From positions 1 through 47,227 of the IMG/VR virus record IMGVR_UViG_3300046463_000159: DNA of 47,227 bases, one strand, 5' to 3'. The notes beneath the pieces were generated by a model that made no database searches, was not told the origin of the DNA, and saw only the letters and a list, made by a program, of their open reading frames with translations. Shown here piece by piece: positions 1 to 47,227 of this stretch. Positions within the stretch are counted from its first letter, which is position 1, and each line of letters opens with the position of its first letter. Source of the stretch: a virus. The position numbers and the translations under genes are program-made.

Positions 1-1900
1 CGGACTCCTCGTTATACCTAGCCTGCTCTACCTTGAGGCCCACGGGCGTACTCCACACGAGCGGGAGGTTAGCCTCCGTAAGCACGTCCGCCACGCCCTG
101 CAAGTACGCCATAGCCGCGAGCATACCAGGCGCAACGTCCCCGAAACACTCATTGATACGGGCGGCCAACCATATACACTCCGCATCACTCGCGCCCGTC
201 TTGGCCTGGACCTGCTCCCCAAACGTGTACGTACCCGCCGAATAAACCTTGGTCATACTCGGGGACTTAAGCAAGTCTCGGTCAATCGCGCGGGAGGACC
301 AAAACGCGAGGTGCGCCATAGTGTCCGCGCTCGCCCCGGCCACGAGGCCGCAAAGACGGCGCGTGAGTGCCTCGGCCATGCGCCCGTAGTAGTCGTCCCC
401 GCGTTCGGTCGGAGTGAGATTAACCATAGCACCCGCCGAGGCGTCCCGAGTCATACCGGAGAGCATTTGCACGCCCGAACAGGACCCGTCCAGCGCACCC
501 GCGAGGCGGCTACGGAACCCCGGACCCTCGGCTTGGTAATCGGCCCACTCGTAGCACGCGGCCAAGAATTGATACGGCTTGTCCGCCTTTTGCCACGCGC
601 GGTTATTCCACGGGTCCGAGGCGATAGCGAGGAGTTCCTCCGAGTGCTCGATAGTCCACGCCGCGCGCTCGTCTGCGGTACGGTTAATTTTCTTGCCGTC
701 TACCTTGAGCTTGTCCGAACCGTGGAGGTTGCAAAGGTGGATAGCCAACCACCGCGCCCCGTCCCGGCCCAACGGCGTACCGTCCGCGAACTCCAGGAGG
801 CCCTTGCACAGGTCCGAACCCTGCGGGCTAATGATCGTAGTAGCGGGGTACATACGGCCTCGCCAATCCAGGTTCCACGGAAAGAAAAATTCGTCTGCGT
901 CCTCCAACTCGCCAAACGCTGCCAGTGTTAGGGCCGAGCGGATAGTCCAACTCCGCTGTCTATTCTCGTCCGTGTCGTGCCGCTCCTCGATGTACCCCCA
1001 CTGTGTAGCAGTCCCGGAGGCGGTCTCGGCATTGGCGGAGAACGCACGGGCCGCAGCGAGCACGCGGGAATTAACGCGCCACGCCGTCCCCTGTAGGGCG
1101 TTTAGGGCGTCTACAACGTCCTGCGACTCAATGCCCTTACGTACGCCCCGGACGGCCTGTACCGCAGCGTGCAGGAATCCGCCGTCTGCCATACCGACGC
1201 GCCACGGCACGGGCGGGACGAGCATAGGTCGGCGTTCCAGGAATTCCGCAAGTGCCGCGCCGTTGAGCGTAGCGTCTAGGAACTTCTGAGTAACGCGGAG
1301 TTTATTGGTCTCCTTACGTACGCTGGCGAATCGCTGCGAACCCGTTTCCTCCACAATCCACCCGGTAGCATGTGCAAAGTAGTCGATAAGGACTAGGGCC
1401 GCCTGCTCGTAGAACAGCGCGGGGGCCTTTGCCCCGCCCCACGACGCCCCGCCGCACATGTCCCGGAGGTGTGCTCCGATGCGTTTCGCCGCGCTCTGTA
1501 CAGGGTATCCCGCCTCGGGATTAATCATCGAACCCCAGGCGGTATCTAGCCCGGACCACGCGGCCTCCACTAGCTGCGGGACCTCCAAGGAATTAACGGG
1601 GTTGCTTCCTTTGCCGTTGAACTTGACTTTAGCGGGGAGTCCCTTAAGGCTGCTAGCCGTTGAGAGAACCCGCCCGAACTTGGAAAGTGCCTCGTCTACC
1701 GCGTCCGCCTGGAGGTCCGCCGCCGTTACCTTGCGCTCGCTCGCGGCCTCTCTAACCAACTGTCTCAGGACAAGCGTTGGTCCGCCGTTGGCTTGGACGC
1801 GCTCTACGTGCGCCCGGGCGTACGGCCTGACTTCCGGGATACTCTGTACCTCTACTGTGTGCGTTGCGGCGCGCTGCGCTTGGTATTCAGAGATTTTCAT
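1..1900 (-). CDS. Single-subunit T7-type DNA-directed RNA polymerase, N-terminal 633 codons (gene continues across the window ends)
   Basis: This is the 5' and central part of a phage RNA polymerase gene that runs off position 1 and resumes at 47227. Visible T7-family blocks are WNLDWRGRMYPA with the following PQGSDL (near residues 320-340), LDGSCSGVQ with the first catalytic Asp (about residue 470), and LLKSPSMTKVY, which carries the Lys and Tyr equivalent to T7 K631 and Y639 (about residue 546). The start is the ATG at 1900, 7-8 bases after an AGGAG site within the recurrent TTAGGAGTAC leader. Joined to its other part, the protein would be 759 residues, shorter than T7 RNAP (883). The shortfall lies in the N-terminal domain and between the Lys and the second catalytic Asp. 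It is the last gene of the minus-strand replication block and presumably transcribes phage genes from promoters I could not identify. Confidence 0.93.
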   Translation of the reverse strand, partial: MKISEYQAQRAATHTVEVQSIPEVRPYARAHVERVQANGGPTLVLRQLVREAASERKVTAADLQADAVDEALSKFGRVLSTASSLKGLPAKVKFNGKGSNPVNSLEVPQLVEAAWSGLDTAWGSMINPEAGYPVQSAAKRIGAHLRDMCGGASWGGAKAPALFYEQAALVLIDYFAHATGWIVEETGSQRFASVRKETNKLRVTQKFLDATLNGAALAEFLERRPMLVPPVPWRVGMADGGFLHAAVQAVRGVRKGIESQDVVDALNALQGTAWRVNSRVLAAARAFSANAETASGTATQWGYIEERHDTDENRQRSWTIRSALTLAAFGELEDADEFFFPWNLDWRGRMYPATTIISPQGSDLCKGLLEFADGTPLGRDGARWLAIHLCNLHGSDKLKVDGKKINRTADERAAWTIEHSEELLAIASDPWNNRAWQKADKPYQFLAACYEWADYQAEGPGFRSRLAGALDGSCSGVQMLSGMTRDASAGAMVNLTPTERGDDYYGRMAEALTRRLCGLVAGASADTMAHLAFWSSRAIDRDLLKSPSMTKVYSAGTYTFGEQVQAKTGASDAECIWLAARINECFGDVAPGMLAAMAYLQGVADVLTEANLPLVWSTPVGLKVEQARYNEES

Positions 1901-1918
1901 GTCCTGAGGTACTCCTAA

Positions 1919-2086
1919 TTAGCTAAATTCGTAGTAGTCGGCTGTAAGTTCCCGCTCTAGTTTCTCGCCCTCTGATTCCCCGAGATACTCATAAGCGGAG
2001 GCCATGCGGTTACCTGCCTCCTCCGTGTTACCTGTTTCGAGCGCTGCGGCTACGGCGTTGTAGAACTTGTCGTAATTGGTTTTCAC
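1919..2086 (-). CDS. Small acidic hypothetical protein (55 aa)
   Basis: A 55-residue frame starts with GTG at 2086, overlapping the stop of the upstream gene in a GTGA arrangement, and ends just before the RNA polymerase leader. The protein begins MKTNYDKFYNAV and is rich in Glu and Ala, with a predicted helical character. Tight coupling on both sides and consistent GC-rich third positions support a real gene. I do not recognise a family. Its place between nucleotide hydrolase genes and the RNA polymerase gives no firm clue to its role. Confidence 0.6.
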   Translation of the reverse strand: MKTNYDKFYNAVAAALETGNTEEAGNRMASAYEYLGESEGEKLERELTADYYEFS

Positions 2087-2544
2087 TTGCTGTCCTTAAT
2101 CGTGTAATGGCGGGGCGACTTGTCTTTGTGCTTTTCCTGTAGGCGTTTAACGTGCGGGGTCATGCGGCTAATAAGCTCGTGGAACCCGCCCGCTACGTTG
2201 CGGTCATCAATCAGTGACCCCGCCTCTTTCGCGTCAATCAGAATTGCGAGACACGCGATTGCGTGCGCAAGGTGCGGGAGGCCCGAGCCAACCTCGTTAC
2301 CGTCCGCGTCTTTCTCCTCGTCCAACTCCTGCCCCTCAAACCACTTACCGAGGTGTCGGCGGGCCGCGTCCACGTAGATAGAGGCGCGCACGGGGGCCGC
2401 TCGGTAGTTGCTGCGCCCGTACTTTGCCGCGCCGTCCAGGAGACCCAACGCGCCGTACACCGTGGCAGTCTCGGGCCAAAGGTGCATCGGGATTTTGGAG
2501 CTACCGATAGAGTCCTTTGGGTTCGGGTCCTTACTTGCGTCCAT
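2083..2544 (-). CDS. dATP/dGTP diphosphohydrolase-like protein (MazZ / DUF5664 type)
   Basis: The 153-residue protein begins MDASKDPNPKDSIGSSK and contains GAAKYGRSNYR, HLGKWFEGQELDEE and GLPHLAHAIACLAIL. These are the hallmarks of the phage dATP/dGTP diphosphohydrolase N-terminal domain family (DUF5664), which shares the all-alpha NTP pyrophosphatase fold with MazG. Such enzymes hydrolyse purine deoxynucleoside triphosphates to monophosphates. The metal-binding acidic residues are probably in the EGQELDEEKDAD and HAIA-D segments. The gene overlaps its upstream MazG-like neighbour by 14 bases and couples to the next small gene through GTGA. With the MazG-like and HD-domain proteins it forms a nucleotide-pool set. 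The family assignment is from motif memory; activity is inferred. Confidence 0.75.
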   Translation of the reverse strand: MDASKDPNPKDSIGSSKIPMHLWPETATVYGALGLLDGAAKYGRSNYRAAPVRASIYVDAARRHLGKWFEGQELDEEKDADGNEVGSGLPHLAHAIACLAILIDAKEAGSLIDDRNVAGGFHELISRMTPHVKRLQEKHKDKSPRHYTIKDSK

Positions 2545-2758
2545 ATTTGCCTCTAAATTTCTTGAGCTTGGAACGGAAGCGCTTTAGGTAGCGCTCCGCG
2601 TCTAGTATTTCGTTCTCCGCCAGTACCGCGAGGAGGGCCGCTACGTCTGCGGCCTCGTCCGTTACGTTCTTTTCGCCCTTATCGCCACGGGCTAATTTCA
2701 GGCAGGCATGAGCAAGCTCTACCGCCTCCTCGGCGGTGTGGTCTAAAAGGGCCTTCAT
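2531..2758 (-). CDS. MazG-like nucleotide pyrophosphohydrolase
   Basis: This is a 75-residue, mostly helical protein. EEAVELAHACLKLARG followed by DEAADVAALL matches the EExxE...ExxD magnesium-binding pattern of single-domain MazG-like enzymes, which remove pyrophosphate from (d)NTPs. The C-terminus is strongly basic (RFRSKLKKFRGKYGRK), which could bind nucleic acid. It starts at ATG 2758, about 9 bases after the AATTAGGACTAC leader, and overlaps the MazZ-like gene downstream. The pairing suggests both act on the deoxynucleotide pool during phage replication. Confidence 0.7.
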   Translation of the reverse strand: MKALLDHTAEEAVELAHACLKLARGDKGEKNVTDEAADVAALLAVLAENEILDAERYLKRFRSKLKKFRGKYGRK

Positions 2759-2776
2759 GTTTAGCTGTAGTCCTAA

Positions 2777-4018
2777 TTAAGAGACAAGGAGATTAGCGCG
2801 GTGCGCCTTGGTGTTGGTCATAAGGCGGCCACGAGACCACGCCCCGCACCCTTGGCAGTGATACCGGGTGTACTGGCCTACTTGTGTATGTCGGAGGCCC
2901 TTACGGATAACGTGCGTGCTCCCGCAGTTGGGGCATTTGTGCGCGCCCTCGGTCTCGTCCGGGGCGTAATTGCCAAGGTTTGGATGGTTTGCGGCCCACG
3001 GTCGGAGCACGGTGTACAACTCCTCCAAGGACAACACATCGGCAATGTTGTACGTGCGGCACTCCTCCCATGCGTCCTCGTCCCCGGTAGCGCAGGCGGC
3101 CCACAGACTGAAGCCCGGAAACTTGGCGTGACTCAGTTTCTTGGTTTGCGTGAGTTTGTCCGTGAGGTACGCGAGCTTGCTGGACGAGTTAGCGAAGTTG
3201 CGGCGGGCGATAAGCAACGTGTCGATAGTCGGGATAGGCGGCAGCGGCGGCAGGCCCGCAAGCAGGAACCGCGCGTTGAGCTTGCGAATATCGAATTTCT
3301 TTCCGTTGTGCGCTACCAGCATGTCCGCCTTTGCGAGCAGCGCATGGATGCGAGGCAGCATAGCGGAGTCGTCGCGTGGGTCCACTGCGTCCCGGTTGTC
3401 CATATAGAACAGTTCCGGCTCGCCATACCACTTGCCGCAGAACGACATAAGGGACCAATCCCGCTCAATCATTTCGATACTCATGTTCTGATTGAACAGG
3501 CCCCACGCGGCTACAGACATTGGAAAAGTCTCAATATCGTAGACAAGGATGCGCGGCCCCTCTTTATGTCGGGTAGTGCCAAACGTGCCGTGGTAAATCT
3601 CGGACGCGGCGGCGTACGCGGCCCCGGCCTCCTCGCGGGTGTCAAAGTATCCGAGAGACTTATTAACGCCGTCTACCCGAATCTGAGCCTTCCAGCGGTT
3701 CTTACGCTTGCAGTACGTAGCGCCCTTAACCCCTGACTTAGAGTGACCCGCCATGTTGTGCGTGTTCTCTTGGCGTGTCGCGTACCGCAGGTTAGCCGCG
3801 CGGTTGTCCAGGCGGTTCCCGTTAATATGGTCTCGTACGTAGCCGTCCTTATGCGGTATGACCAAGTGGTGCATGTATTGCACCTTGCCGTCAACGCGCG
3901 CTACGGCGTACCCCGCACGATTAACGCACCAACTTTTTGCAGCGTATTCGAAACCTTCATCGCAGAGAATCTCCGCGCCGTGGCTCGTGAGTAGTCGAAT
4001 GGTCTTGGGTTCTTTCAC
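2777..4018 (-). CDS. Fusion protein: HNH/AP2-type homing endonuclease joined to an RNase H-fold 3'-5' exonuclease with C-terminal zinc ribbon
   Basis: One uninterrupted frame of 413 codons holds two unrelated proteins. Residues 1 to about 150 are an HNH endonuclease (HHLVIPHKDGYVRDHINGNR, then NLRYATRQEN) followed by an AP2-like DNA-binding module (SGVKGATYCKRKNRWKAQI...GYFDTREEAGAAYAAA). From about residue 157 a DnaQ/YprB-like exonuclease begins (RILVYDIETFPMSVAAWG, then VAHNGKKFDIRKL and YNIADVLSLEEL). The last 60 residues carry CPNCG and CQGCG, a zinc ribbon. Free-standing phage exonucleases of this type start near the RILVYDIETF block, so the HNH part appears to be a fused insertion. The start at 4018 overlaps the endonuclease VII stop by ATGA. 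It lies in the recombination/replication cluster. Confidence 0.85.
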   Translation of the reverse strand: MKEPKTIRLLTSHGAEILCDEGFEYAAKSWCVNRAGYAVARVDGKVQYMHHLVIPHKDGYVRDHINGNRLDNRAANLRYATRQENTHNMAGHSKSGVKGATYCKRKNRWKAQIRVDGVNKSLGYFDTREEAGAAYAAASEIYHGTFGTTRHKEGPRILVYDIETFPMSVAAWGLFNQNMSIEMIERDWSLMSFCGKWYGEPELFYMDNRDAVDPRDDSAMLPRIHALLAKADMLVAHNGKKFDIRKLNARFLLAGLPPLPPIPTIDTLLIARRNFANSSSKLAYLTDKLTQTKKLSHAKFPGFSLWAACATGDEDAWEECRTYNIADVLSLEELYTVLRPWAANHPNLGNYAPDETEGAHKCPNCGSTHVIRKGLRHTQVGQYTRYHCQGCGAWSRGRLMTNTKAHRANLLVS

Positions 4019-4413
4019 TTGGTTTCCTTAAGTGCGGCTCGTTTGGCGCGTGCTGCGGCGTTACGCTTAATGCGCGCGGCCTCTTTCTTTTCCTCGGGGG
4101 ACTTATGCGTGTGGTGCAGTAGGAACGAGGGGTTATTGTTGAAATACTCGATATAAGCGGCGCAGCGGCGGAGGACTTCCGGGATAGGGAGACCCGTACC
4201 CATAGCCTTAGCCGCGTTCTCGATTTTCCCGAGGCGGGAGTTACACCAAGCTCCGAGGATTGCGCGGTGCATTCCCGTAACGTGGCAATGGTCGGCGGCG
4301 GCTTTATCGGGCGGGATAAACCAACCCGTGATAGGGTCCTTGCCGCCCTGCTCGGCTAACTTAGCGGCCCGGTACTCGGGCAACTTACTAGCCGGTAATT
4401 TGCTTAAGCTCAT
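4015..4413 (-). CDS. Recombination endonuclease VII-like Holliday junction nuclease
   Basis: The 132-residue protein contains DHCHVTGMHRAILGAWCNSRLG, the His-Me finger of the phage endonuclease VII family (T4 gp49-like; DHDH-x-TG-x-RG-xL...CN-x-LG). The family resolves branched DNA before packaging. The usual N-terminal zinc Cys pair is not obvious, and the glycine after the arginine is replaced (HRAI). The C-terminus is basic and Lys/Arg/Ala-rich. It overlaps the FEN exonuclease upstream by 26 bases and the exonuclease fusion downstream by 4, so it is translationally coupled. Confidence 0.8.
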   Translation of the reverse strand: MSLSKLPASKLPEYRAAKLAEQGGKDPITGWFIPPDKAAADHCHVTGMHRAILGAWCNSRLGKIENAAKAMGTGLPIPEVLRRCAAYIEYFNNNPSFLLHHTHKSPEEKKEAARIKRNAAARAKRAALKETK

Positions 4414-5323
4414 TTAGCCTCGTGGTTACGCGCTCCTCCAACCGATCAACGGCGGCGGAAATGCGCGAGTCAATAGGGAATGCCTCCTCGATGTTCCGGA
4501 GGCTCGCTTGTGCGTCCGTGCGTAACCACAGGAGGCCTGCTTGCTCAATGAGGGCGTCCGCCCACAGTGCGCCGTAGTGGTCCTCGTACGCGGCCTGTAC
4601 GCGGTCGTACGCGTCCTCAATGCCGGTAGTCCCGGCTAGGTACTTCTCGGCCCGCTTATCCCCGCACGTCTGCCCGAACAATCGCGGGAGGCCCGGTATG
4701 TTGTCCGCCGTATCGCCCTGGAGGAGTTGAAGCCAATACCATTTCGCGCCGTACTGGAGGCCGTCTACGCCGATAACGTCATAAGCCCCGGGCGGGACCT
4801 CGGTTAGGGTGTAGTCCATCCAATTGATATGCAGACCCGGGAGCATTCGCATATCCTTATCCCGAGTTGAAATCACGGCGTTACCTTGGTGCGCGCAGTA
4901 CGCTATACCGTCGTCTGCCTCTCGCGTTACCCATACTTTCGTCTTGAACTTAGGCCCCTCGTAGGTCTCTAGGACCTCGCGGAGATACGCCCAATTCTTA
5001 GGTTTGCGTGAGGCGTTACGTTGGCCTTGGTACGCCTTAACCGTGGCGATAATGAAGCGGTGCGCCTTGGTACACCCCGAGGCGGAAAGGTGCGCTACCA
5101 CTGATTCAGCACCACAGCGGAGGCGGGTTTGCTCAATACGGTCGAATGCGTTTTGGCGGGCGCGGCCCGGTTCACATTCGTCATTACCCGAGGCGTAATA
5201 CGCCAAATAATCGGCGTCTATGTGGAGAACCCGCCCGGGGACCGTCGCAGGAAAAAGAGAGGCCCCGAACTGCGGGGCCTCGTTAGATGCTTGCTGAATT
5301 ACTGCGGCTAGTCTCGCGTCCAT
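4388..5323 (-). CDS. 5'-3' exonuclease of the FEN/PIN family
   Basis: The 311-residue protein has RVLHIDADYLAYYASG near residue 31 (first metal-binding Asp cluster), EADDGIAYCAH and STRDKDMRML (acidic active-site clusters), and LQGDTADNIPGLP at about residue 203, the helix-3-turn-helix segment of flap endonucleases. It resembles T7 gp6/T5 D15-type exonucleases, which remove RNA primers and degrade host DNA. The start at ATG 5323 sits only about 2 bases from a GGAGG. The first 30 residues before the conserved core encode a very strong hairpin plus T-run (see the terminator at 5252-5281), so expression may be attenuated within the gene. Confidence 0.85.
   Translation of the reverse strand: MDARLAAVIQQASNEAPQFGASLFPATVPGRVLHIDADYLAYYASGNDECEPGRARQNAFDRIEQTRLRCGAESVVAHLSASGCTKAHRFIIATVKAYQGQRNASRKPKNWAYLREVLETYEGPKFKTKVWVTREADDGIAYCAHQGNAVISTRDKDMRMLPGLHINWMDYTLTEVPPGAYDVIGVDGLQYGAKWYWLQLLQGDTADNIPGLPRLFGQTCGDKRAEKYLAGTTGIEDAYDRVQAAYEDHYGALWADALIEQAGLLWLRTDAQASLRNIEEAFPIDSRISAAVDRLEERVTTRLNELKQITG
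5252..5281 (-). terminator. Intrinsic-terminator-like hairpin inside the start of the FEN exonuclease gene
   Basis: On the minus strand a perfect 9-bp stem, GAGGCCCCG / CGGGGCCTC with a 5-base loop, is followed immediately by TCTCTTTTT. It lies at codons 15-24 of the exonuclease, where it encodes EAPQFGASLF. The shape is that of a rho-independent terminator or attenuator acting on the leftward transcript. Confidence 0.6.
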
Positions 5324-5760
5324 TGCCTCCCCGCTCTAATGTTGGTTACTTGCCAGCGGCTAATGCCGTACTCGGCGCATAGCTCGCTAACGCGCTTCGT
5401 GCTTACGCGGATTGCGAACGCCTGTAGTTGCGTGAGTTTCTGCTTACCACCTACGTACAGGCGGTCCCGCGTGTCGCGCATGTTGTCGCTATGCGAACCC
5501 CAATACAGGTGCGCAGGGTTACAGCAGGCTTTGTTGTCGCAGGTGTGGCAGGCGTGCTGCCTGTCAGGAGGCGGAGGTCCTTTCTCCGCTATAAGGACGG
5601 CGCGGTGCGTCCTCTGCGGCTTTCCGTCTTGGTTGATTTGCCCGTACCCTGTGGTTGTAAAGGAGGCAGTCCACGGCCAGCACTCGTCCGGCTCGCGTAT
5701 GTCCACCTTCGCCCACAACCTCGTTAGGAACGGGCCGCGCACATATGCGGCCCTAGGCAC
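5308..5760 (-). CDS. HNH homing endonuclease
   Basis: The 150-residue protein has CWPWTASFTTTGYGQI, then HRAVLIAEKG and HACHTCDNKACCNPAHLYWG, a zinc-stabilised HNH_3-type active site seen in free-standing phage homing endonucleases. The C-terminal part, KLTQLQAFAIRVSTKRVSELCAEYGISRWQV, looks like the helix-turn-helix (NUMOD-like) DNA-binding module of these proteins. It sits between the SSB and exonuclease genes and overlaps the latter by 16 bases. It is probably a selfish gene inserted in the replication operon, with no role in phage growth that can be read from the sequence. Confidence 0.85.
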   Translation of the reverse strand: MPRAAYVRGPFLTRLWAKVDIREPDECWPWTASFTTTGYGQINQDGKPQRTHRAVLIAEKGPPPPDRQHACHTCDNKACCNPAHLYWGSHSDNMRDTRDRLYVGGKQKLTQLQAFAIRVSTKRVSELCAEYGISRWQVTNIRAGRQWTRD

Positions 5761-5762
5761 GT

Positions 5763-6599
5763 TTAACCCAATGCCGCGAGCGGGTCCTCTCCTGCCGAGC
5801 CTGCGGGCGGGTCCGAACGTTCCGGGGTCTCTGCGTCCGGGACGCCCAACTCCTCCGCCGTCGCGCCCACACGGTCCGCAATCTCCGCGAAGTTCGCAGC
5901 GGCCTTAATGCGCCCCTGGAGAACGTTCTTGCTCTTTGCCGGGGTCGTTACCTCGCCCTTATCGTTCTTGCGCGCCTCGTACTCGCCCGGGATATAAATA
6001 GAGTCCCACATGGCCTTGTCCGCGAGGTCCCAAATGAACGCCTTAAGCTCCGTGATAGGCGGGTCCACATTAACCGTCTTGGTCTCGCCCGTTTCCTCGT
6101 CCTGGTACGTCACAGGGCGAATAATGTAGCCGTTAGGTCCCTTGAGGTTAGCGAACGTGGTTTTACCGTCCTTACCGCCTTGCTTGTGGAACACCTCGGA
6201 GCGGAACGCCTTGCCGAGCATTTGGACCATATGCGTAGCACCGCCGCCGTGCGCCGCGTTCATAGCCGCAAAGAGCTTATAGAAATTAGCTTTCTCGTTA
6301 AGGCTCTTGGTTTCCTTAACCGTAATGCGGTGCGGAATTTTCGTACCGTCCTCGGTAACTCGCGGCGGGTGGTTCGGGCCGCTCAACTCAAACACGAGGT
6401 CTACCTTATCGCGGAGGACCTCCTTGTTTTGCATGTTGAGCTCTTTGTGCTTGCCGGTCTCGAAATAACCAACGAGGCGCAGACGGGTAACGCCTGCGTT
6501 GGGCGGTGCAAAGTCTCCGCCGCCCTTCGTTTGGGTCATATCCGGGCCGGTCTTAGCTGCTTGTGCGATCAGGTCTGCGAGGTTAAGTGCTTGCGTCAT
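5763..6599 (-). CDS. Phage single-stranded DNA-binding protein
   Basis: The 278-residue protein has a basic/aromatic core (RLRLVGYFETGKHKE..., FYKLFAAMNAAHGGG) and an acidic, Pro/Glu-rich tail ending GEDPLAALG. The layout, position next to DNA polymerase and acidic tail fit the large phage SSB-like proteins found in T7-like and Xp10-like replication clusters. Such proteins coat ssDNA and use the tail to contact replication partners. The start, ATG 6599, follows the AATTAGGACTAC leader. The end of the tail is nearly shared with the protein at 14556-14972. Confidence 0.7.
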   Translation of the reverse strand: MTQALNLADLIAQAAKTGPDMTQTKGGGDFAPPNAGVTRLRLVGYFETGKHKELNMQNKEVLRDKVDLVFELSGPNHPPRVTEDGTKIPHRITVKETKSLNEKANFYKLFAAMNAAHGGGATHMVQMLGKAFRSEVFHKQGGKDGKTTFANLKGPNGYIIRPVTYQDEETGETKTVNVDPPITELKAFIWDLADKAMWDSIYIPGEYEARKNDKGEVTTPAKSKNVLQGRIKAAANFAEIADRVGATAEELGVPDAETPERSDPPAGSAGEDPLAALG

Positions 6600-6614
6600 G
6601 TGCTGTAGTCCTAA

Positions 6615-9020
6615 TTAATTGATGGTTTGTTGCGAAAGAAAAGACGGCGTGTAGCCGTTCATATACAGGGTGCGTAACTCGGTGCGGAACTTATCGGCGC
6701 ATGCCTCAAACTCTCCAGTGAAATTGTTTTCTTGCATCATTGAATCTCCGTGCACGGTAACGCTCGGCACGGGAACGGGAACGGTCCAACCGAAATACCA
6801 CTCCATGAAATCGGACGCGGCCAACATGCAGGCGTGCAGGAGCGCGCTAGACTCAAAGAGCACGGACTTATGGGCGTCCTTATAGAGCGCGTCGTGGACT
6901 TGATTAACCAGTAACGCGAGGCCGCCAAAGTTCTTACGCGCATAGAACGCACGCACCGCGAGCCACATAGCGGCCTTAGCCCACTCCCCGCCCGTACCCT
7001 GGACCTCGTAGTTAGCAATTTCGGTAGGGCTAAAGCTCTGCGGCATGGAGCCACGTTGGATAGCCCACTTAGGGGCGGGAGACTCGCGGTACGAGTACAC
7101 CTTGTTATCCGGCGTAACGCTCCAACCTTTCCCGAGTTGGCACATGAGGCCCGGTACGTCCGGGTGCGGTTGGATGTTCTGCGTAGGGCGGCGGGAAAGC
7201 TCGATACGCTTAGTCTTAGCTGCGTTGTACGCTGCAAGCTCGGGGTACCGTTCGTTTTCCGCCTTAATCAACGCCTCCACGTCCTCTAGGGCCATGCCCG
7301 TGGACTCCGCAATCTTTGCGGCCCCCGCGCCGTACGCCCGTTGGAACGAGAACTCCTTAGCCCCCTTGCGTTTCTTGGGCCAACCCTCGCGCGGCGGAAT
7401 GTCCTTAGCGTCGTCCCCCTTACACCACAGGAGGGCCTCCTCGTACGTAACGCCCTCTTTCTGCGAGACCCGTACGCAGTGCATATCCAGACCGGCGCGC
7501 AAGTCCTCGATAAGTTGCTTACAGCCCGTGAGGATTGCTTGGACGTAGACCTCCAGCGCGGTAAAGTCCGATTGCACAACCTGACCGCCCGCCCCGAACC
7601 GAGAGATAAATACGAGCTTTACCTGTGATTTATCCCCGCCCGAAACGTTTTGCAGGTTCGGGTTATTTGACGAGAACCGTGCCGTAACCGTGGACGTGTG
7701 GTTAATTGAGTGGTGGATAATGCTATCGATACCCACCAGGGTAAGCATTCCCTTAGCCTCACCCGTCTTTTCGTCTACCGTGTAGTAGTACGTCCCGAGG
7801 TCCTTAGTGATTCGGGCTACTTCCGAGAGCGTCTTAAGGAACGGGATATTCCGGTTACCCAACGCCTCGATAACCTCACCCGCCACGGAGTACAACCCCT
7901 CGGTACTACTCGCCCACTCGGGCTTAGGTTCCGTGTGGCCCGGGAACTCGTAGAAGAAATCCCGCATTGCGGACTTAGGCCCGCGCGAGAGGTCCGGGAC
8001 CTTAACCTTTTTGGTCTTGAGTTCTCCCGCGTTCTTGCCCGAACCATACCGGAGCGGCTCGGGTTGGTGATCCATGCGCCGCCAGTCCTCCAGCGGCATT
8101 GTTTTATGCTCTACCTTGCCGTCCGCATTGGTCGTTTTCTCGTGCTTGAGATACACAACCTCCGCGTCTTTCTGGTAATAGACGGGGTTACCGTCCTCGT
8201 CCGTGGTCGTTACGCGCTGCTCGTACTTGACCCTACCGCCGAAAATCAGCGGGGAGAGGTGGTAACGGTTGGACCAATTGAAATCAAACGGGAGCGTATC
8301 GGGGAGGTAACCGCGTAGCTCGGTCGTAATCTGCTCTAGGCGTACTTGCAACTCGGAGGCAAGGCGCAAGCCAAGCTCCTTATTAACGAACATGCCGTTA
8401 CGTTCCATTTCCGTAGTACACAGGAGCGCGCCCATGTTTAGGAGAATGGATTTAACCTGCCCCGTCTTGCGGGCCTTAGCTAGCTGCCCTGTGAAAATCT
8501 TTTCAGTATTGCCAATGTCCCCGAGGCCGCTTTCGTCCCCGCACAGGTAGCGCATGAGGAGGTCTTTATCGATATCCGGGGTATCGATTCCCGATTCCCA
8601 CAGGGCCTTAACCTCGTCAATCTTAAGGTTACCGCCGTAGGACGTAACGGCCTCGTCCATCGCTAGCATATGCGAGCTAGGCTCCATACCGCGCAGGAGG
8701 TATTCCGCGAGTTGACTACACCACACGTTACCGCCGCGCGCTACGTACTCCTGCCAGGCCTCCAAGTTCTGCGGCTCGCGTAGCGCGTGCAACAGATCGA
8801 ACTTGATATTAAAGCCTACTAGGAGGGTGGTTCCCTTAAGTAACTTGGTGAACCAATCGAAAGGCCGCTTACCCCGTCCAAAGTACTCCCCGGTTACGTC
8901 CTTGTCCCCTGCTCGTTTCCACCCCGAGGCTACTACAAAGTTCTCCGGGTGGAACGGCGAGGCCTTGCGTTTCATATACGGCTTAATTGTGGTCTCTACG
9001 TCCCAAACAACGTACGACAT
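6615..9020 (-). CDS. Family A DNA polymerase with 3'-5' exonuclease domain
   Basis: The 801-residue protein starts with the proofreading exonuclease (YVVWDVETTI at residues 3-12, GFNIKFDLLHAL near 70). Polymerase motif A is VVQSDFTALEVYVQAIL (about residue 480), motif B is KGAKEFSFQRAYGAG (about 557) and motif C is QVHDALY (about 707). In motif C the usual Glu after HD is Ala, a substitution I associate with some phage enzymes. It is the replicative polymerase of this phage, as in T7-like modules. The start, ATG 9020, follows a TTAGGAGTAC leader. Confidence 0.93.
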   Translation of the reverse strand: MSYVVWDVETTIKPYMKRKASPFHPENFVVASGWKRAGDKDVTGEYFGRGKRPFDWFTKLLKGTTLLVGFNIKFDLLHALREPQNLEAWQEYVARGGNVWCSQLAEYLLRGMEPSSHMLAMDEAVTSYGGNLKIDEVKALWESGIDTPDIDKDLLMRYLCGDESGLGDIGNTEKIFTGQLAKARKTGQVKSILLNMGALLCTTEMERNGMFVNKELGLRLASELQVRLEQITTELRGYLPDTLPFDFNWSNRYHLSPLIFGGRVKYEQRVTTTDEDGNPVYYQKDAEVVYLKHEKTTNADGKVEHKTMPLEDWRRMDHQPEPLRYGSGKNAGELKTKKVKVPDLSRGPKSAMRDFFYEFPGHTEPKPEWASSTEGLYSVAGEVIEALGNRNIPFLKTLSEVARITKDLGTYYYTVDEKTGEAKGMLTLVGIDSIIHHSINHTSTVTARFSSNNPNLQNVSGGDKSQVKLVFISRFGAGGQVVQSDFTALEVYVQAILTGCKQLIEDLRAGLDMHCVRVSQKEGVTYEEALLWCKGDDAKDIPPREGWPKKRKGAKEFSFQRAYGAGAAKIAESTGMALEDVEALIKAENERYPELAAYNAAKTKRIELSRRPTQNIQPHPDVPGLMCQLGKGWSVTPDNKVYSYRESPAPKWAIQRGSMPQSFSPTEIANYEVQGTGGEWAKAAMWLAVRAFYARKNFGGLALLVNQVHDALYKDAHKSVLFESSALLHACMLAASDFMEWYFGWTVPVPVPSVTVHGDSMMQENNFTGEFEACADKFRTELRTLYMNGYTPSFLSQQTIN

Positions 9021-9035
9021 TGGCAGTACTCCTAA

Positions 9036-9584
9036 TCAGTAAGTGAGTTCCTTGTATCGGCCAAGGAACATAAGTCGCGCAATGTCGGGATTAACTCCTC
9101 GCACACGCTCAGTAACAGTCTTGATACCCCGGAAGTCCGACCACGCTACGCGGTCTACGCCGTCAACCTCGGGGCGCGGCTTTGGCATGAGGTCCCGGCG
9201 TTCCGTAACCAACATGCGCAAATCTGCCTCCTTAATCGCGGGGTCCAGTGGGTACGCCACGCCGAACCTATCGCAGATAGCGCGCTCTACCCTTTCCTCA
9301 ATCCGCTTGTAATCCGGGAGGAGTCGCTTAAGCGGGCTAGACACGTCCCCGAGGTACGCCTCGGAAGCGTCATGCAGGAGAGCGGCTAACGCGAGGTGGT
9401 CCGGGACGAGAAACGATACGTACACGCTATGCTGTGCAACGCTATAGAACTCGGTCGTATGCCCGGTAAATCGGCAAATACGGCTAAGGGCCGTGGCTAT
9501 GTCCTCAATCTCGATAGCCCCACACTCAGGCGCGGTAAAGTCAAAGTACCGGCCTGTGCTAGTTAGGATTTGCGGAGGGATCAT
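9036..9584 (-). CDS. HD-domain nucleotide phosphohydrolase (YfbR/DatZ-like)
   Basis: The 182-residue protein opens TSTGRYFDFTAPE and carries CRFTGHTTEFYSVAQHS (His42, His52), LLHDASEAYLGD (His71-Asp72) and a later EADLRML (Asp136 region). This is the HD metal-binding pattern of small phage phosphohydrolases related to YfbR and to the dATP triphosphohydrolase DatZ. Such enzymes dephosphorylate deoxynucleotides. The gene overlaps the ligase stop by ATGA. Along with the MazZ-like and MazG-like genes it suggests active shaping of the dNTP pool; no PurZ gene is present, so 2-aminoadenine DNA is not supported. Confidence 0.8.
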   Translation of the reverse strand: MIPPQILTSTGRYFDFTAPECGAIEIEDIATALSRICRFTGHTTEFYSVAQHSVYVSFLVPDHLALAALLHDASEAYLGDVSSPLKRLLPDYKRIEERVERAICDRFGVAYPLDPAIKEADLRMLVTERRDLMPKPRPEVDGVDRVAWSDFRGIKTVTERVRGVNPDIARLMFLGRYKELTY

Positions 9585-10486
9585 GTGCTCATATCCTCCG
9601 TAGAGCGGAACGCTTTAAATACCGGATGACGGGGAACGTCTACAATCCCGTGCGCAAAGTACTTATACGTAACGTACTGGCCCGGGAGCGTTTCGCGGAC
9701 TTTCCACAGGGCGCGGCGTTGCATTGCGTTGAACCCGGAACCGATGTTGAACTCCCGGCCCTGTTCGTCCCGCACCACGAGTGCGCCCAACGTCCCCTTA
9801 CCCACGAGGCCCGCCTTAGCCGTGCTGCGCTCCGTGTTCCCGAGGGCGTCCCGCTTTGCCTCGTTCGTGTTCTCCATTTCCTCCACGAACCCAACTACCA
9901 CGGCCTCCGCGTCTACGAACCGCTTAACCTTGACGAGGCCGCCCTCGCGCTCGGTGGAGCGGCCATACTTGTACGTTCCTCGTGGGTCTCGAATCATCAT
10001 CCCTTCGTAACCCTGCGCAAGGAATGAGGCCTCGTGGTGGTCCATTTCCGCAATGCCGCCCGCCATAACTTGCGGGACCAAGAGCGCCCGCCCGCCTGGA
10101 ATCTCCGGGATATGCTCCATGAGGTCCCGGAGGCGTCGCTCGTAGGTCGGGCCTTGGTCTACGTAATCGAACACATGGAACGAGAATTCCGGCTCGCCCT
10201 TGATACGCATAACCCCGCTCGTGCTGTTTTGCATACAGTTAGGGTCCGTGGGACTCCCCACCACAAGCTCCCCGTCCAGGAGGTGCAGGTAGAACATGTA
10301 TTCCCTGGCCCACGCCTGTACGGACTCGTTTGGGATGGGTTTCATGCTCCGCGAGTACGCCACGCCGTCAAACACGGTGCATCGGATACCGTCAATTTTC
10401 GGAGAGCAATAGACGGGGAACTTGATAAGTGCGGGCTTGGTGAGGGGTGCGGCTAGGTTCGGTTTGTATTTGTCCGGGATACTCAC
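9581..10486 (-). CDS. ATP-dependent DNA ligase
   Basis: The 301-residue protein has the adenylation motif SPKIDGIR with the active Lys at residue 30. Other nucleotidyltransferase motifs follow: LLDGELVVG, FHVFDYV, YEGMMIRDP and LVKVKRF, then an OB-fold C-terminal domain (GTLGALVVRDEQGREFNIGSG). The size and layout match the compact T7-type phage ligases that seal replication nicks. It starts with GTG at 10486, overlapping the stop of the preceding 31-codon frame (GTGA), and overlaps the HD gene downstream by 4 bases. Confidence 0.9.
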   Translation of the reverse strand: MSIPDKYKPNLAAPLTKPALIKFPVYCSPKIDGIRCTVFDGVAYSRSMKPIPNESVQAWAREYMFYLHLLDGELVVGSPTDPNCMQNSTSGVMRIKGEPEFSFHVFDYVDQGPTYERRLRDLMEHIPEIPGGRALLVPQVMAGGIAEMDHHEASFLAQGYEGMMIRDPRGTYKYGRSTEREGGLVKVKRFVDAEAVVVGFVEEMENTNEAKRDALGNTERSTAKAGLVGKGTLGALVVRDEQGREFNIGSGFNAMQRRALWKVRETLPGQYVTYKYFAHGIVDVPRHPVFKAFRSTEDMST

Positions 10487-10578
10487 AGTACGTCCTCCAG
10501 GTAATCAAGACACGCCTCGTAGAAATCGGCGTAAGCGTTAAAGAGATTGCGGAACAGGACTAGATACGTTTCGTCCAT
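10483..10578 (-). CDS. Tiny acidic peptide (31 aa) upstream of ligase
   Basis: A 31-codon frame begins at ATG 10578 inside the end of the preceding small gene and stops at the GTGA overlap with the ligase start. The peptide (starting MDETYLVLFRNLFNAYADF, ending YLEDVL) would form an amphipathic acidic helix. The tight coupling on both sides is the main support. I know no function; it may serve mainly to bring ribosomes to the GTG-started ligase. Confidence 0.45.
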   Translation of the reverse strand: MDETYLVLFRNLFNAYADFYEACLDYLEDVL

Positions 10579-10688
10579 GCGTCGCTCGTATGTTGGTTGC
10601 AGCAACAAGGCACCGGGTCCGAGAGGCTTTGCAGGAATACGGCGAGCGCGAACATCGAAATAAGGAACACCACTTCTTTGAGACTCAT
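10560..10688 (-). CDS. Small single-span membrane peptide (42 aa)
   Basis: A 42-codon frame starts at ATG 10688, preceded by the TTAGGAGTACAGC leader that marks real starts in this block. Residues 5-20 (EVVFLISMFALAVFLQ) are hydrophobic enough to span the membrane, followed by a Cys triplet (PCCCNQH). It may be exported or membrane-anchored; no family is recognised. It overlaps the next 31-codon frame by 19 bases. Confidence 0.55.
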   Translation of the reverse strand: MSLKEVVFLISMFALAVFLQSLSDPVPCCCNQHTSDAWTKRI

Positions 10689-10702
10689 GTTTAGCTGTAC
10701 TC

Positions 10703-11998
10703 CTAAGCGTTTTCAGTTGGCATTAGCAAGCGGGACCGCTCGCCGTCGAATAGAACTTCTGCGTTAGGACTCTTGGGTTGCCCTGCTCTTGCGAGCTTGT
10801 TCTTAGTTAGCCCAATCCACCGCACGCCGTCATACATAGACTCGTTCTTGGACCCGAGCGTGATAATCGCGTCCGCTGCGCCCTGCTTACCCGTCTTAGA
10901 ATCCTTGAGCATAGAGAGCGTAGGAAACGGCAAACCGTCCCCGTCCGCGCTAATCTGCGAGGTAGCAATAACAGGCGTGTCGTACTTAACGCCCATGAGG
11001 CGGCCCCACTGATAGGCGGCCTCTAGGATTTGGTCCGTGCGCTGTCCGCCGTTAAGCGTTTGGCCCCCGAACTTGACGTTATCCAACATATCGAACACAA
11101 CAAGGCCCGGAGGACAGCGGCGCATAATGTCCTCTAGCTCATAGGACCAAAAATCGTGCACGTCCATAACGCGGATACGGTCCAGGCCGCCCATTTTGAG
11201 GGCGTACTCCTCTTTCAAGGTACCGCCCGAGGACTTACGGATAAGCTCGGCAACCGTCGCGTTTAGCGCGGCTTGGTACATACGCTGGACGATACGGCGG
11301 CCCGGTCCCTCGTTGTTAAACCACAGCACACACCGCCCGTGCTCGGGTCCGTAATACTCGTTGAACTGCGCGGCCATGTGCGTAACGATTTGAGCTACGC
11401 CCGTGGTCTTGCCTTTGTCGGGGCGGCCTGCGTAGATAACGAAGTCTCCCGGGCGGAGGCCTCGCATGGTGAGGTCCAGACACTGGATAGGCCAATGCAA
11501 TCCCCTATCGTCCTTGTCGTCCGCGAGAATGTCCTCAATGTCCGCGTCTACCCAAGGGAGCCTACCTTTCTTTGCCGTGGCCGCCTCGTACCGGCTCATT
11601 TCATCCCGCAGGGACACGTAGAGATCAATCTCCGCGCCCTCGTTGTACTGCGAGATTAAATCCGTAACGCGGTGCGCGGTCTCCGCCGCGAGGAGGCGCT
11701 CCATAATCCCGGCCTCCAACGCTGCGTCGCAATCCTTGTTAAGGACCTCCGCGAGCATTACGCGGTAAAGGGCGCGCTGCTCCTCCGTTAGGGTTGGGTG
11801 CGCAAAGGTTGTGAAATAGAGATTGAACGGCTCGAACTCGATACGCTCAACGTCCGGGAACTCCTTAAAGAACTTACCGAAGTCGTCCAGGATGAAAACA
11901 GATTTAGGCTCTAGTGCGGCCTTGGGGACCGCCTTAGCCAAACGCTCGTATCGCTCTCGGTACCGCAACAGTTGGAGCAACGTTACTTCTAAGCTCAT
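10703..11998 (-). CDS. DnaB-like replicative helicase
   Basis: The 431-residue protein has AGRPDKGKTTG (Walker A, about residue 191), GRCVLWFNNEGPGRRI, LVVFDMLDN (Walker B, about residue 300) and PVIATSQISADGDG, a RecA-fold hexameric helicase layout similar to phage DnaB/gp41-type helicases. It unwinds DNA ahead of the polymerase; the primase is a separate gene here, unlike T7 gp4. The chosen start is ATG 11998 (MSLEVTLLQLL), which follows GGAGAAACA and overlaps the phosphoesterase stop by ATGA. A longer in-frame extension upstream would overlap that gene heavily and is less likely. Confidence 0.88.
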   Translation of the reverse strand: MSLEVTLLQLLRYRERYERLAKAVPKAALEPKSVFILDDFGKFFKEFPDVERIEFEPFNLYFTTFAHPTLTEEQRALYRVMLAEVLNKDCDAALEAGIMERLLAAETAHRVTDLISQYNEGAEIDLYVSLRDEMSRYEAATAKKGRLPWVDADIEDILADDKDDRGLHWPIQCLDLTMRGLRPGDFVIYAGRPDKGKTTGVAQIVTHMAAQFNEYYGPEHGRCVLWFNNEGPGRRIVQRMYQAALNATVAELIRKSSGGTLKEEYALKMGGLDRIRVMDVHDFWSYELEDIMRRCPPGLVVFDMLDNVKFGGQTLNGGQRTDQILEAAYQWGRLMGVKYDTPVIATSQISADGDGLPFPTLSMLKDSKTGKQGAADAIITLGSKNESMYDGVRWIGLTKNKLARAGQPKSPNAEVLFDGERSRLLMPTENA

Positions 11999-12561
11999 TG
12001 TTTCTCCGTGTGGTGGTCCGCCGCCGTGTAGCTCCGCGTGCTCATAATCTCGGCTACCTCCTCCAGGGACCACGGCGAGAAGTCGGGGCGGGTATCTACG
12101 CCTACGTCCATGATTCGATTACCCGGGTACGGATAGACGCAATTGCCGTGGCTATGGCCGTGGAGCATCCACGAGCCGTAGTGCGCCCGGTTCCATGTGA
12201 GCATCGGGTAATGGCACAGGGTTACGCGCTGCGTCCCTAACTTAACGTCCAACAAACCCGCCACGGTCGCGAATTGATCCAGTAGCGGGGCCGCTTTAGC
12301 CTTGGTGTACTGCTCGTCGTGATTGCCGAGGACCCAATGCTTAACGCCGTTCATACGGAGCACCGCCGCGAGCGTCTCCTCAACCTTTCCAAACGAGAGG
12401 TCCCCGAGGTAAAACACCGTGTCATGCGGGCGTACTACTCGGTTGTGCGCGGAGATAACGTGCTCGTTCATTTCCTCCACGGACGCAAAGCGCGCACGCT
12501 CGCCAAACCGCAATGCGCCTCGGTGGAATAGGTGCAGGTCGCTAGTAAAGAAAATGCTCAT
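11995..12561 (-). CDS. Calcineurin-like metallophosphoesterase
   Basis: The 188-residue protein carries the complete family signature: FTSDLHLFH (Asp8, His10), YLGDLSFG, LGNHDE, LCHYPML and LHGHSHGN. These residues bind two metals and cleave phosphomono- or diesters. Phage members of this size are often placed with ligase and helicase genes; the substrate cannot be read from sequence. It overlaps genes on both sides by 4 bases (ATGA), so it belongs to the replication operon. Confidence 0.88.
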   Translation of the reverse strand: MSIFFTSDLHLFHRGALRFGERARFASVEEMNEHVISAHNRVVRPHDTVFYLGDLSFGKVEETLAAVLRMNGVKHWVLGNHDEQYTKAKAAPLLDQFATVAGLLDVKLGTQRVTLCHYPMLTWNRAHYGSWMLHGHSHGNCVYPYPGNRIMDVGVDTRPDFSPWSLEEVAEIMSTRSYTAADHHTEKQ

Positions 12562-12788
12562 TTCGGGTACCTCATATAGAGCGGCGTTCCGTTGATTGCG
12601 CCCGCCTCGCGGTACTCGTATTGCTCGGTATGTCGTGCTGCAACCTCCGCCGCTGCGTGGCGCGCGTCGCGGTGTCCGAACAGGTACGCCATACGCATAG
12701 CGGGGTCTCGGTAGCTTTCCGGTATCTCGTGCGAAATATTCAAAATCTGCGATTCCAGACTCGGGGTTACTTGCTCGCTAGCTGGCAT
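12558..12788 (-). CDS. Hypothetical protein (76 aa)
   Basis: The 76-residue protein (MPASEQVTPSLESQILN...) contains HRDARHAAAEVAARHTEQYEYREAG. It overlaps the primase end upstream by 22 bases and the phosphoesterase start by 4, with GGAGG shortly before ATG 12788. Coupling and codon use support a real gene. No family is recognised. Confidence 0.65.
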   Translation of the reverse strand: MPASEQVTPSLESQILNISHEIPESYRDPAMRMAYLFGHRDARHAAAEVAARHTEQYEYREAGAINGTPLYMRYPK

Positions 12789-13576
12789 TGGATAGCCTCC
12801 CGGCTCATTAATTTAGGGTCGCGTGGGAACACCACGTTACGTACGTTCGCCCCGTATGCGCGGAGCGTTCTAATAATCTTTGCCGCGTTGTCCTGCCCCG
12901 CCTTATCGGGGTCCAGTGCCACGAGCACGGGCTTACCCGTCTTGATAATCTCGGCGGCGGTCCAATCGTTTAACTTCGTCCCGAGCAAGGACCACGCGGC
13001 GTAACCTGCGCGGGATACCCTGTAGGCCGAGAGCAAATCCTCGGTTAGTACTAACGCGGGGCCGTCCCCGTACTTAGCGATTAATCGCCGCTTATCTACG
13101 GACGGGGATAGATACTTGCAGGGGTTGGACTTGTCTAAGGTGCGCGCCTGCCAGAACACAGGCTCGTTTGATTCGTTGAACACGGGCAGGACCACACGTT
13201 GCAAACGCGGGGACCACACGAACCGCAACGCCTCTATCTCCACGTTGGAGAGGCCCGCAACGTACAGCCATACTCGCGCCTCAAGCGGCCACTCGCGCGG
13301 GTCCGCTATGCCCTCTGGCGGCGTTACCGATGCGCGGGCGTAACTCTCTACCTCCTGCGCTCTGCGTAGCCGTGCGAGCTTCTCTGTGAGGCTCTCCGCG
13401 GGTCTCGGCGTCCAACCTTTCTCACCGCACCTAAAACAACTCCAACCCCAACCGTCTCGTTTATGGGAGACCATGCGGCAGGACCCGCCGCCGCATGAGT
13501 GGGTATATTTCTTATGGGTTCCCTCGGGTAGGGACTGTGCGAACGTTAGCCAGTCATCGCGCGTCCCGTCCATCAT
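12767..13576 (-). CDS. DNA primase (zinc ribbon plus TOPRIM)
   Basis: The 269-residue protein has an N-terminal zinc ribbon (Cys28, Cys33, Cys47, Cys50: HSCGGGSC...CFRCGEKG) and a TOPRIM core (ALVLTEDLLSAY near residue 172, LVALDPDKAG near 220). It corresponds to the primase half of T7 gp4 without the helicase. I placed the start at ATG 13576 (MMDGTRDD), 7 bases after GGGGAG; a TTG six bases upstream is also possible. Its first 23 bases overlap the end of an HNH gene, as if the endonuclease had been inserted directly upstream. Confidence 0.85.
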   Translation of the reverse strand: MMDGTRDDWLTFAQSLPEGTHKKYTHSCGGGSCRMVSHKRDGWGWSCFRCGEKGWTPRPAESLTEKLARLRRAQEVESYARASVTPPEGIADPREWPLEARVWLYVAGLSNVEIEALRFVWSPRLQRVVLPVFNESNEPVFWQARTLDKSNPCKYLSPSVDKRRLIAKYGDGPALVLTEDLLSAYRVSRAGYAAWSLLGTKLNDWTAAEIIKTGKPVLVALDPDKAGQDNAAKIIRTLRAYGANVRNVVFPRDPKLMSREAIQCQLASK

Positions 13577-14057
13577 TTGCAAACTCCCCGTGTAGTTGCT
13601 TGGCCGCTACCGCGTACGCCTCGTGCGCTTGCTCCGGCGTGGCAAAGTAGCCGAGGAAATAGCGCCTTGACCGGGCGTAGATGTGCGCCGACCATTTGCG
13701 TTTATCCTTGGCGTAGGACACGCCCTTGTACCCGGAGGTATTACGGGAGGAGCGGCGAACGTTGGCCGTGTTTTGCGGGCGGGTTGCGGGCCGCAGATTG
13801 AGCAACCGATTGTTCGCCGGGTTGCCGTCCCTGTGGTCTAGCTCGCCGTCGGGGAATTTCCCGTACACGTATAACCACGCTAGGCGGTGTCCGTAGTGGT
13901 TAGTGCCGTCAATCGTTATCTGCACGTAGCCCAACGAGTTAAGGCAACCCGCCGCACTACCCACGGGCCTGTGCGGACTCCGCCGCACACGCCAAAGGAA
14001 TACGCCCGACTCAGGGCAGTACTCCAACAGTTCCTTAAGTCTGTCCTGAGTCAGCAC
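13554..14057 (-). CDS. HNH homing endonuclease with AP2-like DNA-binding domain
   Basis: The 167-residue protein has HRLAWLYVYGKFPDGELDHRDGN (HNH), NLRPATRPQN, then an AP2-like domain (SGYKGVSYAKDKRKWSAHIYA...LGYFATPEQAHEAYAVAA). It starts with GTG at 14057 after AAAGGAGG. The first ten residues closely match the plus-strand HNH gene at 22750 (MLTxxRLxELLEY), so the two are paralogues. It is probably a mobile homing endonuclease placed before the primase. Confidence 0.88.
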   Translation of the reverse strand: MLTQDRLKELLEYCPESGVFLWRVRRSPHRPVGSAAGCLNSLGYVQITIDGTNHYGHRLAWLYVYGKFPDGELDHRDGNPANNRLLNLRPATRPQNTANVRRSSRNTSGYKGVSYAKDKRKWSAHIYARSRRYFLGYFATPEQAHEAYAVAAKQLHGEFANDGRDAR

Positions 14058-14068
14058 GCGAGCCTCCT

Positions 14069-14260
14069 TTAGTCTTGCTCGATAAGCTCAAGCTCGTTCG
14101 TGTAGCAATAGCCCTCGGTACCGTCTGCGGCCCGTACGTCAACAAAGGCCCCTTGTTGCAGACCGTTTGCGATAACAACGACCTCCGCACCCTTGGCCCA
14201 TGCGGGGCCGTCCGTTTTCCACCCCTTGACGAGGCGGGCCTTATCACCTTTCTTAAACAT
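14069..14260 (-). CDS. Small SH3/KOW-like protein (63 aa)
   Basis: The 63-residue protein opens MFKKGDKARLVKGW and continues through AEVVVIANG to TNELELIEQD, the pattern of a small beta-barrel with SH3/KOW character. Similar modules appear in the products at 15240 and 15844. It lies in the unknown early cluster; no function is assigned. Confidence 0.65.
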   Translation of the reverse strand: MFKKGDKARLVKGWKTDGPAWAKGAEVVVIANGLQQGAFVDVRAADGTEGYCYTNELELIEQD

Positions 14261-14262
14261 GC

Positions 14263-14523
14263 TCAGACCTCCAGGCTAACGCCGTGCTTTGCTGCCTCGG
14301 CTGTCGCGTTGCGGGCAACTTCGTCCGCCTTGATTGCTGCGTCCGTGGCGCGTTTCTCCATGCGGGCGATAGCGTTATGCGCGGCTTGCGCCTCCGCGTC
14401 CGCCTTATTGACGAGCGCGGTAAGTGCGTTGATATGCAACGCCAAGAGATACGCCCGGACTTGTGCGCCGAATTGTGCGAGGCCGTTAATGAGGGCGAGT
14501 GCTGCGCGGGTAATCTTTGCCAT
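14263..14523 (-). CDS. Ala-rich helical hypothetical protein (86 aa)
   Basis: An 86-residue, Ala-rich and helical protein (ALALINGLAQFGAQVRAYLLA, then NKADAEAQAAHNAIARMEKRATDAAIKADE), likely forming a coiled coil. The start, ATG 14523, lies after CCTAGGATCTAC, a degenerate form of the leader seen before many genes here. No family is recognised. Confidence 0.65.
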   Translation of the reverse strand: MAKITRAALALINGLAQFGAQVRAYLLALHINALTALVNKADAEAQAAHNAIARMEKRATDAAIKADEVARNATAEAAKHGVSLEV

Positions 14524-14555
14524 GAGTAGATCCTAGGTAATTGGGTTGTGTTCGC

Positions 14556-14972
14556 TTAAACCAGACCGGCCAGCGGGTCCGCCGCTGCGCCCTGCGGTGC
14601 TACCTCTACGTGCTCCTCGCTCTGCCCGAGCGTGCCCGATTCCCACGGTGCGTTAGCCTCCGCCTCCTGTACTTCCTCACCTACCGCGAGAATGTCCGAA
14701 GGCTTGATAGAGACAATCTCCTCGTCCGCGCCCTCGCCCTTAATCACGCGGATAACCTTTCCTTTCTCCGTGTCGATAATTGAGCGGACCTCGCCCGAGT
14801 ACTCCCCGCGTGTCTCCTTGCGGCCAAACACGAACCGGATAACCGAACCCGGAGCGATACTGTCTAGTGCGTTCTGGGCGGCCTGCGAGCGCTTGAGGTT
14901 GGCGAGCTTTTCCGTATCTGCGTTGATACGGGTTTCGAGTGCTGCGATTTGTTCGGCAATGGTCTTACTCAT
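14556..14972 (-). CDS. Coiled-coil protein with SSB-like C-terminal tail (138 aa)
   Basis: Residues 1-40 (TIAEQIAALETRINADTEKLANLKRSQ) form a coiled coil. The middle (GSVIRFVFGRKETRGEYSGEVRSI...) looks like a small beta domain. The acidic tail ends AAADPLAGLV, close to the SSB tail GEDPLAALG. Similar small proteins occur in Xp10-like and T7-like early regions, but I cannot name the family. The start, ATG 14972, follows CTTAGGAGTACC. A role near the replication machinery is inferred from the shared tail. Confidence 0.65.
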   Translation of the reverse strand: MSKTIAEQIAALETRINADTEKLANLKRSQAAQNALDSIAPGSVIRFVFGRKETRGEYSGEVRSIIDTEKGKVIRVIKGEGADEEIVSIKPSDILAVGEEVQEAEANAPWESGTLGQSEEHVEVAPQGAAADPLAGLV

Positions 14973-15066
14973 GTTCGGAGGTACTCCTAAGGATTTTCGT
15001 AAATTGGATAGAGAGCAAAACAGGAACTACGAGGAACAGGAACGCGCTACATAGAGCTACGATCAT
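14965..15066 (-). CDS. Tiny membrane peptide (33 aa)
   Basis: A 33-codon frame starts with ATG in an ATGA overlap with the preceding gene and ends 8 bases inside the next one. Residues 2-19 (IVALCSAFLFLVVPVLLS) form one hydrophobic span. The couplings on both sides support translation. It could be a small inner-membrane effector; nothing more can be said. Confidence 0.45.
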   Translation of the reverse strand: MIVALCSAFLFLVVPVLLSIQFTKILRSTSEHE

Positions 15067-15239
15067 TGATGCACACAGACGTACTTAACGCCTTGCATAG
15101 TTCCGGTACCGAGCTTGGCCGCTTCCGCCCCGGCCATAACGCAGGCTTGCTGTGTGGCGAAACCCGGGATATTCGTTGTGCCCACATCGTTACCCTTGGC
15201 CCATACGCCCGCATGGAACATCAGAATGAGAATCCACAT
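15063..15239 (-). CDS. Small exported protein (58 aa)
   Basis: A 58-codon frame begins MWILILMFHAGVWAKG, a short signal-peptide-like or membrane N-terminus, followed by a soluble part with Cys32 and Cys55 (QQACVMAGAEAAKL...YVCVHQ). That pattern suggests a periplasmic disulphide-bonded peptide. It overlaps the next gene through ATGA. No family is recognised. Confidence 0.5.
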   Translation of the reverse strand: MWILILMFHAGVWAKGNDVGTTNIPGFATQQACVMAGAEAAKLGTGTMQGVKYVCVHQ

Positions 15240-15827
15240 TTACACGGCCTCCACGGTGCGCGTAACGGTAGTTTCCTCGCGGACCTTGAGGAGTTGCGAG
15301 TCCGATACTCGGGAGAGCTTGTAGGACACACTCGGGTATCCGTTCGTGCTGATGTGCTCGCGGGCCTCTTGCTCTGTGGCGAAATAATGCGTAACTCCGT
15401 AGCCGCCGTTGGGATACACGCGGGTAACGATGAACTCTTGTTCCGGCTCGGTAACAAGCTCGTAGTCCGCCGACCAGCGGTTATGGTCCGGGTGCCGTAC
15501 CGCGAACTCCTCCAGGACAAGATAGCGGTCCTCAATCCCGTACACCCGCTTTACGGTGTAAATTTTGCCAACCTGCGGCCCGTCCGTCCAAACGGAGTCC
15601 TTTACGTTGCGTACCTTATCGCCCGCCTTGAACTTACGCGCGACCTCCGGGACCGCCTCAAAGCGGCTCGAAAGGAACCAACCTCCGCTATTGGCCCTGT
15701 TGCGCGCCTCAACGAGAAACACGGAACTACCCTGCACGCTCTCCACTGTGTACACGCGGCCCTCTACCAACGAGCGGTTAGCCGTCACACACTTAACTTT
15801 CTGACCCGCCGTAAATTTGGTGCTCAT
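15240..15827 (-). CDS. Protein with two SH3/KOW-like modules (195 aa)
   Basis: The start is placed at ATG 15827 (MSTKFTAGQKVKCVTAN). Two related modules are visible: TAGQKVKCVTANRSL near residues 6-20 and KAGDKVRNVKDSVWTDG near 65-82, the latter ending with YELV. The C-terminal part (FIVTRVYPNGG...YFATEQEAREHI) is shared with the product at 15844. The protein may be a nucleic-acid or host-factor binding early protein, but that is inference from fold type only. Confidence 0.65.
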   Translation of the reverse strand: MSTKFTAGQKVKCVTANRSLVEGRVYTVESVQGSSVFLVEARNRANSGGWFLSSRFEAVPEVARKFKAGDKVRNVKDSVWTDGPQVGKIYTVKRVYGIEDRYLVLEEFAVRHPDHNRWSADYELVTEPEQEFIVTRVYPNGGYGVTHYFATEQEAREHISTNGYPSVSYKLSRVSDSQLLKVREETTVTRTVEAV

Positions 15828-15843
15828 GTTCGTATTCTCGGAG

Positions 15844-16242
15844 TTAGATGGATTGAAGTTCGGTCGTACGGTTGACGCGGCGACGCGCAACCACTTGAGT
15901 AATCGTGTATTCCTTGCCGTTATCCCCGTACTCCGCGAGGAACTCCTCGGCGGATTCTTGCGTGGCGTACTCGGTCGTCATGCCTGCAATGAGGTAGACG
16001 GTTGCGGTGGGTTCCGGGGCGGCCCGCACTAGTTCATAGCGGTGGGCGTACCACTCCGTAATAACGCGCCCCGAATCCATACGCACCGTGAGAATGCCAC
16101 CCACCTTAGCCTCAACAGTGCCCGTGTTCCCAACCTCTGAGAGGTCATTGGGGAACGGCTTAAGGTCCTCCAGCGTGTAGCCTGTGCCCTGCTTCTCGCC
16201 ACGGAACACAACGCGCGAACCAACCTTGATTTTCGTATTCAT
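15844..16242 (-). CDS. SH3/KOW-like early protein (132 aa)
   Basis: The 132-residue protein starts at ATG 16242 after ACTTAGGAGTACAC. The N-terminal part (VGSRVVFRGEKQG...HRYELV) matches the modules of the neighbouring 195-residue protein, as does the C-terminal part (TEYATQESAEEFLAEYG). The two are diverged paralogues. No family name can be given. Confidence 0.65.
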   Translation of the reverse strand: MNTKIKVGSRVVFRGEKQGTGYTLEDLKPFPNDLSEVGNTGTVEAKVGGILTVRMDSGRVITEWYAHRYELVRAAPEPTATVYLIAGMTTEYATQESAEEFLAEYGDNGKEYTITQVVARRRVNRTTELQSI

Positions 16243-16277
16243 CTGTATGTGTACTCCTAAGTATTGTTGGGAGGGAT

Positions 16278-16487
16278 TTAGCGGGTACGGGCGCGCGGGA
16301 ACATCGCGGGAACAAGCGGGCCACCGCGCAGGCGGCCATGTGCGCCAATGTCGTAGAAGTCCTTGCACTCGTTATCGTGTGCTTTCTTGGCGCGGAGGGC
16401 GTCCGGGTGGTTGCTAAGGAATTGGCCTACCGTGTGCTTGCGGTCAAGGTCAAAGGCGCGGACGTTCGTTTGTGCGTTCGTGTTCAT
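16278..16487 (-). CDS. Basic hypothetical protein (69 aa)
   Basis: The 69-residue protein begins MNTNAQTNVRAFDLDRK and has HTVGQFLSNHPDALRAKKAHDNE. It is basic at its C-terminus (FPRARTR). Its start lacks a strong Shine-Dalgarno site. It sits in line with its neighbours; function unknown. Confidence 0.5.
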   Translation of the reverse strand: MNTNAQTNVRAFDLDRKHTVGQFLSNHPDALRAKKAHDNECKDFYDIGAHGRLRGGPLVPAMFPRARTR

Positions 16488-16496
16488 GGTTTGGTC

Positions 16497-16820
16497 TCAG
16501 TGGTTAAAGGTGGTTGCTGCGAGCTTGGACTTAATCCAGTCTATGCGGGGTTGGTGGAGGTGTTGCGTGTCTTTTACGGCGCACTCGTCGTACGCCGCGT
16601 CTCCGAACGGATACACACGGTCTAGGCCGTCCGCTCGGAACATGCGTTTAAGCTCGCGGCAAACGAAGTCGTACGCTACGTCCGGTTCCGGTTGCTCCTC
16701 GCAGAACACGTCAACGCCGTAGCACAGGCCCGCACCACGCGCAAACGGCCTACCTTGAGGTGCGCCCGCGTCTACCCACTCGATATACGCGGTCAAGAAC
16801 TTACGCATAAGCTCGCTCAT
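16497..16820 (-). CDS. Hypothetical early protein (107 aa)
   Basis: The 107-residue protein (MSELMRKFLTAYIEWVDAGAPQG...) has GLCYGVDVF and CRELKRMFRADGLDRVYPFGD. The segment LxxYxxWVxxGAP is found in small proteins of several phages of unknown role. The start, ATG 16820, follows TCAGGAGTACC. It is probably cytosolic. Confidence 0.65.
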   Translation of the reverse strand: MSELMRKFLTAYIEWVDAGAPQGRPFARGAGLCYGVDVFCEEQPEPDVAYDFVCRELKRMFRADGLDRVYPFGDAAYDECAVKDTQHLHQPRIDWIKSKLAATTFNH

Positions 16821-16840
16821 GATTGGTACTCCTGACTCTG

Positions 16841-17071
16841 TCAGTGGAGGATAGTTACTTGGTTGCTGCCCGGGAGGAACCGCTCAATCTCGGCCCCCGT
16901 TACCGCGTTACCGTTAATGCGCTGCACCTTGGATACGATCGTTTGGCCGCTGTCCGTGAGTGCTGCGTGGTGCATGTGTACTTCAAAGCCGTTCTTGTTA
17001 AGAGCTACGCGTACCGCGTTCCAGTGCGTACGGGAGGCGTCCGGGGTTTTGATTACGAGCGTTTGGGGCAT
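16841..17071 (-). CDS. Hypothetical protein (76 aa)
   Basis: The start is placed at ATG 17071 (MPQTLVIKTPDASRTHWN). The protein has alternating strands and one helix (HWNAVRVALNKNGF, HHAALTDSGQTIV). A TTG start 36 bases upstream is possible but would overlap the previous gene. No clear Shine-Dalgarno site is visible before the ATG. Not recognised. Confidence 0.5.
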   Translation of the reverse strand: MPQTLVIKTPDASRTHWNAVRVALNKNGFEVHMHHAALTDSGQTIVSKVQRINGNAVTGAEIERFLPGSNQVTILH

Positions 17072-17081
17072 GTTGCAGGCG

Positions 17082-17246
17082 TTACCAATGTTTAAGGGAG
17101 GTTCCAACAGTTGCGCCTACGAGTGCGCCCGTGTTTCCAGTGTGTTTAATCGGAGGCGGTGCGCCCCGGTACACCGTGATTCGATGCCCGTTAATTACCT
17201 TGACCGTCCCGCGAGACTGCGGGAGCTTGTTGTGTTTCGTTTGCAT
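17082..17246 (-). CDS. Small basic hypothetical protein (54 aa)
   Basis: A 54-codon frame begins MQTKHNKLPQSRGTVKV and ends LKHW. The start follows ATTAGGGAGTAC, the recurrent leader. It is basic and small-residue rich, with no membrane segment. Not recognised. Confidence 0.55.
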   Translation of the reverse strand: MQTKHNKLPQSRGTVKVINGHRITVYRGAPPPIKHTGNTGALVGATVGTSLKHW

Positions 17247-17540
17247 CTAGTAGTACTCCCTAATGAGTTGCTCTCGCGTTTGCGGTTGCGTTTGTGGTGC
17301 GGTGGAAATGACGTACCCGCCTGCGTTGACCTTGAGCGGGGTATTGCTTGTGAGGCCCCGGCGCGAGGCGTCGCGGGAAATGTCGCGGATTGCGTTACCG
17401 TACGAGCGTTTGCGCTCCTCTCTCTCGGCCAGTTGGCGGGTCTGCGCCTCACGGGCTACGCGGCCCGCTGCGGCTACACTGGATTGCTTGGCTTTGGAGA
17501 AATACTGCGCGCGGCGTTCTGCTCGGGTTTGTGCGTGCAT
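17247..17540 (-). CDS. First gene of the leftward early block; basic helical protein (97 aa)
   Basis: The 97-residue protein is rich in Arg, Ala and Gln (MHAQTRAERRAQYFSKAKQ, then LAEREERKRSYGNAI). Its charge suggests nucleic-acid binding or host-protein contact, but I do not recognise it. The start, ATG 17540, follows CAGGAGTTC. It is the first coding frame downstream of the two leftward promoters at 17.9-18.0 kb, about 350 bases away, so it is likely expressed first. Confidence 0.65.
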   Translation of the reverse strand: MHAQTRAERRAQYFSKAKQSSVAAAGRVAREAQTRQLAEREERKRSYGNAIRDISRDASRRGLTSNTPLKVNAGGYVISTAPQTQPQTREQLIREYY

Positions 17541-17888
17541 ATAGGTAGAACTCCTGAATAGGTTAAGTAAAGCGACTCACGGAGAATCGCCTTGCGTAAC
17601 CAAGGGCTACGGCCTCCGGTTGGAGGCGGTAAGGGTTCTGTTGTTTTGATTGGTACGTTCGGGAGGGAGAGCGAAGGATTCTAGACCTAGCACCACTTAC
17701 CTACTTGCGATACTTACCAATACACTAGTCTTTTCAGGCCGAGGACGCCCTACTTGTCTAGTGTTGCTACCTTGCGCCCCGCAGGCTCACATTCCCCTTG
17801 GGTTTCTCAGTAGCGTTTGTATTGCGAACCAGGTTTAGCGCCCCCGGCTGTAGGCCCGTACTTCGTTGTTGCTTACTGCTTGAACCGA

Positions 17889-17917
17889 ACTTTACAGAGG
17901 TACACCGCTCGTGTCAA
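17889..17917 (-). promoter_or_regulatory. Sigma70-type promoter for the early block (proximal copy)
   Basis: On the minus strand TTGACA (17917-17912), 17-base spacer, TAAAGT (17894-17889). The spacer contains GGTGTACC at the same place as in the promoter at 45048-45076. The copy 98 bp upstream has a nearly identical context (ACAAAGTxTTGACA ... TAAAGTTC). Confidence 0.65.
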
Positions 17918-17986
17918 CACTTTGTTTTCTACCGCACATTCAACTCCGTGTTTCTCTGTTCTGCCCGTTTCGCTGCATTGGTGTGA

Positions 17987-18015
17987 ACTTTAAGCGAGGT
18001 GCACTTGGCTGTCAA
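17987..18015 (-). promoter_or_regulatory. Sigma70-type promoter for the early block (distal copy)
   Basis: On the minus strand TTGACA (18015-18010), 17-base spacer, TAAAGT (17992-17987). The spacer has AGTGCACC, a variant of the element in the proximal copy. The shared flanks show that the pair arose by duplication. Confidence 0.6.
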
Positions 18016-18564
18016 TACTTTGTGCAACGAAAATTTTTAGAGCGCTGCCTCTAGAACCTTCTCCTGCTTAAGCCTCGTTGCAGGTCGTTACAACTTGCAA
18101 CAGGTCCAACGAGTACGAAGTCTACATCTTTCGTTTGGTCGTACAAGTCCCTTGCAGTCTAAGTACCGACGGACACGAAATGTACCGATTAGCCGCTCTC
18201 GCCCGCCCCGCAAGCGTTTGCGAGCTTTCGGGTACCCTAAGGAGTACACCTATTCCGCGAGTACCTTGTAGAAAGGATTTTCTGTGTTGTCCGCCTGGAC
18301 AGGAATAGGACAATCTCACAAGGGTTTTCCCGAGAACGTTTTAGCACTCGCAACCACCGTAGTAAGCATTTTCTTACTATTTGCGCCCCGCTTTTAGGCA
18401 AAAGTGACACGCCGTTACCGATATGAGCAAAACCACACTAGTTTAGTAAGGTAATTATTGCGTCACGTAATTTTGGCCGCCTATCGTCATAAGTTACCGA
18501 TAGTGGCGCACGGGCACCCTCTGTTAGAGTTACACCCGGACCAAGCATTGACATAGCACTAAGT

Positions 18565-18587
18565 AGACAGGTACCCTCCGCCTGTCT
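18565..18587. repeat. 7-bp inverted repeat just upstream of the recombinase-like gene
   Basis: AGACAGG and CCTGTCT flank a 9-base loop (TACCCTCCG), about 24 bases before ATG 18611. A TTGACA lies at 18548-18553 but has no fitting -10. The repeat could be an operator, an att-site arm or an RNA hairpin; the sequence does not decide. Confidence 0.4.
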
Positions 18588-18610
18588 GCAAATTCCTTTA
18601 ACTTACTGAC

Positions 18611-19501
18611 ATGCCAAACATTATTACTAAGTACGCCAGGGACGGACGGGTTAGCTACCAAGCGGTAGTCCGAGTGGACAAATCCCGCCCCGTCAAAAAG
18701 ACCTTTCCTACGATGGAGGAGGCCGAGGCGTGGCGTGTCGCAAAAGACGCGGAGTTGCGGGCACTCAAAGAGACCCCGGCCTACGAGTACACATTAGAGG
18801 AGGTCGTGGACGACTACACAGCGTTGTACCCGGCCACGGTTGCCCCTGAGCTTAAGGAGCGTTTGGCCGCTGCGCTCCCGTTGCGCGTACAAGAGGTTGG
18901 AGAGGACCACATTAAGAGCCTGTCCCAAGAGGACCTAGATACCCTCCAGACAGTAATAGAGCATGGCCGCCGCTACATGGGCGTACGCGTCCCCGAGAAC
19001 GTTGTAGTTGCTCTGTGCGCCAAGCGAAAAGAACTCCCGTATAGGCCGATGACTGCATTCGAGGAGGAGAAACTTTTATCAGAATCAAAGGGCCTCGCTA
19101 ATGGATGTTTGCAAGACGTACTAATCCTCGCTTTAGATACGGCATTGGTCCAACAGGAAATTATTGATTTAACCTCGGATTTAGTAGACCTAAATGCAGG
19201 CGTTATCCGTATGTCTGCCGAGCGTATTATCCCGTTGACCACGAGAGCTAGAACCGTATTATCTCAACGCATTGCAGATAATCCCTCTGCTATTTTCGAT
19301 GGCCTCCCAAAGAACACCCTCCAAACCGCATTCATTCGATTAAAGAACAAGCTCGGCTTTAATGGGCCGGATTTTAACGACATTCGAAAGATTGCAATAA
19401 CCCGCCTTGCCGAGAAAATGTCCATACACGAACTCAAGGACGTTCTCGGGTACCAACGATATGCCCCGCTTGAGTGGCTCATTGCGCTACAGCGCGGGTA
19501 A
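18611..19501 (+). CDS. Degenerate tyrosine recombinase (integrase-like), probably catalytically inactive
   Basis: The 296-residue protein has a phage-integrase N-terminal arm-binding domain (ITKYARDGRVSYQAVVRV...KKTFPTMEEAEAWR, residues 5-42) and a C-terminal catalytic-domain fold (LALDTALVQQEIIDLTSDLVDL, residues 173-194; FNDIRKIAITRLAE, 255-268; LKDVLGYQR, 275-283). Aligned with active integrases, the first Arg is Val180, the HxLRH box reads N256-D-I-R259-K260, the LGH His is Tyr281 and the nucleophile position near 290 is not Tyr. Only Arg259 survives. The first half is GC-rich like the rest; from about 19050 codons are visibly AT-richer, suggesting a mosaic. No clear Shine-Dalgarno site precedes ATG 18611. 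It may now act only as a DNA-binding protein. Confidence 0.75.
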   Translation: MPNIITKYARDGRVSYQAVVRVDKSRPVKKTFPTMEEAEAWRVAKDAELRALKETPAYEYTLEEVVDDYTALYPATVAPELKERLAAALPLRVQEVGEDHIKSLSQEDLDTLQTVIEHGRRYMGVRVPENVVVALCAKRKELPYRPMTAFEEEKLLSESKGLANGCLQDVLILALDTALVQQEIIDLTSDLVDLNAGVIRMSAERIIPLTTRARTVLSQRIADNPSAIFDGLPKNTLQTAFIRLKNKLGFNGPDFNDIRKIAITRLAEKMSIHELKDVLGYQRYAPLEWLIALQRG

Positions 19502-19522
19502 CCCGGCCCGCCCTCAGAACAG

Positions 19523-19558
19523 GCCCGGAGCTAGCCCACACAAGGCCTCCGGGCTTTT
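19523..19558 (+). terminator. Rho-independent terminator after the recombinase-like gene
   Basis: An 8-bp perfect stem, GCCCGGAG (19523-19530) and CTCCGGGC (19547-19554), with a 16-base loop is followed by TTTT. It lies 22 bases after the recombinase-like stop and would end that transcript before the HNH gene. Confidence 0.7.
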
Positions 19559-19723
19559 AAGTTTCCGCTTACAAGTTGGTGGAGAGCCTTTAGAGAAGCA
19601 ACCTCGATAAACGCCCCGGTTGGTGAGAGGCCGACCGCTTTGCTTTCCCTGAGGGATTATAGGGAGCAATAATATAAGTATTAATCCAGTGTATTAACCA
19701 TAGTATTTACTAGGAGATAACCC

Positions 19724-20017
19724 TTGGTTACTACGGTTAAGACTCACCGCTTACGCGGTAATGCTGGAGTACAGCAACGTAAGAGAATTAGGATTAGGGA
19801 TAAGTACACTTGTCAGCATTGCAATATAGCTGTCCGTGTAGGAGAAGTAGACCACATTATCCCATTAGAGTTAGGTGGTACGAATAATGATAATAATTTA
19901 CACCTGCTCTGTTCCCCTTGTCATATAAAGAAAACAGCTAAGGATAGAGGATATAAAGTAACCACAGGTTCTAACCTAGATGGTACTCCTACTAATCCTG
20001 AACACCATTGGAACTAG
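19724..20017 (+). CDS. HNH endonuclease next to the terminase genes
   Basis: The 97-residue protein has RIRDKYTCQHCNIAV, EVDHIIPLELGGTNNDNN and HLLCSPCHIKK, a compact HNH nuclease with two zinc CxxC pairs. It starts at TTG 19724, 7 bases after TAGGAG. Small HNH proteins beside TerS/TerL (HK97 gp74 type) are known to help cos cleavage by HK97-type terminases, so this may be a packaging factor rather than a homing enzyme. Its codons are clearly AT-richer than those of the replication and structural genes, as is the surrounding 0.9 kb. Confidence 0.85.
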   Translation: MVTTVKTHRLRGNAGVQQRKRIRIRDKYTCQHCNIAVRVGEVDHIIPLELGGTNNDNNLHLLCSPCHIKKTAKDRGYKVTTGSNLDGTPTNPEHHWN

Positions 20018-20088
20018 ATAATGGACTTGGTAGACGCTCTCCTATCCTTGCTCTCAGTAATACTCATTGGTCATAGGTCTAAGAGACC

Positions 20089-20141
20089 CAGTGATTAATA
20101 CAGTGGATTCCCAGTGTAGAACTACAGTGAGTTATCCAGTG
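20089..20141 (+). repeat. Array of five CAGTG repeats at 11-13 bp spacing
   Basis: CAGTG occurs at 20089, 20101, 20112, 20125 and 20137, about one helical turn apart, several within a longer CCCAGTG or TCCAGTG. A further ATCCAGTG stands upstream at about 19684. Helically phased repeats suggest a protein-binding array (terminase, replication or transcription factor). Confidence 0.6.
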
Positions 20142-20160
20142 GTGTACACCAAGGTAATAC
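20132..20160 (+). promoter_or_regulatory. Possible rightward promoter with a full GGTGTACACC operator
   Basis: TTATCC (20132-20137), 17-base spacer, TAATAC (20155-20160). The spacer contains the perfect 10-bp palindrome GGTGTACACC, the full form of the element seen in the spacers of the leftward promoters. The -35 match is weak, so the promoter is less sure than the operator. Confidence 0.4.
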
Positions 20161-20316
20161 CTAAGATTAAGCCTATCTAGGCTCGGCCTGATTACCATAT
20201 CAATATCGGCCTGTCTATCATTATCTGCGGTCTAGGTATCAATTCGGCCCATATACCATAGGTTCTACTGCGGTGTCAATATATTTCTGTGATATTCATT
20301 GAAATAATCCGAATCT

Positions 20317-20383
20317 GTTGTGATATACCAACGATTTCCGCGATTCTGTGGTGAAAATCCAACATGTGTTGTGATATACCAAC
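20317..20383 (+). repeat. Three 16-bp repeats (GTTGTGATATACCAAC)
   Basis: Identical copies at 20317-20332 and 20368-20383 and a variant (GTGGTGAAAATCCAAC) at 20348-20363. Each is an imperfect palindrome with GTTG/CAAC ends. A TTGAAA at 20299 with a weak -10 inside the first copy could form a promoter controlled by them. Confidence 0.65.
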
Positions 20384-20676
20384 AGTAGGCGGGGGTGGTT
20401 GAGAATTATTCGCATTTTCGGAGGGACACCGACCGATCCCATTCAAAACAACGCTAAGTCCAAATAAAAGCAGCAATAAAGGACCTTAGCTCTTAAATCC
20501 GGCCCATAGCGGCCTATAGCGATAAATCCCGGCCGTATCTCTGGTAAGCCCTAGGGTCCTCTCACAAGGAGGCTAAGTTAGCTCTACGGCCTGTTAAGTC
20601 AGGCGGCTTACCCGAGTTATTCCGTTGTGCGCGCATATACACGCGTACGCGTAGCCCAATATTAGGAGTACACATT

Positions 20677-21159
20677 ATGCCCCGTAAGCGCTCAGATAGT
20701 GCTACGCAGGCGGTAGCGGCTACGCAAGCGGCTATTGCTGGCACGATTCAACCCCCGGCCCACGTCTACCTCAGAGAAAAGGATTGGCCGTATTGGGAGG
20801 CCATTGTCCAGGCCCGGGCGGCGGACACGTGGAATGATGCGGACTTGGCCCTAGCGGCTAACTTGGCCCGTTGCCAATCGGATATTGACCGTCTCCAGCG
20901 CGAGCTAGACGATACAGGGGACATTCTCAATAACGCCAAGGGTACGCCCGTGGTTAATCCCCGCCATGCCCTCCTAGAGACGCTCTCCCGCCGCGTAGTG
21001 GCCCTCTCCAGGGTTGTTCACGTCCACGCAGAGGCCACTAAGGGCCGTTCCCGGGACGCGGGCAATAAGCAGGCCCTAGAGAAAGGCCAGCGGGCCGCCG
21101 TAGGGGCTATCCGCGAGTCTGAGGAGCATTCCCTTATCCCGGGCCTCACTCTCCAATGA
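20677..21159 (+). CDS. terS: Terminase small subunit
   Basis: The 160-residue protein has an N-terminal helical DNA-binding part (MPRKRSDSATQAVAATQAA), then PPAHVYLREKDWPYWEAIVQAR and a long helix DLALAANLARCQSDIDRLQRELDD, typical of phage TerS proteins that recognise the packaging site and form a ring. The C-terminal part is basic. The start, ATG 20677, follows AATATTAGGAGTAC. It overlaps TerL by ATGA. Confidence 0.82.
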   Translation: MPRKRSDSATQAVAATQAAIAGTIQPPAHVYLREKDWPYWEAIVQARAADTWNDADLALAANLARCQSDIDRLQRELDDTGDILNNAKGTPVVNPRHALLETLSRRVVALSRVVHVHAEATKGRSRDAGNKQALEKGQRAAVGAIRESEEHSLIPGLTLQ

Positions 21160-22742
21160 GGGTACGGGAGCCTACTAGCCCCGGCCCACGAAAGCAGACA
21201 ATCCCCCGGACACGCGGAGAGCGCGCAATTGAGTTCTGCGAGCGGTACCTCCGCGTCCCCGAGGGGGCCTTGGTCGGACAACCTATCCGCTTTGAGGAGT
21301 TCCAGCGGGAATTTATCCTCTCGATTTACGACAATCCGCACGGCACACGGCGGGCCTACCTCTCGATTGCCCGTAAGAACGGCAAGAGCGCGGTTATCGC
21401 GTGTATTTTGCTCGTCCATCTAATCGGGCCTGAGGCCAAGCTCAACTCACAGATTGTCTCCGGCGCTATGTCCCGGGACCAAGCGGCCCTAGTGTTTAAC
21501 TTGGCCGCAAAGATGGTGCAGCTTTCCCCGGACATTTCCCCGCTCATTAAGATTAACCCCTCGGGCAAGAAACTTACGGGCCTCCCGCTCAACGTTGAGT
21601 ACAAGGCGTTGGCCGCAGAGGGCAAGACTACGCACGGCCTCTCCCCCGTTCTCGCTATCCTGGACGAGATAGGCCAGATTCGCGGCCCGCAAGATGACTT
21701 TATCGACGCGGTAACCACCGCGCAGGGCGCGCACGCCGAGCCGCTCCTTATCGCTATCTCCACGCAGGCCGCCACGGACGCGGATTTGCTCTCGATATGG
21801 CTAGACGATGCGCTCAAGGGTGAGGACCCGCACACGGTAGTACGGCTCTACGCGGCCCCGCCTGACGCGGACGTAATGGACCGCGAGGGGTGGAAAGCAG
21901 CTAACCCGGCCCTCGGAGTGTTCCGTAGCTTGCAGGACGTGGAGGACCAAGCGTTACGCGCGCAGCGTATGCCCTCCTCAGAAAACACGTTCCGTAACCT
22001 GATTCTCAACCAACGCGTATCTACGGTCTCCCCGTTCGTGTCCCGCAACGTGTGGGAGTCTTGCCGGGGCGTTCCCGAGCTAATCCCCGGTTCGCAAGTA
22101 TTCGGCGGCCTGGACCTCTCGGCCCGTACCGACCTTACCGCGTTCGCTCTCATAGGTAAGCATGAGGGGCGGTGGAATTCCCGCGTATGGTTCTGGACGC
22201 CCGAGGAGGGCCTACGAGACCGCGCCAAGCGGGACCGCTCCCCGTATGACCTATGGGCCGAGCAAGGGCACCTACGCACTACCCCGGGCCGCACAGTGGA
22301 TTACGAGTACGTAGCCCGGGACATTCTGGAGATATGCGAGGAGTACGCCGTACACAGCATTGCGTACGACCGTTGGCGAATTGACCTCCTCAAAAAGGAG
22401 TTTAAGGACCTCAGCATAGACGCGGATACGTCTCACAAGGACGGAGGCCGCCTCCCTCTCGTGCCACACGGCCAGGGATACAAGGACATTTCCCCGGCCT
22501 TGGACCTTTTGGAGTCCGAATTGGTAAATGGGCGGGTTTCTCACGATGGTTCCCCGCCTTTGACCATGTGCGCGTCCAACGCGATTGTCCAGAAAGACCC
22601 GAGCGGCAACAGAAAACTAGACAAGGCTAAGGCCACGGGCCGCATAGACGGCCTCGTAGCTCTAACCCTCGCGTTTGGCGCAACGGTTTTGGCGGCGTCG
22701 GACGTAGAGCCTGAGAGGACCTTTCAGCTATTCGCTTTTTAG
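21156..22742 (+). CDS. terL: Terminase large subunit (HK97-type)
   Basis: The 528-residue packaging motor has its ATPase centre at SIARKNGKSA (Walker A, residues 70-79) and PVLAILDEIGQ (Walker B, 164-174). The nuclease domain starts with FGGLDLSARTDLTAF (about residue 316) and ends with GRIDGLVALTLAFG, which supplies the metal-binding Asp residues. The architecture is that of HK97-like cos phages, consistent with the HNH gene upstream. It pumps DNA into proheads and cuts at the packaging site. Confidence 0.93.
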   Translation: MRVREPTSPGPRKQTIPRTRGERAIEFCERYLRVPEGALVGQPIRFEEFQREFILSIYDNPHGTRRAYLSIARKNGKSAVIACILLVHLIGPEAKLNSQIVSGAMSRDQAALVFNLAAKMVQLSPDISPLIKINPSGKKLTGLPLNVEYKALAAEGKTTHGLSPVLAILDEIGQIRGPQDDFIDAVTTAQGAHAEPLLIAISTQAATDADLLSIWLDDALKGEDPHTVVRLYAAPPDADVMDREGWKAANPALGVFRSLQDVEDQALRAQRMPSSENTFRNLILNQRVSTVSPFVSRNVWESCRGVPELIPGSQVFGGLDLSARTDLTAFALIGKHEGRWNSRVWFWTPEEGLRDRAKRDRSPYDLWAEQGHLRTTPGRTVDYEYVARDILEICEEYAVHSIAYDRWRIDLLKKEFKDLSIDADTSHKDGGRLPLVPHGQGYKDISPALDLLESELVNGRVSHDGSPPLTMCASNAIVQKDPSGNRKLDKAKATGRIDGLVALTLAFGATVLAASDVEPERTFQLFAF

Positions 22743-22749
22743 GAGACAC

Positions 22750-23241
22750 ATGCTTACCTACTCGCGCCTATGTGAGCTTCTAGAGTACCGCCCGGATACG
22801 GGCGAGTTCGTTTGGCGTACTACCACGAGCAACCGGGCGATAGCTGGAGAGGTTGCGGGACACGTAACGAACTGCGGCTACGTCCGTATCGCGTTGGACG
22901 GAAAGCGATATCTCCGGAGTCACCTCGTATGGTTGCTCCACACCCGCGCCCTACCTACCCGCCGTATCGACCATAAGAACCGAGACCGGACGGACGACCG
23001 GCTTTCCAACTTGCGCCTAGTTAGCGCAACGCAGAACCTTTGCAACGCCTCGAAACGCTCGGACAACACCTCGGGCGTTACGGGTGTCGGTTGGTCGAAA
23101 CAGAAGCAGCGCTGGCACGCGCGCCTGAAGGTAGACGGGCGGGTTGTGTACAGCAAGTTCTTTTCATCACTGGCGGACGCTGAGCGGGCTATCTCCAGCG
23201 CTCGCGTAGAAATCCACGGCGATTACGCCTGTAACGGCTAG
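22750..23241 (+). CDS. HNH homing endonuclease with AP2-like domain
   Basis: The 163-residue protein has SHLVWLLHTRALPTRRIDHKNR (HNH) and NLRLVSATQN, then SGVTGVGWSKQKQRWHARLKVDG with FFSSLADAERAISSA (AP2-like). Its N-terminus (MLTYSRLCELLEY) matches the minus-strand HNH gene before primase, so the two are paralogues. It sits between TerL and the protease, preceded by TAGGAG, and is likely a mobile insertion in the head operon. Confidence 0.88.
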   Translation: MLTYSRLCELLEYRPDTGEFVWRTTTSNRAIAGEVAGHVTNCGYVRIALDGKRYLRSHLVWLLHTRALPTRRIDHKNRDRTDDRLSNLRLVSATQNLCNASKRSDNTSGVTGVGWSKQKQRWHARLKVDGRVVYSKFFSSLADAERAISSARVEIHGDYACNG

Positions 23242-23252
23242 GAATATAAACA

Positions 23253-23846
23253 ATGAGCACTAAGGCATTTTCCGCCGTGGTCATTAAGGGCATGGACGAG
23301 GAGGCGCGGGAGATTACCGGCATTGCCAGTACTCCCACGCTGGACCGAGTTAAGGACAGCGTTAAGCCCAAGGGCCTCACGTTCGCTCCCGAGGTCCCGC
23401 TCCTGCTCAATCACGACCACTCGCAACCCGTGGGTACCGTTAAATTCGGCACGCCAACGGATAAGGGCCTCCCCTTTACGGCAAAGATTCCCAAGGTAGA
23501 CGAACCCGGGACCGTCCAAGCTCGTACGGACGAGGCGTGGCATAGCGTTAAATCCGGCCTCATTAAGGGCGTATCCATTGGATTCCGCCCCGAGGACTAC
23601 GAGCCTAACGCAGCGGGCGGCCTCACCTTTACCAAGGCTAGCGTCCACGAGCTTTCCCTCGTTGCTATCCCGTGTAATCCCGAGGCAGTCATTACCGCTT
23701 TCAAGAGTTTGCAGCACGCCGAGGACACCGCGCAAGCGGGGGCCGAGGTACCGGGCGAAAACCCCGGAACGGCGCAAGGGGAGAACCCGGCGCAATCACC
23801 CGAGGCGGCGCAACCCCGCGTCTCGCTTCTCCCCTTTCTCGTCTAA
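23253..23846 (+). CDS. Prohead protease (HK97 family, peptidase U35/S78)
   Basis: The 197-residue serine protease has ITGIASTPTLDRVKDSV, LLLNHDHSQPVGT (catalytic His at 54 or 56) and KGVSIGF (Ser108), then SVHELSLVAIPCNPEA. It cleaves capsid delta domains during prohead maturation. The C-terminal 35 residues are Pro/Gly/Glu-rich and disordered. It lies directly before the capsid gene, as usual. Confidence 0.92.
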   Translation: MSTKAFSAVVIKGMDEEAREITGIASTPTLDRVKDSVKPKGLTFAPEVPLLLNHDHSQPVGTVKFGTPTDKGLPFTAKIPKVDEPGTVQARTDEAWHSVKSGLIKGVSIGFRPEDYEPNAAGGLTFTKASVHELSLVAIPCNPEAVITAFKSLQHAEDTAQAGAEVPGENPGTAQGENPAQSPEAAQPRVSLLPFLV

Positions 23847-23866
23847 ATCAATAAGGACACCGTAGT

Positions 23867-25204
23867 ATGAACATTTCGGAACAAATCAAGGCCCTGTTGG
23901 CTAAGCTCGCTGAAAAGACCGCAGAAAAGAACGCGTTTGTTGTCGCCAAGGGCGTAGACGCTACCCCGGAGGACGTGGAAAAGGCTAAGGGCTTCATGGC
24001 CGAGATTAAGGCAATGGAGGATCGCCTGGAGATTCTCAAGGACGCGGAAAAGTCGATTCTCGCGCAGGCTAAGGCGGTCCCGGCAACGGCGGGCGGCGTG
24101 GCGGTTGCGGACCCGGCCTCGATCACGACCAAGAGCAACGCCCCCAAGGGTTCCTCGGTTGCTCGCGTGGCTCTCACGCTGATGGCGGCTCGCGGTAACC
24201 TCATGTTGGCTGAGCAAATGGCCGCAAAGCACTACAAGGACGATGCCGTTGTTAATGGCGTGGTTAAGGCCGCAGTGTCGGCGGGTACTACGTCCGTGGC
24301 AGCATGGGCAGGTAACCTGATTTACCCGGAAGTGTACGCGGCGGACTTTATCGAACTCCTGTACCCGCAAACGGTCCTCGGCCGCCTGGAGGGTATGCGA
24401 AAGATTCCGTTTAACGTCCGTATTAACGGTATGAACGGCGGTACGCAAGTGGGTTGGGTTGGTGAGGCTAAGAACGTCCCGGTTACGTCCGCTTCGTTCT
24501 TCAACGTCAACCTCGGTTGGAACAAGGTCTATGCTATCTCGGCGTTCTCGGACGAGATTATCAAGTTCTCGAACCCGGCAGTTGAGGCGCTCGTGCTTTC
24601 GAACCTCGTTGAGGCTACGGCGCAAGGCCTGGACGCTACTTTCCTGGGTTCGGGTGCGGCAACGGCAGTTAGCCCCGCAGGCCTGTTCTACGGCGTTACT
24701 CCGGTTGCCTCGGGCGCAACGCTCGGCACTACGGATGGCTCGCAATCGGCCCTGGACCTTATCGCGGACCTGCAAGCGGCAATCGCTCCCATGATCGCGG
24801 CTAACCTCCCGGTTGGCGGTATCCGTCTGCTTATGTCGCCTGCCCGTGCTCTGCACTTGGGTTCGCTGCGTAACGCGCTCGGCGCTAAGTGGTTCCCGGG
24901 TCTGGACCTGAACGGCGGCACGCTGGAGGGTTTCCCGGTTATCACGTCGAATAACGTTGCGGGTAACGTGATTGACATTCTGTTGCCGAACGAGGTGTAT
25001 CTCTCGGAGGACGCAGGCCCGGAAATTGACTTCTCGCGCGAGGCGTCGCTCATCATGGACACGGACCCGGATAACGCAAGCTCCAAGGCGGTCTCGATGT
25101 TCCAGACGAACCAAGTTGCGGTCAAAATCGGCCAGTTTATCAATTGGGCACCGCGCCGTGCCGGTATCGCCGCGAAAATCTCGGGCGCTGATAAGTACAA
25201 GTAA
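23867..25204 (+). CDS. Major capsid protein (HK97 fold)
   Basis: The 445-residue protein has an N-terminal coiled-coil delta domain (about residues 1-75: ISEQIKALLAKLAEKTAEKN...) that should be removed by the protease. The HK97 core follows (WAGNLIYPEVYAADFIELL, GWVGEAKNVPVTSASFFNV, ISAFSDEIIKFSNPAVEAL, LPNEVYLSEDAGPEIDFS). The leader is TAAGGACACCG. The gene is followed by a hairpin (25234-25249), which may stabilise its mRNA. Confidence 0.93.
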   Translation: MNISEQIKALLAKLAEKTAEKNAFVVAKGVDATPEDVEKAKGFMAEIKAMEDRLEILKDAEKSILAQAKAVPATAGGVAVADPASITTKSNAPKGSSVARVALTLMAARGNLMLAEQMAAKHYKDDAVVNGVVKAAVSAGTTSVAAWAGNLIYPEVYAADFIELLYPQTVLGRLEGMRKIPFNVRINGMNGGTQVGWVGEAKNVPVTSASFFNVNLGWNKVYAISAFSDEIIKFSNPAVEALVLSNLVEATAQGLDATFLGSGAATAVSPAGLFYGVTPVASGATLGTTDGSQSALDLIADLQAAIAPMIAANLPVGGIRLLMSPARALHLGSLRNALGAKWFPGLDLNGGTLEGFPVITSNNVAGNVIDILLPNEVYLSEDAGPEIDFSREASLIMDTDPDNASSKAVSMFQTNQVAVKIGQFINWAPRRAGIAAKISGADKYK

Positions 25205-25233
25205 TCCACTTAGAAGTACTAACCCATGTGCCT

Positions 25234-25249
25234 ACCCTCTCCGGAGGGT
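25234..25249 (+). other. Hairpin after the capsid gene
   Basis: ACCCTC-TCCG-GAGGGT forms a 6-bp stem with a 4-base loop. It is followed by GGGTACCC but no T-run, so an mRNA-stability or attenuation role is more likely than full termination. A second small hairpin (CCCT-TCGG-AGGG) lies in the next gene. Confidence 0.4.
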
Positions 25250-25272
25250 GGGTACCCTTCAAAGGATTTTAT

Positions 25273-25467
25273 ATGTTGGTCAAGGTTAAAGCCCTTCGGA
25301 GGGTAGTGTTGGACCGCGTGATTAACGCGGGGGACGTAGTAGATATGCACGTAGCGCTTGCCCGTTTGCTGTACCTCGCGGGAGACGTTAAGACCCACAC
25401 GGAAGAACCCGAACAGGTAGAGCAAGCCGCCCCGGTGCGCCGTGGCCGCCCCCGCAAGGAGGCCTAA
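25273..25467 (+). CDS. Small head-region protein (64 aa)
   Basis: The start is placed at ATG 25273 (MLVKVKALRRVVLDRV) after AAAGGA. Residues 5-50 follow a pattern common in small proteins beside phage capsid genes (VxALRxVxLDxxINAGDVVDMxxALARLLYLAG). The tail ends in an AT-hook-like RRGRPRK. It couples to the portal through TAATG. Its role in the head is unknown. Confidence 0.65.
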   Translation: MLVKVKALRRVVLDRVINAGDVVDMHVALARLLYLAGDVKTHTEEPEQVEQAAPVRRGRPRKEA

Positions 25468-26813
25468 TGGCGAATTTCATTACTAAGGCTATCTCGGGTT
25501 TGCGTAGGCGGTTCTCGGTACCCGTAGGCATGTCCGCCGTGGGTGCTCCGGGGTCCGCAGGGTTCATCCGAGAGCCTTACATAGGCGCGTGGCAACAGAA
25601 CCAATCCCTCAACACTCGGGACGGTATGCTCGCAAGCTCCGCCGTGTTCTCGTGCGTGGACCTTATCTCGTCGGACGTGGGTAAGCTCCGCATTAAGTAC
25701 GTCAAGCTCGCGGAGGGCGTGTGGCAAGAGTCCACGGCCCCACGATACACAAAACTCCTCCGCAACCCGAACCATTACCAGACCCGCGCCCAATTTATCA
25801 AGGCGTGGGTAGCTAGCAAACTCACGCACGGCAACGCCTATATCCTGCTCACGCGCAACAGTGCGGGCGTGGTTATCTCGATGGACGTGCTTAACCCTAA
25901 GTACGTTGTCCCGCTCGTGGCCCCGGACGGCTCTGTGTTCTACCAGTGCACTATGTCCCCGCTCATGGTCTCCCCGTTGGAGGCTACGGTGTTCCCGGCC
26001 CGGGACGTTATCCATGATCGCGGCGTTACCTCGTGGCACCCGCTTGTAGGTCTCTCGCCTATTCAGGCGTGCGCCGCCTCGGCTGTGCTGGCAAATGCGA
26101 TTACGTCTAACTCGGCGGCGTTCTTTTCTAACGCGGCCCGCCCCTCGGGGTTCCTGACTGCGCCCGCCGCTATCTCCAACGAGACCGCAGCGCGCCTCAA
26201 GGCCACATTGGAGGCCAACTACACGGGTGCGAACTCGGGTAAGACGCTTATCGGCGGGGACGGCCTATCGTACCAACCTATGACAATGACGGGCACGGAC
26301 GCGCAAACCATTGAACAACTCAAATGGACGGCGGAGGACGTGGCGCGGTGTTTTCACGTCCCAGGACACAAAATCGGCCTGGACGGCGGTGCACGCACGG
26401 CTAGCTCCTCGGCAATCTACGAGGCCATGTATTACTCGGACTGTCTCCAGGCGTACCTAGAGGACATTGAGCAACTCTTAGACTCGGGCTTGGGCCTCCC
26501 GGACGGCGCGGGCCTGCGGTTCGATACTCGCGGCCTCATGCGTATGGACGAGGCGGCGCAGCACACGGCTAACGCTCAAGGCGTGGGTTCCGGCGTTATG
26601 AAAATTAACGAAGCTCGCGCAACGCTCGGCCTCGGCCCTGTTGAGGGCGGGGACACGCCGTACCTCCAGCAACAGAACTACTCACTCTCGGCCCTCGCCA
26701 AGCGGGACGCTGCGGGACCTCCTCCGCCTGCGGGCGGCGGTGCGGCCACGGCACCCGCAGAGGAAAACGAGGACGACACAACGGACAGCACGGAGGGGGC
26801 TACCAGTGATTAA
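25467..26813 (+). CDS. Portal protein (HK97 type)
   Basis: The 448-residue protein has SSAVFSCVDLISSDVGKLRIKY, RTRAQFIKAWVASKLTHGNAY, DVIHDRG and EDVARCFHVPGHKIGLD, typical of HK97-family portals, which form the dodecameric DNA gate. The C-terminal 50 residues are Pro/Ala/Glu/Asp-rich. The position after the capsid gene rather than before it differs from HK97 itself. Confidence 0.92.
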   Translation: MANFITKAISGLRRRFSVPVGMSAVGAPGSAGFIREPYIGAWQQNQSLNTRDGMLASSAVFSCVDLISSDVGKLRIKYVKLAEGVWQESTAPRYTKLLRNPNHYQTRAQFIKAWVASKLTHGNAYILLTRNSAGVVISMDVLNPKYVVPLVAPDGSVFYQCTMSPLMVSPLEATVFPARDVIHDRGVTSWHPLVGLSPIQACAASAVLANAITSNSAAFFSNAARPSGFLTAPAAISNETAARLKATLEANYTGANSGKTLIGGDGLSYQPMTMTGTDAQTIEQLKWTAEDVARCFHVPGHKIGLDGGARTASSSAIYEAMYYSDCLQAYLEDIEQLLDSGLGLPDGAGLRFDTRGLMRMDEAAQHTANAQGVGSGVMKINEARATLGLGPVEGGDTPYLQQQNYSLSALAKRDAAGPPPPAGGGAATAPAEENEDDTTDSTEGATSD

Positions 26814-27099
26814 CCTTATCTCGCTGGACCAAGCCAAGGCGCAACTCCGCATTACGGATACCGACTCGGACGACGAGCTAACGTCCGTCATGATCCCGGG
26901 CGCGTCCGCTGTTGTGGCCTCGTACCTCAAATGGCCTACCGAGTGGCCGTACACGGCGGATACGCTCCCGGCACACATGGTTACGGCGGTGCTCCTGGTG
27001 CTCTCCTCGCTCTACGAGGACCGCGAGGGCGCTAACGACCCTATCGGCCCCGCCGTGGCGTCTATCCTCGCCCGTGACAGAGACCCGGCCCTCGTATGA
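26806..27099 (+). CDS. Head-tail connector (HK97 gp6-like)
   Basis: The start is GTG 26806 (VINLISLDQAKAQLRI, first residue read as Met), overlapping the portal stop by 8 bases after GGAGGGGG. The 97-residue protein has DELTSVMIPGASAVVASYL and MVTAVLLVLSSLYEDRE, the helical pattern of gp6-type adaptors that bind beneath the portal. Confidence 0.85.
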   Translation: MINLISLDQAKAQLRITDTDSDDELTSVMIPGASAVVASYLKWPTEWPYTADTLPAHMVTAVLLVLSSLYEDREGANDPIGPAVASILARDRDPALV

Positions 27100-27464
27100 G
27101 TATCCGCGCCCGTCCGTCCTCGCGCGTGCCTATCGGCCTCCGTGCGGGGACTCTCAATAATAAGGCGTCCCTCCAGCGGCGCAGCGCAGGGAAAGACGAG
27201 TACGGCCAACCCCTAGAAACGTGGGCCGAGTACGCCTCCGTGTGGTGTAACGCCAAGCTCGTAAGCGGCCTGGAGCACGCGGAAAGCGGTACCCAAGTAG
27301 GTATCGGGCGCGGCTCTATCCGTATCCGGTACAGGGCGGACGTAACCACGCAGGACCGTGCGGTTGTGCAGGGGATTATCTACAACATTGCGGCAGTCCT
27401 CCCGGACGTTGCTAGCCGCGAATACACGGACCTCGTTGTAACGGTCGGTGCAAACCTCGGGTAA
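27096..27464 (+). CDS. Head closure / head-tail joining protein
   Basis: The 122-residue protein has GLRAGTLNNKASLQRRS...DEYGQPLETWAEYASVWCNAK and RIRYRADVTTQDRAVVQG, the beta-rich pattern of the phage head-tail joining (SPP1 gp16/HK97 gp7-like) family. It overlaps the upstream gene by ATGA. Confidence 0.85.
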   Translation: MSIRARPSSRVPIGLRAGTLNNKASLQRRSAGKDEYGQPLETWAEYASVWCNAKLVSGLEHAESGTQVGIGRGSIRIRYRADVTTQDRAVVQGIIYNIAAVLPDVASREYTDLVVTVGANLG

Positions 27465-27466
27465 CT

Positions 27467-27829
27467 ATGGCAACCGTTGAATCTATCGTGTACGGGGCGC
27501 TGTCCTCGCTCGCGGGCGGGGACGTGTTCCCGGACGTAGCACCGAGCGGCCAAGCCCAAACGGGCCGCCCTTGGGTCGCGTATCAGGCGGTAGGCGGGCA
27601 ATCGTTCGCTACCGTGGACTCCGCAACACCCACCCTCCGTAACGCGCGGGTGCAAGTCTCCGTCTACGCGCACACGCGCAAGGAGGCGGCGGAGCTAATG
27701 GAGCAGTGTTTCCAGGCCCTAGCCAATCCCACAGTACGCGCCGTACCTATCGGCGCACCCGTTAGCACGTTCGAAGCGGACACGCTCCTTTATGGCTCGT
27801 CCCTCGATTTTTCAGTTACCTATAATTAA
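27467..27829 (+). CDS. Tail completion protein (DUF3168-like)
   Basis: The 120-residue protein has SIVYGALSSLAGGDVFPDVAP, RPWVAYQAVGG, RNARVQVSVYAHTRKEAAELMEQCFQAL and a C-terminal DFSVTYN. This pattern is found in DUF3168 proteins that cap or terminate the tail tube. It lies between the head closure and tail tube genes, where this family is expected. Confidence 0.8.
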   Translation: MATVESIVYGALSSLAGGDVFPDVAPSGQAQTGRPWVAYQAVGGQSFATVDSATPTLRNARVQVSVYAHTRKEAAELMEQCFQALANPTVRAVPIGAPVSTFEADTLLYGSSLDFSVTYN

Positions 27830-27838
27830 GGACTACAC

Positions 27839-28273
27839 ATGAGCGCTACCACTTCTACGGCTATCTCGGCCCAAGGTACCAAGATTCAAATTGACACGGG
27901 CACGAGCGGCACGCCTGTACTTACCGATATTGTCAACGTATCGGACATTTCGGGCTTTGACGGCAAGGCTACGGAAATTGACACGACTAACCTTAGCTCT
28001 ACCGCTAAGGAGCGCGTCCTCGGTTTGCAGGATTGGGGCCAAGTTACCCTTGCTACGAACGTCAACCTCAAAGAGGCGTCGCACGCCGCACTGTTGGCCG
28101 CAAAGAAAGATGGCCTCGTGCGTAGCTTTGCCGTAACTCTGTCGGACGGCTCGAAACTCGCGTTCTCGGCGTTCGTTACCACGTTCCCGATTGCGGCCAA
28201 GGTTGACGCGGCCCTGACTGGTTCTATCGTGCTTACGATCACGGGCGATATTACCGTTACTGTTGCAGCGTAA
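27839..28273 (+). CDS. Major tail tube protein
   Basis: The 144-residue, beta-rich protein begins SATTSTAISAQGTKIQI with ISGFDGKATEIDTTNLSSTAKERVLG, a pattern characteristic of short siphophage tail tube proteins (lambda gpV N-domain type). It lacks an Ig-like C-terminal domain. The leader is TAAGGACTACAC. Confidence 0.88.
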   Translation: MSATTSTAISAQGTKIQIDTGTSGTPVLTDIVNVSDISGFDGKATEIDTTNLSSTAKERVLGLQDWGQVTLATNVNLKEASHAALLAAKKDGLVRSFAVTLSDGSKLAFSAFVTTFPIAAKVDAALTGSIVLTITGDITVTVAA

Positions 28274-28443
28274 TGGTAGTTGACCACGCGGCCCTAGAGG
28301 CCCGCATTGACGCGCTCGTGCGCCTTGCAATGGAGGACCTCCAACGCAACGGCGTTCCTGTGATTAACCAGTTGCTCCGGGAGGCGCGCGAGGCCGCGCC
28401 CAAGGTATGCAGTTTTGACGAAGGGTGCGAGGCCTGCCAGTAA
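28273..28443 (+). CDS. Small hypothetical protein between tube and chaperone (56 aa)
   Basis: A 56-codon frame couples by TAATG on both sides. It is helical (ALEARIDALVRLAMEDLQRNG...LLREAREAAPK) and ends with a Cys cluster (CSFDEGCEACQ). The coupling supports translation; no family is recognised. Confidence 0.65.
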   Translation: MVVDHAALEARIDALVRLAMEDLQRNGVPVINQLLREAREAAPKVCSFDEGCEACQ

Positions 28444-28778
28444 TGAATAAAGAACAGTTTTTCGCGGCGGTTGCTGCGGAGGTAAAAGAGGTAGAAGTTA
28501 AGGCCCTCGGCGCGGTGCTTCGGTTCAAGGTCCTTACGGGTGAGGCTCGGGATAAGTTCCATGAGCTTATGGGCGCGGGCGATAAATCCGCCTCGCACTT
28601 TGAGGCGTCTATCGTGGCCGCTACCGTAGTTAATGAGGACGGCTCGCCTATGTTCTCGTCTGAGGACGTGGCTACGCTTAAGGCGTCCAGCGCTACGGCG
28701 GTTGCAGAGGTTGCCAAGGCCGCTATGGACGTTAATAAGATCGGCGTTACTGCCGAGGAACAAGCGGTAAAAAACTGA
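28443..28778 (+). CDS. Tail assembly chaperone (lambda gpG-like)
   Basis: The 111-residue protein has KEQFFAAVAAEVKEVEVKALGAVLRFKVLTGEAR...F, the usual opening of siphophage tail assembly chaperones, which coat the tape measure protein. The last codons GTA AAA AAC before the stop form the slippery heptamer A AAA AAC (28769-28775). A fraction of ribosomes should therefore shift -1 and make a gpGT-like fusion with the next frame. Confidence 0.88.
   Translation: MNKEQFFAAVAAEVKEVEVKALGAVLRFKVLTGEARDKFHELMGAGDKSASHFEASIVAATVVNEDGSPMFSSEDVATLKASSATAVAEVAKAAMDVNKIGVTAEEQAVKN
28769..28775 (+). promoter_or_regulatory. Programmed -1 ribosomal frameshift site (A AAA AAC)
   Basis: The heptamer is in the correct phase: zero-frame codons AAA and AAC directly before TGA. 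After slippage translation continues CTG AGG GCG into the 28775-29146 frame, which has no in-frame stop. This is the expected G/GT arrangement of lambda-type tails. Confidence 0.85.
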
Positions 28779-29146
28779 GGGCGAGACCGGAGCGCTTAAT
28801 GTGGTTCCGGCTCGCTAAAGAACTCGGTATGTCAGTACGGCGTTGCCAGCAAGAGATTAGCTCGGCGGAGTTCGGGGAGTGGGTAGCGTTCTACTCAATC
28901 GAACCGTTCGGGGACCGTTACGCGGACCTCCGCGCGGGCGTTGTGGCGTCTACCGTGGCTAACGTCAACCGGGGCAAGGACACGCCCCCGTTTAGCCCGC
29001 TTTCCCTAATCCCGTGGGCGCAAGAGCCTAAGGACGACGCGCCCCCGCCTGCGGAGGCCGTGGCGGCTATGTTCGGGGTCAACCTCACGGAGGCCAAGGC
29101 GTCCGGACAGAAAACATTCGTAATTAAGCGGAGGGCTAATGGCTAA
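28775..29146 (+). CDS. Frameshift extension of the tail chaperone (lambda gpT-like)
   Basis: Read in the -1 frame after the slippery site, this adds about 123 residues (LRARPERLMWFRLAKELGMSV..., then PFSPLSLIPWAQEPKDDA) to give a fusion of about 234. The RLMWFRLAKELGMSVRR block is typical of the gpT-like/DUF4035 extension. An ATG at 28799 exists but has no ribosome-binding site, so expression by frameshift is favoured. Confidence 0.82.
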   Translation: MRARPERLMWFRLAKELGMSVRRCQQEISSAEFGEWVAFYSIEPFGDRYADLRAGVVASTVANVNRGKDTPPFSPLSLIPWAQEPKDDAPPPAEAVAAMFGVNLTEAKASGQKTFVIKRRANG

Positions 29147-29555
29147 GAACACACTCACCATTGAGAATCCCTCCGCCCTTACGGACGTTCTCGATAATGC
29201 AGAGGTAGCAACCTCTGAGTCCGCTTTGCGGCAAGCGGCTATTGCAGGCGCGCGGGTGTTCTACCGCGAGATTAAGGTTAGGGCTATGCCCCACTACCGT
29301 ACGGGTGTTCTTGAGAACTCTATCCGTACGGTTTTTGTTCCTGAGGACTCCGTTACGGGCGAGGTTGCTACCTACGCGGTAACTATTAATCAAGACGCAT
29401 GGTACGCGCGCCTGTTGGAGTTCGGTACTTCAAAGATGGCCGCAAAGCCCTTTATCCGCCCCTCCTACGAGGCCCGGCGTGTGGAGGCGGGTCAAGTCGT
29501 CATAAACACAATTCAACAGGCGGTGAATAATGGCGGACAATCGCACAACAGTTAA
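29139..29555 (+). CDS. HK97 gp10-like tail component
   Basis: The 138-residue protein has ALRQAAIAGARVFYREIKVRAMPHYRTGVLENSIRTVF and YARLLEFGTSKMAAKPFIRPSYE, the signature of HK97 gp10-like proteins involved in head-tail joining or tail completion. Usually it sits before the tube gene; here it lies between the chaperone and the tape measure. It overlaps both neighbours (8 and 26 bases). Confidence 0.85.
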   Translation: MAKNTLTIENPSALTDVLDNAEVATSESALRQAAIAGARVFYREIKVRAMPHYRTGVLENSIRTVFVPEDSVTGEVATYAVTINQDAWYARLLEFGTSKMAAKPFIRPSYEARRVEAGQVVINTIQQAVNNGGQSHNS

Positions 29556-32319
29556 GGTTACTGCGGACGCTTCCGGCTATACCGCCGAGTTGGACCGCGC
29601 CCGTAGGTCCGCGCAGCAATTCCAGCAAACGCAGGACCAAACGGCGGACAGAATCCGCACCGCGCAGAACGCAATAGCAGAGGCGGCTACGAACGGCTCC
29701 AACGCGTCCGCGCGGGCTATTAACTCCTTCGTTAGCCAACTCCAGCGCACTGCGGCCACGGCGGGGCAAACGCAGGCCCAAATTCTCCAGTTACGCGCGG
29801 CGCAACTCGGGGTCACGGATTCAGTATCCGGGTACATTAACGCTATCCAATCGGCTAGCGAGCACACGCACCAATTTAACCTCAATACCACCGCCTCCCG
29901 CCGAGAGCTTATGGTGCTCGCGCACGAGGCCTCGCAAGGCTCTTGGTCTCGTTTCGGCGGGTCCTTTATGGTCCTGCTTGAGAGTATGGACGCAATGCGC
30001 CTGATTATGTCCCCGCTCGGCCTTGCATTTACCGCAACGGCGGGCGCTGCTTACCTGTTCTTTGAAAAGATACACCAAGGCCACGAGCAAGCGGAGGCGT
30101 TCAATAAGGCTATTGCGGCTACGGGCGGGTACCTCGGCCTGTCCACTGAGCAACTCATGGCAATGTCTAACGGCCTTGGCAAGACGTACGCGGACCTAGT
30201 GCAGTCCCGGGAGGCCCTCGCCCAAGTGGCGGCCACGGGCGCATTTACGGCGGACAATCTCCAACTCGCCACACAAGCGGCGCTCGCTATGTCCTCGGAT
30301 ATCGGCGTAGGCACGGACAAGGCGGCGGAGTCCCTCGCCAAGATTCAAGACGGCGTACTCAAGTGGACCGAGGAGTACCAAAAGGCGCACCATACGTTTA
30401 GCGCGGCGCAGATTGAGGAGATTGAGAACTTCGTTAAGCTCGGGGATACCGCAGGCGCTACGGGCGTCATTATGCGGGGCCTCGTTGGCGCACATGCGGC
30501 TATCCAGGAGGACGCAGATAAGCACATGGGCGCGGTTCAACGGTGGTGGACGGATTGGGCCAATATCATTGGGCGCGTGAAAAACGCGATTATGAATATC
30601 GGCGTCCCGGACGGTATCACTAAGCAGGTTGGGGACCAACTCGCGGTAGTTGAGGCCACGCAGCGCAATATCAACGACCAACGCCGCATGGGTAACAGCC
30701 TAGCGGCTACGGCGGCGGAGCGGCAACTCGCAGTAGAGAAGCAAAAGCTAGACGTACTCCGCAATCAGCAGGCGGAGGAGTTCAAGGCCCAAAAGGCTAA
30801 GGAGGCCTCGGCCAAGAGCGGGGACCAACAAGTAAACCTCGGCTCGTACCTACGCTCCGATAAGTACGCGAGTTCCGGCCAGAAGCACACGAACGAGCTT
30901 ACGCAAGAGAATGAGGCGTTCGCCAAGGCTACAAAGGACCTCGATAAGAATAGCAAGGGGTACCAAGACGCCCTCAAACGACACTATGACAACGTAGCAA
31001 AGATTGACGAGGACTACGCCAAGGCTAACCGCAAGCACGGGGCTAATCCTAACAACGCTATCAATAGCGCGCTCGCGGACGAGAAAAACCGCATGTCCGC
31101 TATCGAATCGGCACGGCGGGACGCGCTCTCGCAGGCTAAGGCGGACTTTGATACGGGGCAACTCCAGTACCAGGATTACTACGCCAAGGTACGGGACATT
31201 AACCTCAAGGCGTACGACGAGGAAATTTCTATCCAGCAAAAGCGGGTAGACCTCGCCTCGCAAAAGAAAGAACTTGCGGCCCGCCAAACCGCCCTCGGAG
31301 AGTTGCAGAAACTACAGGCCGCCCGCCTCAAGGCGGAGAACGACTACACCCGCGCCATTGCCGAGCAACAGCGCAAGCGGCAAGAGCAAGTCTCTAAGTA
31401 CCGCACGCAGCAAGAGGCAGTCCTCACCCGCAACGCGGCAACGTATCAGGGCGAGGACGATACGCGGTTTATGACCTCGGACCAAGCGGCGCAGTACAAC
31501 GCCGAGTTGCGCCTACGCGAGAACTTCTATCAGGAGGTTGCCAAGCTCCGCGAGGAGTACGACTCCGGTAAGTCCGATCAGGCCATGTTTGACGAAAAGG
31601 CGCAGATTGCGGTAGACGCGTATAACGCGCAACTGTCGCAACTCCGGGACCACTTGCAGCGAGAGCAAGCTATCCGCGAGGACTTCAATGCGCAAATGGG
31701 CCTCCAACTCGTCCAACTCTCGGGCAACGGTAAGACTACGGCGCAGACTATGGCCGAGGGGTTCTCTACCGTTTGGTCTACGGCTAACTCCGCCTTGGAG
31801 AGCTTCGTTACCACGGGCAAGTTTAGTTTCTCGTCCTTTACCTCGTCAGTCATGGCGGACCTCGCAAAGATTGCTCTCCGCATGGCGGAAATGTCTATCT
31901 TTAAGAGCGTCGCTACCTCGTTCGGTTACAGCGGGTCATTGCCGGGGTTCGCGGACGGCGGCCATATCGTAGGCGCAGGTTCGGGTACTAGCGACTCTAT
32001 CCCGGCCATGCTCTCCAACGGGGAGTTTGTGGTTAATGCTGCGAGCACCAAGAAATACCGCTCGTTGCTGGAGTCGATTAACTCGGGACAGGCGCAACAC
32101 TTTGCCACTGGCGGGGCCGTAGGTGCGTCCTCGGGCGGTGGGGCTAACTCGGGCGGCACTACGCTTAACTTGTCCCTCGCGGGTAACGGCGGCGGCCTTA
32201 CACAAGAGGACCTCGTAGCCCTCGCCCCGGCTATCCAATCCCTGATTGATAAGCGCATGGCGCAGAACATGAGGGGACAAGGCGGGTACGCGTACCAGCA
32301 ACGCTACGGCCAAATCTAA
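29530..32319 (+). CDS. Tape measure protein
   Basis: The 929-residue protein has a helical N-terminus rich in Gln and Arg, two hydrophobic segments (about residues 150-175: LLESMDAMRLIMSPLGLAFT), long coiled-coil stretches (350-720) and a C-terminal domain with GGHIVGAGSGTSDSIPAML and Gly-rich tail. The TMP_2/lambda gpH-like layout sets tail length and is injected with DNA. It overlaps the gp10-like gene by 26 bases. Confidence 0.92.
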   Translation: MADNRTTVKVTADASGYTAELDRARRSAQQFQQTQDQTADRIRTAQNAIAEAATNGSNASARAINSFVSQLQRTAATAGQTQAQILQLRAAQLGVTDSVSGYINAIQSASEHTHQFNLNTTASRRELMVLAHEASQGSWSRFGGSFMVLLESMDAMRLIMSPLGLAFTATAGAAYLFFEKIHQGHEQAEAFNKAIAATGGYLGLSTEQLMAMSNGLGKTYADLVQSREALAQVAATGAFTADNLQLATQAALAMSSDIGVGTDKAAESLAKIQDGVLKWTEEYQKAHHTFSAAQIEEIENFVKLGDTAGATGVIMRGLVGAHAAIQEDADKHMGAVQRWWTDWANIIGRVKNAIMNIGVPDGITKQVGDQLAVVEATQRNINDQRRMGNSLAATAAERQLAVEKQKLDVLRNQQAEEFKAQKAKEASAKSGDQQVNLGSYLRSDKYASSGQKHTNELTQENEAFAKATKDLDKNSKGYQDALKRHYDNVAKIDEDYAKANRKHGANPNNAINSALADEKNRMSAIESARRDALSQAKADFDTGQLQYQDYYAKVRDINLKAYDEEISIQQKRVDLASQKKELAARQTALGELQKLQAARLKAENDYTRAIAEQQRKRQEQVSKYRTQQEAVLTRNAATYQGEDDTRFMTSDQAAQYNAELRLRENFYQEVAKLREEYDSGKSDQAMFDEKAQIAVDAYNAQLSQLRDHLQREQAIREDFNAQMGLQLVQLSGNGKTTAQTMAEGFSTVWSTANSALESFVTTGKFSFSSFTSSVMADLAKIALRMAEMSIFKSVATSFGYSGSLPGFADGGHIVGAGSGTSDSIPAMLSNGEFVVNAASTKKYRSLLESINSGQAQHFATGGAVGASSGGGANSGGTTLNLSLAGNGGGLTQEDLVALAPAIQSLIDKRMAQNMRGQGGYAYQQRYGQI

Positions 32320-32330
32320 CAGGAGCACAT

Positions 32331-32666
32331 ATGGCAACCCAAACATTTACATGGGTCCCGCTCGTAGACCCTACGGGCACAACCAAGTTTATTACGCGGG
32401 TTGCTCAGTTTGGGGACGGCTATTCGCAATCGGTACCGGACGGTATCAATAACAAGGCGGATAGTTGGCCCCTCACCTTTACGGGTAACTCCTCGCTTAT
32501 CTCGCCTATCAAGGCATTCCTAGACGCGGCGCAGGGGAGCACGTCCTTTAATTGGACGCCTCCTCTTCGCTCGCAAGGATTGTTTAGGTGTTCTGAGTAC
32601 GCCGTACAGCCGCACGGCGGCGGCCTCTACACCCTTACGGCTACTTTCTCGGAGGTCTTTAGTTAA
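32331..32666 (+). CDS. Minor tail protein (lambda gpM-like)
   Basis: The 111-residue protein has FTWVPLVDPTGTTKFITRVAQFGDGYSQSVPDG and a C-terminal LTATFSEV, the classic phage minor tail (gpM) pattern of the distal tail. It follows the tape measure gene, as in lambda, and couples to the next gene by TTAATG. Confidence 0.9.
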   Translation: MATQTFTWVPLVDPTGTTKFITRVAQFGDGYSQSVPDGINNKADSWPLTFTGNSSLISPIKAFLDAAQGSTSFNWTPPLRSQGLFRCSEYAVQPHGGGLYTLTATFSEVFS

Positions 32667-33949
32667 TGTCAGCACTACAAACCGTAGCCTTTGGCGCGGC
32701 CTCGGACGGTAGCCAAGGTGATAGCGTCCGCACAGGTTTTACGAAGCACAATACGAACGTTAGCATTTTGCAGGCTCAGGCGGCACTAGTTAGCAACTCC
32801 GCCACAATCACCACGGCGCAGGCCCTCACGGTTGCTCACGTTGGCAAGCGGGTAAATATCAACCTCGCCTCTAACGGCACAATCAACGTACCATCAGCGG
32901 CCACATGTGCGGCGGATAACGTAATCCTGTTACGTAACGTTGGTACCACGGTTGTTACTCTCGCTATCACAACCGGGTCCGGGGATACTTGCGCGCTCTC
33001 TAAGCTCAATGCCGGGGAGTCCGCCCTTATGGACACGGACGGCGTACACGCTTGGACGGTGCTTATGCGGGGCCGCGCAAATGTTGATAACGAGGTAGTC
33101 AACGGGAATTGCTCGGTTGGTGGTAACGAGACCGTAGGCGGTACGTTTGGTGTTACCGGGGCGTCTACCCTAACCGGTAACGTTACGGCTGGGGGTACGC
33201 TCACGGTTACCGGGGCTATCTCCGCAAACGGAGGATTTTCCGCACGGCCTACGTTTGGTAGTAGCACGCCGTGGGACACGGGTAACCTCGCTAGCCCGAT
33301 GACGCTTAACACGTCACAGACTATTTCGTCACCTAAAACGCTTACGTCTAGTCTCACCATCACTACAACCCCGGGTGGAGTGTTCTCTACGGCCCCGCTC
33401 ATACTTTATCCGACCGCCAATGTGGGCGCACAGATCGGCTTTGGTGCTAACAACGGCGCGGCGGGCGGTATGTTGGGCTTCAATACTACCGGTACATTCG
33501 CACTCTATAACTACAACGCCTCCGCGTACGCGGCCCTAACGGTAAGTACACTTACGCAGACCTCGGACGAGTTGCTTAAGGCGGACATAGAGACCCTTAC
33601 AGGCGTTATGGAGAAGCTCCGCAAGTTGCGCGGCGTATCCTTTACCATGAAGGGGGACGGAAGCAGGCAGGTAGGCTTAATCGCGCAAGATGTTCTCCCG
33701 GAGTTCCCCGAGCTTGTCGAAGAGCTTCCTATGGACATTGACGCGGACGGGGACGCTATCGCGCACCAATACGACGAGGACGGAAACGAGATTTTCGGAC
33801 CTAGTGGCAAGCCCGAGAGCCGTAAGGCGCTGGGCGTCAAGTATCAAAACATGGTAGGCCCGCTCCTGCAAGGTCTCCTAGAAACGGACGCGGCGTTACA
33901 GGCCGCCCTCGCCCGCATTGCCGTCCTGGAAAGTAAGGTGTCCGCATGA
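32666..33949 (+). CDS. Tail fibre with C-terminal intramolecular chaperone (peptidase S74) domain
   Basis: The 427-residue protein has a Gly/Thr/Ser/Val-rich repeat shaft (about 140-230: NGNCSVGGNETVGGTFGVTG...) and an S74 self-cleaving chaperone domain from about residue 300 (TSDELLKADIETLTGVMEKL, then VGLIAQDVLPEFPE). The Ser of TSDE and following Lys are the expected catalytic residues; the C-terminus is a coiled coil. Such domains fold trimeric fibres and cleave off. It lies between gpM and gpL, where lambda has no fibre gene, so it appears to be an insertion that adds a receptor-binding fibre. Confidence 0.85.
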   Translation: MSALQTVAFGAASDGSQGDSVRTGFTKHNTNVSILQAQAALVSNSATITTAQALTVAHVGKRVNINLASNGTINVPSAATCAADNVILLRNVGTTVVTLAITTGSGDTCALSKLNAGESALMDTDGVHAWTVLMRGRANVDNEVVNGNCSVGGNETVGGTFGVTGASTLTGNVTAGGTLTVTGAISANGGFSARPTFGSSTPWDTGNLASPMTLNTSQTISSPKTLTSSLTITTTPGGVFSTAPLILYPTANVGAQIGFGANNGAAGGMLGFNTTGTFALYNYNASAYAALTVSTLTQTSDELLKADIETLTGVMEKLRKLRGVSFTMKGDGSRQVGLIAQDVLPEFPELVEELPMDIDADGDAIAHQYDEDGNEIFGPSGKPESRKALGVKYQNMVGPLLQGLLETDAALQAALARIAVLESKVSA

Positions 33950-34617
33950 TTACGGCGGACGTTCAACTCCTAGAACCCGGCAACCTCGTAGAGCTATTTG
34001 AGGTGGATTGTACGGAAATGGGCGGGGACCTCCTCAGGTTCCACGCGCACCTACAGTCCGGGCCTATCGTGTGGCAAGGAAACACGTATAGCGCGTGGCC
34101 TATCTCCGCCTCGGGGTTTGAGCGCACGGGGTCCGCTACGCAACCCTCCCCCACTATCACGGTGGGTAACGTAGACGGAAGTATCTCGGCCCTGTGTATC
34201 GCGCTCGCGGACCTCGTGGGAGCCAAGGTTAAGCGTCACCGCACCTTAGTTAAGTACCTGGACGGGCAACCCGGGGCGGACCCTACGGCAGAAATGCCGG
34301 TAGAGCTTTGGGTTATCGAGCAAAAGACGGGAGAGACAAACCTCCAAGTTGAATTTACGCTCTCGTCCGTTCTGGACTTCTCGGGCCGTCAACTCCCCGC
34401 GCGGCAGGTTGTAGCTACGCTGTGCCAGTGGGACTACAAGGGTACGGAGTGCGGATGGACGGGGACAACGTACTTTGACAAGGATAACAACCCTGTTGCG
34501 GACCCTAACCTAGACCGTTGCGGTAAGCGGCTCTCTAGCTGTAAATGTAGGTTCGGGAACTTCGCCCCGCTCTCGTTCGGCGGGTTCCCCTCGGCGGGCC
34601 AATCGGGGACACAGTAA
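33946..34617 (+). CDS. Minor tail protein (lambda gpL-like, Cys-rich)
   Basis: The 223-residue protein has LLEPGNLVELFEVDCTEMGG and four Cys in the C-terminal region (LCQWDYKGTECGW, DRCGKRLSSCKCRFG), the pattern associated with an iron-sulphur cluster in gpL. It joins the hub of the tail tip. It overlaps both neighbours by 1-4 bases. Confidence 0.9.
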   Translation: MITADVQLLEPGNLVELFEVDCTEMGGDLLRFHAHLQSGPIVWQGNTYSAWPISASGFERTGSATQPSPTITVGNVDGSISALCIALADLVGAKVKRHRTLVKYLDGQPGADPTAEMPVELWVIEQKTGETNLQVEFTLSSVLDFSGRQLPARQVVATLCQWDYKGTECGWTGTTYFDKDNNPVADPNLDRCGKRLSSCKCRFGNFAPLSFGGFPSAGQSGTQ

Positions 34618-34946
34618 TGGTAACCGATAGCCTACGGGCCGCTATCCTCCGACACGCGCTTATGTGCTACCCGGAGGAGTGCTGCGGCCTTATCGTGGGT
34701 GGTGTGTACCTGCCTCGCCCTAACTGCTCGGCTACGCCTACCGAGGCGTTTAATATCTCGCCCTCCGATTGGGCGGAGGCGGAGGACCTCGGGGATATTG
34801 AGGCGGTAGTCCACTCTCACCCGGACGGCCCCGCCTTTCCCTCGGGTGCGGACTTTGACGCACAAGCGGCTACGGGTCTCCCGTGGGTAATCGTGGCCGT
34901 ATCCCCTGAGGGGTACTCGGGAGGTTGGTATGTGTTCGGAGCTTGA
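34617..34946 (+). CDS. Tail tip JAMM/Mov34 peptidase (N-terminal half of lambda gpK)
   Basis: The 109-residue protein has PEECCGLIVGG (Glu20/21) and VHSHPDGPAFPSGADFD, a complete JAMM motif with His66, His68, Ser76 and Asp79 for zinc. In lambda gpK this domain is fused to an NlpC/P60 domain; here the second domain is a separate overlapping frame. It probably processes tail tip or peptidoglycan components. Confidence 0.88.
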   Translation: MVTDSLRAAILRHALMCYPEECCGLIVGGVYLPRPNCSATPTEAFNISPSDWAEAEDLGDIEAVVHSHPDGPAFPSGADFDAQAATGLPWVIVAVSPEGYSGGWYVFGA

Positions 34947-35322
34947 CGCCCCGTTAATCGGCGCGGAGTACGAACACGCGGTAACGGATTGCTACGGCCT
35001 TGTGCGGCGGTGGTACTCGCAAGAGCGCGGCGTACTCCTCCCGGACTTCCCACGCTCGCCCGAGTGGTGGGACCACGGCGGGGACCTGTTCCGCGAGAAC
35101 TTCCGGGCGGCAGGGTTCGTGGCCGCTACGCTCGTTCCAGAGGTTGGGGACGTGCTCCTTATGCCTATCGCTAGCCGCTCCGGGGTCCCCAATCACGCGG
35201 CGGTCTACGTGGGCGGGGACTTGATCCTCCACCACCTCCCTAAGCAACTCTCCAGGCGCGAGGGCCTCCCTCGTTATTGGCCGCGCGTTACTCACATTCT
35301 CAGATACAAGGGGACCACATGA
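34930..35322 (+). CDS. NlpC/P60 cysteine peptidase (C-terminal half of lambda gpK)
   Basis: The 130-residue protein has TDCYGLVRRWY (catalytic Cys21), PEVGDVLLMPI and VPNHAAVYVGGDLILHH (His about 88), the NlpC/P60 peptidoglycan hydrolase triad layout. It starts inside the end of the JAMM gene (17-base overlap) and likely works with it at the tail tip to assist cell wall passage. Confidence 0.88.
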   Translation: MCSELDAPLIGAEYEHAVTDCYGLVRRWYSQERGVLLPDFPRSPEWWDHGGDLFRENFRAAGFVAATLVPEVGDVLLMPIASRSGVPNHAAVYVGGDLILHHLPKQLSRREGLPRYWPRVTHILRYKGTT

Positions 35323-35897
35323 CAGACAAGGTGCGCACGGTGCGCCTCTACGGAAAACTCGGGGCCAAGTTCGGGCGCGTGCATAGGTTCGTCCTTAACT
35401 CGCCCCGGGACGCCCTCCGCGCCCTTATCGCTATGGTCCCCGGCTTTGAGCGGGAGCTTATGACTAGCGCGGACCGTGGTGTTAGCTACGCGGTGTTTGT
35501 GGGTAAGCGCAACGTAGACGAGAAAGAACTCGCGTACCCGAGCGGGGACGATGACGTACGTATCGCGCCCCTCGTGGGCGGGCGTAAGTCTGGATTGTTC
35601 GCCGCCATTGCCGGTACGGTCCTGTTTATCGCGGGCGCGGTCTCGGCATATTTCGGCAACCCGTACGCGGGGCAAATGATGTTTATGGGCGCGTCCCTCG
35701 CGTTCGGCGGTATCTCCCAAATGATTAGCGCACACGCAGCGGCCAACAATGGGTCCTCGGGCGCGACTAAGACGAGCTACTACTTTAACGGTGCGGATAA
35801 CGTCACATCGCAGGGCGGCCCCGTCCCGCTCCTCTACGGGCGTATGCGCGTGGGTTCAACGGTCCTTAGCAACGGGACCCAATCAATAGACACTTAA
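35319..35897 (+). CDS. Tail assembly protein (lambda gpI-like)
   Basis: The start is placed at ATG 35319 (MTDKVRTVRLYGKLGAKFG), which overlaps the preceding stop by ATGA and follows AAGGGGACC. The 192-residue protein has an N-terminal ubiquitin-like part, two membrane-like segments (LFAAIAGTVLFIAGAVSAYFG, about 98-118) and a C-terminal GPVPLLYGRMRVGSTVLSNG, as in gpI-family proteins needed to assemble the tail tip. Confidence 0.88.
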   Translation: MTDKVRTVRLYGKLGAKFGRVHRFVLNSPRDALRALIAMVPGFERELMTSADRGVSYAVFVGKRNVDEKELAYPSGDDDVRIAPLVGGRKSGLFAAIAGTVLFIAGAVSAYFGNPYAGQMMFMGASLAFGGISQMISAHAAANNGSSGATKTSYYFNGADNVTSQGGPVPLLYGRMRVGSTVLSNGTQSIDT

Positions 35898-35912
35898 CGT
35901 AAAGGGTGGAGT

Positions 35913-38900
35913 ATGCCGACACAGGCCGATGATAGCCTTAGTAGTACTGCCTATGCGCAAATTCTGGACCTTATCTCGGAGGGTCCCATTTATGGCCCCG
36001 CGAGTGGTTCTCTCGGCCAGTCTGTGTACCTCAACGATACCCCGCTCAATAACACGGACGGGACGGCTAACTTTACGGTTAGGCAGTTGGATTATCGCCC
36101 GGGCGCGGTAGACCAAGCGTACATTACCGGCTTTGATAGCACGGCCAATGAGGTAGGCGTAGGCGTTGAACTTAAGGCGTCCGTCCCCTGGGTCCATACG
36201 GTAACCAACCTTACCCTCTCCGCGTTGCGGGTAACGTTGAGCGTTAGCGCGCTCTCCAAGACGGACTCTAGTTCCGGGGACGTTACCGGGTATCAGGTCG
36301 CGTATCAAATTCAGCTCTCGGTAGATAACGGCGCGTTCAACACGGTTGTAGACACCTCGTTTAACGGCAAGGCGTCCTCTGTGTACCAACGCTCGCACCG
36401 CATTGAGCTTACGGGCGCGGCCTCGCAGTACACCATTAAGGTAATCCGTTTGACTGCGGACACCTCGGACGTGTATATCCAGGACACGACCAACGTTGTT
36501 AGCTACACGGAGTTGACGGACGCCAAGTTGCGCTACCCTATGAGCGCGCTGTGCGGGCTACAGATTGACGCCTCGGAGTTCTCCTCGGTCCCTACCCGCT
36601 CGTACGATATGAAAGGGTTGCTCATTAAGTACCCGAGCAACTACAACCCGACTACCCGCACGTATGCGGGGACGTGGGACGGCACCTTTACTACCGGGTG
36701 GACTGATAACCCCGCGTGGGTTTTCTATGACCTCGTGTTGAATACCCGATACGGTATGGGCCGTTGGGTAGACGCGAGCATGATTGACCGGTATTCGCTG
36801 TACCAAATCGCTCAGTACTGCGATGTTACGGTATCGGACGGCAAGGGCGGCACGGAGCCGCGTTTTACCTGTAACTGCTACATTGCGTCCCGCGCGGACG
36901 CGTTCAAAGTGTTGCAGGACTTGGCGAGCGTGTTCCGTGGTATGGCGTATTGGACTGCGGGGCAGGTTGCGGCTACGTGCGATATGCCTATGGACCCGGC
37001 CTACGTGTACACGGCGGCTAATGTCATCGGCGGCCAATTCAAATACGTAGGTTCGTCCCTCAAGACGCGCTATACGTGTGCGTTGGTTACGTGGAATGAC
37101 CCGGATAACGCCTATCAACAGGCGGTGGAGTACGTGGAGGACTCGGACGGCGTTGCCCGGTACGGCCTGAATAAGGCGGAGGTTACCGCGTTCGCGTGTA
37201 CCTCTCGGGCGCAGGCGCAGCGCGTAGGCCAATGGACGCTCCTTACCTCGCGGTACGAAACTAATACGGTTACTTTCTCCGTGGGCCTGGACGGTACGTT
37301 GTGCCAACCCGGGCAAATTATCGCAGTGGCGGACCCGGCACGCGCAGGTAGGCGTACGGGCGGGCGTATCAAGGCCGTAACGAGCGGGAGCAAGGTAACC
37401 CTTGACTCCGTACCTACTGTTGCTGTGGGCGATACGCTTACGCTCGTCATGCCTAACGGCGTGGCTAGCTCGTCTACGGTGTCGGCGGTTAGCGGCGCAC
37501 TTATCACGGTCTCCCCTGCTTTCTCTACGGTCCCGCAAGCGGGTTCCGTGTGGATGCTGGAGAGCGCTACCCTTAAGTCCCAATTGTTTCGCGTGGCCTC
37601 CGTTGCGGAGAAAGACGGCATCTCGTTTGAGATTACCGCCACGCAGCACGAACCGGGCAAGTACGCAGCCATTGATAGCGGCGCGGCTATCGACGTGCGT
37701 CCGATCACGGGCAACACTCTTACGGTCCAATCCGCGCCCGCTAGCGTCACGGTCTCGCAGTATGTGGTAATAGACCAAGGCACGGCCAAAACCAATATGA
37801 CTATCTCTTGGCCCGCTGCGCCTAACGCGGTCAAGTACACGGTGCAGTGGCGCAAGGATAACGGGGATTGGGTCTCGGCGGGCACTACGGGCGGTTTGTC
37901 GATTGATGTAAATAACATCTACTCCGGGTCCTACAACGCGAGAGTTAAGGCTACGAACGGGTTGGACATTAGCTCGGTCTACACGTACTCGTCCCTCACT
38001 GCTCTTACGGGTAAGACGGGAGCGCCTCCTGTGGTGTCGTCCCTTACGGCCTCACTAGATAAGGTGTTTGCGGTAGACGTAACTTGGTCCTTTCCGTCCA
38101 CGGCAGGTGATACGGCCTACGCGGAGCTTTACTATAGCCATACCTCAGACTTTGCCTCGGCGGTTCAACAGGGCCGGTATAGCTACCCAACGACTAAGGC
38201 TAGCCTATTAGGGTTGGCCGCAGGTTACGACTACTTCTTTTGGATTCGCCTCGTAGACACCACGGGCAACGTAGGTGCGTTCTATCCGGCTACCAATCAA
38301 GCAGGCGTACACGGACAATCCAGCGCGGACGCCTCGGCTATCCTGGCCTACCTCACAGGGCAGATTACGCAAAGCCAGCTAGGACAGGACGTACTCTCGC
38401 CTATCCAACAAATCCCGCTATTGCAGAACTCGGTAGCGCAATTGCAGGCGCAGTACAAGCCCTCGCCCCTTGCGGGAGACCCGAACACCTACGCGGGCGA
38501 TATTACGGCGTATGCGGGCGTGTACTCAGAAATGACCGCACGCGCAGAGGCGGACCTCGCGTTAGCCACCAAGACGGATGCGGTACAGGCGCAACTCTCT
38601 ACAACGTCCTCCAACCTCACCGCTATGGTCAACACAGAGACTACAGCGCGGGTTACGGGGGACGCGGCTAACGCCTCGGCTATCACTACCGTACAGGCCA
38701 ACCTAGATACGACCAACGCGGCGGTACAGACTAACGCCAACGCGTACGCGGACCTTAACGGGCGCGTATCCGCTTCGTACACGATTAAAACTCAAATTAC
38801 TACGGGTGGACGTACCTACATTGCCGGTATCGGCATTGGTATTGATAACAACAGTGGCACGGTAGAGTCTCAGGTTTTGGTAGCGGCGCAACGCTTCGCA

Positions 38901-39194
38901 ATCCTAGATAACACAGGGAGCGCGGTTAGTTCCCCGTTCATTGTCTCGGGCGGGCAGGTGTTTATGTCCTCCGCGTTCATTCAGGACGCGTCTATCACTA
39001 ACGCGAAAATCTCGGGTGTCATTCAGTCCAACTCCGTGGGGGCTAACGGACAACCGCGTTGGGTTCTCGATAAGAACGGGGTATTTACTATGAACGGTGC
39101 GAACACAGGTTCGGGCTATCTGACTATCACGGATTCTCTCGTGTCCGTCTATGACGGTAACGGGACGCTCCGCGTGCGCTTGGGTCTCTGGTAA
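35913..39194 (+). CDS. Tail tip / host specificity protein (lambda gpJ-like)
   Basis: The 1093-residue central tip protein opens QADDSLSSTAYAQILDLISEG, with PASGSLGQSVYLNDTPL, a tail-hub domain (WVFYDLVLNTRYGMGRWVDAS), fibronectin-like modules (about 600-780) and a coiled-coil region (about 860-950). The C-terminal part (VAAQRFAIL, GGQVFMSSAFIQDASI) is the lambda gpJ-like receptor-binding end. Variable binding to the host is expected near the C-terminus, where two extra modular genes follow. Confidence 0.93.
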   Translation: MPTQADDSLSSTAYAQILDLISEGPIYGPASGSLGQSVYLNDTPLNNTDGTANFTVRQLDYRPGAVDQAYITGFDSTANEVGVGVELKASVPWVHTVTNLTLSALRVTLSVSALSKTDSSSGDVTGYQVAYQIQLSVDNGAFNTVVDTSFNGKASSVYQRSHRIELTGAASQYTIKVIRLTADTSDVYIQDTTNVVSYTELTDAKLRYPMSALCGLQIDASEFSSVPTRSYDMKGLLIKYPSNYNPTTRTYAGTWDGTFTTGWTDNPAWVFYDLVLNTRYGMGRWVDASMIDRYSLYQIAQYCDVTVSDGKGGTEPRFTCNCYIASRADAFKVLQDLASVFRGMAYWTAGQVAATCDMPMDPAYVYTAANVIGGQFKYVGSSLKTRYTCALVTWNDPDNAYQQAVEYVEDSDGVARYGLNKAEVTAFACTSRAQAQRVGQWTLLTSRYETNTVTFSVGLDGTLCQPGQIIAVADPARAGRRTGGRIKAVTSGSKVTLDSVPTVAVGDTLTLVMPNGVASSSTVSAVSGALITVSPAFSTVPQAGSVWMLESATLKSQLFRVASVAEKDGISFEITATQHEPGKYAAIDSGAAIDVRPITGNTLTVQSAPASVTVSQYVVIDQGTAKTNMTISWPAAPNAVKYTVQWRKDNGDWVSAGTTGGLSIDVNNIYSGSYNARVKATNGLDISSVYTYSSLTALTGKTGAPPVVSSLTASLDKVFAVDVTWSFPSTAGDTAYAELYYSHTSDFASAVQQGRYSYPTTKASLLGLAAGYDYFFWIRLVDTTGNVGAFYPATNQAGVHGQSSADASAILAYLTGQITQSQLGQDVLSPIQQIPLLQNSVAQLQAQYKPSPLAGDPNTYAGDITAYAGVYSEMTARAEADLALATKTDAVQAQLSTTSSNLTAMVNTETTARVTGDAANASAITTVQANLDTTNAAVQTNANAYADLNGRVSASYTIKTQITTGGRTYIAGIGIGIDNNSGTVESQVLVAAQRFAILDNTGSAVSSPFIVSGGQVFMSSAFIQDASITNAKISGVIQSNSVGANGQPRWVLDKNGVFTMNGANTGSGYLTITDSLVSVYDGNGTLRVRLGLW

Positions 39195-39499
39195 TGGCAG
39201 CGGGTTTGCAGATATGGGACGCGTCCGGTAATTTGGTGCTGGACGCTACCCACCGCGTTATGCGGTTTATCGGGGTGCAATACATTAGCGGCGGTAACTC
39301 TAGTGTGTATGACCCCGATATGGCCGCAGGAGCGTTCGTATCGTTCCAACCGGACGCATACATAGGGTTCTTGAGTGGGGGCCTAATACACCCTCAATTC
39401 TTTTTCAGTAACGGTACCCTGAGTTGGACGTACGCAACCAAGAATAGTACTACTTACGACACGTACCAGAACGGCTACATTTATTACGGGGCCTATTGA
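39194..39499 (+). CDS. Small tail protein with one GLQIWDASG module
   Basis: The 101-residue protein begins MAAGLQIWDASGNLVLDATHRVMRF. The same module occurs twice in the next gene, once at its start and once in its middle. It probably decorates the tail tip or fibre. It overlaps the gpJ-like stop by 1 base and abuts the next gene directly. Confidence 0.75.
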   Translation: MAAGLQIWDASGNLVLDATHRVMRFIGVQYISGGNSSVYDPDMAAGAFVSFQPDAYIGFLSGGLIHPQFFFSNGTLSWTYATKNSTTYDTYQNGYIYYGAY

Positions 39500-40231
39500 A
39501 TGACGGCGGGATTTCAACTCTTTACGGACGGGGGCGTATATCAGATTGACGGGACGCGGGCTAATATGGTCCGCCGCCAACTTATCAGCGTCTCTACGAG
39601 CGCAGGTAGCTTGGATATGGGTAAAAACAACGCGGGCACTATGAACTACAACACCGCGAGTATTGCCAATGTCTCGTTCTCTGCGGTTACGCCGTTGCTC
39701 GTTATCTACAGTCCGAACCGTCCCGCCGCAATTATGAAATGCCTATCCACGGGTAGCAACACATGGCAAGCGCAGATATGGACGTACGCGGGTAACGACT
39801 CATTAGAGTTACACGTATTTGACCGCGCGGACGCGGCGGCCCCTGCGGGTGCGGGATACGGACTACAGGTATTCGACGCCTCGGGCGTGCTCGTGGCAGA
39901 CGCACGACAACGTCTAGCCCGCGTGGTGGACGTGCAGTCGGGGAACATTACGGGCGCGGGGGCCGGTTGGGGGCAGTACACAAGCGTGGACTCACAGACA
40001 CAGAGCTACAGCTACAGCGGCGTAGCCAAGGTGGGCGTAGGCGCGATGCTAACCCCGTATACCTGTGCCCCTAACGTCTATTACCGCACACAGGGCTACC
40101 AAACCAACGGCGGGACTATCTCTCGGCAATGGCGCGTTACCTCCATTGGCGGGACGTACCCGGGCAATGAAAATTGTTTCGGCTCCCAATACGACTGGCG
40201 GTTTATGGCCGTCGATCTTAGTTACATGTAA
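39500..40231 (+). CDS. Tail protein with two related modules
   Basis: The 243-residue protein has AGFQLFTDGGVYQIDGTRANMVRRQ at its start and YGLQVFDASGVLVADARQRLARV near residue 120, both matching the single module upstream. The remainder is beta-rich, with aromatic and Ser/Thr residues (SYSYSGVAKVGVG). Proteins of this kind follow gpJ in several phages, with an accessory receptor role suspected. I cannot name a family with certainty. Confidence 0.75.
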   Translation: MTAGFQLFTDGGVYQIDGTRANMVRRQLISVSTSAGSLDMGKNNAGTMNYNTASIANVSFSAVTPLLVIYSPNRPAAIMKCLSTGSNTWQAQIWTYAGNDSLELHVFDRADAAAPAGAGYGLQVFDASGVLVADARQRLARVVDVQSGNITGAGAGWGQYTSVDSQTQSYSYSGVAKVGVGAMLTPYTCAPNVYYRTQGYQTNGGTISRQWRVTSIGGTYPGNENCFGSQYDWRFMAVDLSYM

Positions 40232-40278
40232 TCCAAGTTAAACCTGATAGGCCCTCGCGGCCTGTCCTCGGAGACCTC

Positions 40279-40545
40279 ATGAGTATTTTCTCTCAAGCTG
40301 CGGATAACGCGGCGTCCGGGGGCAAGGTTGTTACGAGCATAGCGGGCACGGCCTACGGCCTCTCCTCGCTCCCTCTTAGCACCTATGTGTCCTTCGCTAC
40401 GCTCGTCCTCACCCTGTTCTATGTATACAACGCTTTGCCCCGCCTGTGGCGTACGAGCTTGGCCCTCAAACGGGGATTGATTAACAAGGATTGGTCCCTG
40501 TGGCAATCCCTCGGGAACCAACCGACTCCGACCAAGGAGGACTAA
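40279..40545 (+). CDS. Holin-like membrane protein
   Basis: The 88-residue protein has one clear membrane segment (TYVSFATLVLTLFYVYNALP, about residues 35-54) preceded by a weakly hydrophobic stretch, and a charged tail (LALKRGLINKDW...PTPTKED). Its place directly before the spanin genes supports a holin role: timed permeabilisation of the inner membrane. The lysozyme is encoded 6 kb away. Confidence 0.7.
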   Translation: MSIFSQAADNAASGGKVVTSIAGTAYGLSSLPLSTYVSFATLVLTLFYVYNALPRLWRTSLALKRGLINKDWSLWQSLGNQPTPTKED

Positions 40546-40904
40546 TGCTCTCTACCCTTTTCGAAAAGGTCCTGCTCGCCCTGCTCGCCCTCCTCATTCT
40601 TGTGGGGGCGTCGTTAGGCGTGTACGCGGCGGTCCAGCACAGCAAGGCGCAGACGGCGCAAATTGAGCAGTTGCAGGCGGCGGCTAGTGAGGCGCGGGCA
40701 GGAGAGGCGGCGGCAATCCAGGCGGCTAGCGCGCTCGGCGCGGCCCTCGATGCGAAAGCGGCGGCCCAAACCACAGCCACACAGAACCACGCGGCCACTA
40801 CTACCCGGCTCGCATCGGCGGTTGCTGCGGCCCCTGCCGTGGCGTCTACGGTCGTACCTGAGAGCTATTGGCTTGCAATCTACGGGGGAGACAATGCGAA
40901 ATAG
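40545..40904 (+). CDS. Rz: Inner-membrane spanin subunit (Rz-like)
   Basis: The start is placed at ATG 40545 (MLSTLFEKVLLALLALLILVGASLG), coupled by TAATG. The 119-residue protein has an N-terminal membrane anchor and a long Ala/Gln-rich coiled-coil periplasmic part. The end overlaps the o-spanin gene by 11 bases, the usual Rz/Rz1 arrangement. It fuses inner and outer membranes in the last step of lysis. Confidence 0.82.
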   Translation: MLSTLFEKVLLALLALLILVGASLGVYAAVQHSKAQTAQIEQLQAAASEARAGEAAAIQAASALGAALDAKAAAQTTATQNHAATTTRLASAVAAAPAVASTVVPESYWLAIYGGDNAK

Positions 40905-41169
40905 TCTCGTCCTGTTCGTGCTCCTCGTGGCTACCGGGTGTCTCTCGGGGTGCGCGGCCCCGGAGGTCCGAACGGTTGTCCAGGTCCAGACGCCCCCGGA
41001 CTCCCTCCTCCAGGACTGTAAGCACGCACCCCGCCCTGCGGACAACACCGTGTACGGTCTCCTCCTCGGGATTCGGGACGAGCGCGGCGTAGTGGAGTCG
41101 TGTGATTGGGCGGATAAGGCGGCCCTCCGCGCCTGGAAAGCGGGCGTTACTGCGGCCTCGGGACAATGA
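40894..41169 (+). CDS. Rz1: Outer-membrane lipoprotein spanin subunit (Rz1-like)
   Basis: The 91-residue protein begins MRNSLVLFVLLVATGCLSGC; LSGC is a good lipobox with Cys20 as the lipidated residue. The mature part has VQVQTPPDSLLQDC and ends with an Ala-rich helix. The gene overlaps Rz in another frame and couples to the zincin gene by ATGA. Confidence 0.82.
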   Translation: MRNSLVLFVLLVATGCLSGCAAPEVRTVVQVQTPPDSLLQDCKHAPRPADNTVYGLLLGIRDERGVVESCDWADKAALRAWKAGVTAASGQ

Positions 41170-41480
41170 GGTACACGCACCCCGTAGCCCCGTACGGCCT
41201 GCGGATTACGTACGTGGATAACCTCAAGGAGTTTCACTCCCTCGCCCCCGGCTACGATGGTCGGGGAGCGGCGGGAGCTACGGCCCCGGGTAAGGCGGTG
41301 GACTTCGTACTGGGTGTGTTTGATAAGAGTTGGCTTACGCTCGTGCACGAGTGCGTACACGTTGCCTCGCTCCTGTTAGCCAAGGCGGGAATTGACCCGC
41401 AGAGTAACAACGCCGAGCCGCTGGCCTATTTGGTAGACCATTTGGCGGCGGTGGGAGCAAAGCGGCTAGGGTTGCGCTAG
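41166..41480 (+). CDS. Small zincin-type metallopeptidase-like protein
   Basis: The 104-residue protein has HECVHVASLLL (His61, Glu62, His65) and a downstream Glu in NNAEPLAYLVD, the gluzincin HExxH...E pattern in a very small domain. Similar proteins are found near phage lysis genes; their substrate is unknown. It is the last gene of the rightward block and faces the origin region. Confidence 0.75.
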   Translation: MRYTHPVAPYGLRITYVDNLKEFHSLAPGYDGRGAAGATAPGKAVDFVLGVFDKSWLTLVHECVHVASLLLAKAGIDPQSNNAEPLAYLVDHLAAVGAKRLGLR

Positions 41481-41483
41481 CGG

Positions 41484-41492
41484 TTATCCACA
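41484..41492 (+). promoter_or_regulatory. DnaA box (TTATCCACA)
   Basis: A perfect match to the high-affinity DnaA consensus. It lies 3 bases after the last rightward gene, next to an AT-rich stretch and the iterons, as in plasmid origins that use host DnaA. Confidence 0.75.
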
Positions 41493-41668
41493 GGTGAGAG
41501 AACGCGGGAGCGCCTCTAGTTAAGGTTTTAAATCTCTCTCGTTAGGGTCTCTACCAGAGACCTTTTCGCGGGTAATCGGTATCTACGGGAGACCTATAGC
41601 ACGGTCGTTCGGTCTCTGGTAGATACGTATCCCACAGAGACCTATCCGATTAGTCTCAGTCAGAGACC
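41484..41668. other. Candidate plasmid-type replication origin with five iterons
   Basis: After the DnaA box come an AT-rich stretch (TTAAGGTTTTAAAT, 41520-41533) and copies of a 17-bp palindromic unit, GGTCTCTACCAGAGACC: perfect at 41546-41562; variants at 41578-41594, 41611-41627, 41626-41642 and 41652-41668. The last copy overlaps the end of the Rep-like gene. DnaA box, AT-rich opening region and iterons beside a Rep-like gene are the classic elements of an iteron plasmid origin. Confidence 0.7.
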
Positions 41669-42246
41669 TTTCCTTGTAGCCTTTTGAGGAGTATGTCCCG
41701 GACCTCGGGGGCGAGCTTGTCCATGTTCTCCATGAGGTTTTGGATATTTATCTGCATGGCGTGGTCATTAAACTGATTGAAATTAACCGTAAGGTTCTCG
41801 ATAGTCACTATCTTGGCCCCGGCAAAGTCGCCAGTCATCATTACATGCTTAAGCTCGGCTACCGCGCCTTTAACTCCGTCCGGGACGTAATCCCATGTAG
41901 CGTCCGCAATCGGGCGGCCCTTGTCGTCCGATATGCCTATTTTCTCCCGCAGCGTGTACTTATTGTTGCGGCCCATTTTCTCCCGCGTGATGTAGCCGCA
42001 CCGCTCTAGCTCGTCTAGCGCGCGGTGTACCTGCGCCTTGGAGATACCGGACTTTTCAATGATCGTAGGGATACCCGGGAACGCAATCCCGCTCTTAAAA
42101 TTAGTGTGGGCTTTGATTACGGCGTAGACGGTAAAGGCGTACGGCCCCATGCGGGCCACGTCCCCACTCTCTATCATGCTGCGGAACACATGAAACCATG
42201 TGGTCTCGGCCTGGAATAGGTCGTACTGCGTGGCCTCCTCGTCCAT
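41656..42246 (-). CDS. Winged-helix protein, candidate plasmid replication initiator
   Basis: The start is placed at ATG 42246, overlapping the ParG-like stop by one base (TGATG). The 196-residue protein has TWFHVFRSMIESGDVARMGPYAFTVYAVIKAHTNFKSG, then a winged helix-turn-helix (GIPTIIEKSGISKAQVHRALDELERCGYITREKMGR), an N-terminal-domain pattern seen in plasmid replication proteins. The iteron array begins inside its 3' end. By context it is the initiator; it could also be a plasmid transcription regulator. No replicase or primase motif is seen, so host polymerases or the phage set would do the synthesis. Confidence 0.6.
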   Translation of the reverse strand: MDEEATQYDLFQAETTWFHVFRSMIESGDVARMGPYAFTVYAVIKAHTNFKSGIAFPGIPTIIEKSGISKAQVHRALDELERCGYITREKMGRNNKYTLREKIGISDDKGRPIADATWDYVPDGVKGAVAELKHVMMTGDFAGAKIVTIENLTVNFNQFNDHAMQINIQNLMENMDKLAPEVRDILLKRLQGKVSD

Positions 42247-42653
42247 CACCCGCCCCGGTTGTGCTTGGCGGCCCGCTCTCGCTTGAGGGCGGCCAGTTGC
42301 TTGGCGATTGCCTCCGCTACTACGTCCTTTTGTTTGAGGCGGGTAAGGAGGCAAAACTCGCGTAGCTCCTCGGAGAGGTCCGTAGGTATGCGCACGTTGA
42401 GCGGGATTCCCGGGTCCGGGCGCTCCTCTTTCGTGGCGGCCCACGCTGGATAGGCGGGCGTCTGCGGCGGTTGGTCTGTGGGCGCGGGGGTTGGAGCCTC
42501 CCGAACCTCAGAAGCGGCCCCTGTGGCCTGTGCGGCGGTCTGCGGCACGTCCGGGTCCGGTACGGTGTTTATTACCGGGGCGGCCTTTTGTATGTCCTCT
42601 AGGATGGTGTTTCGATTAGGGCGGCCCGCGCTCATTGTTGGTTGCTTCGTCAT
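42246..42653 (-). CDS. ParG-like centromere-binding protein (ribbon-helix-helix)
   Basis: The 135-residue protein has a Pro/Ala-rich flexible N-terminal half with GRPNRNTILEDIQKAA, then a ribbon-helix-helix domain in the C-terminal 50 residues (IPLNVRIPTDLSEELREFCLLTRLKQKDVVAEAIAKQLA). Such proteins bind the centromere and autoregulate with a small ParA. The genes overlap by ATGA, typical of type Ib parFG operons. It is longer than ParG itself owing to the linker. Confidence 0.7.
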   Translation of the reverse strand: MTKQPTMSAGRPNRNTILEDIQKAAPVINTVPDPDVPQTAAQATGAASEVREAPTPAPTDQPPQTPAYPAWAATKEERPDPGIPLNVRIPTDLSEELREFCLLTRLKQKDVVAEAIAKQLAALKRERAAKHNRGG

Positions 42654-43324
42654 TTCCCGTAGACCTCCAGATAAACAGACTTCATTTCGTGGGCGGCCTT
42701 GGCGTCGAAGTCCTCCCCGATCATTTCGCAGACGCCCCGGCCCTGCGCCATTGCTAGCTTGAATGTTTCCCGTGTGCCTACGAGCGTGCGGCAGCGTGGG
42801 AGGAGCGCGGCGTAGGCCTTCATTTCCTCAATCATTACCTTGGTAAGGCGTTTGCGCGGGTCCGCCTCGTTGAGGACCACCTGCGCGTTAATGCTGCGCC
42901 CTAGCGTTTCCGTGAGGGTCTCCAACACGCCGTACAACCCCGGCACAGTCTTTAAGTCTGCGGGCGAGGGCTTGAGCGGGACTACGATTACGTCCCCCGC
43001 TGCGAGTGCCGCGCGAGCTAGGCGCGTGTCTTTCCCGCCCACATCAATAAACACGTCTGTGTATTCGCCTACGGCGGCGGCTAGCAAGTCGCGAAACTCG
43101 TCTACAAGGTCCGCCTCCAGCAAATGCTTAAGGGTGCGCCCCTCCACACGCTCCACGTCTGCCAACACGCTACGGTCCTCTACCCACGCTTGGCTAGTCT
43201 CCTGGCCGTCTAGGTCTAGGATCACACATTTATAGTTAAGGGCGGCCCGTATGGCGGCTAGGTTCTGACAAAACGTACTTTTCCCCGTACCGCCTTTCTG
43301 TGCGACAACGCAAGTAACACTCAT
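42650..43324 (-). CDS. parA: ParA-family partition ATPase (ParF type)
   Basis: The 224-residue protein has the deviant Walker A box KGGTGKST (residues 10-17), VILDLDGQETSQAW (switch I), DVFIDVGGKDTRLARAAL (Walker B) and VIVVPLKPSPAD. The short length without an N-terminal HTH is that of type Ib (ParF) partition proteins, which move plasmids on the nucleoid. A sigma70 promoter and tandem repeats lie directly upstream. It starts the par-rep operon. Confidence 0.92.
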   Translation of the reverse strand: MSVTCVVAQKGGTGKSTFCQNLAAIRAALNYKCVILDLDGQETSQAWVEDRSVLADVERVEGRTLKHLLEADLVDEFRDLLAAAVGEYTDVFIDVGGKDTRLARAALAAGDVIVVPLKPSPADLKTVPGLYGVLETLTETLGRSINAQVVLNEADPRKRLTKVMIEEMKAYAALLPRCRTLVGTRETFKLAMAQGRGVCEMIGEDFDAKAAHEMKSVYLEVYGK

Positions 43325-43357
43325 GTTTTAATCCTTATCGTGTTGGATTGTTTCGGG

Positions 43358-43386
43358 ATAGTAGGGTAAAGGTCCGTACGTGTAAA
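43358..43386 (-). promoter_or_regulatory. Sigma70-type promoter of the par-rep operon
   Basis: On the minus strand TTTACA (43386-43381), 17-base spacer, TACTAT (43363-43358), 34 bases before the parA start codon. The tandem repeats at 43419-43442 lie just upstream of the -35. Confidence 0.65.
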
Positions 43387-43418
43387 GGAGTTTAGCGAGG
43401 GGCCGCCGCATTACCTAC

Positions 43419-43442
43419 AAACTAGGAAACAAACTAGGAAAC
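43419..43442. repeat. Tandem 12-bp repeats, candidate centromere (parS/parH)
   Basis: AAACTAGGAAAC occurs twice head to tail (43419-43430, 43431-43442), followed by TAGCTAGG. Tandem short repeats upstream of the par promoter are where ParG-type proteins bind. Confidence 0.55.
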
Positions 43443-43470
43443 TAGCTAGGTTGGTAGTTTGGCGTTACGC

Positions 43471-43863
43471 CTATCGTCTGTGCGTGCTCACGTATGCGTC
43501 TACGCGGTCATCGTAGTACTGCTCGGCGTCCTGTTGCATGGCCTCGGAGCACGCCCGCGAGGCGTCTAAGCGGCAACGGTCAGCGGTGTCTAGAAACTGT
43601 TGCTTGGAGTCTTGCGCCTTGGTAACGGCGTAGTAAGCCCCGCGCCCATTGGACACGAAGCGCTCCCGGCTACGGGCGGCGTCATTGATGCAGGGTTGGA
43701 ATAGGACCGAGTTTTGTAGCGGCCCGCAAAGGCGTACTGAGGTCTGATAATGGGCGTCCGCGCGTTGCTGTAGGTTAGCCTCCGCCTCGGGCGGGAGCGT
43801 GCTTTGCGCGGAGCAAGAAAGAGAAAGGCCCGCGAGAACGCAGGCCGAGAGGGGTTTAAACAT
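43471..43863 (-). CDS. Exported Cys-containing protein (130 aa)
   Basis: The start is placed at ATG 43863 after CAGGAGGCC (MFKPLSACVLAGLSLSCSAQS). The N-terminus is a signal peptide, probably cleaved after CSA; the Cys there fits a lipobox poorly. The mature protein has Cys at VRLCGPL, QPCIND, DRCRL and SRACSEA, likely two disulphides, and a helical C-terminus. It sits between a lipoprotein gene and the par operon. Not recognised; a periplasmic role such as immunity or lysogenic conversion is a guess. Confidence 0.65.
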   Translation of the reverse strand: MFKPLSACVLAGLSLSCSAQSTLPPEAEANLQQRADAHYQTSVRLCGPLQNSVLFQPCINDAARSRERFVSNGRGAYYAVTKAQDSKQQFLDTADRCRLDASRACSEAMQQDAEQYYDDRVDAYVSTHRR

Positions 43864-43900
43864 TTGGCCTCCTGTGGTGGAGGCCCATGCTAGCACGCGG

Positions 43901-44707
43901 TCAGTTACCCGCTTTCATGGCCGCCGCTACCGGCGTAGCAATGGCGTTAATCCATTGTTCGTTAAGCCACGCGTCCGGGGTGCGGCAGTCCGCGCCGAGG
44001 TGTCCCGCCGTGTACGTGTTCGTAACCGTGTTGGTCGTCGGGTCGGACACGAACGTACTATTGAGGACGCCCACCGGGAACCCGCCGCCTTGCGTGGAGG
44101 CGTTCCCGATTGCTTGGATAACGCCGTCCGCCGCGCTGTGGCCCGTAGCTGCGTCACAGGTCGGGACAGGCATGATTACAAACACGAGCTTACCGGCTAC
44201 GTGCATCCGTTGGAGATACACGTAAATGTCTTGCCGGAACTGCGCGAGGGCGGCTTGTTGGTTCGGGTCGTCCATCGGCGTAACCATATCGTCAATGACG
44301 AAGTTAGCCACTACGAACCCGTTGGGGTCCGTCTTAAATTGATCGTCCGTGGGCGGGAGGCCGTTATTCTCGCCCATGATAAGGGCGTGCAGCGTCGTCC
44401 CGTCCATTACCTGCGGGGTTACCGTGGCGGTTACGCCCTGGGCCGCGAGGGCGTCTTGCAACGTTGCAACCGTTTGCGCGGCAGCGTCAGAAGCGGATAC
44501 CGGGGCCGTTGCTGCGGAGGCGTCCGAGGCTACGTCCGTGGCGGCCTTGGCCGTGGATTTTACCGTAGCGCCCGCGAGCGGGTTACCGTAGAACGAGAGC
44601 GTAGGATTCTTGATGCTCGTTGCCGGGGCCGGGGAGGTATCCGACCCACCCCCGCCACAGGCGGAGAGGAGGGCGGCAGTGAGGATGCAGAGAGTACGTT
44701 TAATCAT
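43901..44707 (-). CDS. Large lipoprotein (268 aa), possible host-modifying gene
   Basis: The protein begins MIKRTLCILTAALLSACGGG, with lipobox LSAC and Cys17, followed by a Gly/Ser linker, a type common in Burkholderiales. The Ala/Ser/Thr-rich segment 30-90 is followed by a compact domain with VVANFVIDDMVTP, QDIYVYLQRMHVAGKLVFVIMPVP and GHLGADCRTPDAWLNEQW. The order recalls SGNH hydrolases, but the GDS block is not clear (SFYGNPLAG), so I do not assign it. No ribosome site stronger than GAGAAC is visible. It may be expressed in the plasmid state as a surface protein. Confidence 0.65.
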   Translation of the reverse strand: MIKRTLCILTAALLSACGGGGSDTSPAPATSIKNPTLSFYGNPLAGATVKSTAKAATDVASDASAATAPVSASDAAAQTVATLQDALAAQGVTATVTPQVMDGTTLHALIMGENNGLPPTDDQFKTDPNGFVVANFVIDDMVTPMDDPNQQAALAQFRQDIYVYLQRMHVAGKLVFVIMPVPTCDAATGHSAADGVIQAIGNASTQGGGFPVGVLNSTFVSDPTTNTVTNTYTAGHLGADCRTPDAWLNEQWINAIATPVAAAMKAGN

Positions 44708-44801
44708 TTGTGGTTCTCAGGTTTGCTAGTAAGACCGCCGTAATAACGGCAGGGAATTGTAAAGGTTTAGTCGGGAGTCCGTCCGTGACGGGTAAGAGGT
44801 A

Positions 44802-44817
44802 AGGGCCCGGAGGCCCT
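44802..44817 (-). terminator. Hairpin between the 56-codon gene and the lipoprotein gene
   Basis: AGGGCC-TCCG-GGCCCT forms a 6-bp GC stem on the minus strand, followed by TACCTCTTACCC rather than a T-run. It may be a weak terminator or pause site. Confidence 0.3.
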
Positions 44818-44829
44818 CCCGCTCTCGCC

Positions 44830-45000
44830 TTACTCGTCTCCGAACAGGATTTCGCTTTTGATGGCGCAGAGTTGGGCGAGTACCGACTCGTCTTTCATTT
44901 TGGCGGCGGCGGCTTGCATCATGCTAAGAGCTTCGAGGACGCGGATACCCTTTTCTGCGGCGGCCTGGACAACATCGTTGCGGGTGATTTTGCGTGCCAT
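44830..45000 (-). CDS. Small helical protein (56 aa) behind a strong promoter
   Basis: A 56-codon frame starts at ATG 45000 after ACAGGAGATAC. It begins MARKITRNDVVQAAAEKGI, with EALSMMQAAAAKMKDESV, and is helical. It is the first gene after the best sigma70 promoter of the window. It is probably expressed in the plasmid state and could be a regulator or toxin/antitoxin-like product, but no motif proves this. Confidence 0.65.
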   Translation of the reverse strand: MARKITRNDVVQAAAEKGIRVLEALSMMQAAAAKMKDESVLAQLCAIKSEILFGDE

Positions 45001-45047
45001 TTTGTATCTCCTGTTAGGTCCGCCGCGTCGTGCAGCGCATGAGTAAG

Positions 45048-45076
45048 AATATACGCGGGTACACCTTTGGTGTCAA
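45048..45076 (-). promoter_or_regulatory. Strong sigma70 promoter
   Basis: On the minus strand TTGACA (45076-45071), exact 17-base spacer, TATATT (45053-45048). The spacer carries GGTGTACCC, at the same position as in the early promoter at 17889-17917. It directs transcription toward the accessory and plasmid genes. Confidence 0.75.
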
Positions 45077-45079
45077 CCC

Positions 45080-45292
45080 CTAAATTGCATCGATACTCAA
45101 AATTCCCGCCTGGAGTTGCCGTACAAGCTCCTTAGCCTCCCCCGCCCGTAGATACAGCGCGTTACATGCCCCGTTGGCAAAGTGGAACGCTACGTGTACC
45201 TCCTTGCGCTCCAGTGAGACAACCACAGAAACGGTTACGGGTTCCTGCGGGATAGAGTGCTTAATCAGGGCCTTGCGGTAAAGCATAACCAT
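45080..45292 (-). CDS. Hypothetical protein (70 aa)
   Basis: The 70-residue protein has VTVSVVVSLERKEVHVAFHFANGACNALYLRAGEAKELVRQL, a small beta-sheet plus helix. The start follows ATAAGGAGTCC. It lies directly upstream of the strong promoter. Not recognised. Confidence 0.65.
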   Translation of the reverse strand: MVMLYRKALIKHSIPQEPVTVSVVVSLERKEVHVAFHFANGACNALYLRAGEAKELVRQLQAGILSIDAI

Positions 45293-45343
45293 GTTGGACT
45301 CCTTATTATCGGCTAGGGTTACGCGCTCGGCCTAGCCGTACTC

Positions 45344-45487
45344 TTAGCGGAAAAGGTGCGGGTGTCTCCGCTTGAACTCCTCCAGTGCGGCCCGCTGTGC
45401 GACTAACCACGGGTCCCGAGCTACGAGGCGCGCGGAGCGCTCGCGGGAAAGGAACCGGAGGAGGGCGCGGATTCTACGGAACGTCAC
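45344..45487 (-). CDS. Small basic protein (47 aa)
   Basis: A 47-codon frame starts with GTG at 45487, overlapping the previous stop by GTGA. It is strongly basic (FRRIRALLRFLSRERSARLVARD, then EEFKRRHPHLFR). Coupling supports it; a longer upstream frame would cover the neighbouring gene and is rejected. Confidence 0.5.
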   Translation of the reverse strand: MTFRRIRALLRFLSRERSARLVARDPWLVAQRAALEEFKRRHPHLFR

Positions 45488-45642
45488 GGGAGCATTTCCG
45501 CAACGCGGCGGGCGCAACGCTCCGCACGGGCCAAGGAACGGAACCGGGTAACCAACCCCTCCGGGCCGTGGACCTCGTACCAACCTCCCGAAAGCTCAAC
45601 GCTCACGGAGAGGTGCTCGCTATCAAAGGTGCTTACCGTCAT
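45484..45642 (-). CDS. Small hypothetical protein (52 aa)
   Basis: A 52-codon frame starts at ATG 45642 shortly after GGAGACC. It has SVSVELSGGWYEVHGPEG and a C-terminal Arg/Ala helix (LARAERCARRVAEML). It couples to the next frame by GTGA. Not recognised. Confidence 0.5.
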   Translation of the reverse strand: MTVSTFDSEHLSVSVELSGGWYEVHGPEGLVTRFRSLARAERCARRVAEMLP

Positions 45643-45652
45643 TTGTGGTCTC

Positions 45653-45841
45653 CTACGCGGCCTTGACCGCTGCGGGGTTACGGACGATTCGAATATTTCC
45701 CGGCAGCGTTACCACCACGGGGCCGCCCAAGGCGTCCGCTAAGTCTTGGGCTACTGCGTCTATCAATCCCTGAATCAGGGCGGGCGTGGGGCGGATAGCC
45801 TTGCTGTAAGCCTCCGCCGCCGTAACTACTTGCTTGCGCAT
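45653..45841 (-). CDS. Small hypothetical protein (62 aa)
   Basis: The 62-residue protein has VVTAAEAYSKAIRPTPALIQGLIDAVAQDLADALGG and a beta C-terminus. The start follows TCAGGAGTCC. An intergenic hairpin (GCCCTC-TTAG-GAGGGC, 45867-45882) precedes it. Not recognised. Confidence 0.6.
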   Translation of the reverse strand: MRKQVVTAAEAYSKAIRPTPALIQGLIDAVAQDLADALGGPVVVTLPGNIRIVRNPAAVKAA

Positions 45842-45889
45842 TAGGACTCCTGATTAGCGCGTGGTAGCCCTCCTAAGAGGGCCGGGGCG

Positions 45890-46207
45890 TTACTCCGCCA
45901 GTTCGTAGCGCACTTCACGCATGTAATTCATCGGGTACCCCACGCCCGCGTACTGCCATTTGAGCTTGTCCTCCAGTGCGGCGAGGGCGGCTAACTGCGT
46001 GTTCTGCCACGGCCCCTCATGCACCCTGCCGTCAAAGCCGGTAGCTACGCACCGCGTTTGAATCAGCTTTGCGGACACGTTCTCGGCACGACCAATCGAC
46101 GGGTACCGGTACGCCGCGCTTTTGATTGCCTCCTGTTCGCTACCTGCGAGCCAATCGCACTTTGCTTTCTTGCCGATGAAAACGCGGTGCGTAGCGTCGT
46201 TACTCAT
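45890..46207 (-). CDS. Hypothetical protein (105 aa), first gene of the accessory block
   Basis: The start is placed at ATG 46207 (MSNDATHRVFIGKKAKCDW) after CCAGGAG. The product has WLAGSEQEAIKSAAYRYPSIGRAENVSAKLIQTR and a beta C-terminal part. A longer upstream reading has no ribosome site and runs through the promoter. The gene follows the promoter at 46237-46266. Not recognised. Confidence 0.6.
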   Translation of the reverse strand: MSNDATHRVFIGKKAKCDWLAGSEQEAIKSAAYRYPSIGRAENVSAKLIQTRCVATGFDGRVHEGPWQNTQLAALAALEDKLKWQYAGVGYPMNYMREVRYELAE

Positions 46208-46236
46208 ATCTGCTCCTGGTTCGTTGCGTTGGACAG

Positions 46237-46266
46237 ATATTCGCACGGGTACCCTTTTGCTGTCAA
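46237..46266 (-). promoter_or_regulatory. Sigma70-type promoter for the accessory block
   Basis: On the minus strand TTGACA (46266-46261), 18-base spacer, GAATAT (46242-46237), a modest -10. The spacer holds the perfect palindrome GGGTACCC, related to the element in the other promoters. Confidence 0.5.
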
Positions 46267-46299
46267 CTATCAAAACCAAATATTTTCACGAGGTAACGT

Positions 46300-46806
46300 A
46301 TGGTACTCAACAAACGCCTCATTGCGACTATCGCGGGCGCGTCCGCCGTGGCTATCGCTACATTCACCGCAGGCTTTGAGGGACTCGCTAACAAGGTGTA
46401 CCGGGACCCCGTAGGCCACTTGGCCGTGTGTGTGGGCCACGACAGCTACGCCCCGGACGGAACCACGCTCAATCTCGGGGAGACGTACACGGACGACCAA
46501 TGTAGTTCTATGCTTGGTTGGGATTTGAAAGCGGCGGGAGACGCAGTAGACAAACTCGTGCGTGTGCCGTTGAACGAGGGAGAGCGACTCGCGTACACCG
46601 ATTTTACTTTTAATGTTGGTGTAGATGCGTTCGCTAAATCTACGGCCCTCCGCAAGCTCAACGCGGGAGACCGCGCGGGAGCCTGTGCGGAGTTGCTCCG
46701 TTGGAACAAGGGGACCGTAAAGGGTAAGCTCGTAGTGTTGCCCGGGCTCGACCGTAGACGCAAGGCGGAGAACCTCGCGTGTGTTAGTGGTAAGGTTCCT
46801 AGCTAA
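46300..46806 (+). CDS. SAR-type endolysin (lysozyme, GH24)
   Basis: The 168-residue protein has a weakly hydrophobic Ala/Gly-rich N-terminal signal-arrest segment (residues 7-25: LIATIAGASAVAIATFTAG) and a T4/P21-like lysozyme domain: GFEGLANKVYRDPVGHLAVCVGH. Catalytic Glu27 and Asp36 are correctly spaced, but the third position (T4 Thr26) is Ala42. Cys44, Cys63 and Cys160 could support redox control of activation. The gene is isolated from the holin/spanin cluster and faces the RNA polymerase gene. Confidence 0.85.
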   Translation: MVLNKRLIATIAGASAVAIATFTAGFEGLANKVYRDPVGHLAVCVGHDSYAPDGTTLNLGETYTDDQCSSMLGWDLKAAGDAVDKLVRVPLNEGERLAYTDFTFNVGVDAFAKSTALRKLNAGDRAGACAELLRWNKGTVKGKLVVLPGLDRRRKAENLACVSGKVPS

Positions 46807-46833
46807 CTGGACATAACGTTTTTTATCGCAGTT
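46805..46833. terminator. Weak hairpin between the convergent lysozyme and RNA polymerase genes
   Basis: AACTG (46805-46809) pairs with CAGTT (46829-46833), with an inner ATAA/TTAT pairing and a run of six T in between. It could act weakly in both directions as a terminator. Confidence 0.3.
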
Positions 46834-46847
46834 ATTTAGGACTACAG

Positions 46848-47227
46848 TTAAAACCAAGCATAGCCGCTCTCGCGGACTGCGTTAAGGTCCAACGTACCAT
46901 ACTCGGGCAACGGCGGGAGCTTCTCGCGTTGCTCGGGCGTGAGTGCTGCGGTTACTTGCTCCGTCCAGGTCCCGAGGAGGTCCGCCTCCATGAGTTCCAC
47001 GAACTGCTCGCGGGTGCTCTCGAAAACGTCCTGACACTGCGCGAACGGTGCGCCGAATGAGTCATGCACCATTGCGAAGTTACGAACGCCCCGGCGGTAC
47101 AGGTCATTGACAACCCGGACCATGTGGCTAGCGTCTACCCCGTGTACAAAGTTCGGGGAGACCCCGGCCCGTTGGCCCTTTTTGCTCAATGTGTCCCTAT
47201 TAATATAGAAACGCCGCTTGCGCTCCC
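46848..47227 (-). CDS. Single-subunit T7-type RNA polymerase, C-terminal 125 codons (continuation of the gene at 1-1900)
   Basis: Reading the minus strand from position 1 into 47227 keeps the same frame: codon 634 is made of base 1 plus 47227-47226. The C-terminal part contains SPNFVHGVDASH and the catalytic FAMVHDSFG block, equivalent to the T7 residues around H811-D812, and ends with aromatic residues (YAWF, stop at 46850-46848), much as T7 RNAP ends in FAFA. The residues spanning the join fit the equivalent T7 segment, which is about 11 residues longer, so I see no sign of sequence missing at the join. A loss of a whole number of codons cannot be excluded. The gene ends convergently with the lysozyme gene, with about 40 bases between them. 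Confidence 0.93.
   Translation of the reverse strand, partial: ERKRRFYINRDTLSKKGQRAGVSPNFVHGVDASHMVRVVNDLYRRGVRNFAMVHDSFGAPFAQCQDVFESTREQFVELMEADLLGTWTEQVTAALTPEQREKLPPLPEYGTLDLNAVRESGYAWF

Follow-up and report, generated by a model that had tools for sequence, protein, structure and literature searches.

The window analysed here, i.e. the whole stretch of viral DNA of 47,227 bases, carries on its minus strand (43324–41484) three genes with overlapping ends, which encode a ParF-type ATPase, a ribbon-helix-helix (RHH) protein and a Rep-like protein and are followed by origin elements. The first gene (42650–43324, minus strand) encodes ParA, a ParF-type (type Ib) partition ATPase of 224 aa, which matches AAA_31/CbiA in Pfam and the PHROG ParA family (6.5e-30) and contains a deviant Walker A motif (KGGTGKS, residues 10–16). 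Being short and devoid of an N-terminal DNA-binding domain or HTH, the protein meets the type Ib criterion. Its score against the NCBIfam model ParA_partition (1.1e-31) fell under the model cut-off, and the best PDB match of its family profile was ParF of TP228 (4dzz), over the full length and at 3.4e-33.

Directly downstream, the conserved second gene of the ParA-RHH-Rep trio (42246–42653, minus strand) encodes a 135-aa RHH protein, whose putative ParG-like role rests on an AlphaFold2 model, on fold matches and on its position in the trio. The model comprises a confident C-terminal helix-helix (residues 91–132) and a low-confidence N-terminal tail, which we take as disordered; together with the motif, this satisfies the type Ib criterion of an RHH partner with an unstructured N-terminal tail immediately following parA. 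Fold matches to CopG, Arc and ParD were weak, with none at E<0.001, no family match was obtained among Pfam and NCBIfam models, and tblastn against plasmids returned nothing. As ParF is the best solved match of ParA, and the RHH partner is floppy-tailed, 'type Ib' holds for the pair at the family level, with the centromere being no more than a candidate.

The third gene (41656–42246, minus strand) encodes the predicted replication initiator Rep, a winged-helix (HTH_36, 3.3e-11) protein of 196 aa matching PHROG replication-initiation families (1e-10), the labels of which include 'replication initiation O-like'. In the structure model, the winged helix is confident at residues ~20–105 and the C-terminal half is of low confidence. 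A fold search against solved structures gave nothing at E<0.001, and no NCBIfam replication model was matched; the winged helix also resembles the centromere-binding proteins TubR (8.9e-5) and AspA. Nor did the window Rep match Rep_3 (PF01051; Rep3_N/Rep3_C), which within the clade was found only in the sister genomes G005 and G006. The reading frames overlap at ATGA (parA and the RHH gene) and GTGATG (the RHH gene and rep). The identities of the genes are established by sequence; DNA binding by their products is inferred.

Upstream of parA lies a sigma-70-like promoter of the par-rep operon, recognised by its sequence (TTTACA-17-TACTAT; 43358–43386, minus strand) and identical in the related locus L004. 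It is preceded by CTAGTTT(G) tandem repeats (43418–43447, minus strand; repeat starts at 43445, 43437 and 43425), a block conserved 5′ of parA in L004, L005, L008 and L010. These repeats are a candidate centromere or operator, with binding by the RHH protein inferred.

The candidate origin is located 3′ of rep. Reading of the sequence identified five 17-bp imperfect palindromic iterons of the pattern GGTnTC-N5-GAnACC (41546–41668; starts at 41546, 41578, 41611, 41626 and 41652), and AGGTNTC half-sites occurred three times in 181 bp, as compared to 0.05 expected. Adjacent is an A+T-rich CCCTAACGAGAnAGAT..TTAAC stretch (41510–41553), a candidate unwinding element conserved across unrelated phages; at ~41514–41553 the lowest 40-mer (at 41514) has a GC content of 37.5% vs. 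58% for the genome. The sole perfect DnaA box of the genome, TTATCCACA, follows at 41484–41492 (plus strand). Of 17 viral loci, 16 had a perfect DnaA box in the 280-base segment immediately 3′ of rep, as compared to 1 of 1054 equally sized background windows; for CCCTAAC, the figures were 15 of 17 loci and 19 of 1054 windows. The 17 loci are partly related, and neither count is fully independent. Alignment of the loci showed conservation of the palindromic iterons, the CCCTAACnAGAnAGAT...TTAACnAT element and the DnaA box, with their order kept; in L013–L019, iterons of the same pattern had diverged in sequence. With a winged-helix Rep, iterons, an A+T-rich element and a DnaA box in one cluster, the layout of an iteron-type theta replicon is met, from which autonomous replication is inferred.

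The original prediction, made from the letters alone, had placed a ParF-type ATPase, an overlapping RHH protein and a winged-helix Rep-like protein within 2 kb, a promoter with tandem repeats upstream, and a DnaA box, an AT-rich stretch and iterons downstream; all of these held, the placement of the origin being corrected to 3′ of rep. It was to be regarded as refuted if the 41656–42246 product proved unrelated to proteins of replication or of plasmids, and such a relation was found. Of the partition proteins, for which a comparison with ParFG profiles had been proposed, ParA gave the full-length family match to ParF and the RHH partner gave none.

The phage genome around the operon

The virus record represents a complete circular map as assembled, its contig ends lacking an end repeat. 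A gene for a T7-type RNA polymerase (minus strand; PF00940, 1.6e-45 and 1.0e-20) has its start at 1900 and runs across the junction of the circle, with the N-terminal part at 1–1900 (PHROG RNA polymerase, 4.4e-115) and the C-terminal part at 46848–47227. The two halves join in frame to give 759 aa, and the sibling genome G001 spans this junction without a break; the record is therefore complete and circular. The polymerase thus proved to be what the original prediction had called it.

The minus arm further encodes a T7-lysozyme-like amidase, a two-gene DNA polymerase, a ligase, a DnaB-type helicase and a primase, and the plus arm a terminase, major head protein, portal, tape measure, lambda J-type tail tip and spanin. 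The large terminase (21156–22742, plus strand) is of the HK97/HK022 type (62–64% identity). With terminase, capsid, tail and lysis genes, the phage gene set is complete, and the combination of a T7-type RNA polymerase with lambda/HK97-type virion genes meets the criterion for an Xp10-type siphovirus. RNA polymerase genes were described as 'very rare' in siphoviruses in the report on Shewanella phage KASIA, which names Xp10, Xop411 and OP1 (PMC8541194). A megablast of the 22–47 kb half of the genome against phage records returned no match, and no tRNA genes were found in the window. The T7-type portal PF12236 had no match anywhere scanned, but this search lacked a positive control and is uninformative.

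The DNA polymerase is divided into separate exonuclease and polymerase genes (2777–4018 and 6615–9020), and HNH endonuclease genes or domains occur at 2777–4018, 5308–5760, 13554–14057, 19724–20017 and 22750–23241. A low-G+C stretch of repeated TGTTGTGATATACCAAC-type units (20313–20383) precedes the small terminase gene. As the sibling contigs G001 and G005 end nearby, at ~20.5–21.0 kb, these repeats may lie close to a cos site.

Relatives of the module and exchange of the replicon

Sibling genomes from several metagenomes encode ParA relatives conserved at 87–99%. In these siblings parA always adjoins the RHH gene, and the polymerase is present on the complete or near-complete G001, G005 and G007, which rules out a chimeric contig as the source of the association. 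Rep relatives (51–86%) were found in otherwise unrelated phages, most of which retain the ParA–small gene–Rep order. For instance, whole-genome translated comparison of G011 and G014 with the window revealed little in common apart from the rep interval and a scatter of other segments, including parts of polymerase and capsid. In more distant relatives on MAG contigs (L043, L045–L049), the origin motifs were mostly not recognisable, and several lacked ParA.

PF00940 was detected in the window-clade genomes G000, G001, G005 and G007, in G012–G014, G023, G025 and G027–G029, and in the N4-type G011, G015, pRBH2-3 and Ab2712; it was not found in G009, G010, G020, G026 or G031, three of which (G010, G020 and G031) have N4-type capsids. 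The par-rep module is thus common in polymerase-encoding phages but not confined to them. A plasmid state in a phage with a T7-type RNA polymerase had been put forward as new; this claim needs correction, as the combination of polymerase and plasmid maintenance is not unique to the window genome, and the replicon is exchangeable rather than specific to its phage type.

The exchange was clean between two sister genomes, G005 (locus L008) and G007 (locus L010). Their parA and RHH genes, together with the first 8 nt after the stop codon of the latter, are 96.6% identical; there follow unrelated blocks of 1180 and 738 bp, respectively, beyond which identity returns at 88.9%. The G005 block encodes a Rep_3 initiator (Rep3_N, 1.4e-32; Rep3_C, 4.7e-12) that shares 64% identity with the Rep from a Caballeronia plasmid of 20 kb, and also holds a tandem array of three 21-bp iterons as well as two DnaA boxes. 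The G007 block, in turn, encodes a diverged HTH_36 Rep, ~31% identical to that of the window, together with TCCTCAtgggTGAGGA palindromes and two DnaA boxes. The window and G001 carry a third replicon version in the same slot. Conservation of the module and its origin elements, as well as the exchange itself, are directly established by sequence. Because the neighbours stay while one plasmid replicon type replaces another, the interval reads as a plasmid replicon; we consider this clean exchange between preserved flanks to be the strongest single argument for that reading.

Plasmid relatives, integration and host

The trio also resides on plasmids. Polaromonas plasmid pA29BJ2 (104 kb) carries the ParA–small protein–HTH Rep trio, and neither another annotated rep nor a Rep_3 match was found on it (the PLSDB tables being incomplete), nor was a phage RNA polymerase. 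As in the window, rep is followed on its 3′ side by palindromic repeats and DnaA boxes; unlike the window, pA29BJ2 is an ordinary plasmid, its Rep is only 39% identical and its repeats are of the CCCTTATnnnTAAGGG type.

pRBH2-3, a complete plasmid of 75,126 bp from an A. baumannii isolate, carries the trio along with genes for an N4-type capsid and an RNA polymerase. Over 15 kb, its identity to the free phage vB_IME_Ab2712 is 99.3%. An isolate hence harbours, as a plasmid, a phage that combines a single-subunit RNA polymerase with a distantly related version of the trio. The resemblance to the window extends to the gene trio and to the polymerase; however, these elements differ from it in size (75 kb), in their N4-type capsid and replication genes and in the absence of a DnaA box 3′ of rep, and the Rep of pRBH2-3 is only 35% identical to that of the window. 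The plasmid-prophage state suggested by the original prediction is accordingly only partly borne out: it was seen for this distant relative, and for the window phage itself it is inferred. The further claim of a full low-copy plasmid maintenance set is supported by these comparisons, with low-copy replication likewise inferred. Elsewhere on pRBH2-3 (L065), which was typed only as a non-mobilizable plasmid, a 10.9-kb gene (7682–18622) has the size of the N4 virion polymerase.

The only kind of integrase-like gene in the clade is present at 18611–19501 (plus strand), where a weak PF00589 match (4.4e-8) marks a degenerate tyrosine recombinase; PF00589-like proteins are also encoded by G001, G005 and G007. 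Motif reading in a four-sequence alignment with siblings and the intact enzyme of G014 revealed that the proteins of the window, G005 and G007 lack the catalytic Arg-I and His-II (the HxxR histidine), and that the window protein in addition carries a change at the later histidine and an altered tyrosine region. As these catalytic residues are missing, integration by this protein is improbable. It is conserved in siblings and may be a DNA-binding relic or a regulator. No repressor or lysogeny switch was recognised among the proteins scanned, many small genes of the window being without an assigned function.

No host contig of the window clade was found: a Rep-family profile scan of genome contigs yielded seven MAG contigs, all from genomes without the polymerase. 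Among 399 genomes of the order of G016, we detected no close polymerase and two distant ones; the two contigs concerned were rejected as the window element, as they lacked Rep and RHH profile matches, one of them having a ParA. In a genome of this order, L071 (9047–16346) has genes for ParA, an RHH-like protein and a single-subunit RNA polymerase of 1022 aa, interspersed with insertion sequences and tandem 'MVAWLHGC' repeats, an arrangement that differs from the window module.

A probable plasmid-maintenance module and its rival explanations

Among known partition systems, ParF/ParG of TP228 is alike in its small ParA without an N-terminal DNA-binding domain, the adjacent flexible-tailed RHH partner and the repeats 5′ of the operon. 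In contrast to it, the RHH protein of the window is too diverged for Pfam and NCBIfam models, the operon runs on into rep, and the upstream repeat, with a putative centromere role, is CTAGTTT. Among phages, the Xp10 type (Xp10, Xop411, OP1) shares the siphovirus morphotype and a T7-type RNA polymerase within the replication module. These phages are regarded as lytic and, to our knowledge, carry no partition or replicon module. P1, N15 and the integrase-less cluster A mycobacteriophages are plasmid prophages with ParABS, using partition in place of integration, and depend on host RNA polymerase and classical repressors; the window differs from them in its phage RNA polymerase and exchangeable iteron replicon.

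Taken together, the 41.48–43.45 kb locus is most plausibly the plasmid-maintenance module of a phage-plasmid, and its bearer probably a lambda/HK97-type siphovirus with a T7-type RNA polymerase and an exchangeable replicon. Phage-plasmids as a kind are already known, and the window phage would likely represent a variant distinguished by this polymerase and a swappable replicon. In the quiet state, a host sigma-70 promoter would drive ParA, the RHH partner and Rep as a single overlapping operon. Rep would bind the palindromic iterons that follow its gene and, together with host DnaA bound to the neighbouring box, open the A+T-rich stretch, after which host enzymes would replicate the circular phage DNA and keep it at a low copy number. 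The RHH protein may bind the CTAGTTT repeats 5′ of parA, thereby repressing the operon, and the resulting partition complex would be distributed on the nucleoid by ParA. On entry into the lytic cycle, a switch would bring in the phage-encoded RNA polymerase, DnaB-type helicase, primase and DNA polymerase.

One could argue instead that Rep and its origin serve the lytic cycle, like lambda O/ori, that ParA and the RHH protein have lytic or regulatory roles, and that the phage is strictly lytic. The phage does have its own helicase, primase and polymerase, which need an initiator; no repressor was recognised, and a PHROG label for Rep reads 'replication initiation O-like'. A lytic initiator, however, is not expected to swap freely with the Rep_3 of small cryptic plasmids, and the partition pair remains beside each replicon version; moreover, the trio occurs on a 104-kb plasmid without a phage polymerase, and an N4-like relative exists as a plasmid. 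We therefore judge a purely lytic origin unlikely.

Less probable still is a reading of the HTH_36 protein as a third partition or regulatory protein akin to TubR or AspA, with prophage replication starting from elsewhere. It draws on the winged-helix resemblance and on the missing match to NCBIfam replication models, but it is opposed by the DnaA box and conserved A+T-rich element that immediately follow the gene at almost every viral locus, by the exchange for Rep_3 of the HTH_36 gene slot rather than the par genes, and by the HTH_36 gene being the only rep candidate on pA29BJ2. Least probable of the three is an integrating temperate phage that uses the 18611–19501 recombinase and acquired the par-rep operon recently or is losing it. 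PF00589-like proteins in the window, G001, G005 and G007 speak for this possibility; against it stand the absence of Arg-I and His-II in the window, G005 and G007 and an intact operon with ParA 87–99% conserved across siblings.

Beyond the preferred reading of a phage-plasmid maintenance module, a bolder one may be considered, towards which we lean only slightly: the HTH_36 Rep with its downstream DnaA-box/iteron origin, beside ParF/RHH, would form an undescribed phage-plasmid replicon family common to several unrelated lineages that each encode a single-subunit RNA polymerase, namely the lambda/HK97-type siphoviruses, the N4-like phages and a third one. A considerable share of the RNA-polymerase phages now supposed to be lytic could then persist as plasmids and swap replicons, presumably escaping incompatibility. 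The open-access literature searched contained nothing on point for T7-like-polymerase phage-plasmids, N4-like phage-plasmids or the named elements, and wider absence is not established.

A phage that encodes its own RNA polymerase is usually taken to be obligately lytic, both in textbooks and in the selection of phages for use. That several such lineages carry a conserved and exchangeable plasmid replicon implies that some are probably temperate as plasmids, and these phages make the silencing of a T7-type polymerase in a lysogen a testable question. The occurrence of three replicon types in one slot is, furthermore, a clean natural case of phage genomes swapping replicons and probably, with them, incompatibility.

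Two putative lipoprotein or secreted-protein genes (43471–43896 and 43901–44707) adjoin the par operon, the latter (PHROG 8011) lying beside parA in every sibling examined. Their products are candidates for surface proteins expressed by the prophage.
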